DNA of 64,000 bases. It comes from Sphaerotilus montanus (GTDB lineage: Bacteria; Pseudomonadota; Gammaproteobacteria; Burkholderiales; Burkholderiaceae_C). Position numbers and translations under genes: made by a program. Shown here in pieces: positions 1-64,000 of the stretch (positions are counted from its first letter, which is position 1; every line of letters starts with the position of its first letter). Under the pieces are notes generated by a model. It was not told the DNA's origin. It worked only from the letters and a program-made list of their open reading frames with translations, and did not search any database. The stretch is from positions 2,914,001 through 2,978,000 of the forward strand of contig NZ_JACCFH010000001.1 in the NCBI RefSeq assembly GCF_013410775.1. Reading direction: 5' to 3'.

Positions 1-801
1 GTACTCGCTCAGGGCCTGCTCGTACATGTAGTACGCCAGCACGCGCGAGGAGCCGTAGGGGCCGCCGGAGGTCATGATCGACACCATGTCGAAGCTGCGC
101 AGCGAGCCGATGATGGTGACGACGACGGCGATGAAGGTGGCGGGGCGCAGCTGCGGCAGCACGATGTGCCACAGCATCGACCAGCCCTTGGCGCCTTCGA
201 GCCGCGCCGCCTCGATCAGGTCGGGGCGGACGTTGTTCAGGCCCGTGAGGTACAGGATCATGCAGTAGGCGATCTGCGGGTACAGGCCCGCGGCGATGAT
301 GCCGTAGGTGACCAGGTGCTCGTCCGACAGCACGGCCACCCCCGGCATGCCCAGGGCCGCCAGGATCTGCGTGAACAGCCCGTTGGTCGGGTTGTAGAAC
401 CAGGTGAACACCAGGCCGATGACGACCTGCGAGATCACGAAGGGGAAGAAGAACATCGACTTGACGAGGCGGATGCCCGTCACGGTCTGGTTCAGGAACA
501 GCGCCAGCCCCAGGCCGATCGGCACCGACAGCAGGAACAGGACGAGCCAGACCAGGTTGTTCTTCAGCGCGGTGCGGAAGTCGGGGTCGCTGTACAGCTC
601 GACGTAGTTGGCGATGCCGATGTACTTCGCCTCGCCCAGCCCGTCCCAGTCGTGGAAGCTGATCGCGATCGACTCGAAGATCGGCACGATCACGTAGGTG
701 CCGAACATCAGCAGCGCTGGCAGCAGGAACAGCCAGGGGGCGAGCTGGCGCTGGTGGCGGGTCCACCAGGAGAACTGCGGTGGGGGAGCGGGGGAGGACA
801 T
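1..801 (-). CDS. Sugar ABC transporter permease, MalF-like (partial, 3' end off window)
   Basis: This is an inner-membrane permease of a binding-protein-dependent sugar importer. It begins MSSPAPPPQFSWW at 801 and stays open to the left edge, giving 267 residues without a stop. Hydrophobic segments start near residues 22, 82, 115 and 165. The EAA loop that contacts the ATPase is seen around residue 197 (IEAARLEGA, then VLPQL). It follows the binding-protein gene at 924-2162 on the same strand and is the first permease of the GH42 beta-galactosidase operon; the partner MalG-like permease would lie just outside the window. A repeat hairpin (820-849) sits directly upstream of the start. Family assignment is secure; the substrate is inferred from the operon. 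Confidence 0.93.
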   Translation of the reverse strand, partial: MSSPAPPPQFSWWTRHQRQLAPWLFLLPALLMFGTYVIVPIFESIAISFHDWDGLGEAKYIGIANYVELYSDPDFRTALKNNLVWLVLFLLSVPIGLGLALFLNQTVTGIRLVKSMFFFPFVISQVVIGLVFTWFYNPTNGLFTQILAALGMPGVAVLSDEHLVTYGIIAAGLYPQIAYCMILYLTGLNNVRPDLIEAARLEGAKGWSMLWHIVLPQLRPATFIAVVVTIIGSLRSFDMVSIMTSGGPYGSSRVLAYYMYEQALSEY

Positions 802-819
802 CGGCGAGGGGGGAGCGGA

Positions 820-849
820 GGTGGGTTCCCGCTTGCGCGGGAATGACGG
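820..849. repeat. REP-like palindromic repeat, single half element
   Basis: A 7-bp stem TTCCCGC (826-832) and GCGGGAA (837-843) with loop TTGC is followed by TGACGG. The same pattern (a G-rich lead, then nCCCGC, a 4-nt loop, GCGGGn and ATGACGG) recurs at 2681-2757 and 36321-36348. It lies between the binding-protein stop and the permease start, so in the minus-strand mRNA it forms a hairpin that could stabilise the upstream message. The next 60 bases are very rich in G runs. Confidence 0.7.
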
Positions 850-923
850 CGGTGGGGGTGGTCGCGGTGGCGGGTGGTGGCGGGGGGGCGGTCTGGCCAG
901 CCCCCCGCGTGGCCCGGACGGGC

Positions 924-2162
924 TTACTTGTAGACGCGCTGGCGGACCTGCTCCAGCCGCTCCAGCACTTCCTTGCGCGTTTCCGGCTTGACCATGTAGC
1001 GCTGGAAGCCTTCCATGCCGGCCTTGGCCATCTCGGCGGGCGCGTCGCGGTCATAGAACTGGCCGAGCGCGTAGGCGTTCGACAGCATCGCGAAGCCGTC
1101 CTTCAGGTAGACGTCGGTCGGCTTGGTGGCGTCCTTGTTGACCGGGAGCTGGCCGAGGATGGCGTTGACCTCGCCCTGCACCTTGGCGCTGGCGGCATAG
1201 GCCAGGAAGCGCCTGGCGTCGACCTTGTTCTTCGCCTTGGCGGGGATGTGGATGGTGTCGGTCGGGGCGTCCTCGGCCATCGGGACGTTGTTGATCTTCG
1301 GGAACTGCATGAAGCCGAGCTGGGCTTCGGTCAGGCCGCCCTTCTTCATCGGATCGACGGCGAAGTTGCCCATCAGGTACATCGCAGCCTCGCCCTTGAC
1401 GAAGGCGGGCAGCGCGTCCTGCCAGTCGTAGGAGGCGTGGTTGGCCAGGAAGTAGCCCGGCTTGGTCAGGTCGTCCCAGCGGTCGAACACTTCCTGCACG
1501 CGCTTGTCGGTGTAGGGCACCTTGCCGGCGGTGAGGTCCATGTGGAACTCGTAGCCGTTGACGCGCATGTTCAGGTAGTCGAACCAGCCGCCCGTGGGCC
1601 ACAGCGCCTTGGTGCCGATGGCGAACGGCGTGACACCCGCGGCCTTGAGCTTGGCGCTGGCTGCGATCAGCTCCTTCCAGTCCTTGGGCACGGCGATGTT
1701 GTTCTTCGCGAAGATGTCCTTGCGGTAGTAGATGCCCCACTGGTAGTAGGTGTAGGGCACGCCCCACTGCTTGCCCTTCTGGGTCATCGACGCGGCGGCG
1801 CTCTTGAGCTGGGTGCCGAGGTTTTCCTTGGTCCAGACGTCGGAGACGTCTTCGAACAGGCCGGCGTTGACGAACGGGGCCATGCGGTTGCCGGCGTACC
1901 AGGTGACGATGTCCGGTGCCTCGGCGCTCAGGAAGTTGCGGATCGAGGTCTTGAAGCCTTCGTGGTCGAAGGTGTTGATCTTGACGGTCACGTCCGGGTT
2001 GGCGGCCATGAAGCCCTTGGCCATCGCTTCCCACGCGGCCTTGGGTGCCGGGTCGGAGGCGTCGGTGTTGATGACGAGCGTGCCGGCCTGCGCGGCGCAG
2101 GCAGCGGCTGCCAGTGCCAGCACGCTGAAGCGGGCGGCGAGCGTGGTGAGGTTCTTGTGCAT
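924..2162 (-). CDS. Sugar ABC transporter substrate-binding protein (family 1)
   Basis: This 412-residue periplasmic binding protein probably captures a beta-galactoside or related oligosaccharide for the permease at 1-801. The start at 2162 (MHKNLTTLAARF) is chosen over an in-frame ATG 36 bases upstream because it has an AGGAGA ribosome site about ten bases ahead and opens a clean signal peptide ending at AQA around residue 25. The mature part is typical of extracellular solute-binding family 1 (early VINTDASDP, then DIVTWYAGNRMAPF). It lies 32 bases downstream of the GH42 gene on the same strand. The substrate is inferred from that neighbour only. Confidence 0.9.
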   Translation of the reverse strand: MHKNLTTLAARFSVLALAAAACAAQAGTLVINTDASDPAPKAAWEAMAKGFMAANPDVTVKINTFDHEGFKTSIRNFLSAEAPDIVTWYAGNRMAPFVNAGLFEDVSDVWTKENLGTQLKSAAASMTQKGKQWGVPYTYYQWGIYYRKDIFAKNNIAVPKDWKELIAASAKLKAAGVTPFAIGTKALWPTGGWFDYLNMRVNGYEFHMDLTAGKVPYTDKRVQEVFDRWDDLTKPGYFLANHASYDWQDALPAFVKGEAAMYLMGNFAVDPMKKGGLTEAQLGFMQFPKINNVPMAEDAPTDTIHIPAKAKNKVDARRFLAYAASAKVQGEVNAILGQLPVNKDATKPTDVYLKDGFAMLSNAYALGQFYDRDAPAEMAKAGMEGFQRYMVKPETRKEVLERLEQVRQRVYK

Positions 2163-2194
2163 CTGTCTGTCTCCTGGGGAGTCCTGTGGTGAAG

Positions 2195-4327
2195 TCATGC
2201 CTGCCAGATCGCCATCGCTCTGGGGGGCAGGTGCGCGCCGCCCAGCACGGGCGTCGCGATCGGCGTGGGCGTCCAGTCCAGCGCCAGATCCGAGAAATTG
2301 AAGGCCAGCGTCAACCCGCCGGCGCGGCTGATGCGCAGGCCGTCAGGCAGCGGTGCCACGGCGAGTCCCGCGTCAGCGGCGGCGCCGGCGAACACGGCCT
2401 GCCAGCCCGCCGCGTCCAGCCAGCCGGCGAGGTAGCGCACCGGGCCGTTGCGGGTGAGGGCGGGGCGGCCATCAGCGAACGAGGCCAGTGCTTCGGCGCC
2501 GTGCAGCGCGAGGTCTTCGCGCCAGCGGGTGACCGTGACAGTGGCTGCGGCGTCGTCCAGCGCCACCGGCTCGACCACGCCCGGCGGCAGCGACGCGACC
2601 CGCGTCACCTGCACCCCCGCCAGCGCGGCGAGCGGCCCCGGCGGCAGCAGTGCCCCCCAGCCGTCATCGCCAACATCGCCGTCATCCCCGCGCACGCGGG
2701 GACCCACCCCCGCCACCGACGTCTCGAACCGTGGGTGCCCGCTTTCGCGGGCATGACGGTGGGGAGTGGGGAACGACAGGTTCACCGACTTGCTGCCCGC
2801 CCGCGGTCCGAGCACGATCTGCGCGCCGCTGGCCGCCGCCGTGGTGAGTGCGGCTTGCAGCGCCGCACCGACATGCAGCGCCGCCGGCAGCACGATCAGC
2901 CGGTAGCCCGACAGGTCCGGCGCCCCGCCCGTGCCCGCCCGCGGCCCGACGATGTCCACGTCCAGCCCGAGCTGCCGCAGCCCGCTGTAGGCGCGGAAGC
3001 TCAGCTCCAGCGGGTTGTAGTCGGCGCCCTGCGGCTGGATCTGCGCCATCCACAGCGCGTCGTAGTCGAACACCAGTGCCACATCAGGCCGCACCGGCAA
3101 GCGCGGCGCGTTCGTGAGCACGCCCCGCCCGGTCAGCGCCGCCAGCTCCGCGCCGACCTGCGCCGCTTCGAGCGCCCCTTGGTCTTCGGACGAGTCCGGG
3201 CGCAGCAGGCCCGTGTGCATCTGCTCCTGTGCAAACGGCGCCTGCCGCCAGCGGAAGTAGCTCACTACCTCGGCGCCGTGCGCGAAGGCCTGCCAGGTCC
3301 ACAGCCGCACCGTGCCGTCGTGCGGCGCCGGGTTCCAGTGCGCCCAGTTCACCGGGCCGGGCTGCTGCTCCATCACCCACCAGCGGCCGTCGCTGCGACC
3401 GTCCGCACCCCGGCACATGCCGCGGTACAGGTCGTGGTGGAACGACGGGATGTCCGGGTGCCCGGTCCGTGCCCAGCGCGCCTTTTCCTCGGCGCTGAGG
3501 AAGAACATCTGCGTGAAGCCGAGCGGGTAGCTGTCCCAGGTGGCGATGTCGAGGTCCGCCGCCACGTCGTGGTGGTCGAACTCGGTGAAGAAGCCCATGA
3601 AGTTGTGCGACACCGGCCGCCCCGGCGACAGCGCGCGCAGGATCGCCACCTGCTCCCGGTTGAATGCCACCACCTCGTCGGAGGCGAAGCGGCGCCAGTC
3701 GAGCCGGTGCGCCGGGTGCGCCTCCGTCACGGTCAGCGCAGGCAGGTCGATCTCGTCGAAGCTGCGGTAGACCTGGCTCCAGAACACCGTGCCCCAGGCG
3801 TCGTTGAGCGCGTCGATCGTCGTATAGCGCGCGGCCAGCCAGCGCCGGAAGCCCTGCCGCGCCGACTCGGACAGGCTCAGCACGGTGTCATGGCAGCCGT
3901 ACTCGTTGTCGGTCTGCCAGGCGACCACGGCGGGGTGCTGGCCGTAGCGCTCCGCGACTGCGCGGCTGATGCGGCGCGACTCGGCGCGGTAGCCGGCGTG
4001 CGAGAAGCAGTAGTGCCGCCGCGAGCCGAAGCCGCGCGGGCGGCCCTGCAGGTCGATCGCCACCATGTCCGGCATCCGGTCGACCAGCCACTTCGGCGGC
4101 GTGGCGGTCGGCGTGCACATCACGACGCCGAGCCCGGCCGCGTGCAGCGTCTCGACCGCCTCGTCCAGCCAGTCCCAGGTGAAGACACCCGGCTCGGCTT
4201 CGATCACGCTCCACGCGAATTCCGCGATCCGCACGACGCGGATGCCCATCGCGTGCATGCGGCGCGCGTCCTCGGCCCATTGCGCGCGTGGCCAGTGTTC
4301 GGGGTAATAGCAGACACCCAGTTGCAT
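2195..4327 (-). CDS. Beta-galactosidase, glycoside hydrolase family 42
   Basis: This 710-residue retaining beta-galactosidase of the GH42 (BgaB/GanB-like) family hydrolyses terminal beta-galactosides in the cytoplasm; no signal peptide is seen. The TIM-barrel start is LGVCYYPEHWP. The predicted acid/base is E142 in QTDNEYG and the nucleophile E320 in WWVMEQQPGPVNW. A trimerisation-like domain (about 405-600) and a small C-terminal domain follow. Residues about 521-555, between KSVNLSFP and LPPGPLAAL, are not part of the family: they are encoded by a palindromic repeat (2681-2757) read in frame. The gene lies between the ATPase and the binding protein of the same operon. Activity is probably kept, because the insert is far from both glutamates in sequence. 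Confidence 0.93.
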   Translation of the reverse strand: MQLGVCYYPEHWPRAQWAEDARRMHAMGIRVVRIAEFAWSVIEAEPGVFTWDWLDEAVETLHAAGLGVVMCTPTATPPKWLVDRMPDMVAIDLQGRPRGFGSRRHYCFSHAGYRAESRRISRAVAERYGQHPAVVAWQTDNEYGCHDTVLSLSESARQGFRRWLAARYTTIDALNDAWGTVFWSQVYRSFDEIDLPALTVTEAHPAHRLDWRRFASDEVVAFNREQVAILRALSPGRPVSHNFMGFFTEFDHHDVAADLDIATWDSYPLGFTQMFFLSAEEKARWARTGHPDIPSFHHDLYRGMCRGADGRSDGRWWVMEQQPGPVNWAHWNPAPHDGTVRLWTWQAFAHGAEVVSYFRWRQAPFAQEQMHTGLLRPDSSEDQGALEAAQVGAELAALTGRGVLTNAPRLPVRPDVALVFDYDALWMAQIQPQGADYNPLELSFRAYSGLRQLGLDVDIVGPRAGTGGAPDLSGYRLIVLPAALHVGAALQAALTTAAASGAQIVLGPRAGSKSVNLSFPTPHRHARESGHPRFETSVAGVGPRVRGDDGDVGDDGWGALLPPGPLAALAGVQVTRVASLPPGVVEPVALDDAAATVTVTRWREDLALHGAEALASFADGRPALTRNGPVRYLAGWLDAAGWQAVFAGAAADAGLAVAPLPDGLRISRAGGLTLAFNFSDLALDWTPTPIATPVLGGAHLPPRAMAIWQA
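2681..2757. repeat. BIME-like pair of inverted REP-like repeats inside the GH42 gene
   Basis: Two copies of the half element lie head to head: the left arm starts GTCATCCCCGCG and the right arm ends CGCGGGCATGAC, each with its own stem-loop (CCCCGC/GCGGGG and GCCCGC/GCGGGC). The 77-bp element is read through on the minus strand as HARESGHPRF...VRGDDG without a stop or frameshift. A direct repeat GATGACGGC flanks its outer edge in coding sense (GDDGDVGDDG), possibly a trace of insertion. Solitary halves are found at 820-849 and 36321-36348. Confidence 0.8.
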
Positions 4328-4365
4328 GTCGGTCTCTCGGCGGAATCAGCGGGGATCGGCGGTGA

Positions 4366-5520
<1,155 letters not shown>

Positions 5521-5534
5521 GCACCGATTCTGCT

Positions 5535-5549
5535 GCTAATAATATTAGC
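5535..5549. promoter_or_regulatory. Operator-like palindrome upstream of the GH42 transport operon
   Basis: GCTAATAATATTAGC is a perfect palindrome with 7-bp arms around a central A, enclosed by a second inverted repeat CACCGATT (5522-5529) and AATCGGTG (5553-5560). It lies 15-30 bases before the ATPase start and just after the lacI terminator. The word TGCTAATAAT recurs at 6788-6797 upstream of lacI. It is a candidate site for the adjacent LacI protein. Confidence 0.5.
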
Positions 5550-5560
5550 GATAATCGGTG

Positions 5561-5591
5561 AAAACCCCGAGACGAACCCGCCCCCGGGGTT
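5561..5591 (-). terminator. Likely intrinsic terminator of the lacI gene
   Basis: Read on the minus strand, AACCCCG (5591-5585) pairs with CGGGGTT (5569-5563) and the stem runs into four T residues. It begins six bases after the lacI stop codon and separates lacI from the ATPase operon. The loop is long (15 nt) and the T tract short, so termination may be partial. Confidence 0.5.
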
Positions 5592-5596
5592 CTGGG

Positions 5597-6676
5597 TCAG
5601 GCGTGGCGGCGCACCGTCTGGCGCTCGACCAGCGGGCAGTCGATCTTGATCAGGTGGCGCCGGCTGGCGCGCTGTGCGGCTGGCGTGTCGGCCGCCACCA
5701 GCAGGGCCTCGACCGCCGCACGCCCCATCTCGTAGTTGGGCAGCACCATCGTGGTCAGCGGCGGATGGGTGTGGCGCGAGATTTCCTGGTCGTCGTAGCC
5801 CATGACCGACACGTCGTCCGGCACCTTCAGGCCGAGCTGCGCCAGCGCCTCCATCGCGCCGAGCGCCATCAGGTCGTTGGCGCAGAAGAGGGCGGTCGGC
5901 GGGCGCGGTCCGGCCATCAGCGAGCGGGTGGCCTCGAAGCCGGTGCCCGACATCCAGTCGCCGTCGCGCACCAGCGCGGGGTCGAAGGGCAGGTCGGCGG
6001 TGGCCAGCGCGCGGCGGTAGCCCTTGATGCGGTCCTTGGCGGCCTCCATCCACGGCTCGCCGTTGATGAAGCCGATGCGGGTGTGGCCCATCGCGATCAG
6101 GTGTTCGGTCGCCGCGTGGCCGCCGCCGACCTCGCCGGGCACGATGGTGGGCAGCTTGTGCTGCTCGTCGTGGCAGTTCAGCAGCACCACGGGCACGGTG
6201 CCCAGCCGGTGCACCAGGGCGGGCGGCAGCGCCACTTCCCGGGTGAAGATGGTCGAGTAGACGATGCCCAGCAGCGCCGGGTGCATCGCCAGCATCTCGA
6301 TGGCGGCGGCCTCCTGCTCGGCATTGCCGCGGGTGACGGCCACGCTGACCACGCAGTCGTGCGTCCAGGCTGCGTCCCGCGCGCCATCGACGCTGACGAC
6401 CGGGTGCGGGCTGGTCGAGATCTCGTCGACCAGGTAGCCGATCAGGTTGCGGCGCACGCCCGGCACGCCCGGGGCGGCGGGAATGGCCGCAGCGGGCGCC
6501 GGCGCTTCCCGCCGCGGCAGCCGGTAGCCCAGCTCCATCGCCACGCCCAGCACCTTGCTGCGGGTCTCGGCCGACAGCCGCGCGCCGGTCATGTTGTTCA
6601 GCACCATCGACACGGTCGATTGCGACACACCGGCGGCCTGGGCCACGTCGGTCATCGTCGGTCGGCGGGTGGGCAT
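5597..6676 (-). CDS. LacI-family transcriptional regulator
   Basis: This is a DNA-binding sugar-responsive repressor of about 359 residues. The N-terminal helix-turn-helix reads MTDVAQAAGVSQSTVSMVLNN, followed by a hinge and a periplasmic-binding-protein-like effector domain (NLIGYLVDEIS through MGYDDQEISRHTHPPLTTM). The start is uncertain: no clear ribosome site precedes any candidate, and in-frame alternatives exist at 6748, 6700 (GTG) and 6655; MPTRRPTMTD at 6676 is used here. It lies between the GH42 operon and the divergent GH4 transport operon, with candidate operators at 5535, 6788 and 6856, so it probably controls one or both. It resembles the LacI protein at 21748-22821. Confidence 0.92.
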   Translation of the reverse strand: MPTRRPTMTDVAQAAGVSQSTVSMVLNNMTGARLSAETRSKVLGVAMELGYRLPRREAPAPAAAIPAAPGVPGVRRNLIGYLVDEISTSPHPVVSVDGARDAAWTHDCVVSVAVTRGNAEQEAAAIEMLAMHPALLGIVYSTIFTREVALPPALVHRLGTVPVVLLNCHDEQHKLPTIVPGEVGGGHAATEHLIAMGHTRIGFINGEPWMEAAKDRIKGYRRALATADLPFDPALVRDGDWMSGTGFEATRSLMAGPRPPTALFCANDLMALGAMEALAQLGLKVPDDVSVMGYDDQEISRHTHPPLTTMVLPNYEMGRAAVEALLVAADTPAAQRASRRHLIKIDCPLVERQTVRRHA

Positions 6677-6787
6677 CGGGGCGGGTTTGCGGGTGGTCAC
6701 GGCGGGTGGGGTGGCGCGGGCGTGGTCTGGATTCCCGATGGTACCCAAGCCGGCAGCCCGACCTGGTAATCGTCGCCGATGATGGCG

Positions 6788-6806
6788 TGCTAATAATTGG
6801 TGATAA
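6788..6806. promoter_or_regulatory. Candidate LacI-type operator in the divergent intergenic region
   Basis: TGCTAATAATTGGTGATAA repeats the ten-base word TGCTAATAAT and the GATAA element found at 5532-5554 before the ATPase gene. Both copies flank the lacI gene, as expected for an autoregulated repressor. There is no dyad as clean as the downstream copy, so this rests on the shared words. Confidence 0.4.
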
Positions 6807-6855
6807 CCCCCATTGCCGGAGTGCCTCCCCGGTCCTTAGAGTCCGCTTCACTGAA

Positions 6856-6873
6856 AACTAACGCGAGTTAGTT
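6856..6873. promoter_or_regulatory. LacI-family operator-like palindrome upstream of the GH4 transport operon
   Basis: AACTAACGCGAGTTAGTT has 7-bp perfect arms (AACTAAC and GTTAGTT) and a central CG step, the usual form of LacI/GalR-family operators. It lies 46 bases before the first permease start at 6919. Two LacI genes, at 5597 and 11635, are candidate binders. Confidence 0.55.
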
Positions 6874-6918
6874 GCGTTGCCAGATGGTCTGGTCGCCGCC
6901 GCCACCCGAGGAGTTGCC

Positions 6919-7827
6919 ATGTCCGCTGTCCCCCGTCCGCCCTCGGCGTTCGGACCGAATCGCCGGCGCGAGACGCTGACGGCGTTCGGGCTGGTGCTGC
7001 CGGCGCTGATCGGCTTCGTGCTGTTCTATGCATGGCCGGCATGGCGGGCGGTGGAGATCAGCCTGACCGACTGGAACCTGCTGCGCGAGCCCAACTGGGT
7101 CGGGCTGGACAACTACGTGAAGCTCTGGGGCGACGAGCGTTTCTGGCGCGGCATGCAGCTCTCGGCCTGGTACGTGGCCTTCAACATCCCCATGCAGACG
7201 GTGCTCGGGCTGTTCCTGGCGGTGGTGATGGACCGGCTGGCGCGCTCGCTGTTCATCAAGGCGGTGGTGCTGCTGCCCTATCTGCTGTCGAACGTGCTGG
7301 TGGCGCTGATGTGGCTGTGGCTGCTGGACCCGCTGCTGGGCGGTGTCAACGCGCTGCTGACGTGGAGTGGCATCGGTCACCAGCCGTTCTTCGCTGGCGA
7401 AACACAAGCGCTCGCCACGGTGGCGGCGGTCAACATCTGGCGCCACATGGGGCTGGTGGCGCTGCTGTTCCTGGCCGGGCTGCAGAACATTCCGCGCTAC
7501 CTCTACGAGGCCGGCGCGCTCGAAGGCGCCACCGAGTGGCAGATGTTCTGGCGCATCACGCTGCCGCTGCTGCGCCCGGTGATGGTGTTCGTGCTGGTGA
7601 CCAGCGTCACGGGCTCGTTCCAGATCTTCGACACGGTGGCGGTGGCGACCAACGGCGGGCCGCTGGAGTCGACCCGCGTGATCGTCCACTACATCGTCCA
7701 GAACGCCTTCAGCTTCTACAAGATGGGCTACGCGTCGGCGATGTCGATGACGCTGTGCCTGGTGATGGTGCTCTACACGGTGCTGCAGATGCGCATCCTG
7801 CGCGCCAACGAAAACGACCTGGCCTGA
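6919..7827 (+). CDS. Sugar ABC transporter permease, MalF-like
   Basis: This inner-membrane permease of 302 residues starts at MSAVPRPPSAFG, where GAGGAG lies seven bases upstream; an in-frame ATG at 6877 lacks such a site. About six membrane segments are visible, the first being LVLPALIGFVLFYAWPAW. The EAA loop reads YEAGALEGATEWQMF with RITLPLL after it. It is the first gene of the operon continuing with a second permease, binding protein and GH4 hydrolase. No ATPase gene is present in this operon. Confidence 0.93.
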   Translation: MSAVPRPPSAFGPNRRRETLTAFGLVLPALIGFVLFYAWPAWRAVEISLTDWNLLREPNWVGLDNYVKLWGDERFWRGMQLSAWYVAFNIPMQTVLGLFLAVVMDRLARSLFIKAVVLLPYLLSNVLVALMWLWLLDPLLGGVNALLTWSGIGHQPFFAGETQALATVAAVNIWRHMGLVALLFLAGLQNIPRYLYEAGALEGATEWQMFWRITLPLLRPVMVFVLVTSVTGSFQIFDTVAVATNGGPLESTRVIVHYIVQNAFSFYKMGYASAMSMTLCLVMVLYTVLQMRILRANENDLA

Positions 7828-7831
7828 CACC

Positions 7832-8719
7832 ATGAACCGCGGCATGAAACTCGATCCTTCCCGCGCCTTTGCCTGGGCCTGTCTGCTGGCGATGCTGGCG
7901 CTCACCGTGGTGCCGCTGTGGGTGGTGGTGAAAACCGCGCTCACGCCCTCGCAGGACGTGTTCAGCCAGGCCGCCCAGCTCTGGCCCGACACGCCGACGC
8001 TGCGCAACTTCACCCGCGTGCTCGGTCTCGTCTCGCACGAGGAGAGCCTGGCGATGGGCGGCTCGGGCGCCGAAGTGCATTTCCTGCGCGCGGTGGGCAA
8101 CTCGCTGCTGTTCACCGGGATCATCGTCACGCTGCAGGTGCTGACCAGCTCGATGGCGGCCTATGCCTTCGCGCGGCTGCGGTTCCCGGGGCGCGAGCTG
8201 CTGTTCGGGCTGTTCGTCGCGTCGATGATGGTGCCGGGCGTGGTGACCTTCATCCCGAACTTCATCCTCATCAAGGACCTCGGCTGGCTCAACACCATGG
8301 CCGGCATGGTGGCGCCGTTCTGCCTGATGTCGGGCTTCGGGATCTTCTTCCTGCGCCAGTTCTTCCTGTCGATCCCGCGGGACCTGGAGGAGGCCGCGAT
8401 CCTGGAAGGCGCCTCGCCGCTGCGGGTGTTCTGGCGCATCGTGCTGCCGCTGTCCACCGCGCCGCTGGCCACGCTGGCCATGCTCACCTCGATCAACATG
8501 TGGAACGAGTTCTTCTGGCCGTTTCTCGTGGCCAAGGACGAAACCATGCAGGTGCTGACCGTCGCGCTGCAGTCCTTCAAGTCCCAGACCCCGCAAGGCT
8601 CGCCCGACTGGAGCGGCCTGATGGCTGCCACCGCGCTGGCCGTGGTCCCCGTGCTGGTGCTGCTGTTCCTGTTCGGCCGCAAGGTGGTCGAGTCGGTGCA
8701 GTTCAGCGGCAGCAAATGA
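7832..8719 (+). CDS. Sugar ABC transporter permease, MalG-like
   Basis: This 295-residue inner-membrane partner of the preceding permease starts four bases after its stop. The first membrane segment is at about residues 13-32, and the EAA loop reads LEEAAILEGASPLRVFWRIVLPLS. It ends with the usual short cytoplasmic tail (RKVVESVQFSGSK). A second ATG twelve bases downstream is an alternative start, and neither has a strong ribosome site, so it may be translated by coupling. A periplasmic loop of about 50 residues after the first helix is longer than in most MalG proteins. Confidence 0.92.
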   Translation: MNRGMKLDPSRAFAWACLLAMLALTVVPLWVVVKTALTPSQDVFSQAAQLWPDTPTLRNFTRVLGLVSHEESLAMGGSGAEVHFLRAVGNSLLFTGIIVTLQVLTSSMAAYAFARLRFPGRELLFGLFVASMMVPGVVTFIPNFILIKDLGWLNTMAGMVAPFCLMSGFGIFFLRQFFLSIPRDLEEAAILEGASPLRVFWRIVLPLSTAPLATLAMLTSINMWNEFFWPFLVAKDETMQVLTVALQSFKSQTPQGSPDWSGLMAATALAVVPVLVLLFLFGRKVVESVQFSGSK

Positions 8720-8777
8720 GTCGCCATTCCCCCGCCCCCGCCCCCGCACCTCACCCACCGAAGATGGAGACAAGCCG

Positions 8778-10085
8778 ATGAAGAACCCCCACATCACCCT
8801 GGCCGTGGCCACCCTGCTCGCCGCTGCCGGCAGCGCGCACGCCGTCGAGATCAAGTACGTCCTGTGGGACTCGAACCAGCGCCCGGCTTACCAGAGCTGC
8901 GCCAACGAGTTCCAGAAGGCGAACAAGGACATCACCGTCAAGATCACCCAGCAGGGCTGGGACGACTACTGGACCGGCATCTCCACCGGCTTCATCTCCG
9001 GCACCGCCCCGGACGTGTTCACCAACCACCTCGCCAAGTACCCCGAGTTCGCCAAGAACAACCAGCTGGTGGATCTGGCGCCCTTCATCCAGCGCGACAA
9101 GGTCGACATCGGCCTCTACGCCGCCGGCCTCTACGACATCTGGGGCCGTGGCGGCAAGCAGTTCGGCCTGCCCAAAGACTGGGACACCATCGGCATGATC
9201 GTCAACATGGACCTGGCCAAGAAGGCGGGCGTGTCGGCCGCCGATCTGCAGAACATGACCTGGAACCCGAAGGACGGCGGCAGCTTCGAGCAGGTCGTCA
9301 AGAAGCTCACCACCGACGCCGCCGGCAACAGCGCCGCCTCGGCCAAGTTCGACAAGAGCAAGGTCGCGGTCTACGGCTACCAGAACCCGGGCTCGGGCGG
9401 CATGATGGGCCAGACCGAGTGGAGCCACTTCGCGGTGTCGAACGGCTTCAAGTTCCAGGACAAGCCGTGGGACGCGAAGTACTACTACGACGACCCGAAG
9501 CTGGCCGAAACGATGGGCTGGCTGGCGGGTCTGCCGGGCAAGGGCCTGTCGGCCACCGCCGAGGACGTGAGCAAGCTCGGCTCCGACGCGATGTTCATCG
9601 CCGGCAAGGCCGCGATCGTGCCGCAGGGCTCCTGGATGATCACCCACTTCGCCAGCAACGCGAAGTTCCCCTACGCCTGGGTGCCGCTGCCCAAGGGCCC
9701 GATCGGCCAGCGCGCCACCATGTTCAACGGCCTCGCGGACTCGATCTGGGTCGGCTCGAAGAACAAGGAAGAGGCGTGGAAGTGGGTCAAGTTCCTCGGC
9801 TCGGCCGCCTGCCAGGACATTGTCGCCAGCGCGGGCGTCGTGTTCCCGGCGGTGAAGGGCATGCCGGAGAAGGCCATCGCCGCCCAGAAGGCCAAGGGCG
9901 TCGACTCGTCCGCCTTCCTGGAAATGACCAAGGGCAAGACCTTCCTGGCCCCGATCGCCGACAACGGCTCGCAGGTCAACGACATCATGGACAACGCCAT
10001 GCAGGCCATCCTGCGCGGCAAGGGTGAGGCCGCGACGATCCTGAAGGACGCGGGCGCCAAGGCCAACGCTGCCGTCAAGCAGTAA
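8778..10085 (+). CDS. Sugar ABC transporter substrate-binding protein (family 1)
   Basis: This is a 435-residue periplasmic sugar-binding protein. The signal peptide MKNPHITLAVATLLAAAGSAHA is followed by VEIKYVLWDSNQRPAYQSC. GGAGAC lies eight bases before the ATG. It is the third gene of the transport operon and is followed by an intrinsic terminator before the GH4 gene, so it is probably made in excess over the downstream enzymes. Its substrate is likely an alpha-galactoside (melibiose or raffinose type), inferred from the GH4 gene alone. Confidence 0.9.
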   Translation: MKNPHITLAVATLLAAAGSAHAVEIKYVLWDSNQRPAYQSCANEFQKANKDITVKITQQGWDDYWTGISTGFISGTAPDVFTNHLAKYPEFAKNNQLVDLAPFIQRDKVDIGLYAAGLYDIWGRGGKQFGLPKDWDTIGMIVNMDLAKKAGVSAADLQNMTWNPKDGGSFEQVVKKLTTDAAGNSAASAKFDKSKVAVYGYQNPGSGGMMGQTEWSHFAVSNGFKFQDKPWDAKYYYDDPKLAETMGWLAGLPGKGLSATAEDVSKLGSDAMFIAGKAAIVPQGSWMITHFASNAKFPYAWVPLPKGPIGQRATMFNGLADSIWVGSKNKEEAWKWVKFLGSAACQDIVASAGVVFPAVKGMPEKAIAAQKAKGVDSSAFLEMTKGKTFLAPIADNGSQVNDIMDNAMQAILRGKGEAATILKDAGAKANAAVKQ

Positions 10086-10134
10086 GTCCGTCCCTCTGCA
10101 TTCTGTCTCCTCGGGCCTTCGCCGGCCCAGGTTC

Positions 10135-10169
10135 ACCGGCCCGTCACGTCCAGTCCGGGCCGGTTTTTT
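10135..10169 (+). terminator. Intrinsic terminator after the binding-protein gene
   Basis: ACCGGCCCG (10135-10143) pairs with CGGGCCGGT (10156-10164) across a 12-base loop and runs into TTTTTT. It is inside the operon, 50 bases after the binding-protein stop and 29 bases before the GH4 start. It probably attenuates rather than ends transcription, lowering expression of the enzyme and regulator genes. Confidence 0.8.
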
Positions 10170-10197
10170 CTTTCAAGTCTTCAAGGACACCGTTTTC

Positions 10198-11619
10198 ATG
10201 ACCGCCCCGAACCGCCGCCTGAAGATCACGCTCATCGGTGCCGGCAGCACCGTGTTCACCCGCAACCTGCTGGGTGACCTGCTGTCGTACCCGGAACTCG
10301 CCGGGGCCGAGATCGCGCTGCACGACATCGACGCCCACCGCCTCGGCCTGTCCGAGCAGGTCGCACGCCGCATCGCGGGCGCGCTCGGTGTCTCGCCCGT
10401 CATCACCGCCAGCACCGACCGCCGCGCCGCGCTCGACGGCGCCCGCTTCGTGCTGAACACGATCCAGGTCGGCGGCTACAAGCCCTCCACCGTCACCGAC
10501 TTCGAGATCCCGAAGAAGTACGGCCTGGAGCAGACCATCGGTGACACGCTGGGCATCGGCGGGATCATGCGCGGGCTGCGCACCATCCCCGTGATACTCG
10601 ACATGCTGCGCGACATGGAGGAGGTCTGTGCGGACGGCGCCGTCCACCTGAACTACGTCAACCCGATGGCGATGATCACCTGGGCGCTGAACCGCGCGTC
10701 CACGCGCATCCCGACCATCGGCCTGTGCCACAGCGTGCAGCACACCGCGGCCGAGCTGGCCCGTGACCTCGGCATTCCGGTGGAGGAGATCGACTACCAC
10801 TGCGCCGGCATCAACCACATGTCGTTCTACCTGCGCTTCGAGCACCGCGGGCAGGACCTGTACCCGCGCCTGCGCGAGATCCAGCGCGAAGGCCGCATGC
10901 CCGACTGGAACCGCGTGCGCTACGAGATGCTGCACCAGCTCGGCCACTTCCCGACCGAGTCGAGCGAGCACTTCAGCGAGTACGTGCCCTGGTTCATCAA
11001 GCAGGGCCGCGAGGATCTGCTGAAGAAGTTCAACATCCCGCTCGACGAATACCCCGGTCGCTGCCAGGTGTTCGAACACGCCTGGCCCTACATCGAGCGC
11101 GAGCTGCAGACCCCCGGTTCGCAGGACAGCGCCGCGCTGCTGGCGCAACTGCGCGCGGCGGACATCCACGTCATGCCGCGCGAGATCGACGGTGCCGGCC
11201 AGATGATCGACGGCCTGCGCCAGATCACGCGCAGCGTCGAATACGGCAGCGCGATCATCCATTCCATCGTCACCGGCCAGCCGCGGGTCATCAACGGCAA
11301 CGTGCTCAACGACCGGCTGATCGACAACCTGCCGGAGGGTTGTGCCGTCGAGGTGCCGTGCCTGGTCGACCACAACGGCGTGCAGCCGACGCGCATCGGA
11401 CGCTTGCCGGTGCAATTGGCGGCATTGATGCGCACGAACGTGAACGTGCAGGAACTGGTCGTGGAGGCCATCCTCGGCCAGCGTGGGGACCATGTGTACC
11501 ATGCCGCGATGCTCGACCCGCACACTGCGGCGACGCTCGACCTGTCGCAGATCCGCGCGATGGTCGATGAGCTGCTGACGGCCCACCGCGCGGTGCTGCC
11601 GGAGTTCCTTCACCCCTGA
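10198..11619 (+). CDS. Alpha-galactosidase-like glycoside hydrolase family 4 (MelA-like)
   Basis: This 473-residue cytoplasmic enzyme belongs to GH4, which cleaves glycosides by an NAD+- and Mn2+-dependent redox mechanism. The dinucleotide fold begins KITLIGAGSTVFTRNLLGDLL. Likely metal ligands are C177 in GLCHSVQH and H207 in HCAGINHMSF. The IGDTLGIGGIMRGLRTIP stretch and the CHSV motif match the MelA branch more than the 6-phospho-glucosidase branch, so a free alpha-galactoside is the likely substrate. AAGGACA precedes the start. It is followed after 15 bases by a LacI regulator. Related GH4 enzymes include alpha-glucosidases and glucuronidases, so the exact sugar is not settled. Confidence 0.88.
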   Translation: MTAPNRRLKITLIGAGSTVFTRNLLGDLLSYPELAGAEIALHDIDAHRLGLSEQVARRIAGALGVSPVITASTDRRAALDGARFVLNTIQVGGYKPSTVTDFEIPKKYGLEQTIGDTLGIGGIMRGLRTIPVILDMLRDMEEVCADGAVHLNYVNPMAMITWALNRASTRIPTIGLCHSVQHTAAELARDLGIPVEEIDYHCAGINHMSFYLRFEHRGQDLYPRLREIQREGRMPDWNRVRYEMLHQLGHFPTESSEHFSEYVPWFIKQGREDLLKKFNIPLDEYPGRCQVFEHAWPYIERELQTPGSQDSAALLAQLRAADIHVMPREIDGAGQMIDGLRQITRSVEYGSAIIHSIVTGQPRVINGNVLNDRLIDNLPEGCAVEVPCLVDHNGVQPTRIGRLPVQLAALMRTNVNVQELVVEAILGQRGDHVYHAAMLDPHTAATLDLSQIRAMVDELLTAHRAVLPEFLHP

Positions 11620-11634
11620 CGATCCGATCCCGCC

Positions 11635-12702
11635 ATGCCGCCAGCCCCGCTCCTGACCACGTCGCCCACCAGTGCCGAGGTGGCCAGAAAGGCGGGGGTG
11701 TCGCGCACGACGGTGTCTTTCGTGCTCAACGACGTGCGCGACCGCGGCATCAGCGAGGCCACCCGCGTCCGCGTGCTCGCCGTCGCGGAGGAACTCGGTT
11801 ACCGCCCCAACATCGCGGCGCGCACGCTGGCCGGCGGTGCCTCGGCCACGGTCGGTCTGGTGATGCCGCAGGCGGCACACCTCTACGACGACGTCTTCCT
11901 GGCCCACCTCGTCGGCTCGATCAACGAGGCCTGCCACCGGGCCGGCCTGAAGATGCTGATCGAGTCCACCGACGGCGAGGGCCGCGAGCCGGGCGGCTTC
12001 GTCGACCTGGTGCGCAGCCGGCGCATCGACGGGCTGGTCGTCGTCAACCTGCGCCGCAGCGAACACGACCACCTGCGCCAGCTGGCCGCGGCCGGCATCC
12101 CGCTGGTCGTGCTCGGCAGCGGCCGCGACGGCACGGGCGACTTCCACACCCTCGGCACCGACAACCACCGCGGCGCCATGCTCGCCGTGAACCACCTGCT
12201 CGACCTCGGCCACCGCTGCATCGCGCACGTCGGCTTCGCGCCGTCGGAGTTCCATTCGGTCAGCGGGCGTGAAAGCGGCTGGCGTGATGCGCTGGTCGCG
12301 CGCGGCATCACGCCGGAGCCGTCCTGGGTCGCGCATGCCGACATCAGCGCCGAGAGCGGCTGGCACGCCACGCGCGCGCTGCTGGCGCGTGGTGTGCCGT
12401 TCACGGCGCTGTTCGTCGGCAACGACACGGTGGCCTTCGGCGCGCTGCGGGCGTTGCGCGAGGCCGGACGGCGCGTGCCGGACGATGTGGCGGTGGTCGG
12501 CTACGACGACCTGCCGCTGGCGCCGTTCGCCGCGCCGCCGCTGACGACAGTCCGCACCGACCCGATCCGGCACGGGCGCGAGGCGATGGAGATGCTGCTG
12601 GCGCTGATGGCGGGGCAGGGCGGGGAGGTCACGCACCGGGAGATCGGGGCGGCGCTGGTGGTGCGGGCGTCGTGTGGCGCCGAACGGGAGATGCGGGCAT
12701 GA
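11635..12702 (+). CDS. LacI-family transcriptional regulator
   Basis: This 355-residue repressor-type regulator has the N-terminal helix-turn-helix [20 protein letters not shown] at about residues 13-34 and a sugar-binding core ending [22 protein letters not shown]. It follows the GH4 gene and overlaps the next gene by four bases (ATGA), so regulator, macrodomain protein and acetyltransferase are translationally coupled. Its likely target is the palindrome at 6856-6873 before the transport operon, which would make it a local regulator of alpha-galactoside use. Confidence 0.92.
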
Positions 12703-13220
12703 ACACGACGACCTTGCTGCGCGCGGTGCGTGCCGACATCACGACGCTTTCCGTGGACGCGATCGTGAACGCCGCCAACTCCTCCTTGCTCGGCGGCGGC
12801 GGCGTGGACGGCGCCATCCACCGGGCGGCCGGCCCCGACCTGCTGCACGAATGCCGCCTGCTCGGTGGCTGCAAGACGGGCGACGCGAAGCTGACCCGGG
12901 GCTACCGCCTGCCGGCCCGGTTCATCGTCCACACGGTCGGCCCGGTCTGGCGCGGTGGGGAGCAGGGCGAGCTGGCACTGCTGGTGTCCTGCTACCGCCG
13001 CTCGCTCGAACTGGCGCGTGCGGCGGGTGCCACGTCCATCGCGTTCCCGAGCATCAGCACCGGCATCTACGGCTACCCGATCGAGCAGGCGGCGCCGATC
13101 GCAGTGCAGACCGTCCGCGCGGCCTTGCGGGACGATGACCCGATCCGGGAGGTCGTGTTCTGCTGCTTTTCGGCGGCGGACCTGGGCGTGTACGCGCGGT
13201 TGATCGCGGCGGCGGCATGA
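12699..13220 (+). CDS. Macrodomain protein, predicted O-acetyl-ADP-ribose deacetylase (YmdB/MacroD type)
   Basis: This 173-residue single macrodomain protein belongs to the MacroD/YmdB branch, which removes acetyl from O-acetyl-ADP-ribose or ADP-ribose from proteins. The motifs are complete: [20 protein letters not shown] near residue 22 (catalytic Asn and Asp), [19 protein letters not shown], and the phosphate loop [10 protein letters not shown]. The start [15 protein letters not shown] overlaps the lacI stop by four bases, and its own stop overlaps the next start. Why such an enzyme follows a sugar regulator is unknown. Confidence 0.92.
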
Positions 13221-13786
13221 CCCTGGCGCTGCCGAGTGTCCGGATCGAGTCCGAGCGTGTGCAGCTGGTCCCGATCCACGCCGGTTTCACGGCCGCGATG
13301 TTCGAAACCTTCAACGCCCGGGTCACCCGGTACATGCACCCGAAGCCGTCCGACACGGTCGAGGAGATGGGGCGGTTTGTCCGCGACTCGGTGGCCGAGC
13401 TGGCGGCGGGGACCAACCTGCAGATGGTGATCCTGTCCCGACCGGACGAGCAGTTCCTCGGCTGCATCGGGCTGCATGAACTCGACCGGCCTGACCCCGA
13501 GATGGGGCTCTGGCTGAAGGAGGCAGCACAGGGCCACGGCCTGGGGCGGGAGGCGGCCAGCGCGCTCATCACCTGGGCGCGGGCGCAGAACCGGTTCACG
13601 TGCATCCGGTATCCGGTGCACCGGCGCAACCTTGCCAGCCGAAAAATCCCGGCGTGCCATGGCGGCGTGATCGTCAAGGAGTTCAGGGCGATCAGCGGCA
13701 GCGGGGTTGAACTCGACCTTGTCGAGTACCGCATTCCCCTGCCGCCGAATGCCAGCGATGAGGCTGCCCGTAGACTCCCGGCATGA
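13217..13786 (+). CDS. GNAT-family N-acetyltransferase (RimJ/RimL-like)
   Basis: This 189-residue acetyl-CoA-dependent N-acetyltransferase is of the RimJ/RimL type. It opens with [15 protein letters not shown]; the acetyl-CoA loop is in [19 protein letters not shown] (about residues 95-113), with the QGHGLG form of the usual Q/RxxGxG/A motif. The C-terminal part [15 protein letters not shown] and LVEYRIPLP is the usual last strand region. It overlaps both the macrodomain gene and modA by four bases. The acceptor is unknown; with a neighbouring macrodomain deacetylase one may suspect small-molecule or protein acylation, but that is speculation. Confidence 0.88.
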
Positions 13787-14541
13787 CCGATCCTGTTGTC
13801 CGAATGGCCACGGCGCTCGCGCTGGCACTGGGGGCTGTGCCTGCACAAGCCGACGAAGTCCTCGTGGCCGTTGCCGCCAACTTTGCCGCCCCGATGACCC
13901 GTCTCGCCGAGGCGTTCACCGCCGCGACCGGACACACGCTCAAGCTCGCCAGCGGCGCCACCGGCAAGTTCTACAGCCAGATCGTGTCCGGGGCGCCGTT
14001 CGAGGTGCTGCTGTCCGCGGACGACACGACGCCGCGGCGCCTGATCGCCGAAGGGCACGCGGTGGCCGGCAGCGCGTTCACCTACGCAGTCGGGCAGCTG
14101 GTGCTGTGGAGCGCCACGCCCGGGCTGGTCGATGCACAAGGCGCAGTGCTCGCCTCCGGTCGTTTCCGGAAGATCGCCATTGCCAGCCCGAAGACGGCGC
14201 CGTACGGCCGTGCCGCGATGGAGGTGCTGGTCGCACGGGGACTGGAGGGGCCGCTGTCGCTGAAGCTGGTCACGGGTGAGTCGGTCGCGCAGGCCTACCA
14301 GTTCGTCGCCACCGGCAACGCCGAACTCGGCTTCGTCGCGCTGTCGCAGGTGAGCGTGCCGGGCAAGGCGCTGGTGGGGTCGATGTGGCGCGTGCCAGCC
14401 TCGCTGCACGCGCCGATGCGCCAGGACGCCGTGCTGCTGAAGGCAGGGGCGGGCAAGCCGGCAGCGGCCGCGCTGCTGCAGTGGCTGCGCAGCGAACCGG
14501 CGCAGGCGGTGATCCAGTCGTATGGCTATGCGCGCGGATGA
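13783..14541 (+). CDS. modA: Molybdate ABC transporter substrate-binding protein ModA
   Basis: This 252-residue periplasmic binding protein captures molybdate or tungstate. The signal peptide ends PAQA around residue 23, then DEVLVAVAANFAAPMTRLAEAF. The ASGATGKFYSQI stretch and the YAVGQLVLW and SPKTAPYGRAA stretches are hallmark ModA anion-binding regions. It overlaps the GNAT stop by four bases and is followed by modB and modC. This ties a molybdenum uptake operon to the end of a sugar operon; no independent promoter is visible because the start lies inside the upstream gene. Confidence 0.95.
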   Translation: MTDPVVRMATALALALGAVPAQADEVLVAVAANFAAPMTRLAEAFTAATGHTLKLASGATGKFYSQIVSGAPFEVLLSADDTTPRRLIAEGHAVAGSAFTYAVGQLVLWSATPGLVDAQGAVLASGRFRKIAIASPKTAPYGRAAMEVLVARGLEGPLSLKLVTGESVAQAYQFVATGNAELGFVALSQVSVPGKALVGSMWRVPASLHAPMRQDAVLLKAGAGKPAAAALLQWLRSEPAQAVIQSYGYARG

Positions 14542-14557
14542 GCGAGGATGAACGCGG

Positions 14558-15241
14558 ATGAGCGATGCTGACTGGAGCGCCATCCGCCTGACCGCCACGC
14601 TGGCGGCGGTGACGACCGCGCTGCTGCTGCTGGTCGGCACACCACTGGCGTGGTGGCTGGCGCGCACCCGCTCGCGGCTGAAACCCGTCATTGGCGCCGT
14701 CGTGACGCTGCCGCTGGTGCTGCCGCCGACGGTGCTGGGCTTCTACCTGCTGCTGCTCACCGGCCCGCAGGGCGCGGTCGGGCAGATGACCGAGGCCTTC
14801 GGGCTGGGTCGGCTGCCGTTCACGTTCGGCGGGCTGGTGGTGGCGTCGGTGCTGTATTCGATGCCGTTTGTCGTGCAGCCGTTGCAGCAGGCTTTCGAGG
14901 CGATCCCCGAAGCCTTGCTCGAAGCCGCGGCGACATTGCGCGCCGGGCCGTGGGACCGCTTCGTCTCGGTCGCATTGCCGCTGGCCCGGCCGGGGCTGCT
15001 GACCGGCGCGGTGCTCGGCTTCGCGCACACGGTGGGCGAGTTCGGCGTGGTGCTGATGATCGGCGGCAACATCCCCGGCGAGACCCGCGTGCTGTCGGTG
15101 GCGATCTACGACCATGTCGAGGCAGCCGAGTTCGCCGACGCGCACCGGCTCGCGGCGGGCATGGTGGCCTTTGCGCTGGTGGTGCTGGTGACGCTCTACG
15201 CGATCCAGCGCTCGGCGCGCGCCGCGGAGACGCGGCGGTGA
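14558..15241 (+). CDS. modB: Molybdate ABC transporter permease ModB
   Basis: This 227-residue inner-membrane permease has five to six helices. The first is TLAAVTTALLLLVGTPLAWW. The conserved stretch GAVVTLPLVLPPTVLGFYLL is characteristic of ModB, and the EAA-type loop reads PEALLEAAATLRAGPWDRF with VALPLARPG after it. FGVVLMIGGNIPGETR is also typical. It starts 16 bases after modA and overlaps the modC start (GTGA). Confidence 0.95.
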   Translation: MSDADWSAIRLTATLAAVTTALLLLVGTPLAWWLARTRSRLKPVIGAVVTLPLVLPPTVLGFYLLLLTGPQGAVGQMTEAFGLGRLPFTFGGLVVASVLYSMPFVVQPLQQAFEAIPEALLEAAATLRAGPWDRFVSVALPLARPGLLTGAVLGFAHTVGEFGVVLMIGGNIPGETRVLSVAIYDHVEAAEFADAHRLAAGMVAFALVVLVTLYAIQRSARAAETRR

Positions 15242-16329
15242 TCGAGGCGCGGCTGACGCTGGCGCGGCGCGACTTCGCGCTGGAGGTGGCGCTGGCCTTG
15301 CCGTCGCAGGGCGTGAGCGCGCTGTTCGGTCCGTCTGGCTGCGGCAAGACGACGCTGCTGCGCGCGCTGGCCGGACTGGAGCGGGCGACCGGACGGGTCG
15401 CGTTGAACGACCAGACCTGGCAGGACGACACGGCCGGCGCCGTCTTCGTGCCGACCCACCAGCGCCCGATCGGCTACGTGATCCAGGAGGCGGCGCTGTT
15501 CCCGCACCTCGACGTGCGCCGCAACCTCGACTACGGCCAGCGCCGCATCGCCCCCGCCGAGCGCCGCATCGCGCTGGACCAGGCGGTGGACCTGCTCGGC
15601 ATCGGCGCGCTGATGGACCGCCGTCCCGCCACGCTCTCCGGCGGCGAGCGCCAGCGCGTGGCCATCGCCCGCGCCTTGGCGACCAGCCCGCGGCTGCTGC
15701 TGATGGACGAGCCGCTGGCCGCGCTGGACGCGGCGCGCAAGGCCGAGATCCTGCCCTACCTCGAACGCCTGCACCGCGCGATGGCGCTGCCCATCGTCTA
15801 CGTCACCCATGCGCTCGACGAGGTGGCGCGGCTGGCTGACTACCTCGTGCTGCTGCAGTCCGGGCGTGTGCTGGCCGAGGGCGGCGTGGCGGACCTGTTC
15901 GCCCGCACCGACCTGCCGCTGGGCCGGCAGGACGAGGTGGGCGTCGTGCTGGAGGCGACCGTTGCGGCGCACGACCTTCCCTACGGCCTGACGCGCATCG
16001 CCGTGCCCGGCGGCAGCCTGTGGCTCGGCGCGGTCGAGCAGCCGCCAGGCACGCCGGTGCGGGCCCGCGTGCTGGCCCGCGACGTCAGCATCGCCCGCGA
16101 GGCGCCGCAGCACAGCAGCATCCTGAACGTGCTGCCGGTGACGCTGGAGCGGCTGGAGGCCGAGGGGCGCACGGTGCTGCTGCGCCTGCGCCTGCGCCTG
16201 GGGGAGGGGGATGCCTCGGCGGCGACCACGCTGCTGGCCCGCATCACCCGCCGCAGCGCCGACACGCTGGCGCTGCAGGCCGGCGACCGGCTCCACGCCC
16301 AGATCAAGGGTGTCGCCTTGATGGGCTGA
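15238..16329 (+). CDS. modC: Molybdate ABC transporter ATP-binding protein ModC
   Basis: This 363-residue ATPase powers ModAB. GTG at 15238 overlapping the modB stop is chosen as start because it gives VIEARLTLARRDF, the usual ModC beginning. Walker A GPSGCGKTT is near residue 29, the Q-loop in YVIQEAALFPHL, signature LSGGERQRVAIARAL near 138 and Walker B LLLMDEPLAALD near 158. The C-terminal MOP/TOBE domain (about 290-363; SSILNVLPVTLERL) binds molybdate and is diagnostic of ModC. It is the last gene of the run that began at 6919. Confidence 0.95.
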   Translation: MIEARLTLARRDFALEVALALPSQGVSALFGPSGCGKTTLLRALAGLERATGRVALNDQTWQDDTAGAVFVPTHQRPIGYVIQEAALFPHLDVRRNLDYGQRRIAPAERRIALDQAVDLLGIGALMDRRPATLSGGERQRVAIARALATSPRLLLMDEPLAALDAARKAEILPYLERLHRAMALPIVYVTHALDEVARLADYLVLLQSGRVLAEGGVADLFARTDLPLGRQDEVGVVLEATVAAHDLPYGLTRIAVPGGSLWLGAVEQPPGTPVRARVLARDVSIAREAPQHSSILNVLPVTLERLEAEGRTVLLRLRLRLGEGDASAATTLLARITRRSADTLALQAGDRLHAQIKGVALMG

Positions 16330-16413
16330 CGGCCTGTTGCGCTGCGGCTCCCGTTTCCCGCCTGCCTCCCCCGTGTTTTCCCTCGTTAGGGGCCTGTACC
16401 CGGGGAGACCGCG

Positions 16414-16443
16414 TTGACAGTCCGAAATCGATTGCGCTAAATT
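16414..16443 (+). promoter_or_regulatory. Sigma-70 promoter of the third sugar transport operon
   Basis: A perfect -35 box TTGACA (16414-16419) and a -10-like TAAATT (16438-16443) are 18 bases apart. They sit 85 bases before the binding-protein start, and an operator-like palindrome follows at 16457-16472, where a bound repressor would block elongation or initiation. Confidence 0.65.
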
Positions 16444-16456
16444 GCCTCCTGCCGCA

Positions 16457-16472
16457 AGTAATACGATTTACT
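16457..16472. promoter_or_regulatory. LacI-family operator-like palindrome just downstream of the promoter
   Basis: AGTAATACGATTTACT has 5-bp perfect arms AGTAA and TTACT and a central CG step, as LacI/GalR-family sites have. It begins 13 bases after the -10 box, roughly over positions +7 to +22 of a transcript from that promoter. The LacI protein at 21748-22821, convergent with this operon, is the natural candidate binder. Confidence 0.55.
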
Positions 16473-16527
16473 AGCGCCTTTCGCCCCCATTGCGCCCCCA
16501 AGCAACAACCCTCCCCGGAGTGAGACG

Positions 16528-17808
16528 ATGAAGTTCAGCCCCAAGCTTCTGGCCGTGGCCGCCCTGCTGGCCGCCTCGCAGGCCGCCCTGGCCGCCGACG
16601 TGCTGCGTGTCTGGCACCACGGCGGTCGTGCCGACAACGAGCGCGAGCGCATGGCGCAGCTCATCGAGAAGTGGAACAAGGCCAATCCGTCCACGCCGGC
16701 CAAGCTGGAGATCCAGCCGGAAGGCTCCTACAACGAGCAGGTGCAGGCCGCAGCCCTGTCGGGCAACCTGCCGGATCTGCTGGACCTGGACGGCCCGAAC
16801 TACGCCAACTACGCCTGGTCGGGCTACATCGCGCCGCTGAACGGCCTGGTCTCGGCCAAGACGCTGAGCGACATGCTGCCCTCGCTGATCAACCAGGGCA
16901 CCTACCCGCCGGACGGCAAGGTCTACTGCCTGGGCCAGGGCGACTCGGGTCTGTCGATCTGGGGCCGCAAGTCGCTGCTGGAGGCCGCCAAGGTCCGCAT
17001 CCCGAAGGGCGTCGATGACGCCTGGACGGCCGCCGAATTCGAGGACGCGCTGGCCAAGCTGTCCAAGCTGCCGGGCATGAAGTACGCGCTGGACGTCAAG
17101 CTCAACTACGGCCAGGGCGAGTGGTACACCTACGGCTTCAGCCCCTGGGTGCAGTCGATGGGCGGTGACCTGATCAACCGCACGAGCTGGAAGGCCGACG
17201 GCACGATGAACGGCCCGGCCGCCGTCAAGGCGCTGTCGCTGCTGCAGAGCTTCGTCAAGAAGGGTTACGTCGCCCCGGCCAGCGAAGGCGACGACAGCTT
17301 CTACGGCAAGAAGATCACCGCGCTGTCCTTCGTTGGTCACTGGATGTGGCCGGCGCACAGCAAGGCCTTCGGCAACGACCTCGTGCTGCTGCCGATGCCC
17401 AAGTTCGGCGCCAAGGCGGTCACCGGCAACGGCGGCTGGGCCTGGTCGATCAACAGCAAGAGCAAGCAGAAGGAAGCCACTGGCAAGCTGCTGGAGTTCC
17501 TGCTGAGCACGGACAACGTGGCCGAGCTGTCGACCGCGATGGGCGGCGTCCCCGGCGTGAAGTCGGCGGCCCCGAAGGTCGAGCTGTACAAGGCCGGCGG
17601 CCCGCTGTCGCTCTACATCGACCAGCTCGCCAAGGTCAGCGTCGCGCGTCCGGCCCACCCGGCCTACCCGACGATCACGGCGGCCTTCGCCAAGGCCGTG
17701 GCTGATGCAGTGGACGGCGGCGACGTGAAGAAGGCGCTCGACTCGGCGGCCAAGAAGGTCGACCAGGACATCGAGGACAACAAGGGCTACAAGCCGTTCG
17801 GCAAGTAA
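16528..17808 (+). CDS. Sugar ABC transporter substrate-binding protein (family 1)
   Basis: This is a 426-residue periplasmic sugar-binding protein. The signal peptide MKFSPKLLAVAALLAASQAALA is followed by ADVLRVWHHGGRADNERERM. GGAGTGAGACG precedes the ATG. It is the first gene after a good promoter and operator, and is followed by a strong terminator before the permease genes, the usual arrangement for an over-produced binding protein. The substrate is unknown; the hydrolase in the same operon (19630) suggests a fructoside or other furanoside. Confidence 0.9.
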   Translation: MKFSPKLLAVAALLAASQAALAADVLRVWHHGGRADNERERMAQLIEKWNKANPSTPAKLEIQPEGSYNEQVQAAALSGNLPDLLDLDGPNYANYAWSGYIAPLNGLVSAKTLSDMLPSLINQGTYPPDGKVYCLGQGDSGLSIWGRKSLLEAAKVRIPKGVDDAWTAAEFEDALAKLSKLPGMKYALDVKLNYGQGEWYTYGFSPWVQSMGGDLINRTSWKADGTMNGPAAVKALSLLQSFVKKGYVAPASEGDDSFYGKKITALSFVGHWMWPAHSKAFGNDLVLLPMPKFGAKAVTGNGGWAWSINSKSKQKEATGKLLEFLLSTDNVAELSTAMGGVPGVKSAAPKVELYKAGGPLSLYIDQLAKVSVARPAHPAYPTITAAFAKAVADAVDGGDVKKALDSAAKKVDQDIEDNKGYKPFGK

Positions 17809-17821
17809 ACCCCCTGCTGTA

Positions 17822-17860
17822 CCGGGCCGGCGGTGGTGGTGCCGCCGGCCCGGTTTTTTT
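17822..17860 (+). terminator. Strong intrinsic terminator between binding protein and permease
   Basis: CCGGGCCGGCGG (17822-17833) pairs perfectly with CCGCCGGCCCGG (17842-17853) over an 8-base loop, followed by seven T residues. It lies 13 bases after the binding-protein stop and ends 12 bases before the permease start. Partial read-through would set the ratio of binding protein to membrane components. Confidence 0.9.
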
Positions 17861-17872
17861 GAAGGATTCCCC

Positions 17873-18769
17873 ATGCTTGCCGTGCGACAGCAGACCACGC
17901 TGCGCCCGTGGCTGTTTCTCAGTCCGGCGCTGGCGCTGATTCTGCTTTTCATCGTGCTGCCGTTCTTGTTGACGGTGGCCTTCTCCTTCACCGACCAGCG
18001 TCTGGTCCCCAATCCCAATGTGCCGACCGAGTGGATCGGCTGGCGCAACTACGCCCGGGTCTTCGAGAACGAGGACTTCGTGCGCACGCTGCTCAACACG
18101 GCGTATTTCACCGTGCTGGTGGTGCCGCTGCAGTGCGGCCTCGGCCTCGCGGTGGCGATGCTGATCAACACCAAGTTGCCGATGCGGCAGCTGTTCCGCG
18201 GCATCTACTTCCTGCCGACCGTGATCTCGATGGTCGTGGTCTCGGTGATCTGGTTCTCGCTGTTCCAGATGAGCGGCTTCTTCAACACGCTGCTGAACGC
18301 GCTCACCTTCGGCCTGGTCGATCCGGTGGACTGGCTCGGCAACCCGGCGACCGCCATGCCCGCGCTGGTGCTGATGTCGGCGTGGCAGGGCTTTCCGTTC
18401 CAGATGGTGGTCTATCTGGCGGGGCTGCAGAGCATCAACACCGACCTCTACGAAGCCGCGCGGCTCGACGGCGCCAACCGCTGGAACGAGTTCTGGCACA
18501 TCACCATCCCGGGCCTGCTGAACACGCACATCCTGGTGGTGATGACGACGACCATCCTGGCGTTCAAGCTGTTCACCCAGGTCGAGCTGCTGACCAAGGG
18601 CGGCCCGTCCGGCGTCACCGACACGCTGGTGCGCTTCATCTACCTCACCGGCTTCCGCCAGGGCAAGGTCGGCATCGCGGCGGCGGCGGCGGTGGTGTTC
18701 TTCCTGATCGTGCTGGCGATCAGCCTGGTCCAGCGCCGCCTCGTCAAGGAAGAAAGGGCTGTCGAATGA
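17873..18769 (+). CDS. Sugar ABC transporter permease, MalF-like
   Basis: This 298-residue inner-membrane permease opens with LFLSPALALILLFIVLPFLLTV as first helix. The EAA loop reads YEAARLDGANRWNEFWHITIPGL, and LLTKGGPSGVTDTLVRFIYLTGF is the typical MalF-type final loop. It starts right after the terminator at 17822-17860 with AAGGA upstream. Its stop overlaps the next permease (ATGA). Confidence 0.94.
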   Translation: MLAVRQQTTLRPWLFLSPALALILLFIVLPFLLTVAFSFTDQRLVPNPNVPTEWIGWRNYARVFENEDFVRTLLNTAYFTVLVVPLQCGLGLAVAMLINTKLPMRQLFRGIYFLPTVISMVVVSVIWFSLFQMSGFFNTLLNALTFGLVDPVDWLGNPATAMPALVLMSAWQGFPFQMVVYLAGLQSINTDLYEAARLDGANRWNEFWHITIPGLLNTHILVVMTTTILAFKLFTQVELLTKGGPSGVTDTLVRFIYLTGFRQGKVGIAAAAAVVFFLIVLAISLVQRRLVKEERAVE

Positions 18770-19611
18770 GCACCCGTGTCGAACGACTGTTCCTGATGAT
18801 CATCGCGCTTGCGCTGCTGGCCTTCGTGCTGGCGCCGCTGATGCTGATGGTCGCCACCTCGCTCAAGGCCGACGAGCAGCAGATCCTGCTCGACTTCGGC
18901 AACTGGCGCGCCTTCTGGGTCGACCCGTCGCAGATCTCGCTGGAGAACTTCCGGCAGGTGCTGAACGACACCACCTCGCCGGTGCCGCGCTACCTGATGA
19001 ACTCGGCGCTGATCGTCGTGTGCATCGTCGTCTTCGGCGTGTTCGTGAACTCGCTGGCGGCGTATGCGCTGGCGCGGATCAGCTTTCCGGGGCGCAACTG
19101 GATCGTGATGGCGGTGATCTCGCTGATCATCATCCCGATGGAGGCGCTGGCGGTGCCGATGCTGCTGATGATGAACCAGGTCGGCTGGGTCGATACCTAC
19201 CAGGCGCAGATCGTGCCGTTCATTGCCCACCCGTTCTCGATCTTCCTGTTCTACCAGTTCTTCGCCAAGATCCCGAAGGACTATGACGAGGCCGCGTTCC
19301 TCGACGGCGCCTCGCACCTGAAGATCTACTGGCAGATCATCATGCCGCTGTCGCTGCCGGCGATCGCGACCGTCGCGATCCTGCAGAGCCTGGAGTACTG
19401 GAACGCCTTCCTGTGGCCGCTGATGGTCACACGCGGGGCCGAGGTGCGGCCGGTGGCGCTGGCGCTCGCGCAGTTCTTCGGCACACCGCCCCCGATCTGG
19501 GGCGACGTGATGGCCTTCTCGGTGCTGATGTCGGCGCCGGTGCTGGGGGTGTATCTGCTGTTCCAGCGCTGGTTCATCCAGTCCGCCATGGGCAGCGGGG
19601 TCAAGGGCTGA
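18766..19611 (+). CDS. Sugar ABC transporter permease, MalG-like
   Basis: This 281-residue inner-membrane permease is partner to the preceding gene; the ATG at 18766 overlaps its stop by four bases. The first helix is LFLMIIALALLAFVLAPLMLM and the EAA loop reads YDEAAFLDGASHLKIYWQIIMPLS. The C-terminus ends FIQSAMGSGVKG, as is common in MalG-type sugar permeases. It is followed after 18 bases by the hydrolase gene. Confidence 0.94.
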   Translation: MSTRVERLFLMIIALALLAFVLAPLMLMVATSLKADEQQILLDFGNWRAFWVDPSQISLENFRQVLNDTTSPVPRYLMNSALIVVCIVVFGVFVNSLAAYALARISFPGRNWIVMAVISLIIIPMEALAVPMLLMMNQVGWVDTYQAQIVPFIAHPFSIFLFYQFFAKIPKDYDEAAFLDGASHLKIYWQIIMPLSLPAIATVAILQSLEYWNAFLWPLMVTRGAEVRPVALALAQFFGTPPPIWGDVMAFSVLMSAPVLGVYLLFQRWFIQSAMGSGVKG

Positions 19612-19629
19612 GGCCGGGGGATTTCGACA

Positions 19630-20658
19630 ATGCTTGCACTGCAAGACCAATGGATCTGGGACTTCTGGACGCACCGCGTCGGCGAGGCCAGCGACAGCGG
19701 GGAGACCTGCTGGCACATCTGGTTCCTGAAGGCGGACAAGGCGCTCGGTGACGAGTCCTTGCGCCACTGGAACGTGACGCAGGGCCACGCCGTCAGCACC
19801 GACCTGGTGAACTGGACCCACCTGGGCACCAGCTTCACCCCGGCCGCCTCGCCGTCCTGGGACGACAAGACGGTGTGGACCGGCTCCGTCGTGCGCGACG
19901 ACGCGGGCGGCTGGCACCAGTTCTACACCGGCACCTGCGCCGCCGAAAACGGCCGCCGCCAGCGCATCGGCCACGCCACCAGCGTGGACGGCCACCACTG
20001 GCAGCGGGTTGGCGATGGCCTTGTGCTGGATCTGGTGGACGGCGATCCGGTCAGCGCGCTGTACGAGGAATACGTGCTGCCGGACGGCGGCCCGTGGGAC
20101 GGCCGCGCCATGCGCGACCCGTGGGTGATGCGCGACCCGGACGGCGAGGGCTGGCTGATGGTCTTCACCGCCCGCGTGCCGGGCGGCGAGGAGCTGAACA
20201 CCCGCGGTGCGATCGGTCTGGCGCGTTCGCCGGACCTGCAGACCTGGACGCTGTGCCCGCCGGTGTTCGCGGGTGAGTTCGGCCAGCTCGAAGTGCCGCA
20301 GATATTGCAGATCGGCGGGCGCTGGTACTGCTTCTTCTGCAACGCGGGCGAGCACTGGTCGCAGGACTACGCCGCGCGGCACCTCGCCGCCAGCGGCCAG
20401 TCGCCGGTCTGGGGCACGCACTACCTGATGGCCGAGCATCCGCTTGGGCCGTGGCAGGTCGGGCCGGCGCCGTTCCTGGATGGCGACTTGCCGTGTCGCC
20501 GCTACGCCGGGCGCATCGTCGAGACCGACCAAGGCCCCGCGCTGATGGCCTTCAACTACTGGCAGACCGACGGCACCTTCGCCGGCACGGTCTGCGACCC
20601 GATGCCGCTGGGCGTCGATCCGGACACGGGTGCGCTCTCGCTGCGCCCGTCCCCCTGA
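19630..20658 (+). CDS. Five-bladed beta-propeller glycoside hydrolase (GH32/GH43/GH68-like)
   Basis: This 342-residue cytoplasmic protein without signal peptide looks like a furanosidase of the GH32/GH43 superfamily. The expected three acids are present in order: D11 in [10 protein letters not shown]163 in [12 protein letters not shown] (the RDP motif) and E221 in GQLEVPQIL. The length is that of a bare propeller, without the C-terminal sandwich of classical GH32 invertases, and the N-terminal motif is WIWDFW instead of NDPNG. It lies between the permease and ATPase genes of a sugar importer. A fructoside or arabinoside substrate is likely, but the specificity cannot be read. Confidence 0.75.
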
Positions 20659-20699
20659 GCACAGTCGACTTTCGACATTCGATTTCCGAGGAGGCCGAC

Positions 20700-21740
<1,041 letters not shown>

Positions 21741-21747
21741 ATCCGGC

Positions 21748-22821
21748 TCAAGGCGCCGCGCAGCGTGCCACCGACGCCCGCTCGACCAGCGGGCAGTGCA
21801 GCAGCGTGCGCCCGCGCGGCAGGGGATCGAGGCCCAGCAGCGCCTGCATGCCGCGCCGGCCCATCTCGTGGTGCGGCAGCTGCATGGTGGTCAGCGTCGG
21901 GCGCAGGTGCGCGGCGATGACCTCCTGGTTGTCGAAGCCGACGATGGACACGTCCTCGGGGATGCGCAGGCCGAGTTCCCGGGCGGCTTCGTACGCGCCC
22001 ATCGCGGCACGGTCGTTCAGGCAGAACAGGGCGGTCGGCCGGTCCGGGCGCTGGAGCAGGTCCATCGCGCCGACGAAACCCGCTTCCTGCCAGCCATTGA
22101 TCTTCACCAGCAGCGCAGGGTCCGCGGCCAGCCCGGCCTGAACGTGCGCGTCGCGCCAGCCCTGGATGCGCAGGGGGGCCGCGACCGAGTCGTCGAGGTT
22201 GTCGATCACGCCGATGCGCCGGTGGCCGTGGGCCAGCAGGTGCGCGGTGGCCTCCAGGCCGCCGCGGCGCTCGTCGGGCACGACCGCGGGCACGCTGTCG
22301 TCCTCGCTGTAGGCATTGACCAGCACCACCGGGAAACCGTCCAGCAGCGGCGGCAGCGTGACCGCCTTGTGCGACATCGCGGCCAGGATGATGGCGTCCA
22401 CCTGGTGCTGCAGCAACGCGCCGAGGGCCTCCTGCTCCAGGTCGCTCTGGTGGTCGGTGTTGATCATCATCAGGATGCGCCGGTGTTGCCAGGCCACGTC
22501 CTGCGCACCGCGCACGATCTGGCCGGCAAACGGCGTGGTGGCGATCTCGTCGGTGACGAAGCCGATCAGGCCCGAGGTCCCCTGGCGCAGCGCGCGGGCC
22601 ATGGCATTGGGGCGGTAGCCGAGGTCGGCCACGGCCTGCCAGATGCGGTCGCGTGTCTCCTGCGGGATGCTGGCCTCGGCGCGGTTGTTCAGCACGAAGG
22701 ATACCGTCGTCTGCGAGACCTGCGCCGCGCGGGCGACGTCCTGCATGGTGACGCGGGTGGGGCGCAGGCGCCGCGGGGTGGCCGCCTGCGCTGCGGGCGG
22801 GGAAGGGGGGGAAGCCGGCAT
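21748..22821 (-). CDS. LacI-family transcriptional regulator
   Basis: This 357-residue regulator has the helix-turn-helix [21 protein letters not shown] at residues 26-46, preceded by a proline/alanine-rich tail that suggests the true start could be further in (ATG at 22746). The effector domain ends [20 protein letters not shown]. It lies 10 bases after the glucokinase-RpiR gene on the same strand, so the two regulators probably form one transcript. It converges on the sugar operon 16528-21740, whose promoter carries a LacI-type palindrome, and probably represses it. Confidence 0.92.
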
Positions 22822-22831
22822 GCCGCGCAGC

Positions 22832-24682
22832 TTAGCGGCTGTGCGAGCTGAGCGCGTCGAAGCGCTGGTCGTCCTGGTGCGCCAGCGCGCGGTGGATCAG
22901 CGGGCGCCGCTGCAGCGCGAGGTCACTGACCAGCGCGTCGATCATCACCGTCTGCATCAGCCGCGACACCATCGGCACCAGCGCCTGCACGTCGTCCGGG
23001 TGGTCCACCGGCAGCACGATGTCGGCCAGCCGCGCCAGCTCGCTGCGCTGCGGACAGACGGCGATCACGGCGGTGCCGGCGTGGCGGGCGCGGGCCACGG
23101 CCTCGTTGATCGAGTCGAGTTCGCCCGAGTTCGACAGCACCAGCAGCACGTCCTCGGCGCCGAGGTAGATCGAGGTCAGGTTCTGTTGCTGCGCGTCGGT
23201 GCGGGCGAGGGCGGCCAGGCCGAGCCGGCCGAGCTTGTGCTGCGCGTCCTCGGCCGCGAGGGCGGCGCTGCCGGTGCCGTAGACCTCGATGCGGCGTGCG
23301 TTCGCGAGGGCGGTCACCGCGCGCTCGAACACGTCCGGGTGCAGCCGGTCGCGCAGGCCGATCAGCGCCGAGATCGAGTTGTCGAAGATCTTGCCGATGC
23401 GCTCGGCGGTCGGGTCCTCGGCGCTGACCTCGCGGTGGGCGACCTTGGTGGTGCCCGACAGGCCCGAGCCGAGCCGCAGCTTGAAGTCCACCAGCCCCTT
23501 GAAGCCCAGCGAGCGGCAGAAGCGCATCACGGTGGGCGTGCTCACGCCGCAGCGTTCGGCGATGCGGGCGATCGAGTCGCTCATCCAGGCCCGCGGCGCC
23601 GACAGCAGGTCCTGCGCGACGATGCGCTCGGACGCCGAGAGCTTGTCCATCGAGGCCCGGATGTCCACCAGCAGCGGGCCGGCGCCGTGGTCGGCGGTGA
23701 GGTGGTCGTCCAGCATGGCCGACGCACCGCGCAGGCCGGCGCGTGGCGCCGCGACGATCCAGGTCGGCACGCGGGCCAGCCAGGGCTGGAAGCGCCCCTT
23801 GGCCTCGAAGCGGGCGCGGAAGGCCGATTGCGCGAAGAAGCCGGCGATCTGCGGCACGATGCCGCCGCCGATGTAGACGCCGCCCTGCGCGCCCAGCGTC
23901 AGCGCGAGGTTGCCGGCGGCGGTGCCCAGCATCGCGCAGAACATCGACAGCGCCTGGTGTGCGACCGGATCGGGCTCGGCCGCCAGCGCGGCGGCGGAGA
24001 TGTCCGGCGCGGCGCGGTGCGCGGGCTGGTGGCCGCTGCGCAGGGCGAGGGCCTCGTAGGTCAGCTCCAGCCCCGAGGCCGAGATCAGCCGCTCGCCCGA
24101 AACATGGCCGTAACGCGCGCGGGCATGGGCGACGACCAGGGCCTCGTCGTCGTCCTGCGCGGCGTAGCTGGCGTGCCCACCCTCGGTGGTGAGGCTGACG
24201 TTGCGGTCCTGGAACGGCACCAGCGCCGACACGCCCAGGCCCGTGCCCGGCCCGATCACGCCAACCACGGCGCCGGGCAGCGGATCCCCGCCGCCGATCT
24301 GGATGCGCTCGTGCGGATCGAGCCGGGTCAGACCCATCGCGAGCGCGGTGTAGTCGTTGATCGCCAGCAGGGTCTGCAGGCCGAACGTGCGCCGCAGGGC
24401 CTCGACCGAGAACTCCCAGGGGTGGTTGGTCAGCTTGATGCGGTCGCCCGAGATCGGGTTGGGCAGCGACAGCGCGGCGTGGCGCACGCCCGCGAGGTTC
24501 TGACTCTGAAGGAAGGTGCGGATCGCCGATTCCAGGCTGTCGTGCGCCGCGCAGGCCAGCACGGCGGTGCTGCCGAAACAGGCGGGCGCCGTCTCCAGCG
24601 CGAAGCGGATGTTGCTGGCGCCGACATCGGCCAGCAGGCGCGGTCCGTCGGGATAGGGCAGGGCGGCTGGATTCGGGCTCAT
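22832..24682 (-). CDS. glk: Bifunctional glucokinase / RpiR-family (HexR-like) transcriptional regulator
   Basis: This 616-residue fusion is of the kind known from Burkholderia-type bacteria. Residues about 15-320 are a bacterial glucokinase ([13 protein letters not shown] phosphate loop, [29 protein letters not shown]), which makes glucose 6-phosphate. Residues about 345-410 are an RpiR helix-turn-helix ([19 protein letters not shown]), and about 465-600 a SIS sugar-phosphate-binding domain ([29 protein letters not shown]). Start [10 protein letters not shown] at 24682 is preferred over an ATG at 24772 because the operator 24693-24707 would otherwise be coding. It is divergent from the alpha-glucoside operon and upstream of lacI. 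It probably represses both directions until a hexose or Entner-Doudoroff phosphate binds. Confidence 0.93.
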
Positions 24683-24692
24683 GGTGATGAAT

Positions 24693-24707
24693 GGTAATGA
24701 AATTACA
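24693..24707. promoter_or_regulatory. HexR/RpiR-type operator at the glk-rpiR start
   Basis: In minus-strand sense the site reads TGTAATTTCATTACC, close to the HexR consensus TGTAAT-nnn-ATTACA known from proteobacteria. It lies ten bases upstream of the glk-rpiR start codon, suggesting autoregulation. A second, more perfect copy is at 24866-24880. Confidence 0.65.
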
Positions 24708-24865
24708 TTGAAACTCAAGTGCCCTGCAACGCACGTTGTGCACGTTCCTGGGGCTTGTTCTGGAGAGCGCAACGGAACGCAAACGATACCGGTGCGGTCG
24801 GAAACGATTGAGTTGCCTTATTTTTAAGCACTGAATCTGAGGGTTTTCACCAGTTTTGGAGATGC

Positions 24866-24880
24866 TGTAAGAAAATTACA
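24866..24880. promoter_or_regulatory. HexR/RpiR-type operator upstream of the alpha-glucoside operon
   Basis: TGTAAGAAAATTACA has perfect 5-bp arms TGTAA and TTACA with a 5-base spacer. It lies 48 bases before the binding-protein start at 24929 and 173 bases from the twin site at the glk-rpiR start. The pair brackets the divergent promoter region, the arrangement expected for repression of both directions by the RpiR domain. Confidence 0.7.
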
Positions 24881-24928
24881 TTGTTGCCTGTGGCGTGGAT
24901 TGCCACAAACAACAGGAGACAGGCCATC

Positions 24929-26197
24929 ATGTCCATCACTTACAAGCAAGTTGCCGCGGGCGTCGCCCTGGCGTTCGGCGGGCTGGTCAGCGCGCACGCT
25001 GCCACCATCACCATCTCGTGCGGCAACAACGCCGCCGACGTCGAGTTCTGCGGCAAGTTCGCCGAAGAGTGGGGCAAGAAGAACGGCCACACGGTCAAGA
25101 TGTACACCCCGCCGGCCAGCACGACCGACAACCTGGCCCTGCTGCGCCAGCAGTTCGCCGCCAAGTCGTCCGACCTCGACGTGATCATGATCGACGTGGT
25201 GTGGCCTGGCGTCATCAAGGACCACCTGGTCGACCTGAAGAAGTATTCCAAGGGCGTCGAGAAGGACCACTTCCCGGCCATCGTCGCCAACAACACCGTG
25301 GACGGCAAGCTGCTGGGCATGCCCTGGTTCACCGACGCCGGCCTGCTGTTCTACCGCAAGGACCTGCTGGCCAAGAACGGCCTGAAGGTGCCCCAGACGT
25401 GGGACGAACTGGCCGCTGCGGCCAAGAAGATCCAGGACGGCGAGCGCGCCACCGACAAGGACTTCCAGGGCTTCGTGTTCCAGGCCAAGGCGTATGAAGG
25501 CCTGACCTGCGACGCGCTGGAATGGGTCTACAGCTACGGCGGCGGCACCATCGTCGACGACAAGGGCAACATCACCATCAACAACCCGCAGGCGGCCAAG
25601 GCGCTGGACGCCGCAGCTTCCTGGATCGGCACCATCGCTCCGCAAGGCGTGATGAACTATGGCGAGGAAGACGCCCGTGGCGTGTGGCAGAACGGCAAGG
25701 CCGCGTTCATGCGCAACTGGCCGTACGCCTGGTCGCTGGGCCAGGCCGCCGACAGCCCGATCAAGGACAAGATCGGCGTCGCCGCACTGCCGGCCGGCAC
25801 TGGTCCGGGCGCCAAGAAGGCCGCCACCCTGGGTGGCTGGCAGCTGGCGGTCAACAAGTACTCCAAGAACGTGGACGCTGCCGCGTCGCTGGCGCTCTAC
25901 ATGACCAGCGCCGACATCCAGAAGAAGCGCGCCGTGGGCGGTTCGTACAACCCGACGATCCCGGCCCTGTACAAGGACGGCGACATCGCCAAGGCGAACC
26001 CGTTCATGGTCGAGCTGCTCGACGTGTTCACCAACGCGGCAGCCCGTCCGGCCACCGCCACCGGCCTGAAGTACCCGGAAGTCTCCAACGCCTTCTGGGA
26101 CGCCGCGCACGACGTGCTGGAGAAGAAGTCCACCGGCGCCGAAGCCGTCAAGAAGCTCGAAGGCAAGCTCAAGCAGATCAAGAAGGCCAAGTGGTGA
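24929..26197 (+). CDS. Alpha-glucoside ABC transporter substrate-binding protein (ThuE/AglE-like)
   Basis: This 422-residue periplasmic binding protein probably captures trehalose, maltose or sucrose. The start at 24929 has CAGGAGAC upstream; an in-frame ATG at 24881 would place the operator region next to coding sequence and lacks a ribosome site. The signal peptide ends VSAHA near residue 24, then ATITISCGNNAADVEFC. The VVWPGVIKDHLVDL and GMPWFTDAGLLFYRKDLL stretches match the trehalose/maltose-binding group. It heads the operon with two permeases, GH13 enzymes and an ATPase. The substrate range is inferred from those enzymes. Confidence 0.9.
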   Translation: MSITYKQVAAGVALAFGGLVSAHAATITISCGNNAADVEFCGKFAEEWGKKNGHTVKMYTPPASTTDNLALLRQQFAAKSSDLDVIMIDVVWPGVIKDHLVDLKKYSKGVEKDHFPAIVANNTVDGKLLGMPWFTDAGLLFYRKDLLAKNGLKVPQTWDELAAAAKKIQDGERATDKDFQGFVFQAKAYEGLTCDALEWVYSYGGGTIVDDKGNITINNPQAAKALDAAASWIGTIAPQGVMNYGEEDARGVWQNGKAAFMRNWPYAWSLGQAADSPIKDKIGVAALPAGTGPGAKKAATLGGWQLAVNKYSKNVDAAASLALYMTSADIQKKRAVGGSYNPTIPALYKDGDIAKANPFMVELLDVFTNAAARPATATGLKYPEVSNAFWDAAHDVLEKKSTGAEAVKKLEGKLKQIKKAKW

Positions 26198-26215
26198 TCT
26201 GCTGATCTGCTGATC
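26196..26215. repeat. Short tandem repeat over the binding-protein stop
   Basis: GATCTGCT occurs twice in tandem (26196-26203, 26204-26211) and a third copy begins with GATCC. It starts within the stop region of the binding-protein gene. It is probably replication slippage; no function is apparent. Confidence 0.6.
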
Positions 26216-26224
26216 CGGTGACCC

Positions 26225-26259
26225 GGGACCAGCGGGTCCCCGTGCCCTGCCCAGGGCAC
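26225..26259 (+). other. Two tandem hairpins between binding protein and permease
   Basis: GGGACC/GGTCCC (26225-26230 with 26235-26240) and GTGCCCT/AGGGCAC (26242-26248 with 26253-26259) form two adjacent short stem-loops with 4-base loops and no T tract. They lie between the binding-protein and permease genes, where mRNA-stabilising or processing hairpins are common in sugar operons and would raise the binding-protein share. Confidence 0.55.
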
Positions 26260-26336
26260 AGCTTCCGACGGGGCGTCTGCCTATGGCTGCCGGCGCCCCG
26301 TTCCTGTTTCTCCGTCTGGATGCAACTGGACACCCC

Positions 26337-27251
26337 ATGAAAAACCGCACCCGCATAGCCTGGACCTTCCTGGCACCGATGCTGATCCTGATGGTGCTGG
26401 TGGCCGGCTGGCCGCTGGCGCGGTCGATCTGGTTCAGTTTCACGGACACGAACATCAACAACATCGCCGAGTACAACTACGTCGGCTTCGACAACTACTT
26501 CTCCGAGTACGGCCTGTTCGGCTTCTCGGTCTTTTCCGCCGAGTTCTGGGAAACCGACTGGGGCGTGTCGATCAAGAACACCTTCCAGTTCTCCTTCTTC
26601 TCGGTGATCCTGGAAACGCTGGCCGGCCTGGGTGTCGCCATGCTGCTGAACCAGGAGTTCAAGGGCCGCACGCTGGTGCGCACCGCCGTGCTGGTGCCCT
26701 GGGCCATCCCGACCATCGTGTCGGCCAAGATGTGGGGCTGGATCCTGCATGACCAGTTCGGGCTGATCAACCAGCTGCTGGTCGACTGGGGCCTGGTTGC
26801 CAACAAGATCGCCTTCACCGCCGACCCCGCCTATGCGCTGTGGACGGTGGTGGCCGTGGACGTGTGGAAGACCACGCCCTTCATGGCCCTGCTGATCCTG
26901 GCCGCGCTGCAGACATTGCCCAAGGACTGCTACGAGGCGGCCCGTGTCGACGGCGTGCATCCGCTGCGCCTGTTCTGGAAGGTGACGCTGCCGCTGATCA
27001 AGCACCCGCTGATGGTCGCGGTGATCTTCCGCCTGCTCGATGCACTGCGCGTGTTCGACCTGATCTTCGTGCTGACGTCCAACAGCGGCTCCACCATCAG
27101 CATGTCCGGCTTCGTGCGCCGCGACATGGTGGACAACGGCAACCTGGGCTCCGGCTCGGCGGCCTCCACCTCGCTGACGATCATCATCTTCCTGGCCGCG
27201 CTGCTCTTCATGCGCGCTGCCCGTGTCAAGCTCAACGAGGAGTCCAACTGA
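26337..27251 (+). CDS. Alpha-glucoside ABC transporter permease (MalF/ThuF-like)
   Basis: This 304-residue inner-membrane permease starts at ATG 26337 (MKNRTRIAWTFLAPM); an upstream in-frame ATG at 26283 gives an unlikely extension through the intergenic region. The first helix is WTFLAPMLILMVLVAGWPLA, and the EAA loop reads YEAARVDGVHPLRLFWKVTLPLI. A roughly 60-residue periplasmic stretch with NINNIAEYNYVGFDNYF follows helix one, as in ThuF/AglF proteins. The stop overlaps the next start (TGATG). Confidence 0.93.
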   Translation: MKNRTRIAWTFLAPMLILMVLVAGWPLARSIWFSFTDTNINNIAEYNYVGFDNYFSEYGLFGFSVFSAEFWETDWGVSIKNTFQFSFFSVILETLAGLGVAMLLNQEFKGRTLVRTAVLVPWAIPTIVSAKMWGWILHDQFGLINQLLVDWGLVANKIAFTADPAYALWTVVAVDVWKTTPFMALLILAALQTLPKDCYEAARVDGVHPLRLFWKVTLPLIKHPLMVAVIFRLLDALRVFDLIFVLTSNSGSTISMSGFVRRDMVDNGNLGSGSAASTSLTIIIFLAALLFMRAARVKLNEESN

Positions 27252-28087
27252 TGAACCAGCGTCCTCTCTGGGGCTCGGTCGTCCTGTACGCCTTCGCGGC
27301 GCTGGTCGTGATCGTCTCGGTCTACCCCTTCCTCTACACCGTCACCACCTCGCTGAAGACCGGCACCGCGCTGTTCAGCACCAGCTTGCTGCCCGACGCG
27401 CCGACGCTGAGCAACTACGTCGCGCTGTTCAACGGCAAGCAGCCCTTCGGCACCCAGCTCGGCAACTCCATCATGGTGGCCACCGTCACCGTGACGATCT
27501 CGATGCTGATGGCCATCACGGGCGCCTACGCCCTCGGCCGGATCGACTTCAAGGGCAAGAGCACGCTGCTGCTGGCGATCCTGGCCGTGTCGATGTTCCC
27601 GCAGGTGGCGGTGCTGTCGGGCATGTTCGAGCTGATGCAGGCGCTGGGGCTGTACAACCGCTCGATCGGGCTGGTGCTGCCCTACACGGTGTTCACGCTG
27701 CCCTTCACGGTGTGGATGCTGACCACCTTCATGCGCGGCCTGCCCAAGGAGCTGGAAGAGGCCGCGATCATGGACGGCTGCGGCCCGCTGCGCATCATCT
27801 TCGAGGTCTTCATGCCGCTGCTGGCGCCGGCACTGGTCTCCACCGGGCTGCTGGCCTTCATCGGCGCGTGGAACGAGTTCCTGTTCGCGCTGACCTTCAT
27901 GACCGACGACTTCCAGCGCACCGTGCCGGTCGGCATCTCGATGATCTCGGGCGCCACCGCCTACGAGATTCCCTGGGGCAGCATCATGGCCGCCTCGGTG
28001 ATCGTGACCGTGCCGCTCGTGCTCCTCGTGCTGGTGTTCCAGAAGAAGATCGTCTCCGGCCTCACGGCAGGCGCCGTCAAGGGCTGA
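27251..28087 (+). CDS. Alpha-glucoside ABC transporter permease (MalG/ThuG-like)
   Basis: This 278-residue inner-membrane partner of the preceding permease starts at 27251, overlapping its stop by one base. The first helix is VVLYAFAALVVIVSVYPFLYTV, and the EAA loop reads LEEAAIMDGCGPLRIIFEVFMPLL. The tail KKIVSGLTAGAVKG is the typical MalG-type end. The GH13 gene follows after 13 bases. Confidence 0.94.
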   Translation: MNQRPLWGSVVLYAFAALVVIVSVYPFLYTVTTSLKTGTALFSTSLLPDAPTLSNYVALFNGKQPFGTQLGNSIMVATVTVTISMLMAITGAYALGRIDFKGKSTLLLAILAVSMFPQVAVLSGMFELMQALGLYNRSIGLVLPYTVFTLPFTVWMLTTFMRGLPKELEEAAIMDGCGPLRIIFEVFMPLLAPALVSTGLLAFIGAWNEFLFALTFMTDDFQRTVPVGISMISGATAYEIPWGSIMAASVIVTVPLVLLVLVFQKKIVSGLTAGAVKG

Positions 28088-28100
28088 TGCGGTGACCACC

Positions 28101-29684
28101 ATGACGGCTCCGAACAGCAACTGGTGGCGTGGCGGGGTGATCTACCAGATCTACCCGCGCAGCTTCCAGGACAGCAACGGCGATGGCGTGGGCGACCTGC
28201 CCGGCATCACGCGCCGACTCGACCACATCGCCGCCCTCGGCGCGGACGGCATCTGGCTGTCCCCGTTCTTCAAGTCGCCGATGAAGGACTTCGGCTACGA
28301 CATCAGCGACTACTGCGATGTCGACCCGCTGTTCGGCACGCTGGCGGACTTCCGCGCGCTGGTCGACCGGGCGCACGCGCTCGGCCTGAAGGTGATGATC
28401 GACCAGGTGTATTCGCACACCGCCGACCAGCATCCGTGGTTCCAGGAGAGCCGCGCCAGCCGCGACAACCCGAAGGCCGACTGGTACGTCTGGGCCGATG
28501 CCAAGGACGACGGCAACCCGCCCAACAACTGGCTGTCGATCTTCGGCGGCTCGGCCTGGCAGTGGGACACGCGGCGGCGCCAGTACTACCTGCACAACTT
28601 CCTGACCAGCCAGCCCGACCTGAACTTCCATTGCCCGGAAGTCCAGGACGCGGTGCTGGGCTGCGTGAAGTTCTGGCTCGACTTCGGCGTCGATGGCTAC
28701 CGGCTGGACGTGGTGAACTTCTATTTCCACGACCGGCTGCTGCGCGACAACCCAGGCCGCGGCATGCCCGACGGCAGCGATCCGGCGGTCAGCCCGGTGA
28801 ATCCGTATGCCTGGCAGTGGCACCACTTCGACAAGAGCCAGCCGGAGAACCTCGTCTTCCTGCAGCGCCTGCGCGCGCTCGTGGACCAGTATCCCGACAC
28901 GACCATGGTCGGCGAGATCGGCGACGACGACGGCCTGGCCCGCGTGGCCGAGTACACCTCGGGCGGCGACAAGCTGCACATGGCCTATTGCTTCGACCTG
29001 CTCGGCGAGCCGCACAGCGCGCCGTACCTGCACGGCGTGTTCACCCGCTTCAACCAGGTGGTCGGCAGCGGCTGGCCGTGCTGGGCGATCACGAACCACG
29101 ACATTCCCCGCGTGGCGACGCGCTGGGGTGGCGCGAATCCGCCGATGGGCCTGCTGCGCGCCGCAGCGGCGCTGCAGCTCAGCCTGCGCGGCACGGCGTG
29201 CCTCTACCAGGGCGATGAACTCGGCCTGCCGGAAGCGCAGGTCGCGTTCGAGGATCTGCAGGATCCCTACGGCATCACGATGTGGCCGGACTACAAGGGC
29301 CGCGACGGTTGCCGCACCCCGATGGCGTGGGAAGCCGCGGCGCCCGACCTCGGGTTCGGCGCAGCGGGTTCGAACGTCAAGCCGTGGCTGCCGGTGTCGG
29401 AAAGCCACCGCGCGCTGGCCGCCGACCAGCAAGCCGGCGACCCGGCCTCGCTGCTGTCGCACTACCGGCAGTTGCTGGCGTGGCGGCGTGGCGTGCCAGC
29501 GCTGATCCACGGCGACATGACGCTGCTGCCGGTGCATCCGCAGGTGCTGGCCTTCGTGCGCGAACATGAAGGTCAGCGGATGCTGTGTGCCTTCAACCTC
29601 AGCGTCGCGCCGGCCGAGGTCGCGCTGGACGGGGCGGGCACGGTGCAGTTCGACCCCTGGGGCGTGCTGTTCGCTCCGACATGA
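28101..29684 (+). CDS. Alpha-glucosidase, GH13 (AglA-like, first of a tandem pair)
   Basis: This 527-residue cytoplasmic alpha-glucosidase hydrolyses terminal alpha-glucosides imported by the preceding transporter. GH13 barrel landmarks are IYQIYPRSFQDSNGDGVGDLPG, nucleophile Asp in GYRLDVVNFYFHD, acid/base Glu in MVGEIGDDDG and the third Asp in TNHDIPRVATRW. The set resembles GH13 subfamily 23 alpha-glucosidases. ATG at 28101 is chosen; a GTG at 28092 is in frame. It overlaps a close paralogue by four bases. No carbohydrate-binding or signal domain is seen. Confidence 0.92.
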   Translation: MTAPNSNWWRGGVIYQIYPRSFQDSNGDGVGDLPGITRRLDHIAALGADGIWLSPFFKSPMKDFGYDISDYCDVDPLFGTLADFRALVDRAHALGLKVMIDQVYSHTADQHPWFQESRASRDNPKADWYVWADAKDDGNPPNNWLSIFGGSAWQWDTRRRQYYLHNFLTSQPDLNFHCPEVQDAVLGCVKFWLDFGVDGYRLDVVNFYFHDRLLRDNPGRGMPDGSDPAVSPVNPYAWQWHHFDKSQPENLVFLQRLRALVDQYPDTTMVGEIGDDDGLARVAEYTSGGDKLHMAYCFDLLGEPHSAPYLHGVFTRFNQVVGSGWPCWAITNHDIPRVATRWGGANPPMGLLRAAAALQLSLRGTACLYQGDELGLPEAQVAFEDLQDPYGITMWPDYKGRDGCRTPMAWEAAAPDLGFGAAGSNVKPWLPVSESHRALAADQQAGDPASLLSHYRQLLAWRRGVPALIHGDMTLLPVHPQVLAFVREHEGQRMLCAFNLSVAPAEVALDGAGTVQFDPWGVLFAPT

Positions 29685-31336
29685 ATCCCGACATGCATTC
29701 CGCCATGAAAGCTCCCAACAACGGCTGGTGGCGCAGCGCCGTGATCTACCAGATCTACCCGCGCAGCTACCAGGACAGCAACGGCGACGGCATCGGCGAC
29801 CTGGCCGGCATCACGCGCCGCCTCGACCACATCGCCCGCCTCGGCGCCGACGCGGTCTGGTTGTCGCCGATCTTCACCTCGCCGATGAAGGACTTCGGCT
29901 ACGACGTCAGCGACTACAACGACATCGACCCGATGTTCGGCACGCTGGCGGACTTCCGGGCGCTGGTCGACCGCGCCCACGCGCTCGGCCTGAAGGTCAT
30001 CATCGACCAGGTGCTGTCGCACTCGTCGGACCAGCATCCCTGGTTCAAGGAAAGCCGCCAGAGCCGCGACAACCCGAAAGCCGACTGGTACGTCTGGGCC
30101 GACGCCAAGGACGACGGCAATCCGCCCAACAACTGGCTGAGCGTGTTCGGCGGCTCGTCCTGGCAATGGGACACGCGCCGCCGGCAGTACTACCTGCACA
30201 ACTTCCTGACCAGCCAGCCGGACCTGAACTTCCACAACCCTGCGGTGCAGGACGCGCTGCTGGCGTCGGTGCAGTTCTGGCTCGACTTCGGCGTGGACGG
30301 CTACCGGCTGGACGCGATCAACTTCTGCTTCCACGATGCCGAGCTGCGCAGCAATCCCGGCGCCGGCATGCCCGACGGCAGCAACCCGACCGTGGCCGCC
30401 AGCAACCCGTATGCGTGGCAGCACCACGTCTACGACCGCAGCCGCCCGGACGCACTGGGTTTCCTCGAACGCCTGCGCGCCCTGACTGACCAGTACCCCG
30501 ACACGATGATGGTCGGCGAGATCGGCGACGAGTCCGGCATGGCGATGGTGGCGCAGTACAGCAGCCCGTCCGCCGAGGGCGCCGAGCGGCTGCACATGGG
30601 TTACTGCTTCGACCTGCTGGCCGATCGGCACGACGCGCCGTACCTGCACGGCGTGATCGCCAAGTTCGAGCGTGTCGCGGCGGAAGCGGGCGGTGGCTGG
30701 GCCTGCTGGGCACTGTCCAACCACGACTGCAAGCGCCTCGCCACGCGCTGGGGCGGTGACCACCCCGATCCCGCCTTGCTGCGGCTGGCCCCGGCGCTGC
30801 AGCTCAGCCTGCGCGGCGCGGTCTGCCTGTACCAAGGTGAAGAACTCGGCCTGCCCGAAGCGGACATCGCCTTTGAAGATCTGCAGGATCCCTACGGCAT
30901 CACGATGTGGCCCGAGTTCAAGGGCCGCGACGGTTGCCGCACGCCGTTCCCCTGGGACTCGGCGGCGCCGGACCTCGGCTTTGGCGCGCCGGCCAGTACC
31001 ACCAAGCCCTGGCTGCCGGTGGCCGAGTCGCACCGCGCACTGGCCGTCGACGCACAGGAAGCCGACCCCGGCGCGCTGCTGCACCACTACCGCCACCTGC
31101 TGCAGTGGCGCCGCACCCAGCCGGCGCTGGTGGATGGCGACCTGACGCTGTTGCCCGTCGACGCGCAGGTGCTCGCCTTCGTGCGCACGCATGGCGACGA
31201 GCGGCTGCTGTGCGCCTTCAACCTCAGCACGGAGCCGGCGACGCTCGCGCTGCCCGCCGGGGACCAGGTCGATGCGCAGTCGACCCTGTCCTTCGACCCC
31301 TACGGCGTGCGCTTCGCGCGTCTGACCCGAGTCTGA
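29681..31336 (+). CDS. Alpha-glucosidase, GH13 (AglA-like, second of a tandem pair)
   Basis: This 551-residue paralogue of the preceding enzyme appears well above half identical by eye over the whole length. The start MNPDMHSAMKAPNN overlaps the upstream stop by four bases. Catalytic residues lie in GYRLDAINFCFHD (nucleophile), MMVGEIGDESG (acid/base) and LSNHDCKRLATRW (third Asp). Differences gather in the loops after these, for instance an eight-residue longer loop YSSPSAEGAERLHMG where the twin has YTSGGDKLHMA, so the two may split substrates. It is followed by the ATPase gene. Confidence 0.92.
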   Translation: MNPDMHSAMKAPNNGWWRSAVIYQIYPRSYQDSNGDGIGDLAGITRRLDHIARLGADAVWLSPIFTSPMKDFGYDVSDYNDIDPMFGTLADFRALVDRAHALGLKVIIDQVLSHSSDQHPWFKESRQSRDNPKADWYVWADAKDDGNPPNNWLSVFGGSSWQWDTRRRQYYLHNFLTSQPDLNFHNPAVQDALLASVQFWLDFGVDGYRLDAINFCFHDAELRSNPGAGMPDGSNPTVAASNPYAWQHHVYDRSRPDALGFLERLRALTDQYPDTMMVGEIGDESGMAMVAQYSSPSAEGAERLHMGYCFDLLADRHDAPYLHGVIAKFERVAAEAGGGWACWALSNHDCKRLATRWGGDHPDPALLRLAPALQLSLRGAVCLYQGEELGLPEADIAFEDLQDPYGITMWPEFKGRDGCRTPFPWDSAAPDLGFGAPASTTKPWLPVAESHRALAVDAQEADPGALLHHYRHLLQWRRTQPALVDGDLTLLPVDAQVLAFVRTHGDERLLCAFNLSTEPATLALPAGDQVDAQSTLSFDPYGVRFARLTRV

Positions 31337-31372
31337 ATCCCCACGACGCTCTTCCTTCGCAAGGGACCCGCC

Positions 31373-32509
<1,137 letters not shown>

Positions 32510-32543
32510 TCCCCTGACTCCGCTGACCACACGCCCTTCGACC

Positions 32544-34283
32544 ATGACCGCACGCCCCGACCGCGACTGGTGGAAACAGTCCGTCGTCTACCAGATCTAC
32601 CCGCGCAGCTTCTGCGACAGCAACGGCGATGGCATCGGTGACCTGCCCGGCATCACCTCGAAGCTGGACCACCTGAAGCTGCTCGGCGTCGACGTGGTCT
32701 GGCTGTCGCCGGTCTACGCCTCGCCGCAGGACGACAACGGCTACGACATCAGCGACTACCGCGCCATCGCGCCCGAGTTCGGCACGATGGCCGAGTTCGA
32801 CGAGATGCTGGCGCAGATGCACGCGCGTGGCATCCGGTTGATGATGGACCTCGTCGTCAACCACAGCTCGGACGAACACGCCTGGTTCCAGGAGGCGCGC
32901 AAGAGCCGCGACAACCCGTACCACGGCTACTACCTCTGGCGTGACCCCAAGGCCGATGGTTCGCCGCCGACCAACTGGGAAGCGGCCTTCAACGGCTCGG
33001 TCTGGGAGTGGAACGAGGCCACCGGCGAGTACTACCTGCACATGTTCAGCCGCAAGCAGCCGGACCTGAACTGGGAGAACCCGGCGCTGCGGGCCGAGGT
33101 GTATGACGTCATGCGCTTCTGGCTCGACAAGGGTGTCGACGGCTTCCGCATGGACGTGATCAACATGGTCTCGAAGCCGTGGAACGCCGACGGCAGCCTG
33201 CCGGATGCGCCGGTCGTGCGCGGGGGCTTTCTGCAGCCCGGTTTCGCGCTGACCTGCAACGGCCCGCGTCTGCTGGAGTTCCTGCGCGAGATGCGCGAGC
33301 AGGTGCTGGACCACTACGACACCATCACCGTCGGCGAGGCACCGCTGGCCACCATCACGCAAGGCCGCGAGCTGACGAACCCCGAGACCGGCGCGCTGAA
33401 CATGCTGTTCCAGTTCGAGCACATGGACCTCGACAGCGTCGGCGGCCACGTGAACGGCAAGTGGGCGCTGAAGCCGCTGGACCTGCGCGACCTGAAGGCG
33501 ACGATGACGCGCTGGCAGGACGCCCTCTACCAGCAGGGGTGGAACAGCCTCTACCTGAACAACCATGACCAGCCGCGGCCGGTGTCGCGCTTCGGAGATG
33601 ACGGGCGCTACCGGGTCGCGTCGGCCAAGATGCTGGCGACCTTCCTGCACGGGATGCAGGGCACGCCCTACGTCTACCAGGGGGAGGAACTCGGCATGAC
33701 CAATGTCGCCTTCCCGTCGATCGACGACTACCAGGACATCGAGATCCGCAACATGTACCGCGTCGCCACCGAGGAACGCGGCATGGACCCGGCCGAGGTG
33801 ATGGCGTCCATCCACGCCAAGGGCCGCGACAACGCGCGCACGCCCATGCCGTGGGACACCAGCGCCAACGCCGGCTTCACCACCGGCACGCCCTGGCTGA
33901 AGCTGAACCCGAACTACCCGCAGATCAACGCCGCGCAGGCGGTGGCCGATCCGGCCTCGGTGTTCCAGTACTACCGGCGCCTGATCGCGATGCGCCGGGT
34001 GCACCCGGTGCTGGTGCATGGCCGCTACGCCTTGCTGGTGCCCGACCACCCGCAGCTCTACGCCTATACCCGCACGCTGTCCAAGGGTGCGGGCGAGCCG
34101 GCTGAATGCTGGCTGGTCGTCTGCAATTTCAGCGGCGACACGCCGGTCTTCGACCTGCCCGCCGATGTTCCCGCGAGCGGCTGCGACTGGATGCTCGGCA
34201 ACTACCCGCCGTGCGAGGGCGATGCGTTGCACGGTTCGCCGCTGCGACCCTGGGAGGCGCGGATGCTGCGCCTGCACGCCTGA
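32544..34283 (+). CDS. GH13 alpha-glucosidase / oligo-1,6-glucosidase-like
   Basis: This 579-residue cytoplasmic enzyme is of the oligo-1,6-glucosidase, dextran glucosidase and sucrose isomerase group (GH13_31-like). The nucleophile Asp lies in GFRMDVINMVSK, the acid/base Glu in ITVGEAPLAT and the third Asp in LNNHDQPRPVSRFG. The stretch FQFEHMDLDSVGG is typical of this group. No signal peptide is seen, and a small C-terminal beta domain follows about residue 480. It differs clearly from the tandem pair upstream. Likely substrates are isomaltose, palatinose or trehalulose; a trehalose-6-phosphate hydrolase role is less likely because uptake is by ABC transport. Confidence 0.88.
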   Translation: MTARPDRDWWKQSVVYQIYPRSFCDSNGDGIGDLPGITSKLDHLKLLGVDVVWLSPVYASPQDDNGYDISDYRAIAPEFGTMAEFDEMLAQMHARGIRLMMDLVVNHSSDEHAWFQEARKSRDNPYHGYYLWRDPKADGSPPTNWEAAFNGSVWEWNEATGEYYLHMFSRKQPDLNWENPALRAEVYDVMRFWLDKGVDGFRMDVINMVSKPWNADGSLPDAPVVRGGFLQPGFALTCNGPRLLEFLREMREQVLDHYDTITVGEAPLATITQGRELTNPETGALNMLFQFEHMDLDSVGGHVNGKWALKPLDLRDLKATMTRWQDALYQQGWNSLYLNNHDQPRPVSRFGDDGRYRVASAKMLATFLHGMQGTPYVYQGEELGMTNVAFPSIDDYQDIEIRNMYRVATEERGMDPAEVMASIHAKGRDNARTPMPWDTSANAGFTTGTPWLKLNPNYPQINAAQAVADPASVFQYYRRLIAMRRVHPVLVHGRYALLVPDHPQLYAYTRTLSKGAGEPAECWLVVCNFSGDTPVFDLPADVPASGCDWMLGNYPPCEGDALHGSPLRPWEARMLRLHA

Positions 34284-34337
34284 CCCACCACGACACGCTT
34301 GTCCCCCAACACAACGACCACTGACAAGGAGGCCGCC

Positions 34338-36290
34338 GTGGCCACCGACACGATTTCCGGCCCGCGGGTGACCGGACGCCCCGTTCCCGCCTGGGCCACG
34401 CCCGATGCCCAGCTCGGCCGCGTCTGGCAGACCCTGCACCAGGCCCTGGGCCGCGAGCCCCACTGGCCCGCCTTCGACGAACGCGTGCGCGCCCACCTGG
34501 CCACGCTGCGCAGCGAGCTGCAGCCGCTCTACGGCGCGCGCGCCGACTTCGAGGCCTTCCTCGCGCGCCTGCTGCAGACCGCCTTCGACGCCTGGCGCGA
34601 CCGTGCCCCCGACCTGAAGGCGCTCGACGCCCAGCGCGAGCACGACCCGGACTGGTTCCAGTCGCAGCGCATGCTCGGTGGCGTCTGCTACGTCGACCTG
34701 TTCGCGGGCAACTTCCGCGGCATCGAGGCGCAGATCCCGTATTTCCAGGAACTCGGCCTGACCTACCTGCACCTGATGCCGCCCTTCCTGTGCCCCGAGC
34801 CGCACAGCGACGGCGGCTACGCGGTCAGCAGCTACCGGGCGACCAAGCCCTCGCTGGGCAGCATCGACGAGCTGCGCCATCTGTCGGAGAAGCTGCGCGA
34901 GGCCGGCATCTCGCTGGTGCTGGACTTCGTGTTCAACCACACCTCGGACGAACACGACTGGGCGGTCGGCGCGCGGGCGAACGACCCGGCGTACCAGGAC
35001 TATTTCTACCTCTTCCCGGACCGCACCCAGCCCGACGCCTACGAGCGCACGGTGCGCGAGATCTTCCCCGACGAGCACCCGGGCGCCTTCTCGCAGCTCG
35101 ACGACGGCCGCTGGGTCTGGACCACGTTCCACAGCTACCAGTGGGATCTGAACTACAGCAACCCCGAAGTCTTCCGCGCGATGGCCGGCGAGATGCTGTT
35201 CATCGCCAACCTGGGCGTCGAGTTCCTGCGCATGGACGCGGTGGCCTTCATCTGGAAGCGCCTGGGCACCTCCTGCGAGAACCTGCCCGAGGCGCACCAC
35301 CTGCTGCGCGCCTACAACGCGCTTGCCCGCATCGCCGCGCCCGCGCTGCTGTTCAAGTCGGAGGCCATCGTCCACCCGGATGATGTCGTGGCCTACATCT
35401 CGCCCGCCGAGTGCCAGATCTCGTACAACCCGCTGCAGATGGCGCTGCTGTGGAACACGCTGGCGACCCGGCAGGTGGACATGCTGCAGAAAGCCTTGGC
35501 CGAGCGCCACCACATCGCCCCCGGCACCGCCTGGGTCAACTACGTGCGCAGCCACGACGACATCGGCTGGACCTTCGCCGACGAGGACGCGCTGCAGCTC
35601 GGCATCAACGGCTTCGACCACCGCCAGTTCCTCAACCGCTTCTACGTCAACCGCTTCCCCGGCAGCTTCGCGCGCGGCGTGCCCTTCCAGGACAACCCGG
35701 CCACCGGCGATTGCCGCATCTCGGGCACGGCCGCCTCGCTGTGCGGGCTGGAGCAGGGCGATGCACACGCGGTGGCGCGCATGCTGCTGCTGTACGGCGT
35801 GGCGCTGTCCTCGGGCGGCATTCCGCTGATCTACCTCGGTGACGAAGTCGGCACGCTCGACGACCACGGCTACGTCAACGATCCCGGCAAGGCGGGCGAC
35901 AGCCGCTGGGTGCACCGCCCGGCCCGCGACGAGCAGCGTTACGCCGACCGGCGCGACCCGAGCACCGACGCTGGCCGTCTCCACGCCGGACTGCGCCACC
36001 TGATCGCGCTGCGTCGGCACCTGCCAGCCCTCGCCGGCGGGCATCTGGTGCCGTTCTATACCAAGAACCCGTCGGTGCTGGGCTACCTGCGCGATGGTGC
36101 GCAGGGCGGAGCCGGCCATGTGCTGGTGCTCGGCAACTTCAGCGAACACCCGCAGACCATCGCTGCCGAGGTCTTCTCGGCCATGCCGGCGCGCATGGTG
36201 GACCTGATCGGCCAGTCGGCGTTCGAGGCCCGTTCGCCTGTCACGCTGGCGCCGTACCAGATGGTGTGGCTGGTGCCGCGCGGCATGTGA
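34338..36290 (+). CDS. Amylosucrase (or sucrose hydrolase), GH13 subfamily 4
   Basis: This 650-residue enzyme splits sucrose and, in true amylosucrases, transfers the glucose to an alpha-1,4-glucan primer. GTG at 34338 is chosen as start because AAGGAGG lies six bases upstream; a TTG further out has none. The helical N-domain is followed by the hallmark [17 protein letters not shown]. Catalytic acids are D300 in LRMDAVAF, E342 in FKSEAIVHP and D407 in VRSHDDIGW. The C-terminus is the usual GH13 beta domain. No signal peptide is seen, so it acts on imported sucrose. Close relatives include hydrolysing enzymes from Xanthomonas, and sequence inspection alone cannot decide between synthesis and hydrolysis. 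Confidence 0.9.
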
Positions 36291-36320
36291 CTTGCTAAAG
36301 TGAAGTGAACTGACCGTCCG

Positions 36321-36348
36321 GGTGGATCCCCGCCTGCGCGGGGATGAC
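36321..36348. repeat. REP-like half element forming the leader of the next gene
   Basis: ATCCCCGC (36326-36333) pairs with GCGGGGAT (36338-36345) over loop CTGC, followed by GACGG. It matches the solitary half at 820-849 and the right arm of the pair at 2681-2757. An ATG at 36344 lies on the 3' edge of the stem, and the likely true start at 36356 is only eight bases after the element. Confidence 0.7.
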
Positions 36349-36355
36349 GGACCAC

Positions 36356-39300
36356 ATGAGCACACACGCAGATTCCACCACCGCACCGCGCCTGGAGGCC
36401 CTCCAGGCCCTCACGCAGCAGGCGCGCACCATCATCCTGTCCCGGCAGGATCCGACCACCGGCCTGCTGCCCGCCAGCACCGCCATCACGGTCCACGGCG
36501 ATTACACCCACGCCTGGGTGCGCGACAACGTCTACAGCATCCTGGCGGTCTGGGCGCTGGGCCGCGTCTGGCGCACGGACGATCCGGCCCAGGCGGACGA
36601 TCTGGACGCGGCGACCACCCGCCTGATGCGCGGCCTGCTGGCGGCGATGATGCGGCAGGCGCACAAGGTCGAGCGCTTCAAGCGCACCCAGCACCCGCAC
36701 GACGCGCTGCACGCCAAGTACTCGACCCAGTCCGGCGAGCCGGTGGTCGGCGACACCGAATGGGGCCACCTGCAGATCGACGCGACCGCGATCTTCCTGC
36801 TGATGCTTGCGCAGATGAGCGCGGGCGGCCTGTCGATCGTGCGCGACCGCGACGAGCTGAACTTCGTGCAGAACCTGGTCTGGTACCTGGCCCACGCCTG
36901 GCGCACGCCCGACTACGGCATCTGGGAGCGCGGCCACAAGCGCAACGACGGCCAGGCCGAGGTCAACGCCAGCTCGGTCGGCATGGCCAAGGCGGCGCTG
37001 GAGGTGGTCAACGGCGCGCAGCTGCTGCCCGGTGCCGACAGCCCGCGCATCCACGTGCCGGCCGACGCCATCGCGCAGGCCCGCCACACGCTGGAGAGCC
37101 TGCTGCCGCGCGAATCCGAGTCCAAGGAGACGGACGCGGCACTGCTGTCGATCATCGGCTTCCCGGCGTTCGCGGTGGGCGATGCCACGCTGGTCGAGCG
37201 CACCCGGGCCGAGATCGTCGGCAAGCTGCAGGGGCGCTACGGCTGCAAGCGCTTCCTGCGTGATGGCCACCAGACGGTGACCGAGGACCACAGCCGCCTG
37301 CACTACGAGCCGGGCGAGCTGGAGCGCTTCGCGCACATCGAGTCCGAGTGGCCGCTGTTCTTCTGCTACCTGCTGCTGGACGCTGCCCTGCGCGGCGATC
37401 AGACGGCGGCGCGCGACTACCGTCTGCGGCTGGAGGCGCTGATGGTCGAGCAGGACGGCGTGCGCCTGCTGCCCGAGCTGTACGTCGTGCCGGCCGAACT
37501 GGTGGACGCCGAGCGCCTGGAGCCCCGCAGCCAGCGCCGCGAACCCAACGACAACGTGCCGCTGGTGTGGGCGCAGAGCCTCTACCTCGTCGGCGTGCTG
37601 GTGCACGACCGCCATGTGACGGCGCGCGAGTTGCTGCCGCGCGGGCGCGGTCCGAGTGACGCCGCCTCCAAGGCCATGATCGAGGCGGCACGCGAACAGG
37701 TGCGGGTACAGGTGGCCGTGCTGGGTGCGGACCGGCTGGTGCAGGCCCGGCTGGCCTCGCACGGCATCGCCTGCGAGACGCCCGAGCAGGTCCAGCCGCT
37801 GCAGGTGCGCTATGCCGACGATCTGGCGCTGGCGCTGGCCGAGCTGGGTCGGGTGGATCGCCTGGGCTTGACGGGCCGGCCGGTCGAGCGGCTGGACAGC
37901 CTCGTCACCAGCCAGGTGTTCACGCTACCGTCCGCCGCGGGCAGCCAGGCGCAGACGATCGTCTTCCTGCCGGCCTTCTACAGCCGCCAGGGCTTCTACC
38001 TGACGCTGGACAACCGGCTGCTGGTGGACGAGATCCGCGCCGAGATCGCCGCGCTGCGCCGCCACTGGCAGGTGCGCGACCAGCAGGGCCAGCCGCTGCT
38101 GCTGCTGCTGATCGGCGAGGCCATGCTCGGGGCCAACAGCGCCGAGGTGCTGCTGAATTTCCTGAAGGAACTCGGGCGTGATGACACGGCCGGGGTCGAG
38201 GTCGGGCCACTGGCCTCGCTGCTGCCGCGGGCCCGCACCACGCGCATGGACTGGCTCGACGCCGCCCCTTGGGCCGCCACGGCCGAGCTGCCGGCCACCG
38301 CGGACACCCGCCTGCCGCCGGATCTGCGCTGGGAGGAGGGCGCGACCCGGCCGCTGACCCCCGCCCGGGCGGCGGCGCTGGAGCACGAGGCCGATCCCCA
38401 GGTGCTGCTGCACCGGCTGGACCGCAGCCGCAATCCGTACGAGCAGATCGAGATCCTCGGCCTGCTGGTGCGGCGGGGTGGCGCGCAGTGGGGCACCGAC
38501 CGGGGTTGCTCGGTCGGACAGATGGTGCTGGACTTCCATGCCCGCGCCTGCCATGGCCGCAAATGGGGGCTGATCCGCCGTTCGGCCGGCGTGCTGGGGC
38601 TGCACGACGATGCGCTCGAAGAGGCGGTGGCCCAGATCGTCGTGCGCCAGAAGCGGGTGGCGGTCGGCCGGGCCTATGGTGAAGGCGCGGTGATCGGCCG
38701 GCCGATGGGCAGCGCCGAGATCCACGAGCGCATCTGCCGCTACGGCGGCGACGACCCGCGGGCGCGGGTGCTGCTGCAGGAGATCGTGCTGCTGCTGGGC
38801 ATGCTGATCAAGGCGGATGCGGCGCTGTTCAAGGGCACGCTGACGCTGCGCGCGTGGTACCTGATCCTGCTCATCACCGGCTGGCTGGCCCGCGAACACG
38901 CGCTGACGCAGGCCGAGGCGTTCGACTTCCTGCTCAGCCTGAGCCCGCACGCCATCCTGACCCGCCTGCGCGAGGTCATCGCGCACGAGCAGGACATGAA
39001 CCGCAACCTGCTGCGCCTGCAGTCGCTGCACGGCCGCATCAGCCGGGACGGCAGCGGCAGCGCGGCGGGACTGGCGACGGTGCATTTCCCGGCCTCGGCC
39101 GATCCGGTGCTTGACCAGAGCGTCGGCGGCTGGCTGGCGTGGCGGGAAGTGCAGGGCGTCATCACCCGGCTGCCGGAGGATTTCTACACCCGCGTCTGGC
39201 AGGTGCTGCGGCATTTCCCGGGCCTCGTCATCGGCGACCAGCTCGACAGCCGCAACCGCGTCGACAGCCGCGTGGCGCGCGCCGACATGACGCCGTCGGA

Positions 39301-39649
39301 GCGGGGCTTTGCGCTGCAGGTCGAGGATCTGCTCAACAAGATCCAGGCGCCCGAGTACCGCCAGCTCACGATCGAGGCGCTGGTGGCGGTCTCCGACATC
39401 TGCCGGGCGAATCCGCAGTTGCAGGGCGAGGGGCTGCTGGTGATGGACGTGCTGGTGGGCGTGGCGGTCCGGCTGGGCTGGGAGCAGTCCTTGCCCGCGC
39501 GCGAGGCGGATGAGCCGGCGCCGGACTACAACGAGCACCGTGGCACGGCGTGGTCGGCGTTCTATGCGAGCCCGCCGCATGCGGTGGCCCAGTGCGTGAT
39601 GGCGGCGCTGGCCTTCCTGATGACGCCGGAGCCGGTCGAGGTGGAGTGA
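36356..39649 (+). CDS. Phosphorylase kinase alpha/beta-like protein with GH15 glucoamylase-type domain
   Basis: This 1097-residue cytoplasmic protein without signal peptide is strikingly like the regulatory alpha and beta subunits of eukaryotic phosphorylase kinase. The N-terminal (alpha/alpha)6 domain holds HAWVRDNVYSILAVWALG (residues about 52-70), AKYSTQSGEPVVGDTEWGHLQIDAT, GIWERG (about 188-193, the place of the GH15 catalytic acid), NASSVGMAKAALE and KLQGRYGCKRFLRDG. The far C-terminal part FYTRVWQVLRHFPG and APEYRQLTIEALVAV also matches those subunits, so the similarity spans the protein. The start at 36356 avoids an ATG inside the repeat at 36321-36348. It follows amylosucrase by 65 bases. 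A role in alpha-glucan turnover, enzymatic or regulatory, is likely but unproven. Confidence 0.85.
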   Translation: MSTHADSTTAPRLEALQALTQQARTIILSRQDPTTGLLPASTAITVHGDYTHAWVRDNVYSILAVWALGRVWRTDDPAQADDLDAATTRLMRGLLAAMMRQAHKVERFKRTQHPHDALHAKYSTQSGEPVVGDTEWGHLQIDATAIFLLMLAQMSAGGLSIVRDRDELNFVQNLVWYLAHAWRTPDYGIWERGHKRNDGQAEVNASSVGMAKAALEVVNGAQLLPGADSPRIHVPADAIAQARHTLESLLPRESESKETDAALLSIIGFPAFAVGDATLVERTRAEIVGKLQGRYGCKRFLRDGHQTVTEDHSRLHYEPGELERFAHIESEWPLFFCYLLLDAALRGDQTAARDYRLRLEALMVEQDGVRLLPELYVVPAELVDAERLEPRSQRREPNDNVPLVWAQSLYLVGVLVHDRHVTARELLPRGRGPSDAASKAMIEAAREQVRVQVAVLGADRLVQARLASHGIACETPEQVQPLQVRYADDLALALAELGRVDRLGLTGRPVERLDSLVTSQVFTLPSAAGSQAQTIVFLPAFYSRQGFYLTLDNRLLVDEIRAEIAALRRHWQVRDQQGQPLLLLLIGEAMLGANSAEVLLNFLKELGRDDTAGVEVGPLASLLPRARTTRMDWLDAAPWAATAELPATADTRLPPDLRWEEGATRPLTPARAAALEHEADPQVLLHRLDRSRNPYEQIEILGLLVRRGGAQWGTDRGCSVGQMVLDFHARACHGRKWGLIRRSAGVLGLHDDALEEAVAQIVVRQKRVAVGRAYGEGAVIGRPMGSAEIHERICRYGGDDPRARVLLQEIVLLLGMLIKADAALFKGTLTLRAWYLILLITGWLAREHALTQAEAFDFLLSLSPHAILTRLREVIAHEQDMNRNLLRLQSLHGRISRDGSGSAAGLATVHFPASADPVLDQSVGGWLAWREVQGVITRLPEDFYTRVWQVLRHFPGLVIGDQLDSRNRVDSRVARADMTPSERGFALQVEDLLNKIQAPEYRQLTIEALVAVSDICRANPQLQGEGLLVMDVLVGVAVRLGWEQSLPAREADEPAPDYNEHRGTAWSAFYASPPHAVAQCVMAALAFLMTPEPVEVE

Positions 39650-39662
39650 GGCTCCGGCTGGC

Positions 39663-40706
39663 TCAGGCGGGTGCGAAGCGCAGCGTGCGACCCTCGCTGG
39701 CGCTGCGCATCGCGCAGTCCATCACCGCCATGACCTGCAGCGCTTCGGTGGCCGGCACCGGGTTCGGGCCGGCGCCGCGCAGCGCGTCCCGGATGCCGAG
39801 GTAGTACTGGCGGTAATCACCCGGCGGACGCGGTACCTCGGCGGGCATGGCCGTGCCGAGCACCTGCAGCGCTGGCCGTGGGTCGTCGCCCCAACCCGGC
39901 GCACCCGGCCGCATGCCGGCCTTCAGCTGGTCTTCCTGGTTGTCCAGCCCGTTGGAGAGCCAACTCCCCGCCGTGCCATGCAACTCGAAGCGTGGCGCCG
40001 CCCAGGCCGCCAGCCGTGTCACGTGCAGCGTCACCCGGCGCTGCACGCCACCCGCGTCGTAGCCGAGCACGACCTGCGCCCAGTCCACCACGCCTGCGGC
40101 GCCATCGCGCAGACCGGCCATGTCGGCCATCACCGTCTGCGGCAGGCCGAACAGGCACAGCGCCTGGTCGACCACATGCGGCCCCAGGTCGAACCACAGG
40201 CCCGCGCCCGGCCCGGGCCGCTCGCGCCAGCGGTCGCGCGGCACCGGCGCAAAGCGGTCGAAGCGGGAAATGCACTCGCGCACATCGCCCAGCGCGCCAC
40301 TGCGCAGGGCCGCCCGTGCGCCCAGGAAGTCGCCGTCCCAGCGCCGGTTGTGGAACACGGACAGCAGGCGCCCGCGCGTCTCAGCCAGTTCCACCAGGTC
40401 GCGTGCTTCGTCCACCGCGACGGTGAAGGGCTTGTCGATCACCACATGCTTGCCGGCCAGCAGCGCGGCGCAGGCCAGCGGGTAGTGGCTGTCGTTGGGG
40501 CTGGCGATGACGACGAGGTCGATTGCGGGGTCGGTGGCGGCGGCCAGGTAGTTGGCGGTGACGCGCACCTGCGGCCAGCGGGCGCGGACCTTGCCGGCGT
40601 CGCTGGAGGCGACCAGCGCGAGCGAGAGGCCCTCGACGCTGTCGATCAGCGGGGCATGGAAGGTCTGGCCGACATAGCCGAATCCGATCAGGGCGACATT
40701 CAACAT
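39663..40706 (-). CDS. Gfo/Idh/MocA-family NAD(P)-dependent oxidoreductase
   Basis: This 347-residue sugar or polyol dehydrogenase-like enzyme has the Rossmann start MLNVALIGFGYVGQTFHAPL and the EKP-type motif as VVIDKPFTV (about residues 90-98), with Lys as the usual catalytic position. The C-terminal half is the Gfo/Idh/MocA alpha/beta domain (GLWFDLGPHVVDQALCLFG). The start is uncertain: ATGs at 40715 and 40730 are in frame, but the latter touches the T tract of the porin terminator. It is convergent with the phosphorylase-kinase-like gene (13 bases apart) and lies downstream of the porin. The substrate is unknown; YdgJ-like enzymes are the nearest type I recognise. Confidence 0.88.
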   Translation of the reverse strand: MLNVALIGFGYVGQTFHAPLIDSVEGLSLALVASSDAGKVRARWPQVRVTANYLAAATDPAIDLVVIASPNDSHYPLACAALLAGKHVVIDKPFTVAVDEARDLVELAETRGRLLSVFHNRRWDGDFLGARAALRSGALGDVRECISRFDRFAPVPRDRWRERPGPGAGLWFDLGPHVVDQALCLFGLPQTVMADMAGLRDGAAGVVDWAQVVLGYDAGGVQRRVTLHVTRLAAWAAPRFELHGTAGSWLSNGLDNQEDQLKAGMRPGAPGWGDDPRPALQVLGTAMPAEVPRPPGDYRQYYLGIRDALRGAGPNPVPATEALQVMAVMDCAMRSASEGRTLRFAPA

Positions 40707-40730
40707 GGACGGCATGGTTCGTTCAGGCAT

Positions 40731-40762
40731 AAAAAAAGGTGAGCACCCTGCGGGCGCTCACC
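40731..40762 (-). terminator. Intrinsic terminator of the porin gene
   Basis: On the minus strand GGTGAGC (40762-40756) pairs with GCTCACC (40744-40738) over an 11-base loop and is followed by seven T residues (40737-40731). It lies about 95 bases after the porin stop and directly before the oxidoreductase gene, so that gene probably depends on read-through or its own start. Confidence 0.85.
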
Positions 40763-40857
40763 AAGAAAGGGTGGCAGCACTCTATGCCACCCCCTCAGGA
40801 CCACTAGAACCGTGGACCCCGAAAACGTTGATTCCGCTGCCGCAGGGGCAGCCGGGA

Positions 40858-41724
40858 TCAGAAAGCGTAGTTGACGCGGACGCGCAGGCCGATGTTCTTG
40901 GCCATGTCCGTGCCCTTGGCGTACGAAGCCGCAGGGGTGATCGTGGCGCCCGTGTCGAACAGCGGCAGGCTGTAGGCTGCGTAGAACGTGTTGTCCTTCT
41001 TGGAGCCGTTCTTGTCCATGATGTAGCCAACGCCGGCCGGGCCGAACGTGCCGTTCAGGCCGAAGCTGGAACCCTTGACGTCATTGACCTTGCCCGAACC
41101 GTAGCTGGCGTTCAGGCCAACACCAGCCATGGTGGTGCCGATGGTGATGCCTGCGCCGCTGACCTTCTGGCCCGCAGCGTTCTTGCCGTTTTCCAGGCCG
41201 ACCTTGGCCGAGAAGCCGTTCATGCCGAAGCTGACGACCGGGCGGATGCCGGTGTTCTTGGCAGCAGCCATGACGCCCAGTTCGAAGCCGATGCCGTTGC
41301 CGGCGTTCAGGGTCAGCGCAGCGTGTGCATCGCTGGTGCGGCCACGGAAGGCGTTGGTCTTGTAGCCGGCCGCAGCGCCGCCGTCTTCGACGATGACGTC
41401 CTTGCCAGCCGGGAACAGGTCAGCAGCTTCGAAGCGGCCCAGCTTGATGTCGCCAGAGGCATTGCCCATCTGGACCCACATGTCGTCCACCGTGGTGGCG
41501 CCGCCCTTGCCGGCGATCAGGCTGGCGCGGCCAGCAACGAAACCACCGCCCTTGTCGGTCTTCGAGAAGGCGTTGAGTTCAACGCGGCCGCTTTGGCTGG
41601 CACCACGGCCATTGTTCTGGTACGTGGTGTCCAGTTCGATGTTGGCATCCCAGCCGACAGCGGCGAAAGCCGGAGCGGAGATCAGGGCGGCAATGGCCAC
41701 GGCGAATTGGGTTTTGCGGATCAT
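40858..41724 (-). CDS. Small outer-membrane beta-barrel porin
   Basis: This 288-residue outer-membrane channel has the signal peptide MIRKTQFAVAIAALISAPAFA (cleavage about residue 21), then alternating beta-strand pattern to a terminal phenylalanine in VRVNYAF, the signal for outer-membrane assembly. AGAGGAG precedes the start. It resembles Burkholderiales general porins in its LGRFEAADLFPAGKD stretch but is about 50-80 residues shorter than the usual 340-380, suggesting fewer strands or shortened loops. Position beside sugar operons suggests sugar passage; this is inference. The gene has its own terminator and a long upstream region. Confidence 0.85.
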   Translation of the reverse strand: MIRKTQFAVAIAALISAPAFAAVGWDANIELDTTYQNNGRGASQSGRVELNAFSKTDKGGGFVAGRASLIAGKGGATTVDDMWVQMGNASGDIKLGRFEAADLFPAGKDVIVEDGGAAAGYKTNAFRGRTSDAHAALTLNAGNGIGFELGVMAAAKNTGIRPVVSFGMNGFSAKVGLENGKNAAGQKVSGAGITIGTTMAGVGLNASYGSGKVNDVKGSSFGLNGTFGPAGVGYIMDKNGSKKDNTFYAAYSLPLFDTGATITPAASYAKGTDMAKNIGLRVRVNYAF

Positions 41725-42060
41725 GGTCAGACTCCTCTTTCGTTGCGGGAAGATGGTCGAATACTCGACCTTGGGTGACGAACATTAGCAACTAATCAAA
41801 TTTGGTTTACCTAAGGTTGACCCTTGGTTCGTCAAACTTGTAGCTTCAGTGCAACATCCGATCGGTGCCTGAATTGTGTGCCGTGCGGTCAGGGCATGAA
41901 AGCGGGGCACGTTCAAGCAACAGTCGGGTTACGTCGGGTTTCTTGCCCGTGCCACCGTGCCTTGACAGGGTTTTACAGGGGCGACGTAAACGTTTGCGTT
42001 TTTACATCAAGTTGATTTAGCTGGAAACCTAGGGAACATCCTTGTCGCGATTACGCGACG
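41725..42060. other. 336-base intergenic region upstream of the porin
   Basis: No convincing gene is seen; a 63-codon open frame at 41824-42015 on the plus strand is cysteine-rich, has no ribosome site and looks accidental. The region is lower in GC than its surroundings. It contains an inverted repeat ATTAG-CAA-CTAAT (41784-41796) near the porin start, a LacI/PurR-like operator (41984-41999) and a perfect hairpin GTCGCG-ATTA-CGCGAC (42044-42059) just after the iolB stop that lacks a T tract. Confidence 0.6.
41984..41999. promoter_or_regulatory. LacI/PurR-family operator-like site upstream of the porin
   Basis: ACGTAAACGTTTGCGT differs at one arm position from a perfect 16-bp palindrome and is close to the PurR/GalR-family consensus ACGCAAACGTTTGCGT. 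It lies 260 bases before the porin start and 62 bases after the end of iolB. No regulator of this type is adjacent, so a distant LacI-family protein may act here. Confidence 0.5.
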
Positions 42061-42855
42061 TTACAGCGCCACCATCCATTCATGGGCCGGGTCGTTCTTG
42101 AAATGCCAGAGGCGTCCGGGGCCGGCCATGACATTCAGGTAGTACAGGTCGTACCCATGTGGCGCCACACAGGGGTGATACCCGCGGGGAACCATCACGA
42201 CGTCGTGGTTTTCCACCGCGCAGGCCTCGTCGATACTGCGGTCGTCGGTATAGACACGCTGAAATGCAAAGCCTTGGGGCGGATTCAGGCGGTGGTAATA
42301 AGTTTCCTCCAGCAGGGTTTCCTCGGGGGCGGCGTCGCGGTCGTGCTTGTGCGGTGGGTAACTGCTGGAGTGGCCGGCTGGCGTGATCACTTCCACCACC
42401 AGCAGGTGGTCGGCCGTCGGGTCGTCCTGGGGCAGGATGTCGCAGACGTGGCGCGTGTTCGAGCCCTTGCCGCGCACGCTGCGGCGCATCGTGCTGCCGT
42501 CGATCCGGCGCACCGCCTTGCCGCCCTTCGACGGCGCCGTGCACAGCGCGACCTCGCTGTCCCGCGAGGCGGTGACGGTCAGCGTCTGGCCTCCGGGCAC
42601 GTACAGCGCGTCCGGCGACTGCTCGGCGAACACGCTGTCGCGCGAGCCCAGCCCCGCGAACACGGTGTCGCCGACCTGCACTTCCACGGTGCCGGTCAGC
42701 ACCACGAGGCACAGTTCGCGTGCGCCGGTGGTGATCGTTTCCTGGTCGCCCGCGGCCAGGCGCAGCGCGCGGAAGCCCACGTGCGTCCAGCCGGCACGTT
42801 CAGGCGTGATCTCGCAGATTTCCCGGCCTGCGGCGGCCTTGACTAACAAGCTCAT
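42061..42855 (-). CDS. iolB: 5-deoxy-glucuronate isomerase IolB
   Basis: This 264-residue cytoplasmic cupin-fold enzyme converts 5-deoxy-glucuronate to 2-deoxy-5-keto-gluconate in myo-inositol breakdown. Family signatures are GWTHVGFRALRL near residue 22, the metal-site stretch SSSYPPHKHD (about residue 165) and VPRGYHPCVAPHGYDLYYLNVMAG near the C-terminus. It ends WHFKNDPAHEWM. It is the last gene of iolCDEB, 36 bases after iolE. Length is normal for IolB. Confidence 0.96.
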   Translation of the reverse strand: MSLLVKAAAGREICEITPERAGWTHVGFRALRLAAGDQETITTGARELCLVVLTGTVEVQVGDTVFAGLGSRDSVFAEQSPDALYVPGGQTLTVTASRDSEVALCTAPSKGGKAVRRIDGSTMRRSVRGKGSNTRHVCDILPQDDPTADHLLVVEVITPAGHSSSYPPHKHDRDAAPEETLLEETYYHRLNPPQGFAFQRVYTDDRSIDEACAVENHDVVMVPRGYHPCVAPHGYDLYYLNVMAGPGRLWHFKNDPAHEWMVAL

Positions 42856-42891
42856 GGGGTGTCCTGGGGGTGCGGTCGGAGGTTCGGCGGG

Positions 42892-43797
42892 TCAGGCGCT
42901 CAGACGGTCCACGATCGCGCGCAGCGTGTCGTGGCCCTTCTTTGCATAGGCGTAGCTGGGGGCGACGGCCGGATCCTGCTCGGCTTCCACCACCAGCCAG
43001 CCCTCGTAGCCGGCCTCCTTCAGCGTGGTCAGCACGGCGTCGTAGTCGATCACGCCGTCGCCCGGCACCGTGAAGGTGCCGTTGATGACGCCGTGGAGGA
43101 AGCTCCAGCCGTCGTTGCGCGCTTGCGTGATGACGGCGGGCCGCACATCCTTGCAATGCACATGCACGACACGTGCCAGGTGCTTCTTCAGCGGCACGAG
43201 CGGGTCGGTGGCGCCGCCGAAGTAGGCGTGGCCGGTGTCGTAGAGCAGGAAGACCTTGGCCGGATCAGTCAGCGCCATGAGCTGGTCGATGTCGGCGGGG
43301 GACTCCACATACGCGCCCATGTGGTGGTGGTAGGCGAGCCGGATGCCATAGGTGTCGATCAGGTGCTGGCCGAAGGCGTTCAGGCGCTCGGCGTAGGCCT
43401 GCCACGCGGCGGCGTCGCGGAAGGTCGGGCGCTTGCCCACGGGCGTGTCGATCTGGCCCTGCACGGTGCCGGCGCACTCGCCGTAGACGACGACCTTGGC
43501 GCCGTTGTACTGGAGCTTCTCCATGTGCGCGACGCAGCGGGCGACCTCGGCCTCGACCGTGTCCTCGGCCAGGAAACCCGAGTACCAGCCCGAGACGCAG
43601 GCCACGCCGAATTCGTCCAGCTTGGCCTTCAGGCCGGGGCCGTCCTTGGGGAACTTGTTGCCGAGTTCGAAGCCTTCGTAGCCGATCTCGGCACCTTCCG
43701 AGAGGGCGGTTTCGAGCGGTGTTTCGCCGCCGAGGGCGGGCAGGTCATCGTTCATCCAGGAGATGGGGTTGATGCCGATGCGGACGTTCCAGGTCAT
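42892..43797 (-). CDS. iolE: Inosose dehydratase IolE
   Basis: This 301-residue TIM-barrel enzyme of the xylose isomerase-like family dehydrates 2-keto-myo-inositol to 3D-trihydroxycyclohexane-1,2-dione. The N-terminus RIGINPISWMNDDLP and the stretch GYEGFELGNKFP are diagnostic. Probable metal ligands lie in YHHHMGAYVESP, LLYDTGHAYFG and VVHVHCKDVRP. It lies 42 bases after iolD on the minus strand. The length fits the family. Confidence 0.96.
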   Translation of the reverse strand: MTWNVRIGINPISWMNDDLPALGGETPLETALSEGAEIGYEGFELGNKFPKDGPGLKAKLDEFGVACVSGWYSGFLAEDTVEAEVARCVAHMEKLQYNGAKVVVYGECAGTVQGQIDTPVGKRPTFRDAAAWQAYAERLNAFGQHLIDTYGIRLAYHHHMGAYVESPADIDQLMALTDPAKVFLLYDTGHAYFGGATDPLVPLKKHLARVVHVHCKDVRPAVITQARNDGWSFLHGVINGTFTVPGDGVIDYDAVLTTLKEAGYEGWLVVEAEQDPAVAPSYAYAKKGHDTLRAIVDRLSA

Positions 43798-43839
43798 GTG
43801 CGGTTCCAGTGATTCGGGTTCAATCGATGACGATCGGGT

Positions 43840-45735
43840 TCAGTGAAATTGTTTTTTCTTGGCTTCGACGTAGCGAGCCTGAGCGGCCATCGCGTCGGGG
43901 CGCGGCGAGACTTCCGGCAGCGCGACCTCCCACCACGTCCCGCCGTCGTCCGTCGTGCGGCGATGCGTCGTGTCGATGACGAGCACCTGCGACTTCGTGG
44001 CCGCGCGGGCGCGCACCAGCTCGCGGCGCAGCTCGGCGACATCCTGGACGTGGACCGCCTCGGCGCCCATCGAGCGGCCGTGCATCGCGAAGTCGATCGA
44101 TGACGGTTGCCCACCTTCCGGGATGCAGTCGTCGAGCATGTTGTTGAAGCTCGCGCCGCCGGAGTTGACCTGCAGCCGCTCGATGCAGCCGTAGCCGCGG
44201 TTGTCGAGGATCACGACGATGATCTTCCGGCCGAGCATCACCGAGGTGGCGAGTTCGGCGTTGAGCATCATGTAGGAGCCGTCGCCGACCAGCACGAAGA
44301 CCTCGCGCTCCGGCCGCGCCAGCTTCGCGCCGAGCCCGCCCGCGACCTCATAGCCCATGGTCGAGTAGGCGTAGTCCATGTGGTAGTTGCCGGGCAGGCC
44401 GCTGCGCCAGAGCTTGTGCAGCTCTGCGGGCAGCGTGCCGGCGGCGCAGACCACGAGGTCGTTCGTGCCGCTGTCCAGCCCCATGTCCGCCGCTGACTCG
44501 CGCACCGCGCCGATCACCTCGGCGTCGTAGGGCAGTGTGTCGGTCGGTACGTTCAGCGTCAGCTCGGTCACGCGCGCGACCCAGGCGGCGGCGCGGGCGC
44601 GGCTCATGTCGGTCCACGCGGCGTCCGCGCGCCAGTCGCCCAGCGCGGCCGACAACTGCGCGAGCCCAGCGCATGCGTCGGCGACCAAGGCTTGCCCGCG
44701 CTTCTTGCCGGCGTCGAAGGGCTGCACGTTCAGGCTCAGCAGCTTCGCGTGGCTGAACAGCGAATGCGAGCCGGTGGTGAAGTCCTGCAGCCGCGTCCCC
44801 ACCGCGAAGACCACGTCGCACTCGGCCGCCGCCGCGTTGGCCGCGGGCGAGCCGGTGACGCCGATCGCGCCGAGGTTGAGCGGGTGGTCCCAGGCGAGGC
44901 TGCCCTTGCCGGCCTGCGACTCGACGACCGGGATGCCGTGTGCGTCCGCGAAATCGCGCAGCGCGGCCCACGCCTGGCTGTAGAGCACGCCGCCGCCGGC
45001 CACCAGCATCGGCTTGCGTGCGGTCTTCAGCAGCGCGACCGCGTCGTCCAGCTCGCGCTGCTCCGCGGGCGGGCGCCGGAAGCGGATCACGGCCGGCTCG
45101 AAGAACTCCGCCGGCCAGTCAAACGCGAAGGTCTGCACATCCTGCGGCAGCGCCAGGCACACCGGCCCGCACTGCGCCGGATCGGTCAGCACCTGGATCG
45201 CCCGCGGCAGCGCCACCAGCAACTGCTCGGGTCGCGTGATGCGGTCGAAGTAGCGGGTCACCGGGCGGAAGCAGTCGTTGGCGCTGATGTCGCCCTGCTC
45301 GAAGTCCTCGACCTGCTGCAGCACCGGGTCCGGCAGCCTTGTGACGAACACATCGCCCGGCAGCAGCAGCACCGGCAGCCGCCCGACGTGCGCCAGCGCC
45401 GCCGAGGTCACCATGTTGGTGGCGCCGGGGCCGATGCTGGAAGTGACGGCCATGATGCGCTGGCGGAAGTTCGCCTTGGCGTAGGCAATCGCCGCGTTGG
45501 CCATGCCTTGTTCGTTGTGGGCGCGGTAGGTGGGCAACTGCGCGCGCACCTGGTGCAGCGATTCGCCCAGGCCGGTCACGTTGCCGTGGCCGAAGATCGC
45601 GAAGGCGCCGCCGACGTAGGGGACGACCTCGGTACGGCCGTCCACGTGGGTGAATTCCACGCGCAGCGCAGCGAGGTAGCGCACCAGCGCCTGGCTGACG
45701 GTGAGTCGGATGGTGTTGGACATGGGCTTGGACAT
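43840..45735 (-). CDS. iolD: 3D-(3,5/4)-trihydroxycyclohexane-1,2-dione hydrolase IolD
   Basis: This 631-residue thiamine-diphosphate enzyme opens the inositol ring. The N-domain has the catalytic Glu region YRAHNEQGMANAAIAYAKA. The C-domain has the thiamine-diphosphate/Mg motif GDGSYMMLNAEL...ILDNRGYGCI. The start MSKPMSNTIRL at 45735 is five bases from the iolC stop; an ATG at 45723 is an alternative. It is the second gene of iolCDEB. The reading frame is open further upstream into iolC, but that extension has no homology. Confidence 0.96.
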   Translation of the reverse strand: MSKPMSNTIRLTVSQALVRYLAALRVEFTHVDGRTEVVPYVGGAFAIFGHGNVTGLGESLHQVRAQLPTYRAHNEQGMANAAIAYAKANFRQRIMAVTSSIGPGATNMVTSAALAHVGRLPVLLLPGDVFVTRLPDPVLQQVEDFEQGDISANDCFRPVTRYFDRITRPEQLLVALPRAIQVLTDPAQCGPVCLALPQDVQTFAFDWPAEFFEPAVIRFRRPPAEQRELDDAVALLKTARKPMLVAGGGVLYSQAWAALRDFADAHGIPVVESQAGKGSLAWDHPLNLGAIGVTGSPAANAAAAECDVVFAVGTRLQDFTTGSHSLFSHAKLLSLNVQPFDAGKKRGQALVADACAGLAQLSAALGDWRADAAWTDMSRARAAAWVARVTELTLNVPTDTLPYDAEVIGAVRESAADMGLDSGTNDLVVCAAGTLPAELHKLWRSGLPGNYHMDYAYSTMGYEVAGGLGAKLARPEREVFVLVGDGSYMMLNAELATSVMLGRKIIVVILDNRGYGCIERLQVNSGGASFNNMLDDCIPEGGQPSSIDFAMHGRSMGAEAVHVQDVAELRRELVRARAATKSQVLVIDTTHRRTTDDGGTWWEVALPEVSPRPDAMAAQARYVEAKKKQFH

Positions 45736-45740
45736 GGTGT

Positions 45741-47681
45741 TCAGACGGCCTGGCGGCGCTTCCAGGCGTCCACGAGGGTGGCGAAATTCCGGGCCACCGT
45801 GTCGATGAAGCCCGCGTCGTCGATCTCGCCGCGCAGCCACTGCTGCGAGGCTTCGACCCACAGTGTGCGGCCGACCATGAAGCCCTTGACGATGGGGTTG
45901 GTGGCGTGGGCGAAGCTGTCGGCGAGGTACTGCAGCGGCTGGTTCAGGCCGAGGATCACCGCGCCGCGGCAATGCGGATCGCGCTCGGCGACCAGCGCGG
46001 CGAGCTGTGTCCAGCCGTCGGCGCTCATCGGCGCGAGCTTCCACCACTCGGGCTTCACGCCCAGGTTGTAGAAGCGCTTGACGGCGCGCAGCACGGCCGC
46101 GTCCTCGGTGCCGGCCGGCGTCATGGCCTTCGGCGGGATGATCTCCAGCAGCAACTCGTTGCCGCTCTCGCGGGTGGCTTCCCAGAGTTCGAGCACGCGC
46201 TGCTCCTGCTCCAGGCGCAGCGCGGTGTCGTCGTCCGGGTGGTAGTGGACGAGGCACTTGACCACCTGCTCGGTTGGCCAATGGATCAGCGACGTGCCGA
46301 TCGAGCGCGTGCCGTCGAAGCGCAGCGGGCGCGACCCCGGCAGCTCCACCGGCCGCCCGACCCACCAGCCGCGCCCCGTGGCACTCGCCAGCGCGTCGCG
46401 GCCGTAGTCGCCGCCGTCGATCAGCACGCCGACGTGGCCCTGCAGCTGGTGGCTGCGCTCGACCTGCTCGGCGGCGCGCACCAGCAGCTTCTTCAGCGCG
46501 GGGATGCGGCGTTCGTCGGCGCCGGCTTCGCGGGCGAGGTCGTGGAACTGGCTGCGGTGGTCAAACGCCATCACGCAGAGTTCGTTCCACACCGGGCGCG
46601 CGGGGGCGGTGACGCGGTGCAGGTGGGCGAGCTGGGCGTCGGCATCGACCTTGGGATTGCGGCTGCCGCTGAACCAGTGCGCCAGCTCGGCGGGTGTCGG
46701 CATCGCGGCCGAGCAGGCGTGGCGCGAGACCACGATGGCGCCGCAGGCGTTGGCGATGCGCGTCGATTCGGCCCAGTCCTTGCCCTGCAGCAGCCCGGTC
46801 ATCAGCCCTGACAGGAAGGCGTCGCCCGCGCCCAGCACGTTCAGCACCTCGACCCGCTCGCCGCGGAAGGTCGGCGCGTCCTCGATCGCCGCGGGAATGT
46901 CGCCCTCGATGACGCAGCAGCCCGCCGCACCACGCTTGACCACCAGCTTGGCCGCCGACACAGAGCGCACCGCCCGCAGCGAGGCCATCAGGTCGTCCGG
47001 GTGGCCGCCCGCGATGAAGAACTCTTCTTCGGTGCCGACCAGCAGGTCGAACTCGCCGAGCACCTGCTGGAGCTGGCGCGTCACGTTGGCGTTGTCCACG
47101 AAGCGGTTCTCGCCCGCGCCGCGGGAGGTCAGGCCCCACAGCACCGGCCGGTAGTCGATGTCGAGCACGCGCATCGCGCCATGGCGTCGGGCGAAGGTCA
47201 GCGTGGTGAGGGCGGCTTCGCGGGTGGTGGGCGTGGACAGGTGCGTGCCGGTGATGGCCAGCGCGCGGCAGCCCTTGATGAAGTCCTCGGAAATCTCGTC
47301 GGCGCGGATCGCCATGTCGGCGCAGTTCTCGCGCACGAACAGCAGGGGGAAGGTGTCGCGGTCCTTCAGGCCGAGGATCACCAGCGCGGTCAGGCGCTCG
47401 GGGTCGGTCTGCAGCTGGCTGACGTCACAGCCTTCGCGCTGCAGCGTCTCGCGCAGGAAGTGGCCCATCTGCTCGTTGCCGACGCGCGAGACCATCGCGC
47501 TGCGCAGTCCGAGCCGCGCCACGCCGAAGGCCAGATTGCCGGACGAGCCACCGAGGTACATCGCCATGCTGCGGGCCTCTTCGAGGCGGCTGCCGAACTG
47601 CTGGGCGTAGAAATCGACCGCGACCCGGCCCAGGCAGGCCAGGTCGATCGGGCGATCGGAGGGGAAATTCAAGGTGCTCAT
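45741..47681 (-). CDS. iolC: Bifunctional 5-dehydro-2-deoxygluconokinase / aldolase-type fusion (IolC-DUF2090)
   Basis: This 646-residue fusion has an N-terminal PfkB sugar kinase (about 1-335; RVAVDFYAQQFGSRLEEA, GGSSGNLAFGVARLGL, and NVLGAGDAFLSGLMTGLL with the catalytic Asp) joined to a C-terminal DUF2090 domain (about 360-646; ELCVMAFDHRSQF, LLEIIPPKAMTPAG). The kinase phosphorylates 2-deoxy-5-keto-gluconate. The second domain is annotated in relatives as the following aldolase, which would explain the lack of a separate iolJ here. Start MSTLNFPSD at 47681 is preferred to 47708. It is the first gene of iolCDEB and divergent from the inositol transporter. Confidence 0.94.
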   Translation of the reverse strand: MSTLNFPSDRPIDLACLGRVAVDFYAQQFGSRLEEARSMAMYLGGSSGNLAFGVARLGLRSAMVSRVGNEQMGHFLRETLQREGCDVSQLQTDPERLTALVILGLKDRDTFPLLFVRENCADMAIRADEISEDFIKGCRALAITGTHLSTPTTREAALTTLTFARRHGAMRVLDIDYRPVLWGLTSRGAGENRFVDNANVTRQLQQVLGEFDLLVGTEEEFFIAGGHPDDLMASLRAVRSVSAAKLVVKRGAAGCCVIEGDIPAAIEDAPTFRGERVEVLNVLGAGDAFLSGLMTGLLQGKDWAESTRIANACGAIVVSRHACSAAMPTPAELAHWFSGSRNPKVDADAQLAHLHRVTAPARPVWNELCVMAFDHRSQFHDLAREAGADERRIPALKKLLVRAAEQVERSHQLQGHVGVLIDGGDYGRDALASATGRGWWVGRPVELPGSRPLRFDGTRSIGTSLIHWPTEQVVKCLVHYHPDDDTALRLEQEQRVLELWEATRESGNELLLEIIPPKAMTPAGTEDAAVLRAVKRFYNLGVKPEWWKLAPMSADGWTQLAALVAERDPHCRGAVILGLNQPLQYLADSFAHATNPIVKGFMVGRTLWVEASQQWLRGEIDDAGFIDTVARNFATLVDAWKRRQAV

Positions 47682-47750
47682 CGGGGACGTCCTGCCCGCA
47701 AGGGGCATGTGCAGAGGTGTGCCAAGGTTGGCGTCGAGTCTAGAGTCTTC

Positions 47751-47764
47751 GGAAATTGAATTCC
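47751..47764. promoter_or_regulatory. IolR-type operator 1 (iolC / transporter intergenic)
   Basis: GGAAATTGAATTCC fits GGAA-N6-TTCC exactly, the motif I recall for the RpiR-family inositol repressor IolR of Sinorhizobium. It lies 70 bases upstream of iolC. A second copy begins exactly 30 bases further on, three helical turns away. Confidence 0.7.
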
Positions 47765-47780
47765 TTAGGTGTATCTACTT

Positions 47781-47794
47781 AGAAATAATTTTCC
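47781..47794. promoter_or_regulatory. IolR-type operator 2 (iolC / transporter intergenic)
   Basis: AGAAATAATTTTCC fits GGAA-N6-TTCC with one mismatch in the first base. It is spaced 30 bases from site 1, on the same face of the helix, and lies 123 bases before the inositol binding-protein start. The same AGAA-N6-TTCC variant occurs before iolG at 61825-61838. Confidence 0.65.
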
Positions 47795-47916
47795 ATTATT
47801 TTGAGGCCCGCCGCTACAGTGGCGGCGTGTTGAGCCGTGCTGCACGGTGCGATCAACCACTCCACCCGGGTGGCGTCCAGTCGCCCTGTCTGTCATACAT
47901 AGAGGAGACCGAGATC

Positions 47917-48843
47917 ATGAAGAAACTGCTGATTGCCGCCGCTGTCGCGGGTTCGCTGGCATCCCCCATGGCCCACGCCCAGAAGATCGGCCTGGCCATG
48001 GCCCAGCTCGACACCTTCCTGACCATCCTGAAGAACGGCACGCTGGACGCGGGCAAGAAGGCTGGCGCCACGGTGCAGGTCGAAGACGCCGGCAACGACG
48101 TGGGCAAGCAGCTCAGCCAGATCCAGAACCTGATCGCCCAGAAGGTGGACGCGATCATCGTCAACCCGGTCGACACCGACGCGACCCCGAAGATCACCAA
48201 GATGGTGACCGACGCCAAGATCCCGCTGGTCTACGTCAACCGCAAGCCGGTCGACTTCGACAAGCTGCCGGCCGGTGTCGCGTTCGTCGCCTCCGACGAG
48301 AAGGTCTCGGGCACCGTGCAGACGCAGGAAGTCTGCCGCCTGCTCAAGGGCCAGGGCCATGTGCTGGTGCTGATGGGCGAGCTGTCCAACGAGGCCGCAC
48401 GCACCCGCACCAAGGACATCGAGGACGTGGTCGCCACGAAGGCGTGTTCCGGTCTGAAGATCGTGGACAAGCGCGAAGGCGCCTGGGACCGCACCAAGGG
48501 CCAGGACATCACGACCAACTGGCTGTCCTCGGGTGTGAAGTTCGACGCCATCATCGCCAACAACGACGAAATGGCCATCGGCGCGATCAACGCCCTGAAG
48601 GCTGGCAAGAAGTGGACCCCGAACAGCATCGTCGCTGGCATTGATGCCACCCCGGATGCGCTGGCCTCGATGAAGGCCGGTGACCTGAAGGTGACGGTGT
48701 TCCAGAACGCCGCCGGCCAGGGTTCGGGCGCCGTGGACGCCGCGCTGAAGCTGATCAAGAAGCAGCCGGTCGAGCGCTTCGTGAACGTGCCGTTCGAGCT
48801 GGTGACGCCTGCGAATCTGGCCAAGTACAGCGGCAAGAACTGA
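47917..48843 (+). CDS. Inositol/ribose-type ABC transporter substrate-binding protein
   Basis: This 308-residue periplasmic protein of the ribose-binding (type I) family is probably an inositol-binding protein. The signal peptide MKKLLIAAAVAGSLASPMAHA is followed by QKIGLAMAQLDTFLTILKNG. Conserved sugar-pocket stretches are IIVNPVDTDATPKI, VYVNRKPVD, IIANNDEMAIGAINAL and VAGIDATPDALASM. AGAGGAGA precedes the ATG. It heads the transporter-regulator operon divergent from iolCDEB and shares its operator region, which supports myo-inositol as substrate. Confidence 0.9.
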   Translation: MKKLLIAAAVAGSLASPMAHAQKIGLAMAQLDTFLTILKNGTLDAGKKAGATVQVEDAGNDVGKQLSQIQNLIAQKVDAIIVNPVDTDATPKITKMVTDAKIPLVYVNRKPVDFDKLPAGVAFVASDEKVSGTVQTQEVCRLLKGQGHVLVLMGELSNEAARTRTKDIEDVVATKACSGLKIVDKREGAWDRTKGQDITTNWLSSGVKFDAIIANNDEMAIGAINALKAGKKWTPNSIVAGIDATPDALASMKAGDLKVTVFQNAAGQGSGAVDAALKLIKKQPVERFVNVPFELVTPANLAKYSGKN

Positions 48844-48893
48844 GCCGGAACCCCACCTGAAGGTCTGAAGGTTGAAGGTACTTGAGGTTGAGG

Positions 48894-50384
48894 ATGTCTG
48901 AGACTGTATTGCTGGAAATCGAGGGCATCCGCAAGGCCTTCCCGGGCGTGGTCGCACTGGACAACGTGCGCCTGCGCCTGCGCGCCGGCACCGTTCACGC
49001 GCTGATGGGCGAGAACGGTGCCGGCAAGTCGACCCTGATGAAGATCATTGCCGGCATCTACACGCCCGACCAGGGCGAGATCCGCCTGAAAGGGCGGCCG
49101 GTGACGCTGCGCGGTCCGCTCGACGCGCTGAACCAGGGCATCGCGATGATCCATCAGGAACTCAACCTGATGCCCTTCATGACGGTGGCGGAGAACATCT
49201 GGATCCGCCGCGAGCCGCTCAACCGCTTCGGCTTCGTCGACCACGCCGCGCTGCGCCGGCAGACGCAGGCGCTGTTCGACCGCCTGGCCATCGACCTCGA
49301 CCCCGAGGCCGAGGTCCGCAGCCTGTCCATCGCCAGCCGGCAGATGGTCGAGATCGCCAAGGCGGTGTCGTTCAACTCCGATGTGCTGATCATGGACGAG
49401 CCCACGTCCGCGCTGACCGAGACCGAGGTGGGGCACCTGTTCCGCATCATCCGGCAGCTGCGCGCCCAGGGCAAAGGCATCGTCTACATCACGCACAAGA
49501 TGAACGAGCTGTTCGAGATCGCCGACGAGGTGTCGGTGTTCCGGGATGGCAAGTACATCGACACCCGGCGGTCCGCCGAGGTCACCCGCGACGACATCAT
49601 CAAGATGATGGTCGGGCGCGAGGTGACGCAGATGTTCCCCAAGGTGACCGTGCCGATCGGCGAGGTCGTGCTGTCGGTGAAGAACCTCGGTGTCGAGGGC
49701 ATCTTCGGCGGCGTCACCTTCGACCTGCGGGCGGGCGAGATCCTGGGGCTGGCCGGGCTGGTCGGCTCGGGCCGCTCGAACGTGGCCGAGGCGCTGTTCG
49801 GGGTGGTGCCGGCGATGACGGGCGAGATCCGCATCGGCGGCAAGACGGCCACCATCGGCTCGCCGGCGGCAGCGATGCGCCATGGCATGGCCTTCCTGAC
49901 CGAGGACCGCAAGGACTCGGGCTGCTTCCTGATCCTCGACATCCTGTCGAACATGGAGGCGGCCGTGCTGAGCCAGCGCTATGTGAAGCACGGCTTCGTG
50001 CAGCAGGGCGCGTTGCAGCGCGACTGCGAGGCGATGAGCCAGACCCTGCGCGTGAAGACCCCCGGCATGCACGAGGTGATCCAGAACCTCTCCGGCGGCA
50101 ACCAGCAGAAGGTGCTGATCGGCCGCTGGCTGCTGACGAAACCGAAGATCCTGATCCTCGACGAGCCGACGCGCGGCATCGACGTCGGCGCCAAGGCCGA
50201 GATCCACCGCCTGGTCAGCGAGCTGGCGGGGCAGGGCGTGGCCGTGCTGATGATCTCGTCGGAGCTGCCCGAGGTGCTGGGCATGAGCGACCGGGTGATG
50301 GTGATGCACGAGGGCCGCATGACCGGCATCGTCGACCGCGCCGAGGCCGATCAGGTCCGCATCATGGAACTGGCCTCGCAGTGA
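48894..50384 (+). CDS. Inositol/ribose-type ABC transporter ATP-binding protein (RbsA-like, two ATPase domains)
   Basis: This 496-residue ATPase has two nucleotide-binding domains as in RbsA/XylG. Domain one has Walker [10 protein letters not shown] near residue 42, a signature region [17 protein letters not shown] and Walker [12 protein letters not shown]. Domain two has a degenerate Walker [17 protein letters not shown] near 287 and signature [16 protein letters not shown] with [19 protein letters not shown] at 48894 is preferred to an in-frame TTG at 48882. It follows the binding-protein gene by 50 bases. The asymmetry of the two sites is normal for the family. Confidence 0.95.
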
Positions 50385-50438
50385 ACAAACCCACCGAACA
50401 AGACAAGTTCGACAGATTCGACAAGTTGGAGAAGAGCC

Positions 50439-51464
50439 ATGTCCGTTGGTAATCCGAGCGTGGGCGCGCAGTCCATGACCTTCAAGCCGTCCAGGCGCAA
50501 GTGGCCGCCCGAGCTGGGCATCTTCCTGGTGCTGGTCGGCATCAGCCTGTTCTTCGAGGCGCTGGGCTGGTGGGTCAATGGCCAGAGCTTCCTGATGAAC
50601 CCGGAGCGGCTGCAGATCATCATCCTGCAGATGGCGGTGATCGGCATCATCGCCATCGGCGTGAACCTGGTCATCATCACCAGCGGCATCGACCTGTCTT
50701 CAGGCTCGGTGGTGGCGGCGGCGGCGGTGGTGTCGGCCAGTCTGGCGCAGGTGTCGGACTTTCCGCGTGCCGTCTTCCCGCACCTGACCGACCTGCCGAT
50801 GGTCTGGCCGCTGCTGGCGGGGACCACGATCGGTCTGCTGATCGGCCTGCTCAACGGCTCGCTGATCGCCTTCACCATGATCCCGCCGTTCATCGCCACG
50901 CTGGGCACGATGGTGGCCGCACGTGGCTTCGCCAAGTGGTTCACGGGCGGCATGCCGGTGTCGATGCTGACCGACGACTTCGCCTGGATCGGCTCCGGTG
51001 CGGTGCCGGTCTTCATCTTCCTGACGCTCGCGGCGATCTTCCATGTCGTGCTGCGCTACACCCGCTTCGGCAAGTTCACCTACGCGATCGGCGCGAACCG
51101 CCAGGCCGCGATCGTCTCGGGCATCAACGTCAACCGGCACCTGATCTGGGTCTACACGATCGCCGGCCTGCTCAGCGGCATCGCCGGCAGCGTGACGGCG
51201 GCGCGGGCGATCTCGGGCCAGTCCGGCATGGGCGTGATGTACGAGCTGGACGCGATCGCCGCGGTCGTCATCGGCGGCACCTCGCTGTCGGGCGGCATCG
51301 GCCGGATCACCGGGACGCTGATCGGTGTGCTGATCCTGGGCGTGATGACCTCGGGCTTCACCTTCATCCGCATCGATGCGTATTACCAGGAGATGGTGAA
51401 GGGGGCGATCATCGTGGCGGCGGTGGTGGCGGATCAGTATCGGCAGCGCAATCGGCGGGGCTGA
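50439..51464 (+). CDS. Inositol/ribose-type ABC transporter permease (RbsC-like)
   Basis: This 341-residue inner-membrane permease of the RbsC/XylH family has about eight to ten helices. Family stretches are NLVIITSGIDLSSGSVVAAAAVV, LIGLLNGSLIAFTMIPPFIATLGTM, YAIGANRQAAIVSGINV and the late VIGGTSLSGGIGRITGTLIG. It serves as homodimer with the RbsA-like ATPase upstream, 54 bases away. GGAGAAG precedes the start. The regulator gene follows after about 145 bases. Confidence 0.95.
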   Translation: MSVGNPSVGAQSMTFKPSRRKWPPELGIFLVLVGISLFFEALGWWVNGQSFLMNPERLQIIILQMAVIGIIAIGVNLVIITSGIDLSSGSVVAAAAVVSASLAQVSDFPRAVFPHLTDLPMVWPLLAGTTIGLLIGLLNGSLIAFTMIPPFIATLGTMVAARGFAKWFTGGMPVSMLTDDFAWIGSGAVPVFIFLTLAAIFHVVLRYTRFGKFTYAIGANRQAAIVSGINVNRHLIWVYTIAGLLSGIAGSVTAARAISGQSGMGVMYELDAIAAVVIGGTSLSGGIGRITGTLIGVLILGVMTSGFTFIRIDAYYQEMVKGAIIVAAVVADQYRQRNRRG

Positions 51465-51610
51465 GACGCCCGCCTCTCCGAGCAGGTGACGGAGTCGAAG
51501 AGCCGGCGCAACGCTCATCGCGAGCGATCGGGCAGTGTACGGTCGGCGTGCCCGGTGCCCAGGGATACCCGAACGCCCAGGCGTGGCCGGGCTGCCTAGA
51601 ATGGCCTCCG

Positions 51611-52498
51611 ATGAACGCCAATGCCCCCAGGATGACTGTCGATCTGCTGCTCAAGCGGATCTCCGACGACTACGAGTCGCTCAGCCGCCAGCTCAAGCTG
51701 ATCGGCCGCTATGTCGAGCAGCACCGCGACCACCTCGGACTGGAGGGCATCCAGGACGTCGCGGCGCACTGCGGCGTGCAGCCCTCGGCCGTGGTGCGCT
51801 TCGCCAAGCACTTCGGCTTCACCGGCTTCACCGAGCTGCAGCGGGTCTTCCGCGACGGCCTGTCGCAGCAGATCGCCCCGGGCCGCAACTACAGCGCCCG
51901 CATCCGTGACGTGATCGAGTCCGGTGCGCCCAACCTGAACGCCGCACAGATCGCGCACGAGTTCCTCGGCGGCAGCCTGGCCGGGATGCAGGAGCTGCAG
52001 AACACGCTGGACGAGGCCGCCTTCGGGCAGGCGGTCGACCTGCTGGCCGAGACGCAGGCGGTCTGGATCGCGGGCTCACGGCGCTCGTTTCCGGTCGCGG
52101 TCTACCTCGACTACGCCTTGCAGCACACCGACAAGCGCATCGGACTGGTCACCGCGATGGGCAGCATGCACGAGGGCCAGATGCGCTCGGTGCGCGCGGG
52201 GGACGTGATCATCGCGATCTCGTTCGCGCCCTATGCCGAGGAGACCGTCACGGTCGCGCAGCAGGCGGTGCAGCGCGGGGCGCGGCTCGTCGCCATCACC
52301 GACAGCCGCATGAGCCCGCTGGCGCGCGACGCCCAGGTGGCGCTCATCGTGCAGGACAGCGCCACCTTCGGTTTCCGTTCACTGACGGCGACCATGGGCC
52401 TGGCGCAGAGCCTGTTCATCGCGCTGGCTTACCGGCTGGAGCTGCCGTACCGGCCGACCCAGGCCGCCACGCGTGCCGGGTACGCTTCCTCGACCTGA
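51611..52498 (+). CDS. RpiR-family transcriptional regulator, probable inositol repressor (IolR-like)
   Basis: This 295-residue regulator has an N-terminal RpiR helix-turn-helix (residues about 10-75; IQDVAAHCGVQPSAVVRFAKHFGF) and a C-terminal SIS sugar-phosphate-binding domain (about 115-270; VWIAGSRRSFPVAVYLDYAL, IAISFAPYAEETVTVAQQA). It follows the inositol transporter genes. RpiR-type IolR proteins of rhizobia repress iol genes and bind GGAA-N6-TTCC; such sites occur here before iolC, before the binding protein and before iolG. ATG 51611 is used; 51601 is an out-of-frame ATG. Confidence 0.9.
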   Translation: MNANAPRMTVDLLLKRISDDYESLSRQLKLIGRYVEQHRDHLGLEGIQDVAAHCGVQPSAVVRFAKHFGFTGFTELQRVFRDGLSQQIAPGRNYSARIRDVIESGAPNLNAAQIAHEFLGGSLAGMQELQNTLDEAAFGQAVDLLAETQAVWIAGSRRSFPVAVYLDYALQHTDKRIGLVTAMGSMHEGQMRSVRAGDVIIAISFAPYAEETVTVAQQAVQRGARLVAITDSRMSPLARDAQVALIVQDSATFGFRSLTATMGLAQSLFIALAYRLELPYRPTQAATRAGYASST

Positions 52499-52505
52499 TG
52501 CGGCG

Positions 52506-52919
52506 TCACTCCGCCGGCATCGGCTGCCCGTCCTTGAGGCGCAGCCAGCCACGCGCGATCCGGTAGATCGCCCACACGCCGAGCAGGAACATGCCCAGCG
52601 GCAGTGTCGCGAACCCGACCAGCAGGGCCATCAGCGGAATCGACACCACCAGCACCACGAGCGACCAGATCAGCGCGATCCAGAAGGTGCGGATCACCCA
52701 GTCGATGTGGGACGACAGCCAGGTGTTCTCGACCTTGCTGCGTTCGATGTAGCTCAGCACCACCGCGATGATCGACGGCCAGCCGAACAGGAAGGAGCCG
52801 AGCACGGTGGCTGCACCGAACGCCCCGAGGCCCAGACCCAGCGCGTGCAGCCCGTAAATGATGTGCAGCATGCGCGTCGAGCTGTTCAGCCCGTCGTCCT
52901 GGATGATCACGTCGTTCAT
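52506..52919 (-). CDS. Small membrane protein (DUF4870-like)
   Basis: This 137-residue protein has about three hydrophobic segments (MLHIIYGLHALGLGLGAFGAATVL; TFWIALIWSLVVLVVSIPLMALLV; TLPLGMFLLGVWAIYRIARGW) around a charged stretch YIERSKVENTWLSSHIDW. The layout resembles the DUF4870/TM2-like small membrane proteins of Burkholderiales. GGAGGC lies ahead of the ATG. The stop is eight bases from the convergent RpiR stop. The function is unknown and nothing ties it to inositol use. Confidence 0.8.
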   Translation of the reverse strand: MNDVIIQDDGLNSSTRMLHIIYGLHALGLGLGAFGAATVLGSFLFGWPSIIAVVLSYIERSKVENTWLSSHIDWVIRTFWIALIWSLVVLVVSIPLMALLVGFATLPLGMFLLGVWAIYRIARGWLRLKDGQPMPAE

Positions 52920-52966
52920 GGCCGCAGCCTCCGATGCTGGTGAGGGTCCGATGGGATGTGAAAACT

Positions 52967-53890
52967 TTAACGCAATCCTTCGATTTCCGCGCCTGATTGC
53001 GCCAGAAACTGTCCCCGTGCTGCCGCAGTGATGGCCATGACACAGGGATGCGTGATGCGCCGCTCGACCGAGATCGCGTAGAACGCCTCCACCAGCGTCG
53101 GCGAGCGTCCCACCACCTCGACGCCGTATTGCGCGCAGGTCTGCGCCTCCAGCACCGTCGGCGACATGAACACGCCCCGGCCCTCGGCACCGAAGGCCTT
53201 CAGCAGCGCCGCGTCGTCGAATTCGCCCACCCGCCTGGGACGCACGCCCTGTTCGCCCAGCCAGCCATCGAGCCGCTGGCGCATCGCCGAGGCTGCGCCC
53301 TGGATCAGCATCGGCGCGCCGTCCAGGCACTGCGGAAACGTCCCCTGCAGCGTTGCCTTCAGCGCGGACGTGGCGAAGAAGCTCATGGCGGTCGTGCCCA
53401 GCGGGTGGCTGTAGGCCTTGACGCTCAGGTTCGGCCCCATCGGCTCGTCGGCGATCACCAGGTCCAGCCGGTGCACGGCCAGCTGTGCCAGCAGGTCCGC
53501 GAGCGTGCCTTCGTGGCAGATCAGCCGCACCGGCTCGGGGCCGTCGAGCGCGGGCTCCAGCAGGCGGTAGGCGATGGACTTGTGCACCTGGTCGGCGATG
53601 CCCACACGGAACTCGGGCAGCGTCCGGGCGCGGCGTGCCGACCCGATCGCCGCCTCCAGTTCCGCGCCGAGCGTGAAGATCTGGTCGGCGTAGCCGAGCG
53701 CGGTCCGGCCGTCATCGGTCAGCTCCAGCCCGCGTCCGCGCTTGCGGAACAGCGCGCAGCCGAGGCTGTCCTCCAGCAGCTTGATCTGGGTGGACAGGGT
53801 CTGCGGCGTGGTGTGGATCTGCTCGCTGGCACGCATCACGCCGCCGGCCTTGGCCGTGGCCCAGAAGTAGTACAGGTGCCTGTAGTTCAG
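52967..53890 (-). CDS. LysR-family transcriptional regulator, NhaR-type
   Basis: This is a regulator of about 307 residues. The N-terminal winged helix reads NYRHLYYFWATAKAGGVMRASEQIHTTPQTLSTQI, the NhaR version of the LysR domain (residues about 2-60), followed by a substrate-binding domain. No ATG is in a sensible place: homologues begin M-NYRHLYYFW, which here would be a CTG at 53890, one base after the ilvD stop; an ATG at 53956 would overlap ilvD by 65 bases. NhaR proteins respond to sodium and activate the antiporter nhaA, but no antiporter is in the window. Confidence 0.85.
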   Translation of the reverse strand: MNYRHLYYFWATAKAGGVMRASEQIHTTPQTLSTQIKLLEDSLGCALFRKRGRGLELTDDGRTALGYADQIFTLGAELEAAIGSARRARTLPEFRVGIADQVHKSIAYRLLEPALDGPEPVRLICHEGTLADLLAQLAVHRLDLVIADEPMGPNLSVKAYSHPLGTTAMSFFATSALKATLQGTFPQCLDGAPMLIQGAASAMRQRLDGWLGEQGVRPRRVGEFDDAALLKAFGAEGRGVFMSPTVLEAQTCAQYGVEVVGRSPTLVEAFYAISVERRITHPCVMAITAAARGQFLAQSGAEIEGLR

Positions 53891-53891
53891 C

Positions 53892-55751
53892 TCAGTCGCC
53901 CAGCAGCGACAGGTTGCGCACGGCGCCCTTGTCCGCCGAGGTGGCCAGCAGCGCATAGGCCTTCAGCGCCGCCGAGACCTTGCGCGGACGCGGCAGGGCC
54001 GGCTTCCAGCCCTTGGCATCCTGCTCGGCGCGGCGGACGGCGAGTTCCTCGTCCGACACCAGCACGTTGATCGAGCGGTTCTTGATGTCGATGCGGATGC
54101 GGTCGCCCTGGCGCACCAGACCGATCGCGCCGCCGGCCGCCGCTTCCGGCGAGCAGTGGCCGATCGACAGGCCCGAGGTGCCGCCCGAGAAGCGGCCGTC
54201 GGTCAGCAGCGCACACGCCTTGCCCAGCCCCTTCGACTTGATGTAGCTGGTCGGGTAGAGCATTTCCTGCATGCCCGGGCCGCCCTTCGGGCCTTCGTAG
54301 CGCACGATCACGATGTCGCCGGCCTGGACCTTGTCGGCCAGGATGTCGGCGACGGCCTCGTCCTGCGACTCGGTCACGTAGGCCGAGCCTTCGAACACCA
54401 TCAGGGCGTCATCGACACCGGCCGTCTTCACCACGCAGCCGTCGAGCGCGATGTTGCCGTGCAGCACGGCGAGGCCGCCTTCCTGCGAGAAGGCGTGTTC
54501 GCCGGAGCGGATGCAGCCTTCGGCGCGGTCGAGGTCCAGGCTCGGCCAGCGGGTGTCCTGGCTGAAGGCGACCTGGGTCGGGATGCCGGCCGGACCCGCC
54601 AGGTAGAAATGCTTCACCGCGTCGCTCGGGTTGCGGGCGATGTCCCACTGGTCGAGCGCGTCCTTCATCGTCGGTGCGTGGATGGTCGGCACGTCGGTGT
54701 GCAGGCGGCCGGCGCGGTCGAGTTCACCGAGGATGGCCATGATGCCGCCCGCGCGGTGCACGTCCTCGATGTGGTACTTCTGCGTGTTCGGTGCGACCTT
54801 GCAGAGCTGCGGCACGACGCGCGAGAGGCGGTCGATGTCGGCCATCGTGAAGTCGATCTCGGCCTCCTGGGCGATGGCCAGCAGGTGCAGGATGGTGTTG
54901 GTCGAGCCGCCCATCGCGATGTCGAGCGTGATCGCGTTCTCGAAGGCCTTGAAGCCCATCGCGCGCGGCAGCACCGAGGCATCTTCCTCTTCGTAATACC
55001 GCTTGCACAGGTCCACCGCCATGCGGCCGGCGCGCTTGAAGAGCTGTTCCCGGTCGGCGTGCGTGGCGAGCACGGTGCCATTGCCCGGCAGCGCCAGGCC
55101 CAGTGCCTCGGCCAGGCAGTTCATCGAGTTGGCGGTGAACATGCCCGAGCAGGAGCCGCAGGTCGGGCAGGCCGAACGCTCGACCTGCGCGACGGTCTCG
55201 TCCGAGACGCTGGAGTCGGCGGCCATCACCATGGCATCGACGAGGTCGAGCTTCTTGAACTCCATGATGTGTGTCGTGGGATTCGCCAGCTTGGTCTTGC
55301 CCGCTTCCATCGGGCCACCGGAGACGAAGACCACGGGAATGTTCAGGCGCATCGCGGCCATCAGCATCCCCGGCGTGATCTTGTCGCAGTTGGAGATGCA
55401 CACCAGCGCGTCGGCGCAGTGGGCATTGACCATGAACTCCACCGAGTCGGCGATCAGCTCGCGGCTGGGCAGCGAGTACAGCATGCCGTCGTGGCCCATC
55501 GCGATGCCGTCATCGACGGCGATGGTGTTGAATTCCTTGGCGACGCCGCCCACCGCTTCGATCTCGCGGGCCACCAGCTGCCCCAGGTCCTTCAGGTGCA
55601 CGTGGCCGGGCACGAACTGGGTGAAGGAGTTGGCGATGGCGATGATCGGCTTGCTGAAATCGCCATCCTTCATGCCGGTGGCGCGCCACAGGGCACGGGC
55701 ACCGGCCATGTTGCGGCCGGCGGTGGAGGTCTTGGAACGGTAGGCGGGCAT
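53892..55751 (-). CDS. ilvD: Dihydroxy-acid dehydratase IlvD
   Basis: This 619-residue iron-sulfur enzyme of isoleucine and valine synthesis dehydrates 2,3-dihydroxy-3-methylbutanoate and its homologue. Start [26 protein letters not shown] is standard for the long ilvD type. Cluster cysteines lie in [12 protein letters not shown] (about residue 120) and [19 protein letters not shown] (about 190). [23 protein letters not shown] is the C-terminal signature. An open frame extends further upstream but without homology. It is followed directly by the NhaR-type regulator. Confidence 0.97.
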
Positions 55752-55920
55752 GGGCAGCTCTCGGGATGGGGGGCCGAACGGGCGGGGGTGTGATTCTGGC
55801 CCAGTCGGCGGGTCCGGTGGCACCTGGGGGTGCGGACCAGCTGGAAGTGGCGGTGGTTTCTGGAGAGACACTTCTGTTTAAAGGAAGTGAATATTCTATT
55901 TATTCGACTATACGCGAAGT

Positions 55921-55942
55921 GTCGGAACCCCTAGATTCCGAC
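55921..55942 (+). other. Hairpin directly before the TerC start codon
   Basis: GTCGGAA (55921-55927) pairs with TTCCGAC (55936-55942) over an 8-base loop, and the ATG is at 55944. No Shine-Dalgarno sequence lies between. The stem would compete with ribosome loading, so it may be a control element or the end of a longer leader. I do not recognise the Mn-sensing yybP-ykoY riboswitch in the 190-base upstream region. Confidence 0.55.
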
Positions 55943-55943
55943 C

Positions 55944-56723
55944 ATGGAATTCCTCTTCGACCCCAATCTCTGGATCGCTTTCGCGATGTTGACCACCCTG
56001 GAAATCGTCCTGGGCATCGACAACATCATCTTCATCTCCATCCTCGTCGGCCGGCTGCCACCCGAGCAGCGGGACTTCGCACGGCGACTCGGCCTGGGCT
56101 TCGCGATGGTGTCGCGGCTGCTGCTGCTGTTCTCGCTGAGCTGGGTGATGGGCCTGAAGGAAGACCTCTTCACCGTGCTGGGCACCGGCATCAGCGGCCG
56201 TGACCTCGTGCTGCTCGGCGGTGGCCTGTTCCTGCTCTACAAGGCCACGCACGAGATCTTCGTCGAGGTCGAGGCCCGCGAGGAAGATGGCCCGCCACCG
56301 GCAGACGCTGCCGCGATGAAGGCGGCTGGCCAGCGCGCGCTGTGGGCGACGATCGGCCAGATCGGTGTGATCGACATCGTCTTCTCGCTGGACTCGGTGA
56401 TCACCGCGGTCGGCATGGTCGACCAGCTCGGCGTGATGGTGGCGGCCGTGATCGCGGCGGTCGGTGTGATGCTGTTCGCAGCCAAGCCGATCGGCGACTT
56501 CGTGGATGCCCACCCGTCGGTCAAGGTGCTGGCGCTGGCCTTCCTCGTGATGGTGGGCATGGCGCTGACCGGCGAGGCGCTGGACCTGCACATTCCGAAG
56601 GGTTACCTGTACGCCGCGATGGCCTTCTCGCTCGGTGTGGAGGCCCTCAACATCCGCGCCCGTGCCAAGCGCCAGCGCATCCGCGAGGCAGCGGCCCGGG
56701 ACGCGGCGACCGCCTCCGCCTGA
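55944..56723 (+). CDS. TerC-family integral membrane protein
   Basis: This 259-residue inner-membrane protein has about seven helices. The TerC signature is clear in both halves: TLEIVLGIDNIIFISILVGRLPP (residues 18-40) and VIDIVFSLDSVITAVGM (about 147-163), with the acidic residues inside membrane segments that suggest metal-ion passage. A charged linker lies at about 105-130 (EVEAREEDGPPPAD). Family members of this YoaE/YgdQ-like type have been linked to manganese export or tellurite resistance. It is a single gene with an unusual leader hairpin, convergent with an unknown gene. Confidence 0.9.
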   Translation: MEFLFDPNLWIAFAMLTTLEIVLGIDNIIFISILVGRLPPEQRDFARRLGLGFAMVSRLLLLFSLSWVMGLKEDLFTVLGTGISGRDLVLLGGGLFLLYKATHEIFVEVEAREEDGPPPADAAAMKAAGQRALWATIGQIGVIDIVFSLDSVITAVGMVDQLGVMVAAVIAAVGVMLFAAKPIGDFVDAHPSVKVLALAFLVMVGMALTGEALDLHIPKGYLYAAMAFSLGVEALNIRARAKRQRIREAAARDAATASA

Positions 56724-56744
56724 CCTGCGCGACCTGGGCCGGCG

Positions 56745-57401
56745 TCAGAATCCGCCGACCGGCCCAGGTACACCAGGGTGGCGGCGGTTGACCGTGACCT
56801 TCATCTCGTCCGGCAGCGGCGTGGTCTGGCCAGCATCGTGCTGCACCACCCGTTCGCCCGAGGCCGCCGCCGCGGGCACCGCTGCCCGCTCGGCCAGTCG
56901 CGCCGAGCGGGCATCCGCCATGCGCTGGCGGACCTCTTCTGCCGGGCTCACCGGTAGCGTGTAGAGCACCGGCCCTTCGGCCAGGCCCAGCGTGACCGCC
57001 TCCGCGGTGACCCCACGCAGCCGCAGCGCCGATCCGGCCACGGCCGTGCCTTCGGTCTGGGCCTGCAACTGACCATCCAGCAACAGCGTCGCCTGCGGTG
57101 GCCAGGCGTCCGGCTGGGTCGATACCAGCACGATGCCCGGTGGCAGCGTGGCCGGCAACTGACCGACCGCTGCTGGCGTCGGCGCAGGTCGGTCGGTCGA
57201 GGCTGACGCCGCAAGGGGCCGGACCGCCAGGTCCGCGCTGGCGGCAGCGCCTTGCGCAACCGCCGGCGCATCGCCCGGCGCGTACAGATCGCGCAGACAG
57301 ACGCCGACTCCCCCCACCGCAACCAGTGTCGCCAGCAGGGCGACAAGCCGCCGTGCGGGCGATGCCGGCCGGGCCGGAACGGATGGTTTTCTTGCTTGCA
57401 T
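56745..57401 (-). CDS. Unknown membrane-anchored protein
   Basis: I do not recognise a family for this 218-residue protein. It has a short basic N-terminus (MQARKPSVPARPASPARR), one membrane segment (VALLATLVAVGGVGVCL), a long Ala/Pro-rich linker (about 45-95) and a small beta-rich part PQATLLLDGQLQAQTEG...LRLRGVTAEAVTLGLAEG (about 100-155) that recalls pilus or type II secretion assembly proteins such as GspC-like periplasmic domains. The tail is Ala-rich and ends PGPVGGF. Start 57401 is preferred over 57425. It is convergent with terC. Confidence 0.65.
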   Translation of the reverse strand: MQARKPSVPARPASPARRLVALLATLVAVGGVGVCLRDLYAPGDAPAVAQGAAASADLAVRPLAASASTDRPAPTPAAVGQLPATLPPGIVLVSTQPDAWPPQATLLLDGQLQAQTEGTAVAGSALRLRGVTAEAVTLGLAEGPVLYTLPVSPAEEVRQRMADARSARLAERAAVPAAAASGERVVQHDAGQTTPLPDEMKVTVNRRHPGVPGPVGGF

Positions 57402-57573
57402 GGGTATCCCGCTGTCTCTTGACAAGAGTCATTTTCCTTTTGGCAATTTTCATGCGAATGGCCGACTTTGGTGCCGATCCGGCCCACCTGAACGCATGAT
57501 GAAGGTGCGGGGGATGTGTTTCGATGAACGCAACCTTGGCCTCGTGCTTTGTTAAGATGAATCAGGATGTAAA

Positions 57574-57585
57574 TTTGTAAACAAA
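57574..57585. promoter_or_regulatory. AT-rich inverted repeat before the SCO gene
   Basis: TTTGTAAACAAA has 5-bp arms TTTGT and ACAAA, and lies 13 bases before the SCO start in an AT-rich stretch that stands out from the surrounding GC-rich DNA. It could be an operator. No Shine-Dalgarno sequence is evident before the ATG. Confidence 0.4.
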
Positions 57586-57598
57586 AGAAAACTATTTC

Positions 57599-58198
57599 AT
57601 GGCTTCCCCGGATTGGTTCGTGCGGCTTGTTCCAGCCTTGTTGCTGGCGGTGGCATTCCTGGCTGCCCCGGCGCACGGGCACCTGCCCGCCGCGGGCTCC
57701 GATGCCACGGCCGCGGTGCGGCGCAGCGAGCAGCGCTACCAGATCCCTGCGGTGAAGGTGCTCACCGCCGACGGCCGGGCGCAGGCACTGCGGCCCTTGA
57801 TCGACGACGGTCGGCCCGTGGTGCTGACCTTCCTCTACACGTCCTGCACCACGGTCTGTCCCGTGACCAGCCACGTGATCGACGAATTCGTGCGCGCCCT
57901 CGGCCCCGAGGCACTACAGGTCAACGTCGTGTCGGTGTCGATCGACCCGGACCACGACACCGTCGCCCGCCTCGCCGAACACGCCCGCAGCCGGGGTGCC
58001 CGGGGCACCTTCGTCACGGGTGATCCGCAGTCTTCGGAGACCGTGCAGCGTGCCTTCGATGCCTGGCGCGGCGACAAGATGAACCACGACGCGGTGATCT
58101 TCCTGCGCGCGCCGGCCAGTCCGGTCTGGGTCCGGCTGGACGGACTCGTCAGCCCGCGCCGCCTGCTGGACGAATACCGCCGGCTCAAGCCCGCGTGA
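57599..58198 (+). CDS. SCO1/SenC-family copper chaperone-like protein
   Basis: This 199-residue exported thioredoxin-fold protein has a signal peptide or anchor at residues 1-27. The copper site is complete: C83 and C87 in LYTSCTTVCPVTS and H163 in DKMNHDAVIFL. SIDPDHDTVARLAEHARSRG is the family middle part. SCO proteins deliver copper to cytochrome oxidase or serve as periplasmic reductases. Here it precedes a multicopper oxidase by 40 bases, so it may metallate that enzyme. The length is normal. Confidence 0.92.
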   Translation: MASPDWFVRLVPALLLAVAFLAAPAHGHLPAAGSDATAAVRRSEQRYQIPAVKVLTADGRAQALRPLIDDGRPVVLTFLYTSCTTVCPVTSHVIDEFVRALGPEALQVNVVSVSIDPDHDTVARLAEHARSRGARGTFVTGDPQSSETVQRAFDAWRGDKMNHDAVIFLRAPASPVWVRLDGLVSPRRLLDEYRRLKPA

Positions 58199-58238
58199 CC
58201 CTGCCTTCCCCCGCATCCCCGAGACCAGCGAGACCGCC

Positions 58239-60152
58239 ATGCCCGACCACGCCGACACGCCCCGCACCAGCCGCCGCCATTTCCTCCGCTGCACTGCCGG
58301 CACCGCCGCGGTGACGGCCTCGCTGTCCTTCGCGCCAGGCCGTGCGCTGGCGGCGGTGCAGGGCACCAATTCCCGCTGGGCGGTGACCTCCGATCCGGCG
58401 CTGTGGCAACAGGCCTGGGCGCGTCGCTTCACCAACGTGCTGCCCAACCCGCTGGCCGCGGCCGGCCTCTACAAGCCCACCGTCGGCGCGTCTGACTACA
58501 CCATCGGTGCCGGCCAGGCCACTGCGGACGTGCTCGGCGTGCCCGGCATCACCACCACCATCTGGGGTTATGCCAACCAGGAAACCGGCCCCACCTTCCC
58601 GGGCCGCACGCTGCAGGCCAGCAAGGGTGTGCCGATCACCGTGCACTGGGTGAACCGCCTCGTCAACGCCAGCGGCCAGGCGCTGCCGCACCTCCTGCCC
58701 GTCGACCAGACGATGACGATCCAGACGCCGACCACCGGCGTGCCGCTGGCGGTGCACCACCACGGCAGCAACTCGGCCGCCGAGTTCGACGGCGGCCCCG
58801 ACCAGTGGGCTACGCCGCTGCGCCGCCAGACCGGGCCGGGCATCAACGGCAACGCGGTGCAGGTCGGCACGGCCGAGGCCATCACCTACGTCTACGACAA
58901 CAACCAGGAAGCCTCGCTGCACTGGTACCACGACCACGCGGAAAGCCTCACCGGGGTGAACGTGCAGGCGGGTCTGGCCGGGCTCTATGTCGTGCGCGAT
59001 GCCAACGAGAAGGCGTTGCAGACAGGCTGGAAGATCCCGGCCGCCAAGCACGAGGTCGCGCTGGTGCTGCAGGACCGCACCTTCGACGCCCAGGGCCAGT
59101 TCGTCTACTCGGCCAACCCGGCCAACTCGCCCACGCCGCTGCCGGGCAACTTCCCCGCCAACAGCCCGAGCCACATGCCGGAGGTGTTCGGCGACGTCAT
59201 CCTGGTCAACGGCAAGGCCTGGCCGAGCCTGTCGGTGGAGCCGCGGCCCTACCGGTTCCGCATCCTGAACGGGTCCGACTCGCGCTTCTTCACGCTGAAG
59301 AACTCGGCGCCGACCTGGGTGCCGATGCACGTGATCGGTAACGACCTCGGGTTTCTTAACAACCCGGTCGCGGTGGGCGCTGCCGGGCTGACCATCGCAC
59401 CGGGCGAGCGCTACGACGTGGTGATCGATTTTTCATGGGCGCTGCTGGTGGGGCTGAAGGTCGATCTGCTCAACTCGGCGCCGACGCCATTCCCGCTGGG
59501 CGGACCGCCCTCGGCAGGCACGGCCACGGTGATGCGCTTCAACGTCGGCCTGCTGGCCAACCTGCTGGTGCCGAAGTCGCTCATGAGCACGCTGCACACG
59601 CTGCGCGGCAGCAACGGCACGCCGGTGCTGGCCGCTTCGGCCGGCGACACGGCCGCGACGCCGGTGCGCCGCATCCTGCTGGGTGAAGGCACCGACGAGT
59701 ACGGCCGCATCAACCCGATGCTGGGCGTCTACGACCCGACCGGCGCGAAGAACCTCGGCACCCAGGGCTTCAACGACCCGGCCACCGAGACGCCGAAGCT
59801 CGGCAGCACGGAGGTCTGGGAGTTCTGGAACACCACGGTCGATGCCCACCCGGTCCACCTGCACCTGGTCAAGTTCCGCATCAAGAACCGCCAGGCCTTC
59901 ACCGGCACCATCCAGTCCACCGCGATGCGCAATGGCTGGACGGGGGTGCAGCTCCAGCCCGGCGCGACCCTGAGCGGTGCGGCCGTGGCGCCGGCCGCCA
60001 CCGAGCGCGGCTGGAAGGACACCGTCCTGTGCCCGCCGGGCCAGGTCACGCGCATCGTCATGGCCTTCGACCGCCCCGGCAAGTTCGTCTACCACTGCCA
60101 CATCCTGTCGCACGAGGACCACGACATGATGCGGTGGTACCAGGTCGCCTGA
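58239..60152 (+). CDS. Tat-exported multicopper oxidase (CotA/bilirubin-oxidase-like)
   Basis: This 637-residue three-domain oxidase has the twin-arginine signal SRRHFLRC at residues 11-18 with cleavage near GRALA. All four copper motifs are readable: HHHG at 173-176, HWYHDH at 228-233, HPVHLHLVKF in the last domain and HCHILSHEDHDMM at 619-631, with C620 and axial M630 or M631 for the type 1 copper. This HEDHDMM form is like CotA and bilirubin oxidases. It probably oxidises a phenolic, metal ion or porphyrin substrate in the periplasm with reduction of oxygen to water. It follows the SCO gene. There is no Met-rich loop of CueO type. Confidence 0.93.
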   Translation: MPDHADTPRTSRRHFLRCTAGTAAVTASLSFAPGRALAAVQGTNSRWAVTSDPALWQQAWARRFTNVLPNPLAAAGLYKPTVGASDYTIGAGQATADVLGVPGITTTIWGYANQETGPTFPGRTLQASKGVPITVHWVNRLVNASGQALPHLLPVDQTMTIQTPTTGVPLAVHHHGSNSAAEFDGGPDQWATPLRRQTGPGINGNAVQVGTAEAITYVYDNNQEASLHWYHDHAESLTGVNVQAGLAGLYVVRDANEKALQTGWKIPAAKHEVALVLQDRTFDAQGQFVYSANPANSPTPLPGNFPANSPSHMPEVFGDVILVNGKAWPSLSVEPRPYRFRILNGSDSRFFTLKNSAPTWVPMHVIGNDLGFLNNPVAVGAAGLTIAPGERYDVVIDFSWALLVGLKVDLLNSAPTPFPLGGPPSAGTATVMRFNVGLLANLLVPKSLMSTLHTLRGSNGTPVLAASAGDTAATPVRRILLGEGTDEYGRINPMLGVYDPTGAKNLGTQGFNDPATETPKLGSTEVWEFWNTTVDAHPVHLHLVKFRIKNRQAFTGTIQSTAMRNGWTGVQLQPGATLSGAAVAPAATERGWKDTVLCPPGQVTRIVMAFDRPGKFVYHCHILSHEDHDMMRWYQVA

Positions 60153-61757
60153 TCAGCGGTTGGCGTTGAGCACTGGCGACATCGGCACCAGCGTGCGGTG
60201 ATCCGGGGGCGCCCAGCCCTGGATCTGTCCGACTTGTGCAGCCACACGCTGGCCCTGGCCCAGCGACAGCCGCAGGTAGGTGCCGGCTGCGGCGCGGTTG
60301 TTGACGCCGGCTTCCAGGCGCTCCAGCACATGCTCGACCGACCAGGCGCCGCGGCTGCGCTGCAGCGCGTCGGTGAAGAAGTAGGCCGCGGCGTAGACCT
60401 CGCCCTGCAGTGGCGTGGCCTGCAGCGGGTCCAGGCCGAGGGTGCGCAGCCACGGCTGCAGGCTGGTGACGGCGGTGGCACGCCAGCGCTCCGGCGTGGA
60501 CCGCAGCGACGCCCAGCGCACCCGCGCCCGCCACGCCGGAGCCAGATCCAGCGCCTCGGCGGGCGCGAGCTGCCCTGACAGCCAGACTGCGGGCAGCGCA
60601 TCGGCCTGCCGAAGGGCGGCTGGTGGCGCGAGCAGTGCCTGGACCTGCGGCGTCGGCAGCCAGGCGACCACCAGCTCGTTCGCTGCGCCCAGGGGCTGAC
60701 CCGCAGCGATCGGCTGCACGCGCAGATCCCGCAGTTGCACGTCCGGGCTGCCAGCGGCCAGCGCCGACTGGAAGATCTGCGCGGCACCGTGCCCGGCATC
60801 CGAATCGAACCAGACCTGCACCCGCGCAGGCACCGTGCCCAGTGCGGCGACGGCGCGTGCCGCGACCCGTGCTTCGGCGGACAGTCCCTCGGACAGGTAG
60901 AGCGCATGGTGCCGTCCGGCCGGTGGCGGCGCCGGTGCAGCATCGACGAGCGGGAAGACACAGGGCAGCGAGGCGGCCTCGCAGAAGGCCTCGACTGGCG
61001 TCCACTGTGCCGCCCCGGCGCCGGAGACCACGGCGTACACCGGCTGCTCGGCCAGCCGCTGCTGCAGCTGCGCGGTCCAGCCCGCGGCATCGCCCGTCAG
61101 CCGCCAGACGTGCAGCGCCACGCGCACGTCGCCAAAGCGCTGCTGGCGCGCCCAGGCCGACAGCGTGGTCTCGACCGCTTCGCGGCGCGCCGCCGGTGCG
61201 TCGGGCGTGACGATGGTGGCGAGGTGCAGCGTGTGGTCCACCAGCCCCCGCAGCGAGGCCCCACCGACCGGGCCGAGCCGCTCCAGCCAGGCGAAGAGAT
61301 CGGCGACCGCCGCATCGTCCAGCGCGTAACGTGGCATCCACGGTGCCAGCACCCCTCCCGCCGGATCGACGCCGGTGCGCAGTGCCCGCGCGAAACTGTC
61401 CGCCGTGTAGGCGGGCCGGCGCTCGGTCCGTGTCCCGGCGATCTCGATTCCCGGCGCGGCACGTCCGACCGCCGCCGTCCGGCCGGGCGCCAGCAGGCTC
61501 GCTGCGGTGATCGGCGGCACGCGCAGCCGGCCCTCCTGGTCGCCCATGCCGCTGCGCCGGTGGCACTGCGCACACGCGGCGGCCGGGCCGGTCATGTCCG
61601 GCAGATCCGTGCGACGTGCACGCAAGCGGCTGCCATCCGGCAGCCGGCCTTCGAGGTGAATGGCCTGTCCCCGCACAGGATCGCCCGCCTCCGTTGCGCC
61701 GGCATGCGCGAAGGGCCATCCGATGGCCAGCAGCAGTGTGGTGACAAGATGTTTCAT
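60153..61757 (-). CDS. Cytochrome c fused to a type I periplasmic-binding-protein-like domain
   Basis: This is a 534-residue exported protein. The signal peptide MKHLVTTLLLAIGWPFAHA is followed by a cytochrome c domain with heme motif CAQCH (C62, C65, H66) and candidate axial M141 in APWMPRYALDDAAVADLFAWLERL. Residues about 165-534 look like a Leu/Ile/Val- or amide-type periplasmic binding fold (HTLHLATIVTPDAPAARREAVE; VYAVVSGAG; VQVWFDSDAGHGAAQIFQSAL; VVAWLPTPQVQALL; GEVYAAAYFFTDAL). It lies convergent with the multicopper oxidase gene, their stops directly adjacent. A ligand-sensing electron carrier or quinone- or amine-linked redox partner is possible. I know of no defined function. Confidence 0.75.
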   Translation of the reverse strand: MKHLVTTLLLAIGWPFAHAGATEAGDPVRGQAIHLEGRLPDGSRLRARRTDLPDMTGPAAACAQCHRRSGMGDQEGRLRVPPITAASLLAPGRTAAVGRAAPGIEIAGTRTERRPAYTADSFARALRTGVDPAGGVLAPWMPRYALDDAAVADLFAWLERLGPVGGASLRGLVDHTLHLATIVTPDAPAARREAVETTLSAWARQQRFGDVRVALHVWRLTGDAAGWTAQLQQRLAEQPVYAVVSGAGAAQWTPVEAFCEAASLPCVFPLVDAAPAPPPAGRHHALYLSEGLSAEARVAARAVAALGTVPARVQVWFDSDAGHGAAQIFQSALAAGSPDVQLRDLRVQPIAAGQPLGAANELVVAWLPTPQVQALLAPPAALRQADALPAVWLSGQLAPAEALDLAPAWRARVRWASLRSTPERWRATAVTSLQPWLRTLGLDPLQATPLQGEVYAAAYFFTDALQRSRGAWSVEHVLERLEAGVNNRAAAGTYLRLSLGQGQRVAAQVGQIQGWAPPDHRTLVPMSPVLNANR

Positions 61758-61824
61758 GCGGTCAGTGTGCCGCAGGGCAGGGATGGGTCACTGTTCAAAA
61801 ATATGTTCCATGGAAAACACCAAT

Positions 61825-61838
61825 AGAAAAATATTTCC
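61825..61838. promoter_or_regulatory. IolR-type operator upstream of iolG
   Basis: AGAAAAATATTTCC fits GGAA-N6-TTCC with the same first-base change as the site at 47781-47794, and both are followed by a short AT-rich run. It overlaps the predicted -35 box of iolG. A half-site TTCC lies 29 bases upstream (61806-61809). Confidence 0.65.
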
Positions 61839-61862
61839 AATATCCGGGTCGCTCGCTATAGT
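61834..61862 (+). promoter_or_regulatory. Candidate iolG promoter
   Basis: TTTCCA (61834-61839) and TATAGT (61857-61862) are 17 bases apart, 40 bases before the iolG start. The -35 match is weak, the -10 good. The operator overlapping the -35 box suits repression by an RpiR-type protein. Confidence 0.5.
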
Positions 61863-61901
61863 TTCGTCCACGCTCCCACTCCCAAGTCCCCAGGAAACTC
61901 C

Positions 61902-62897
61902 ATGAACAACGTAGCCGTCTTTGGCGCCGGTCGCATCGGCCGCATCCACGCTGCCAACCTCGCCAGCCAGCCCGGCGTGACGCTCAAGTCCATCTGCGAC
62001 CCGGTCGGCGACAGCGCCGCCCAGCTCGCCCAGCAGCTCGGCGCCCAGGTCTCCACCATCGAGGCCGTGCTGGCCGATCCGTCGATCGACGTGGTCGCCA
62101 TCACCTCGCCCACCTCCACCCACTCCGACCTGATCACCCGCGCCGCCGCTGCCGGCAAGCACATCTTCTGCGAGAAGCCGGTGGACCTGTCGGTGCCGCG
62201 CGCCATCGCCTGCGGTGAGGCGGTCAAGGCCGCGGGGGTCGCCTGCATGATCGGCTTCCAGCGCCGCTTCGACCCCACCTTCAACGAAGCCCGCACCCGC
62301 ATGGACCGCGGCGACATCGGCAACCCCGAGATGCTGATCATCACCAGCCGTGATCCGGGCGCCCCGCCGGCCGAGTACATCAAGGCCTCGGGCGGCATCT
62401 TCCGCGACATGCTGATCCACGACCTGGACGTGTTCCGCTGGATCCTGTGCGCGGATGGCGACGAGGCCGAGTGGCTGAGCGCGACCGGCTCGGTGCTGAC
62501 GGACCCGGCGATCGCTGATCTGGGCGACTTCGACAGCACGGCGGTGACGATCCGCACGAAGCAGGGCCGCCTCTGCCAGATCAACACCACCCGCCGCGCC
62601 GCGTATGGCTACGACCAGCGCTTCGAGGTGCTGGGCTCGGCCGGCATGCTGCAGTGTGGCAACCACACGCCCAGCCAGGTCGTGCAGTGGGACGCCAACG
62701 GCATCACCGCGGACAAGCCCGAAGCCTTCTTCCTGCAGCGCTACGCGGCGGCCTACAAGCTGGAGATCGCGCACTTCTTCGAGTGCCTGCAGAGCGGCGC
62801 GCCGTTCCGCACGACGGTGGCCGATGGGGTGAAGGCGCAGATCCTCGCCGATGCGGCGTCCGAGAGCGCGCACAGCGGCCAGCCGGTGCGCTTCTGA
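61902..62897 (+). CDS. iolG: Inositol 2-dehydrogenase IolG
   Basis: This 331-residue NAD-dependent dehydrogenase of the Gfo/Idh/MocA family oxidises myo-inositol to 2-keto-myo-inositol, the first step before IolE. The Rossmann start is VAVFGAGRIGRIHAANL, the catalytic Lys lies in FCEKPVDLS (about residue 95), and IGFQRRFDPTF, GGIFRDMLIHDLDVFRWI and FLQRYAAAYKLEIAHF are typical of IolG/IdhA. AGGAAA precedes the start. It stands alone about 10 kb from the end of the iol transporter-regulator operon but carries a matching operator. Confidence 0.93.
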   Translation: MNNVAVFGAGRIGRIHAANLASQPGVTLKSICDPVGDSAAQLAQQLGAQVSTIEAVLADPSIDVVAITSPTSTHSDLITRAAAAGKHIFCEKPVDLSVPRAIACGEAVKAAGVACMIGFQRRFDPTFNEARTRMDRGDIGNPEMLIITSRDPGAPPAEYIKASGGIFRDMLIHDLDVFRWILCADGDEAEWLSATGSVLTDPAIADLGDFDSTAVTIRTKQGRLCQINTTRRAAYGYDQRFEVLGSAGMLQCGNHTPSQVVQWDANGITADKPEAFFLQRYAAAYKLEIAHFFECLQSGAPFRTTVADGVKAQILADAASESAHSGQPVRF

Positions 62898-62921
62898 GCG
62901 GCCGCAGGCGGTTGGCCGGAT

Positions 62922-63383
62922 TCAGATCACAGCAGCGCGGTCGTATGCCTGGAGGTGCTGGTCGCGTGACCAGATGTAGACCCGGCGTGCTGCGTTCTGG
63001 GCACACAGTCGCTTCCAGTCGTGGATGATCGACAAGTCGCCCAGACCACTGCCTCGCCCGGCGTGGTCTGGAAACTCGGCCAGCCACTGGCGCAAGTCGT
63101 CGGTGCGCAAGAAGCTGATGGGCTTGAACGGGGACTTGCCCTCCAGTGCCTGTCCGACCTGTGCGACGAACCGCTGCGCGCAGCGTCGGCGCAGCGTGCC
63201 GTCACCGACCTGACCGATGTGGTTGCCCGTCTCCAGCACCGTGGTCATTGGCAGGAACAAGGTCTGCCCCTCTTCGATCCGCGTGGCGAGCGCGGACCGG
63301 GTTACGGCACAGTGCTGTGACTTGCCCGGCACATCCAGGATCTCGACCAGGACCGAGGTGTCGAGCAGGCAGACCGCGTTCAC
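62922..63383 (-). CDS. PIN-domain protein (VapC-like predicted RNase)
   Basis: This is a 153-residue single PIN-domain protein. Acidic residues that would hold metal are D8 in CLLDTSVLVEI, E51 in TVLETGNHIG, D116 in GLGDLSIIHDW and D141 in WSRDQHLQAYD, in the usual order for this nuclease fold. The start overlaps the stop of the upstream ATPase gene by four bases (ATGA), so the two are translationally coupled. No VapB-like antitoxin is next to it on the window side. The ATPase partner suggests a two-gene unit rather than a classical toxin-antitoxin pair. Confidence 0.8.
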   Translation of the reverse strand: MNAVCLLDTSVLVEILDVPGKSQHCAVTRSALATRIEEGQTLFLPMTTVLETGNHIGQVGDGTLRRRCAQRFVAQVGQALEGKSPFKPISFLRTDDLRQWLAEFPDHAGRGSGLGDLSIIHDWKRLCAQNAARRVYIWSRDQHLQAYDRAAVI

Positions 63384-64000
63384 AGCGGTTCCTCCGCGTC
63401 GAGTGCCTTGAGCCAGTCGAGCGCTGCTTGCCGGCGTTGCGCCTCGGTCCGCTGGTCCTTCAGAAAGCGGTCGAGGATGCGCCGGGTCATCAACTGGCCG
63501 AGTGGCCCCTGCGCCACCAGTTCCGGGTACCGCTCCAGGTCACCCAGGCGCACCAGTCGGCTGTCTCCCTCCGTCGTGTCCCGGTAGCAGCACACCACAT
63601 CCCCCAGCGCGGCGTCTGGCAAGGCATCCAGCAGGGCCGGGTTGTGCGAGGTCAGCAGCACACGCAACTGCCGCTCGGCAGCGATGGCCTGAATCTGGCG
63701 CACCAGTGTTTCGGCGCGGCTTGGGTGGACGCCGTTGTCGATTTCCTCGATCACGACCAAGGCTCCGATGGGGGCGGTGAGCAGCGCTGCGCCAATCGCC
63801 AGCACCCGCAGCGTGCCGTCCGACAGCAACGGCGCATCCACAGTCCGGCTCTGGTGGCCGAAGGTCTCGACCAGCCGCACCATCACGTCACTGCGCTCGG
63901 TCTTGATGAACTGCACGTCGCTGATGTCCTGCTCGGGCAGCGAGCGGATGAAATCGAGCAGGCGCGCCTTCTTGCTGTCCGTCTGGCAGATCTGGAACAG
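63380..64000 (-). CDS. AAA/ABC-type ATPase (RecF/OLD-like), partial, 5' end off window
   Basis: The visible C-terminal 206 residues belong to an SMC/RecF-like ATPase with the ABC signature-like LLSDGTLRVLAIGAALL, Walker B LVVIEEIDNGVHPSR and the H-loop in VLLTSHNPALLDALPDAAL. The Walker A region lies beyond the right edge; the frame is open from 64000 (LFQICQTDSKKARLLDFIRS). Such AAA_15/AAA_21-type ATPases commonly pair with nuclease or TOPRIM partners in defence modules. Here it is coupled to the PIN protein downstream by a four-base overlap. Confidence 0.85.
   Translation of the reverse strand: MFQICQTDSKKARLLDFIRSLPEQDISDVQFIKTERSDVMVRLVETFGHQSRTVDAPLLSDGTLRVLAIGAALLTAPIGALVVIEEIDNGVHPSRAETLVRQIQAIAAERQLRVLLTSHNPALLDALPDAALGDVVCCYRDTTEGDSRLVRLGDLERYPELVAQGPLGQLMTRRILDRFLKDQRTEAQRRQAALDWLKALDAEEPL

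Follow-up and report, generated by a model that had tools for sequence, protein, structure and literature searches.

A phosphorylase kinase alpha/beta-like protein with a GH15-type domain, encoded next to amylosucrase in Sphaerotilus montanus

The closest described relatives of the protein analysed here are the alpha and beta subunits of animal phosphorylase kinase (PhK), represented by human PHKA1 and PHKB. A paper on human PhK (PMC10978961) states that Glu185 and Glu371 of PHKA1 participate in catalysis, that Lys588 and Tyr593 of the alpha subunit are gamma-docking residues and that the significance of the glucoamylase-type site of alpha, which is seemingly complete, is still to be investigated. 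The family itself is already present in Pfam. A review from 2024 that deals with alpha-glucan enzymes in prokaryotes (PMC11046441) lacks the words 'phosphorylase kinase' in the first 300 000 of its 445 374 characters, and a search of the titles and abstract openings of open-access literature gave, among the matches listed, no paper on a bacterial PhK alpha/beta homologue. The new points are the link to glycogen genes and the kinase-free form.

The window is a stretch of 64 000 nucleotides of Sphaerotilus montanus (contig NZ_JACCFH010000001.1, positions 2914001–2978000). An initial annotation had proposed a full-length homologue of the PhK subunits here, and all six peptides that it cited were located within the + strand open reading frame 36344..39649. 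The features of the gene are as follows.

36356..39649, + strand: PhK alpha/beta-like protein, 1097 aa; further in-frame ATG at 36344
36356..37645, + strand: GH15-like domain (D1 of PhK), residues 1–430, approximate borders; PF00723, PHKA1 match 1e-127
36926..36928, + strand: codon of E191 (GIWERG), equivalent to human PHKA1 Glu185; Glu in 96/96 rows
37475..37477, + strand: codon of E374 (LLPELY), equivalent to human PHKA1 Glu371; Glu in 96/96 rows, Lys in PHKB
37646..38275, + strand: D2-like region, residues 431–640, approximate borders; aligns to PHKA1 up to residue 624
38276..39646, + strand: region like the PHKA1/PHKB C-terminus, residues 641–1097; KPBB_C at residues 846–1092

The ATG at 36356 is the likelier start codon, since the upstream ATG at 36344 falls within a palindromic repeat (36327–36349) and the alignment of a 92% identical relative (L006) begins at the 36356 methionine. 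A 26-base pattern of the repeat had no exact match in 107 other loci, the sole match being the window itself. The gene is under purifying selection, with dN/dS of 0.10–0.13 against its two nearest relatives and 0.36–0.59 against four others.

A phmmer search of the whole protein against the PDB matched human PHKA1 (E 8.4e-180, three stretches) and PHKB (E 1.6e-149, two stretches), a sequence similarity far above chance level. Pfam assigns Glyco_hydro_15 (PF00723, 238.9 bits) followed by KPBB_C (PF19292, 273.3 bits, residues 846–1092) in a single chain of about 1100 residues, the arrangement by which the family is recognized. When the C-terminal 457 residues (641–1097) were searched by themselves against solved structures, they matched PHKA1 (9.5e-30) and PHKB (9.7e-26) and nothing else at E ≤ 1. 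Residues 9–415 by themselves matched PHKA1 (1e-127), PHKB (5.3e-95) and, at chance level, yjbJ (E 1), with no solved glucoamylase at E ≤ 10. Similarity confined to a generic GH15 domain, with an unrelated C-terminal half, is thus ruled out, and the proposal that the homology extends past this domain is borne out both by these searches and by structure comparison.

The AlphaFold2 model (mean pLDDT 75.4, pTM 0.76) was built with 27 of the 28 rows picked at <85% identity, L025, which reaches a contig end, being omitted. The top eight Foldseek matches are all PhK alpha/beta chains, aligned over 1111–1162 columns with TM scores of 0.61–0.65 by query and 0.66–0.69 by target. The match to the GH15 glucoamylase 2vn4 from Hypocrea jecorina is weak (E 8.4e-3, probability 1.00, TM by query 0.20) and is placed below an unrelated huntingtin chain. 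Residues 42–53, 186–201 (including E191) and 294–330 have pLDDT <50, which leaves the model weak around the active site. The dimer helix of the alpha and beta subunits gives no evidence of a bacterial homodimer: PHKA1 68–94 does not stand out in conservation from the sequence around it, since 63% of segments of 27 residues equal or exceed it in similarity.

Both glutamates expected of a GH15 hydrolase are present at positions equivalent, through PHKA1 Glu185 and Glu371, to the catalytic pair; the initial annotation had asked whether the GIWERG glutamate and a second acid occupy these sites. E191 and E374 are conserved in all 96 full-length rows (94 distinct). Of 177 relatives found, 80 were taken in; the 96 rows include L080, a second copy of the entry for the window gene, and L104, which is identical to L066. 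They exclude L077, whose match is interrupted by a stop after two codons, the cut loci L081–L089 (L082 being the window, and the genes of the rest having been fetched anew) and L106–L108 (other genes). Both catalytic motifs are also found in L077, outside this count. PHKA1 retains Trp54 and Arg56, as do all 18 bacterial rows compared, and the PHKB residues at the positions of W54, R56 and E374 are Lys, Gln and Lys. A 20-row alignment contains 147 invariant columns, with 125/430 in residues 1–430, 5/210 in residues 431–640 and 17/457 in residues 641–1097, which indicates that selection is centred on the GH15-like domain.

The gene is the last in a cluster for alpha-glucoside import, GH13 enzymes and amylosucrase, which is composed as follows upstream of it.

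22832..24772, − strand: glucokinase–RpiR-type HTH–SIS fusion, divergent (PF02685, PF01418, PF01380)
24881..26197, + strand: ABC solute-binding protein (PF01547)
26283..27251, + strand: ABC sugar permease (PF00528)
27248..28087, + strand: ABC sugar permease (PF00528)
28092..29684, + strand: GH13 alpha-glucosidase (alpha-glucosidase 3wy1, E 1.2e-219)
29681..31336, + strand: GH13 alpha-glucosidase-like enzyme (PF00128, 392.8 bits)
31373..32509, + strand: ABC ATPase, MalK/UgpC type
32397..34283, + strand, first possible start: GH13 enzyme, alpha-glucosidase or phosphotrehalase type (PF00128, 562 bits)
34299..36290, + strand, first possible start: amylosucrase, immediately upstream (amylosucrases 3ueq and 1g5a, E 3.6e-264)

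The match to solved amylosucrases leaves the earlier naming of this neighbour sound. The divergent fusion protein is probably both the regulator and the glucose kinase of the cluster.

KPBB_C is found in 72/291 cyanobacterial genomes, in 8/397 genomes of Pseudomonadota and in 11 of the 13 genomes of the genus Sphaerotilus, the S. montanus genome being counted in the last two figures. Synechococcus elongatus is one cyanobacterium with a KPBB_C match. An amylosucrase or other GH13 enzyme adjoins the gene in 8/8 fetched loci of the Sphaerotilus group. In one congener (L097) the order is GH13–amylosucrase–glgB–PhK-like; in other proteobacteria it is rpiR–glgB–glgX–GH77–PhK-like (L092) or PhK-like–glgB–glgX (L094 and L095), and none of seven alpha-glucan enzymes was matched in the fetched flanks of L090, L091, L093 and L096. 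Any of the seven lies near the gene in 2/79 cyanobacterial loci (78 distinct), some of which have short flanks. The family most often seen beside the gene there consists, judging from a single member, of MgtE-type Mg transporters; it occurs at 32 loci, largely on the opposite strand, and gives no functional hint. A mobile or plasmid-borne gene is unsupported at the sensitivities used: tblastn searches of 72 556 plasmid and 50 697 phage records were both negative, and 17 pattern matches in IMG/VR included no relatives.

We consider it about an even chance (roughly 0.5) that the protein is a cytoplasmic GH15-type enzyme, or at minimum a binder, of alpha-1,4-glucan ends. It is a stand-alone and probably cytoplasmic member of the PhK alpha/beta family, encoded without an adjacent kinase gene, and its N-terminal domain is predicted to form a GH15-type (alpha/alpha) barrel retaining both catalytic acids. 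This domain may bind non-reducing alpha-1,4-glucan ends and cleave off or transfer single glucose units, and the D2–D5 part may serve assembly or control. The likely substrate would be the product that the adjacent amylosucrase forms from sucrose, a glucan branched by GlgB, or maltodextrin taken up by the ABC importer; the glucose released could pass to the glucokinase encoded in this cluster. In animals, proteins of this kind serve as a kinase scaffold, alpha having retained the active-site residues and beta having lost some. The reading draws on the match to PHKA1 and PHKB along the chain, the conserved glutamates, the concentration of invariant positions in residues 1–430 and the gene context. 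Counted against an enzyme are the inactivity reported for human PhK (see below), the low confidence of the model around the active site, the weak Foldseek match to a glucoamylase, the four loci L090, L091, L093 and L096, and the situation in cyanobacteria, which carry the gene most often and yet have alpha-glucan enzymes near it in so few loci.

Somewhat unlikely, in our judgement, is a non-catalytic glucan sensor or scaffold, in which the GH15-like pocket would hold glucan ends while the helical C-terminal part keeps further pathway enzymes (GlgB, amylosucrase, GlgP) attached to the particle, just as PhK does with its kinase. According to PMC10978961, human PhK was inactive when given maltose, isomaltose or glycogen, despite both glutamates in alpha, so that retained residues are no proof of catalysis, and the authors of that paper consider acarbose binding by the GH15-like domains of PhK likely. 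A sensor or scaffold would also suit the conservation across bacteria of a large C-terminal part of unassigned function and the company of glgB and glgX. Both catalytic glutamates in 94 distinct bacterial proteins, however, seem to go beyond the needs of binding, and the C-terminal part is far less constrained than the GH15-like domain (17/457 against 125/430 invariant).

An exo-acting enzyme on a sugar other than storage glucan, such as trehalose, a dextran-type alpha-1,6-glucan or a small alpha-glucoside, appears improbable. The GH15 family includes trehalases and dextran-active enzymes, and the protein weakly matches the NCBIfam model of a GH15 trehalase from archaea, scoring 18.1 bits where the cut-off is 820. 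The cluster also combines a sugar ABC importer with a GH13 enzyme (32397..34283) that lies above the cut-off of the PRK10933 alpha,alpha-phosphotrehalase subfamily (619.9 versus 535) and below that of the equivalog TIGR02403 (652.8 versus 799). The pairing with glgB in two separate gene arrangements (L097; L092, L094 and L095) speaks against this reading.

Least credible by far is a bacterial PhK-like complex in which the protein anchors a genomic Ser/Thr kinase and regulates glycogen phosphorylase, for although the genome has ten Pkinase matches (nine above the cut-off) and one GlgP, all of these lie outside positions 2914001–2978000, in agreement with the initial annotation that neither a kinase gamma subunit nor an obvious glycogen phosphorylase is nearby, and no RKQISVR-like site was seen by eye in the first 70 residues of the GlgP frame. 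By sequence, the features that make the animal protein a kinase subunit are missing, namely the two gamma-docking residues, the CaaX tail and two long linkers. In an alignment that is gappy in this region, the position of PHKA1 Lys588 is Glu in 77/96 rows, and that of Tyr593 is Tyr in 0/96 rows and a gap in the window protein. Cys at −4 from the C-terminus occurs in 0/96 rows, and the window protein ends in EPVEVE.

The relationship to the human proteins was examined in a tree of 37 of the 96 rows and the two human sequences, the sole eukaryotes, with no usable outgroup. The two human subunits group together (99/100), and their clade is placed among cyanobacterial rows with weak support. With PHKB omitted, PHKA1 groups with a mostly cyanobacterial set of 24 rows (SH-aLRT 76); with PHKA1 omitted, PHKB falls among cyanobacterial rows, with 0 at the innermost fork and 92 for the surrounding 4-row and 13-row sets. 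In AU tests, 21 cyanobacterial rows as one side were not rejected (p 0.107) and 20 rows, without L101, were rejected (p 0.017), a group picked after inspection of the tree. Long branches join and the bootstrap had not fully settled (0.988). The placement of the human proteins is unstable, and the tree does not show which way a transfer between eukaryotes and bacteria would have gone. Over D1–D2, the cyanobacterial protein L010 is 56.1% identical to PHKA1, exceeding PHKA1 against PHKB (42.7%), and the bacterial members are diverse, with identity to the window protein as low as 36%. These identities, this diversity and the position of the human clade lead us to the tentative suggestion, which we hold at somewhat less than even odds, that the animal regulatory subunits descend from a bacterial glycogen enzyme of the cyanobacterial type, which had the whole of D1–D5 and acted on glycogen before a kinase was attached. 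The bacterial proteins would be the surviving enzymatic form and the glucoamylase-like domain of PhK a remnant glucan sensor.

A single-chain bacterial relative, found among glycogen genes in some genomes, could be expressed and assayed without the 1.3-MDa complex and used to ask what the puzzling glucoamylase-like domain of PhK does. An active protein would show which activity was ancestral or has been lost and would point to a likely ligand of that domain in humans, a matter that bears on glycogen storage disease type IX. Glycogen metabolism in bacteria, and in cyanobacteria in particular, would then gain a further enzyme.

Among known systems, PHKA1 (PDB 8jfk, 8jfl and 8z5m) is homologous to the window protein from end to end, is 45.8% identical to it across 578 alignment positions of D1–D2, and has both catalytic glutamates and the WVRD motif in common with it. 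PHKA1, unlike the window protein, has the CaaX tail, Lys588, Tyr593 and two long linkers: its linker 624–760 corresponds to window residues 639–678 (shorter by ∼97 residues) and its linker 965–1029 to 878–903 (shorter by ∼39). PHKB is likewise homologous along the chain, with 37.3% identity over D1–D2, but has lost the second glutamate, W54 and R56. GH15 glucoamylases (2vn4) resemble the protein weakly in fold by Foldseek and have the catalytic pair in common through the PHKA1 comparison, although residues 9–415 give them no sequence match at E ≤ 10; to our knowledge, they lack the D2–D5 part. We found no characterization of the cyanobacterial proteins with GH15 and KPBB_C (for example L010 from Anabaena subtropica and L008). 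Unlike the window gene, 77/79 cyanobacterial loci have none of the seven alpha-glucan query enzymes adjoining, whereas the proteins themselves are 46–50% identical to the window protein over nearly the full length and have both catalytic glutamates in common with it.

The open reading frame at 36344-39649 on the forward strand encodes a phosphorylase kinase (PhK)-like protein of 1101 amino acids, or 1097 from the likelier start at 36356, and contains all of the peptides quoted in the initial annotation. Pfam assigns it a GH15 domain (PF00723; 238.9 bits) and KPBB_C (PF19292; 273.3 bits), the phosphorylase b kinase C-terminal domain. A phmmer search of the PDB at E ≤ 0.1 returned only human PHKA1 (8.4e-180) and PHKB (1.6e-149), and a 20-row profile recovered the same pair at E ≤ 0.01 (1062 and 891 bits, respectively). 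Residues 641-1097 alone matched PHKA1 (9.5e-30), PHKB (9.7e-26) and nothing else among solved structures at E ≤ 1, which upholds the proposed full-length homology to PhK α/β and rules out similarity limited to a generic GH15 domain. The converse search with residues 9-415 was concordant, giving PHKA1 (1e-127), PHKB (5.3e-95) and a chance-level match to yjbJ (E = 1), with no solved glucoamylase at E ≤ 10. By sequence homology, the protein is thus a member of the PhK α/β family; its nearest relative (92% identity) comes from a Sphaerotilus bin. The upstream in-frame ATG at 36344 derives from a palindromic repeat, TCCCCGCCTGCGCGGGGATGACG, located at 36327-36349, just 5' of the start, at 2680-2702 (-) and at 826-848. 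These are the three copies found with ≤3 mismatches (shuffles give none), and 107 other loci contained no exact copy of a 26-base pattern from the repeat.

An AlphaFold2 model built from 27 aligned relatives has a mean pLDDT of 75.4 and a pTM of 0.76, with pLDDT below 50 for residues 42-53, 186-201 and 294-330, which form parts of the active-site region. With this model as query, the top eight Foldseek matches in the PDB are PhK α or β chains, aligned over 1111-1162 columns with TM scores of 0.61-0.65 by query and 0.66-0.69 by target. The ninth is a chain of a PhK γ-δ entry, and the top ordinary GH15 glucoamylase, 2vn4, ranks 11th (E = 8.4e-3), beneath a huntingtin chain. The whole-chain r.m.s.d. 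between the model and the PhK chains is ∼14 Å, which is read as a predicted difference in the placement of the domains relative to each other.

Both GH15 catalytic acids, singled out for checking in the initial annotation, are present: E191 and E374 occupy the sites of PHKA1 Glu185 and Glu371, the catalytic pair named in a 2024 cryo-EM paper (PMC10978961). Glu is found at both places in all 96 full-length rows (94 distinct), this protein included, and both PHKA1 and the 18 bacterial rows compared retain W54 and R56. Human PHKB has K, Q and K in place of W54, R56 and E374; the same paper describes PhK β as lacking some catalytic residues. As 125 of the 147 invariant columns of a 20-row alignment fall within residues 1-430 (five in 431-640 and 17 in 641-1097), the GH15-like domain is, judged by conservation, the part most tightly held by selection. 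We give a probability of about 0.5 to the reading that the protein would act in the cytoplasm, a location judged by eye from its N-terminus, on the non-reducing ends of α-1,4-glucan by a GH15-type mechanism. The main rival, a purely glucan-binding scaffold, is less probable and draws on the human protein, for which no activity was detected despite identical catalytic residues: the paper reports glucoamylase activity as undetectable in the PhK holoenzyme and the α-γ-δ complex. That the substrate is another α-glucoside seems unlikely. A genuine bacterial kinase complex is very improbable; the initial annotation saw no kinase γ subunit nearby, and the window has no protein kinase match (ten genome-wide, nine above the cut-off).

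The neighbouring genes are as follows.

22832-24772, reverse strand: glucokinase-RpiR-SIS fusion, divergent, at the far end of the sugar cluster
Upstream of the PhK-like gene, same strand: sugar ABC importer (solute-binding protein, two permeases, MalK/UgpC-type ATPase)
Upstream, same strand: three GH13 genes of α-glucosidase type
32397-34283, forward strand: one of these GH13 genes, also above the NCBIfam cut-off for a phosphotrehalase subfamily
Upstream, same strand: amylosucrase (E = 3.6e-264 to solved amylosucrases, in agreement with its initial identification)

The fusion joins glucokinase, an RpiR-type HTH and a SIS domain, enzyme and regulator, in a single chain. A 1320-aa open frame at 32424-36386 (-), antisense to GH13 and amylosucrase genes, is best explained as a shadow frame in GC-rich coding sequence.

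In all eight Sphaerotilus-group loci retrieved, the PhK-like gene has amylosucrase or a different GH13 enzyme alongside, and in a congener (L097) the order is GH13, amylosucrase, glgB, PhK-like. Among other proteobacteria, L092 has rpiR, glgB, glgX, GH77 and PhK-like tightly packed on a single strand, and L094 and L095 have PhK-like, glgB and glgX (glgB/glgX identified by tblastn only in L095). Counting against this link to α-glucan genes, seven α-glucan query enzymes other than GlgA and GlgC had no match at four relatives' loci (L090, L091, L093 and L096) and matched in only two of 79 cyanobacterial loci, some with short flanks. The GlgP and GlgB_N matches of the window's genome lie <10 kb apart, ∼1.4 Mb from the PhK-like gene. 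In genome G000, two GlgB_N matches stand side by side in one 760-aa open frame (C1:4340363-4340977); the second is weaker and may correspond to the related CBM48 module of a normal branching enzyme.

Of 60 near relatives, 11 carry KPBB_C, all congeneric (11 of the 13 genomes of the genus; G011 and G012 gave no match), as do 8/397 Pseudomonadota, the window's own genome being counted in both. Cyanobacteriota yielded 73/291 at E ≤ 0.001 (72 above the cut-off); other phyla were covered only through 14 control genomes, one of which, Synechococcus elongatus, matched. The genome scan gave 177 relatives, and the 79 retained as loci comprise seven assigned to the Sphaerotilus/Leptothrix group or to an unplaced Pseudomonadota bin and 72 with cyanobacterial record titles (46-50% identity). 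The patchy occurrence within Pseudomonadota suggests horizontal gain. One cyanobacterium (G640), the sole genome of the 291 with two KPBB_C matches, carries two diverged copies that lie apart in the tree.

The protein lacks the animal PhK-subunit features examined. Cys at position -4 occurs in none of the 96 rows, so the CaaX motif is missing. In PMC10978961, α Lys588 and Tyr593 are γ-docking residues, Lys588 pairing with the kinase subunit; the former position is Glu in 77/96 rows and the latter, where the alignment is gappy, is never Tyr. Two linkers are shorter than in PHKA1, by ∼97 and ∼39 residues. Over domains D1-D2, identity is 45.8% to PHKA1 and 37.3% to PHKB, compared with 56.1% and 47.7% for Anabaena subtropica (L010) and 42.7% between the human proteins. 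In a tree without an outgroup, PHKA1 and PHKB form one clade (99/100) amid cyanobacterial rows (82/92). The clade with the window's protein (100/100) adjoins a second proteobacterial group (88/94). Leaving out either human protein shifts the other, and AU tests of placement disagree (p = 0.107 with 21 cyanobacterial rows as one side; p = 0.017 with 20, omitting L101, a group picked after the tree). The eukaryotic subunits may plausibly have originated in bacteria.

The GH15 plus KPBB_C family is already in Pfam, and a sucrose-to-glycogen route through amylosucrase and branching enzyme is described in PMC11046441; the open-access matches listed include no paper on bacterial PhK α/β proteins. 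New here are the absence of γ-docking and CaaX features from the bacterial proteins, the full-length architecture without a kinase and with both catalytic acids, and the recurrent proteobacterial association with glgB/glgX or amylosucrase.
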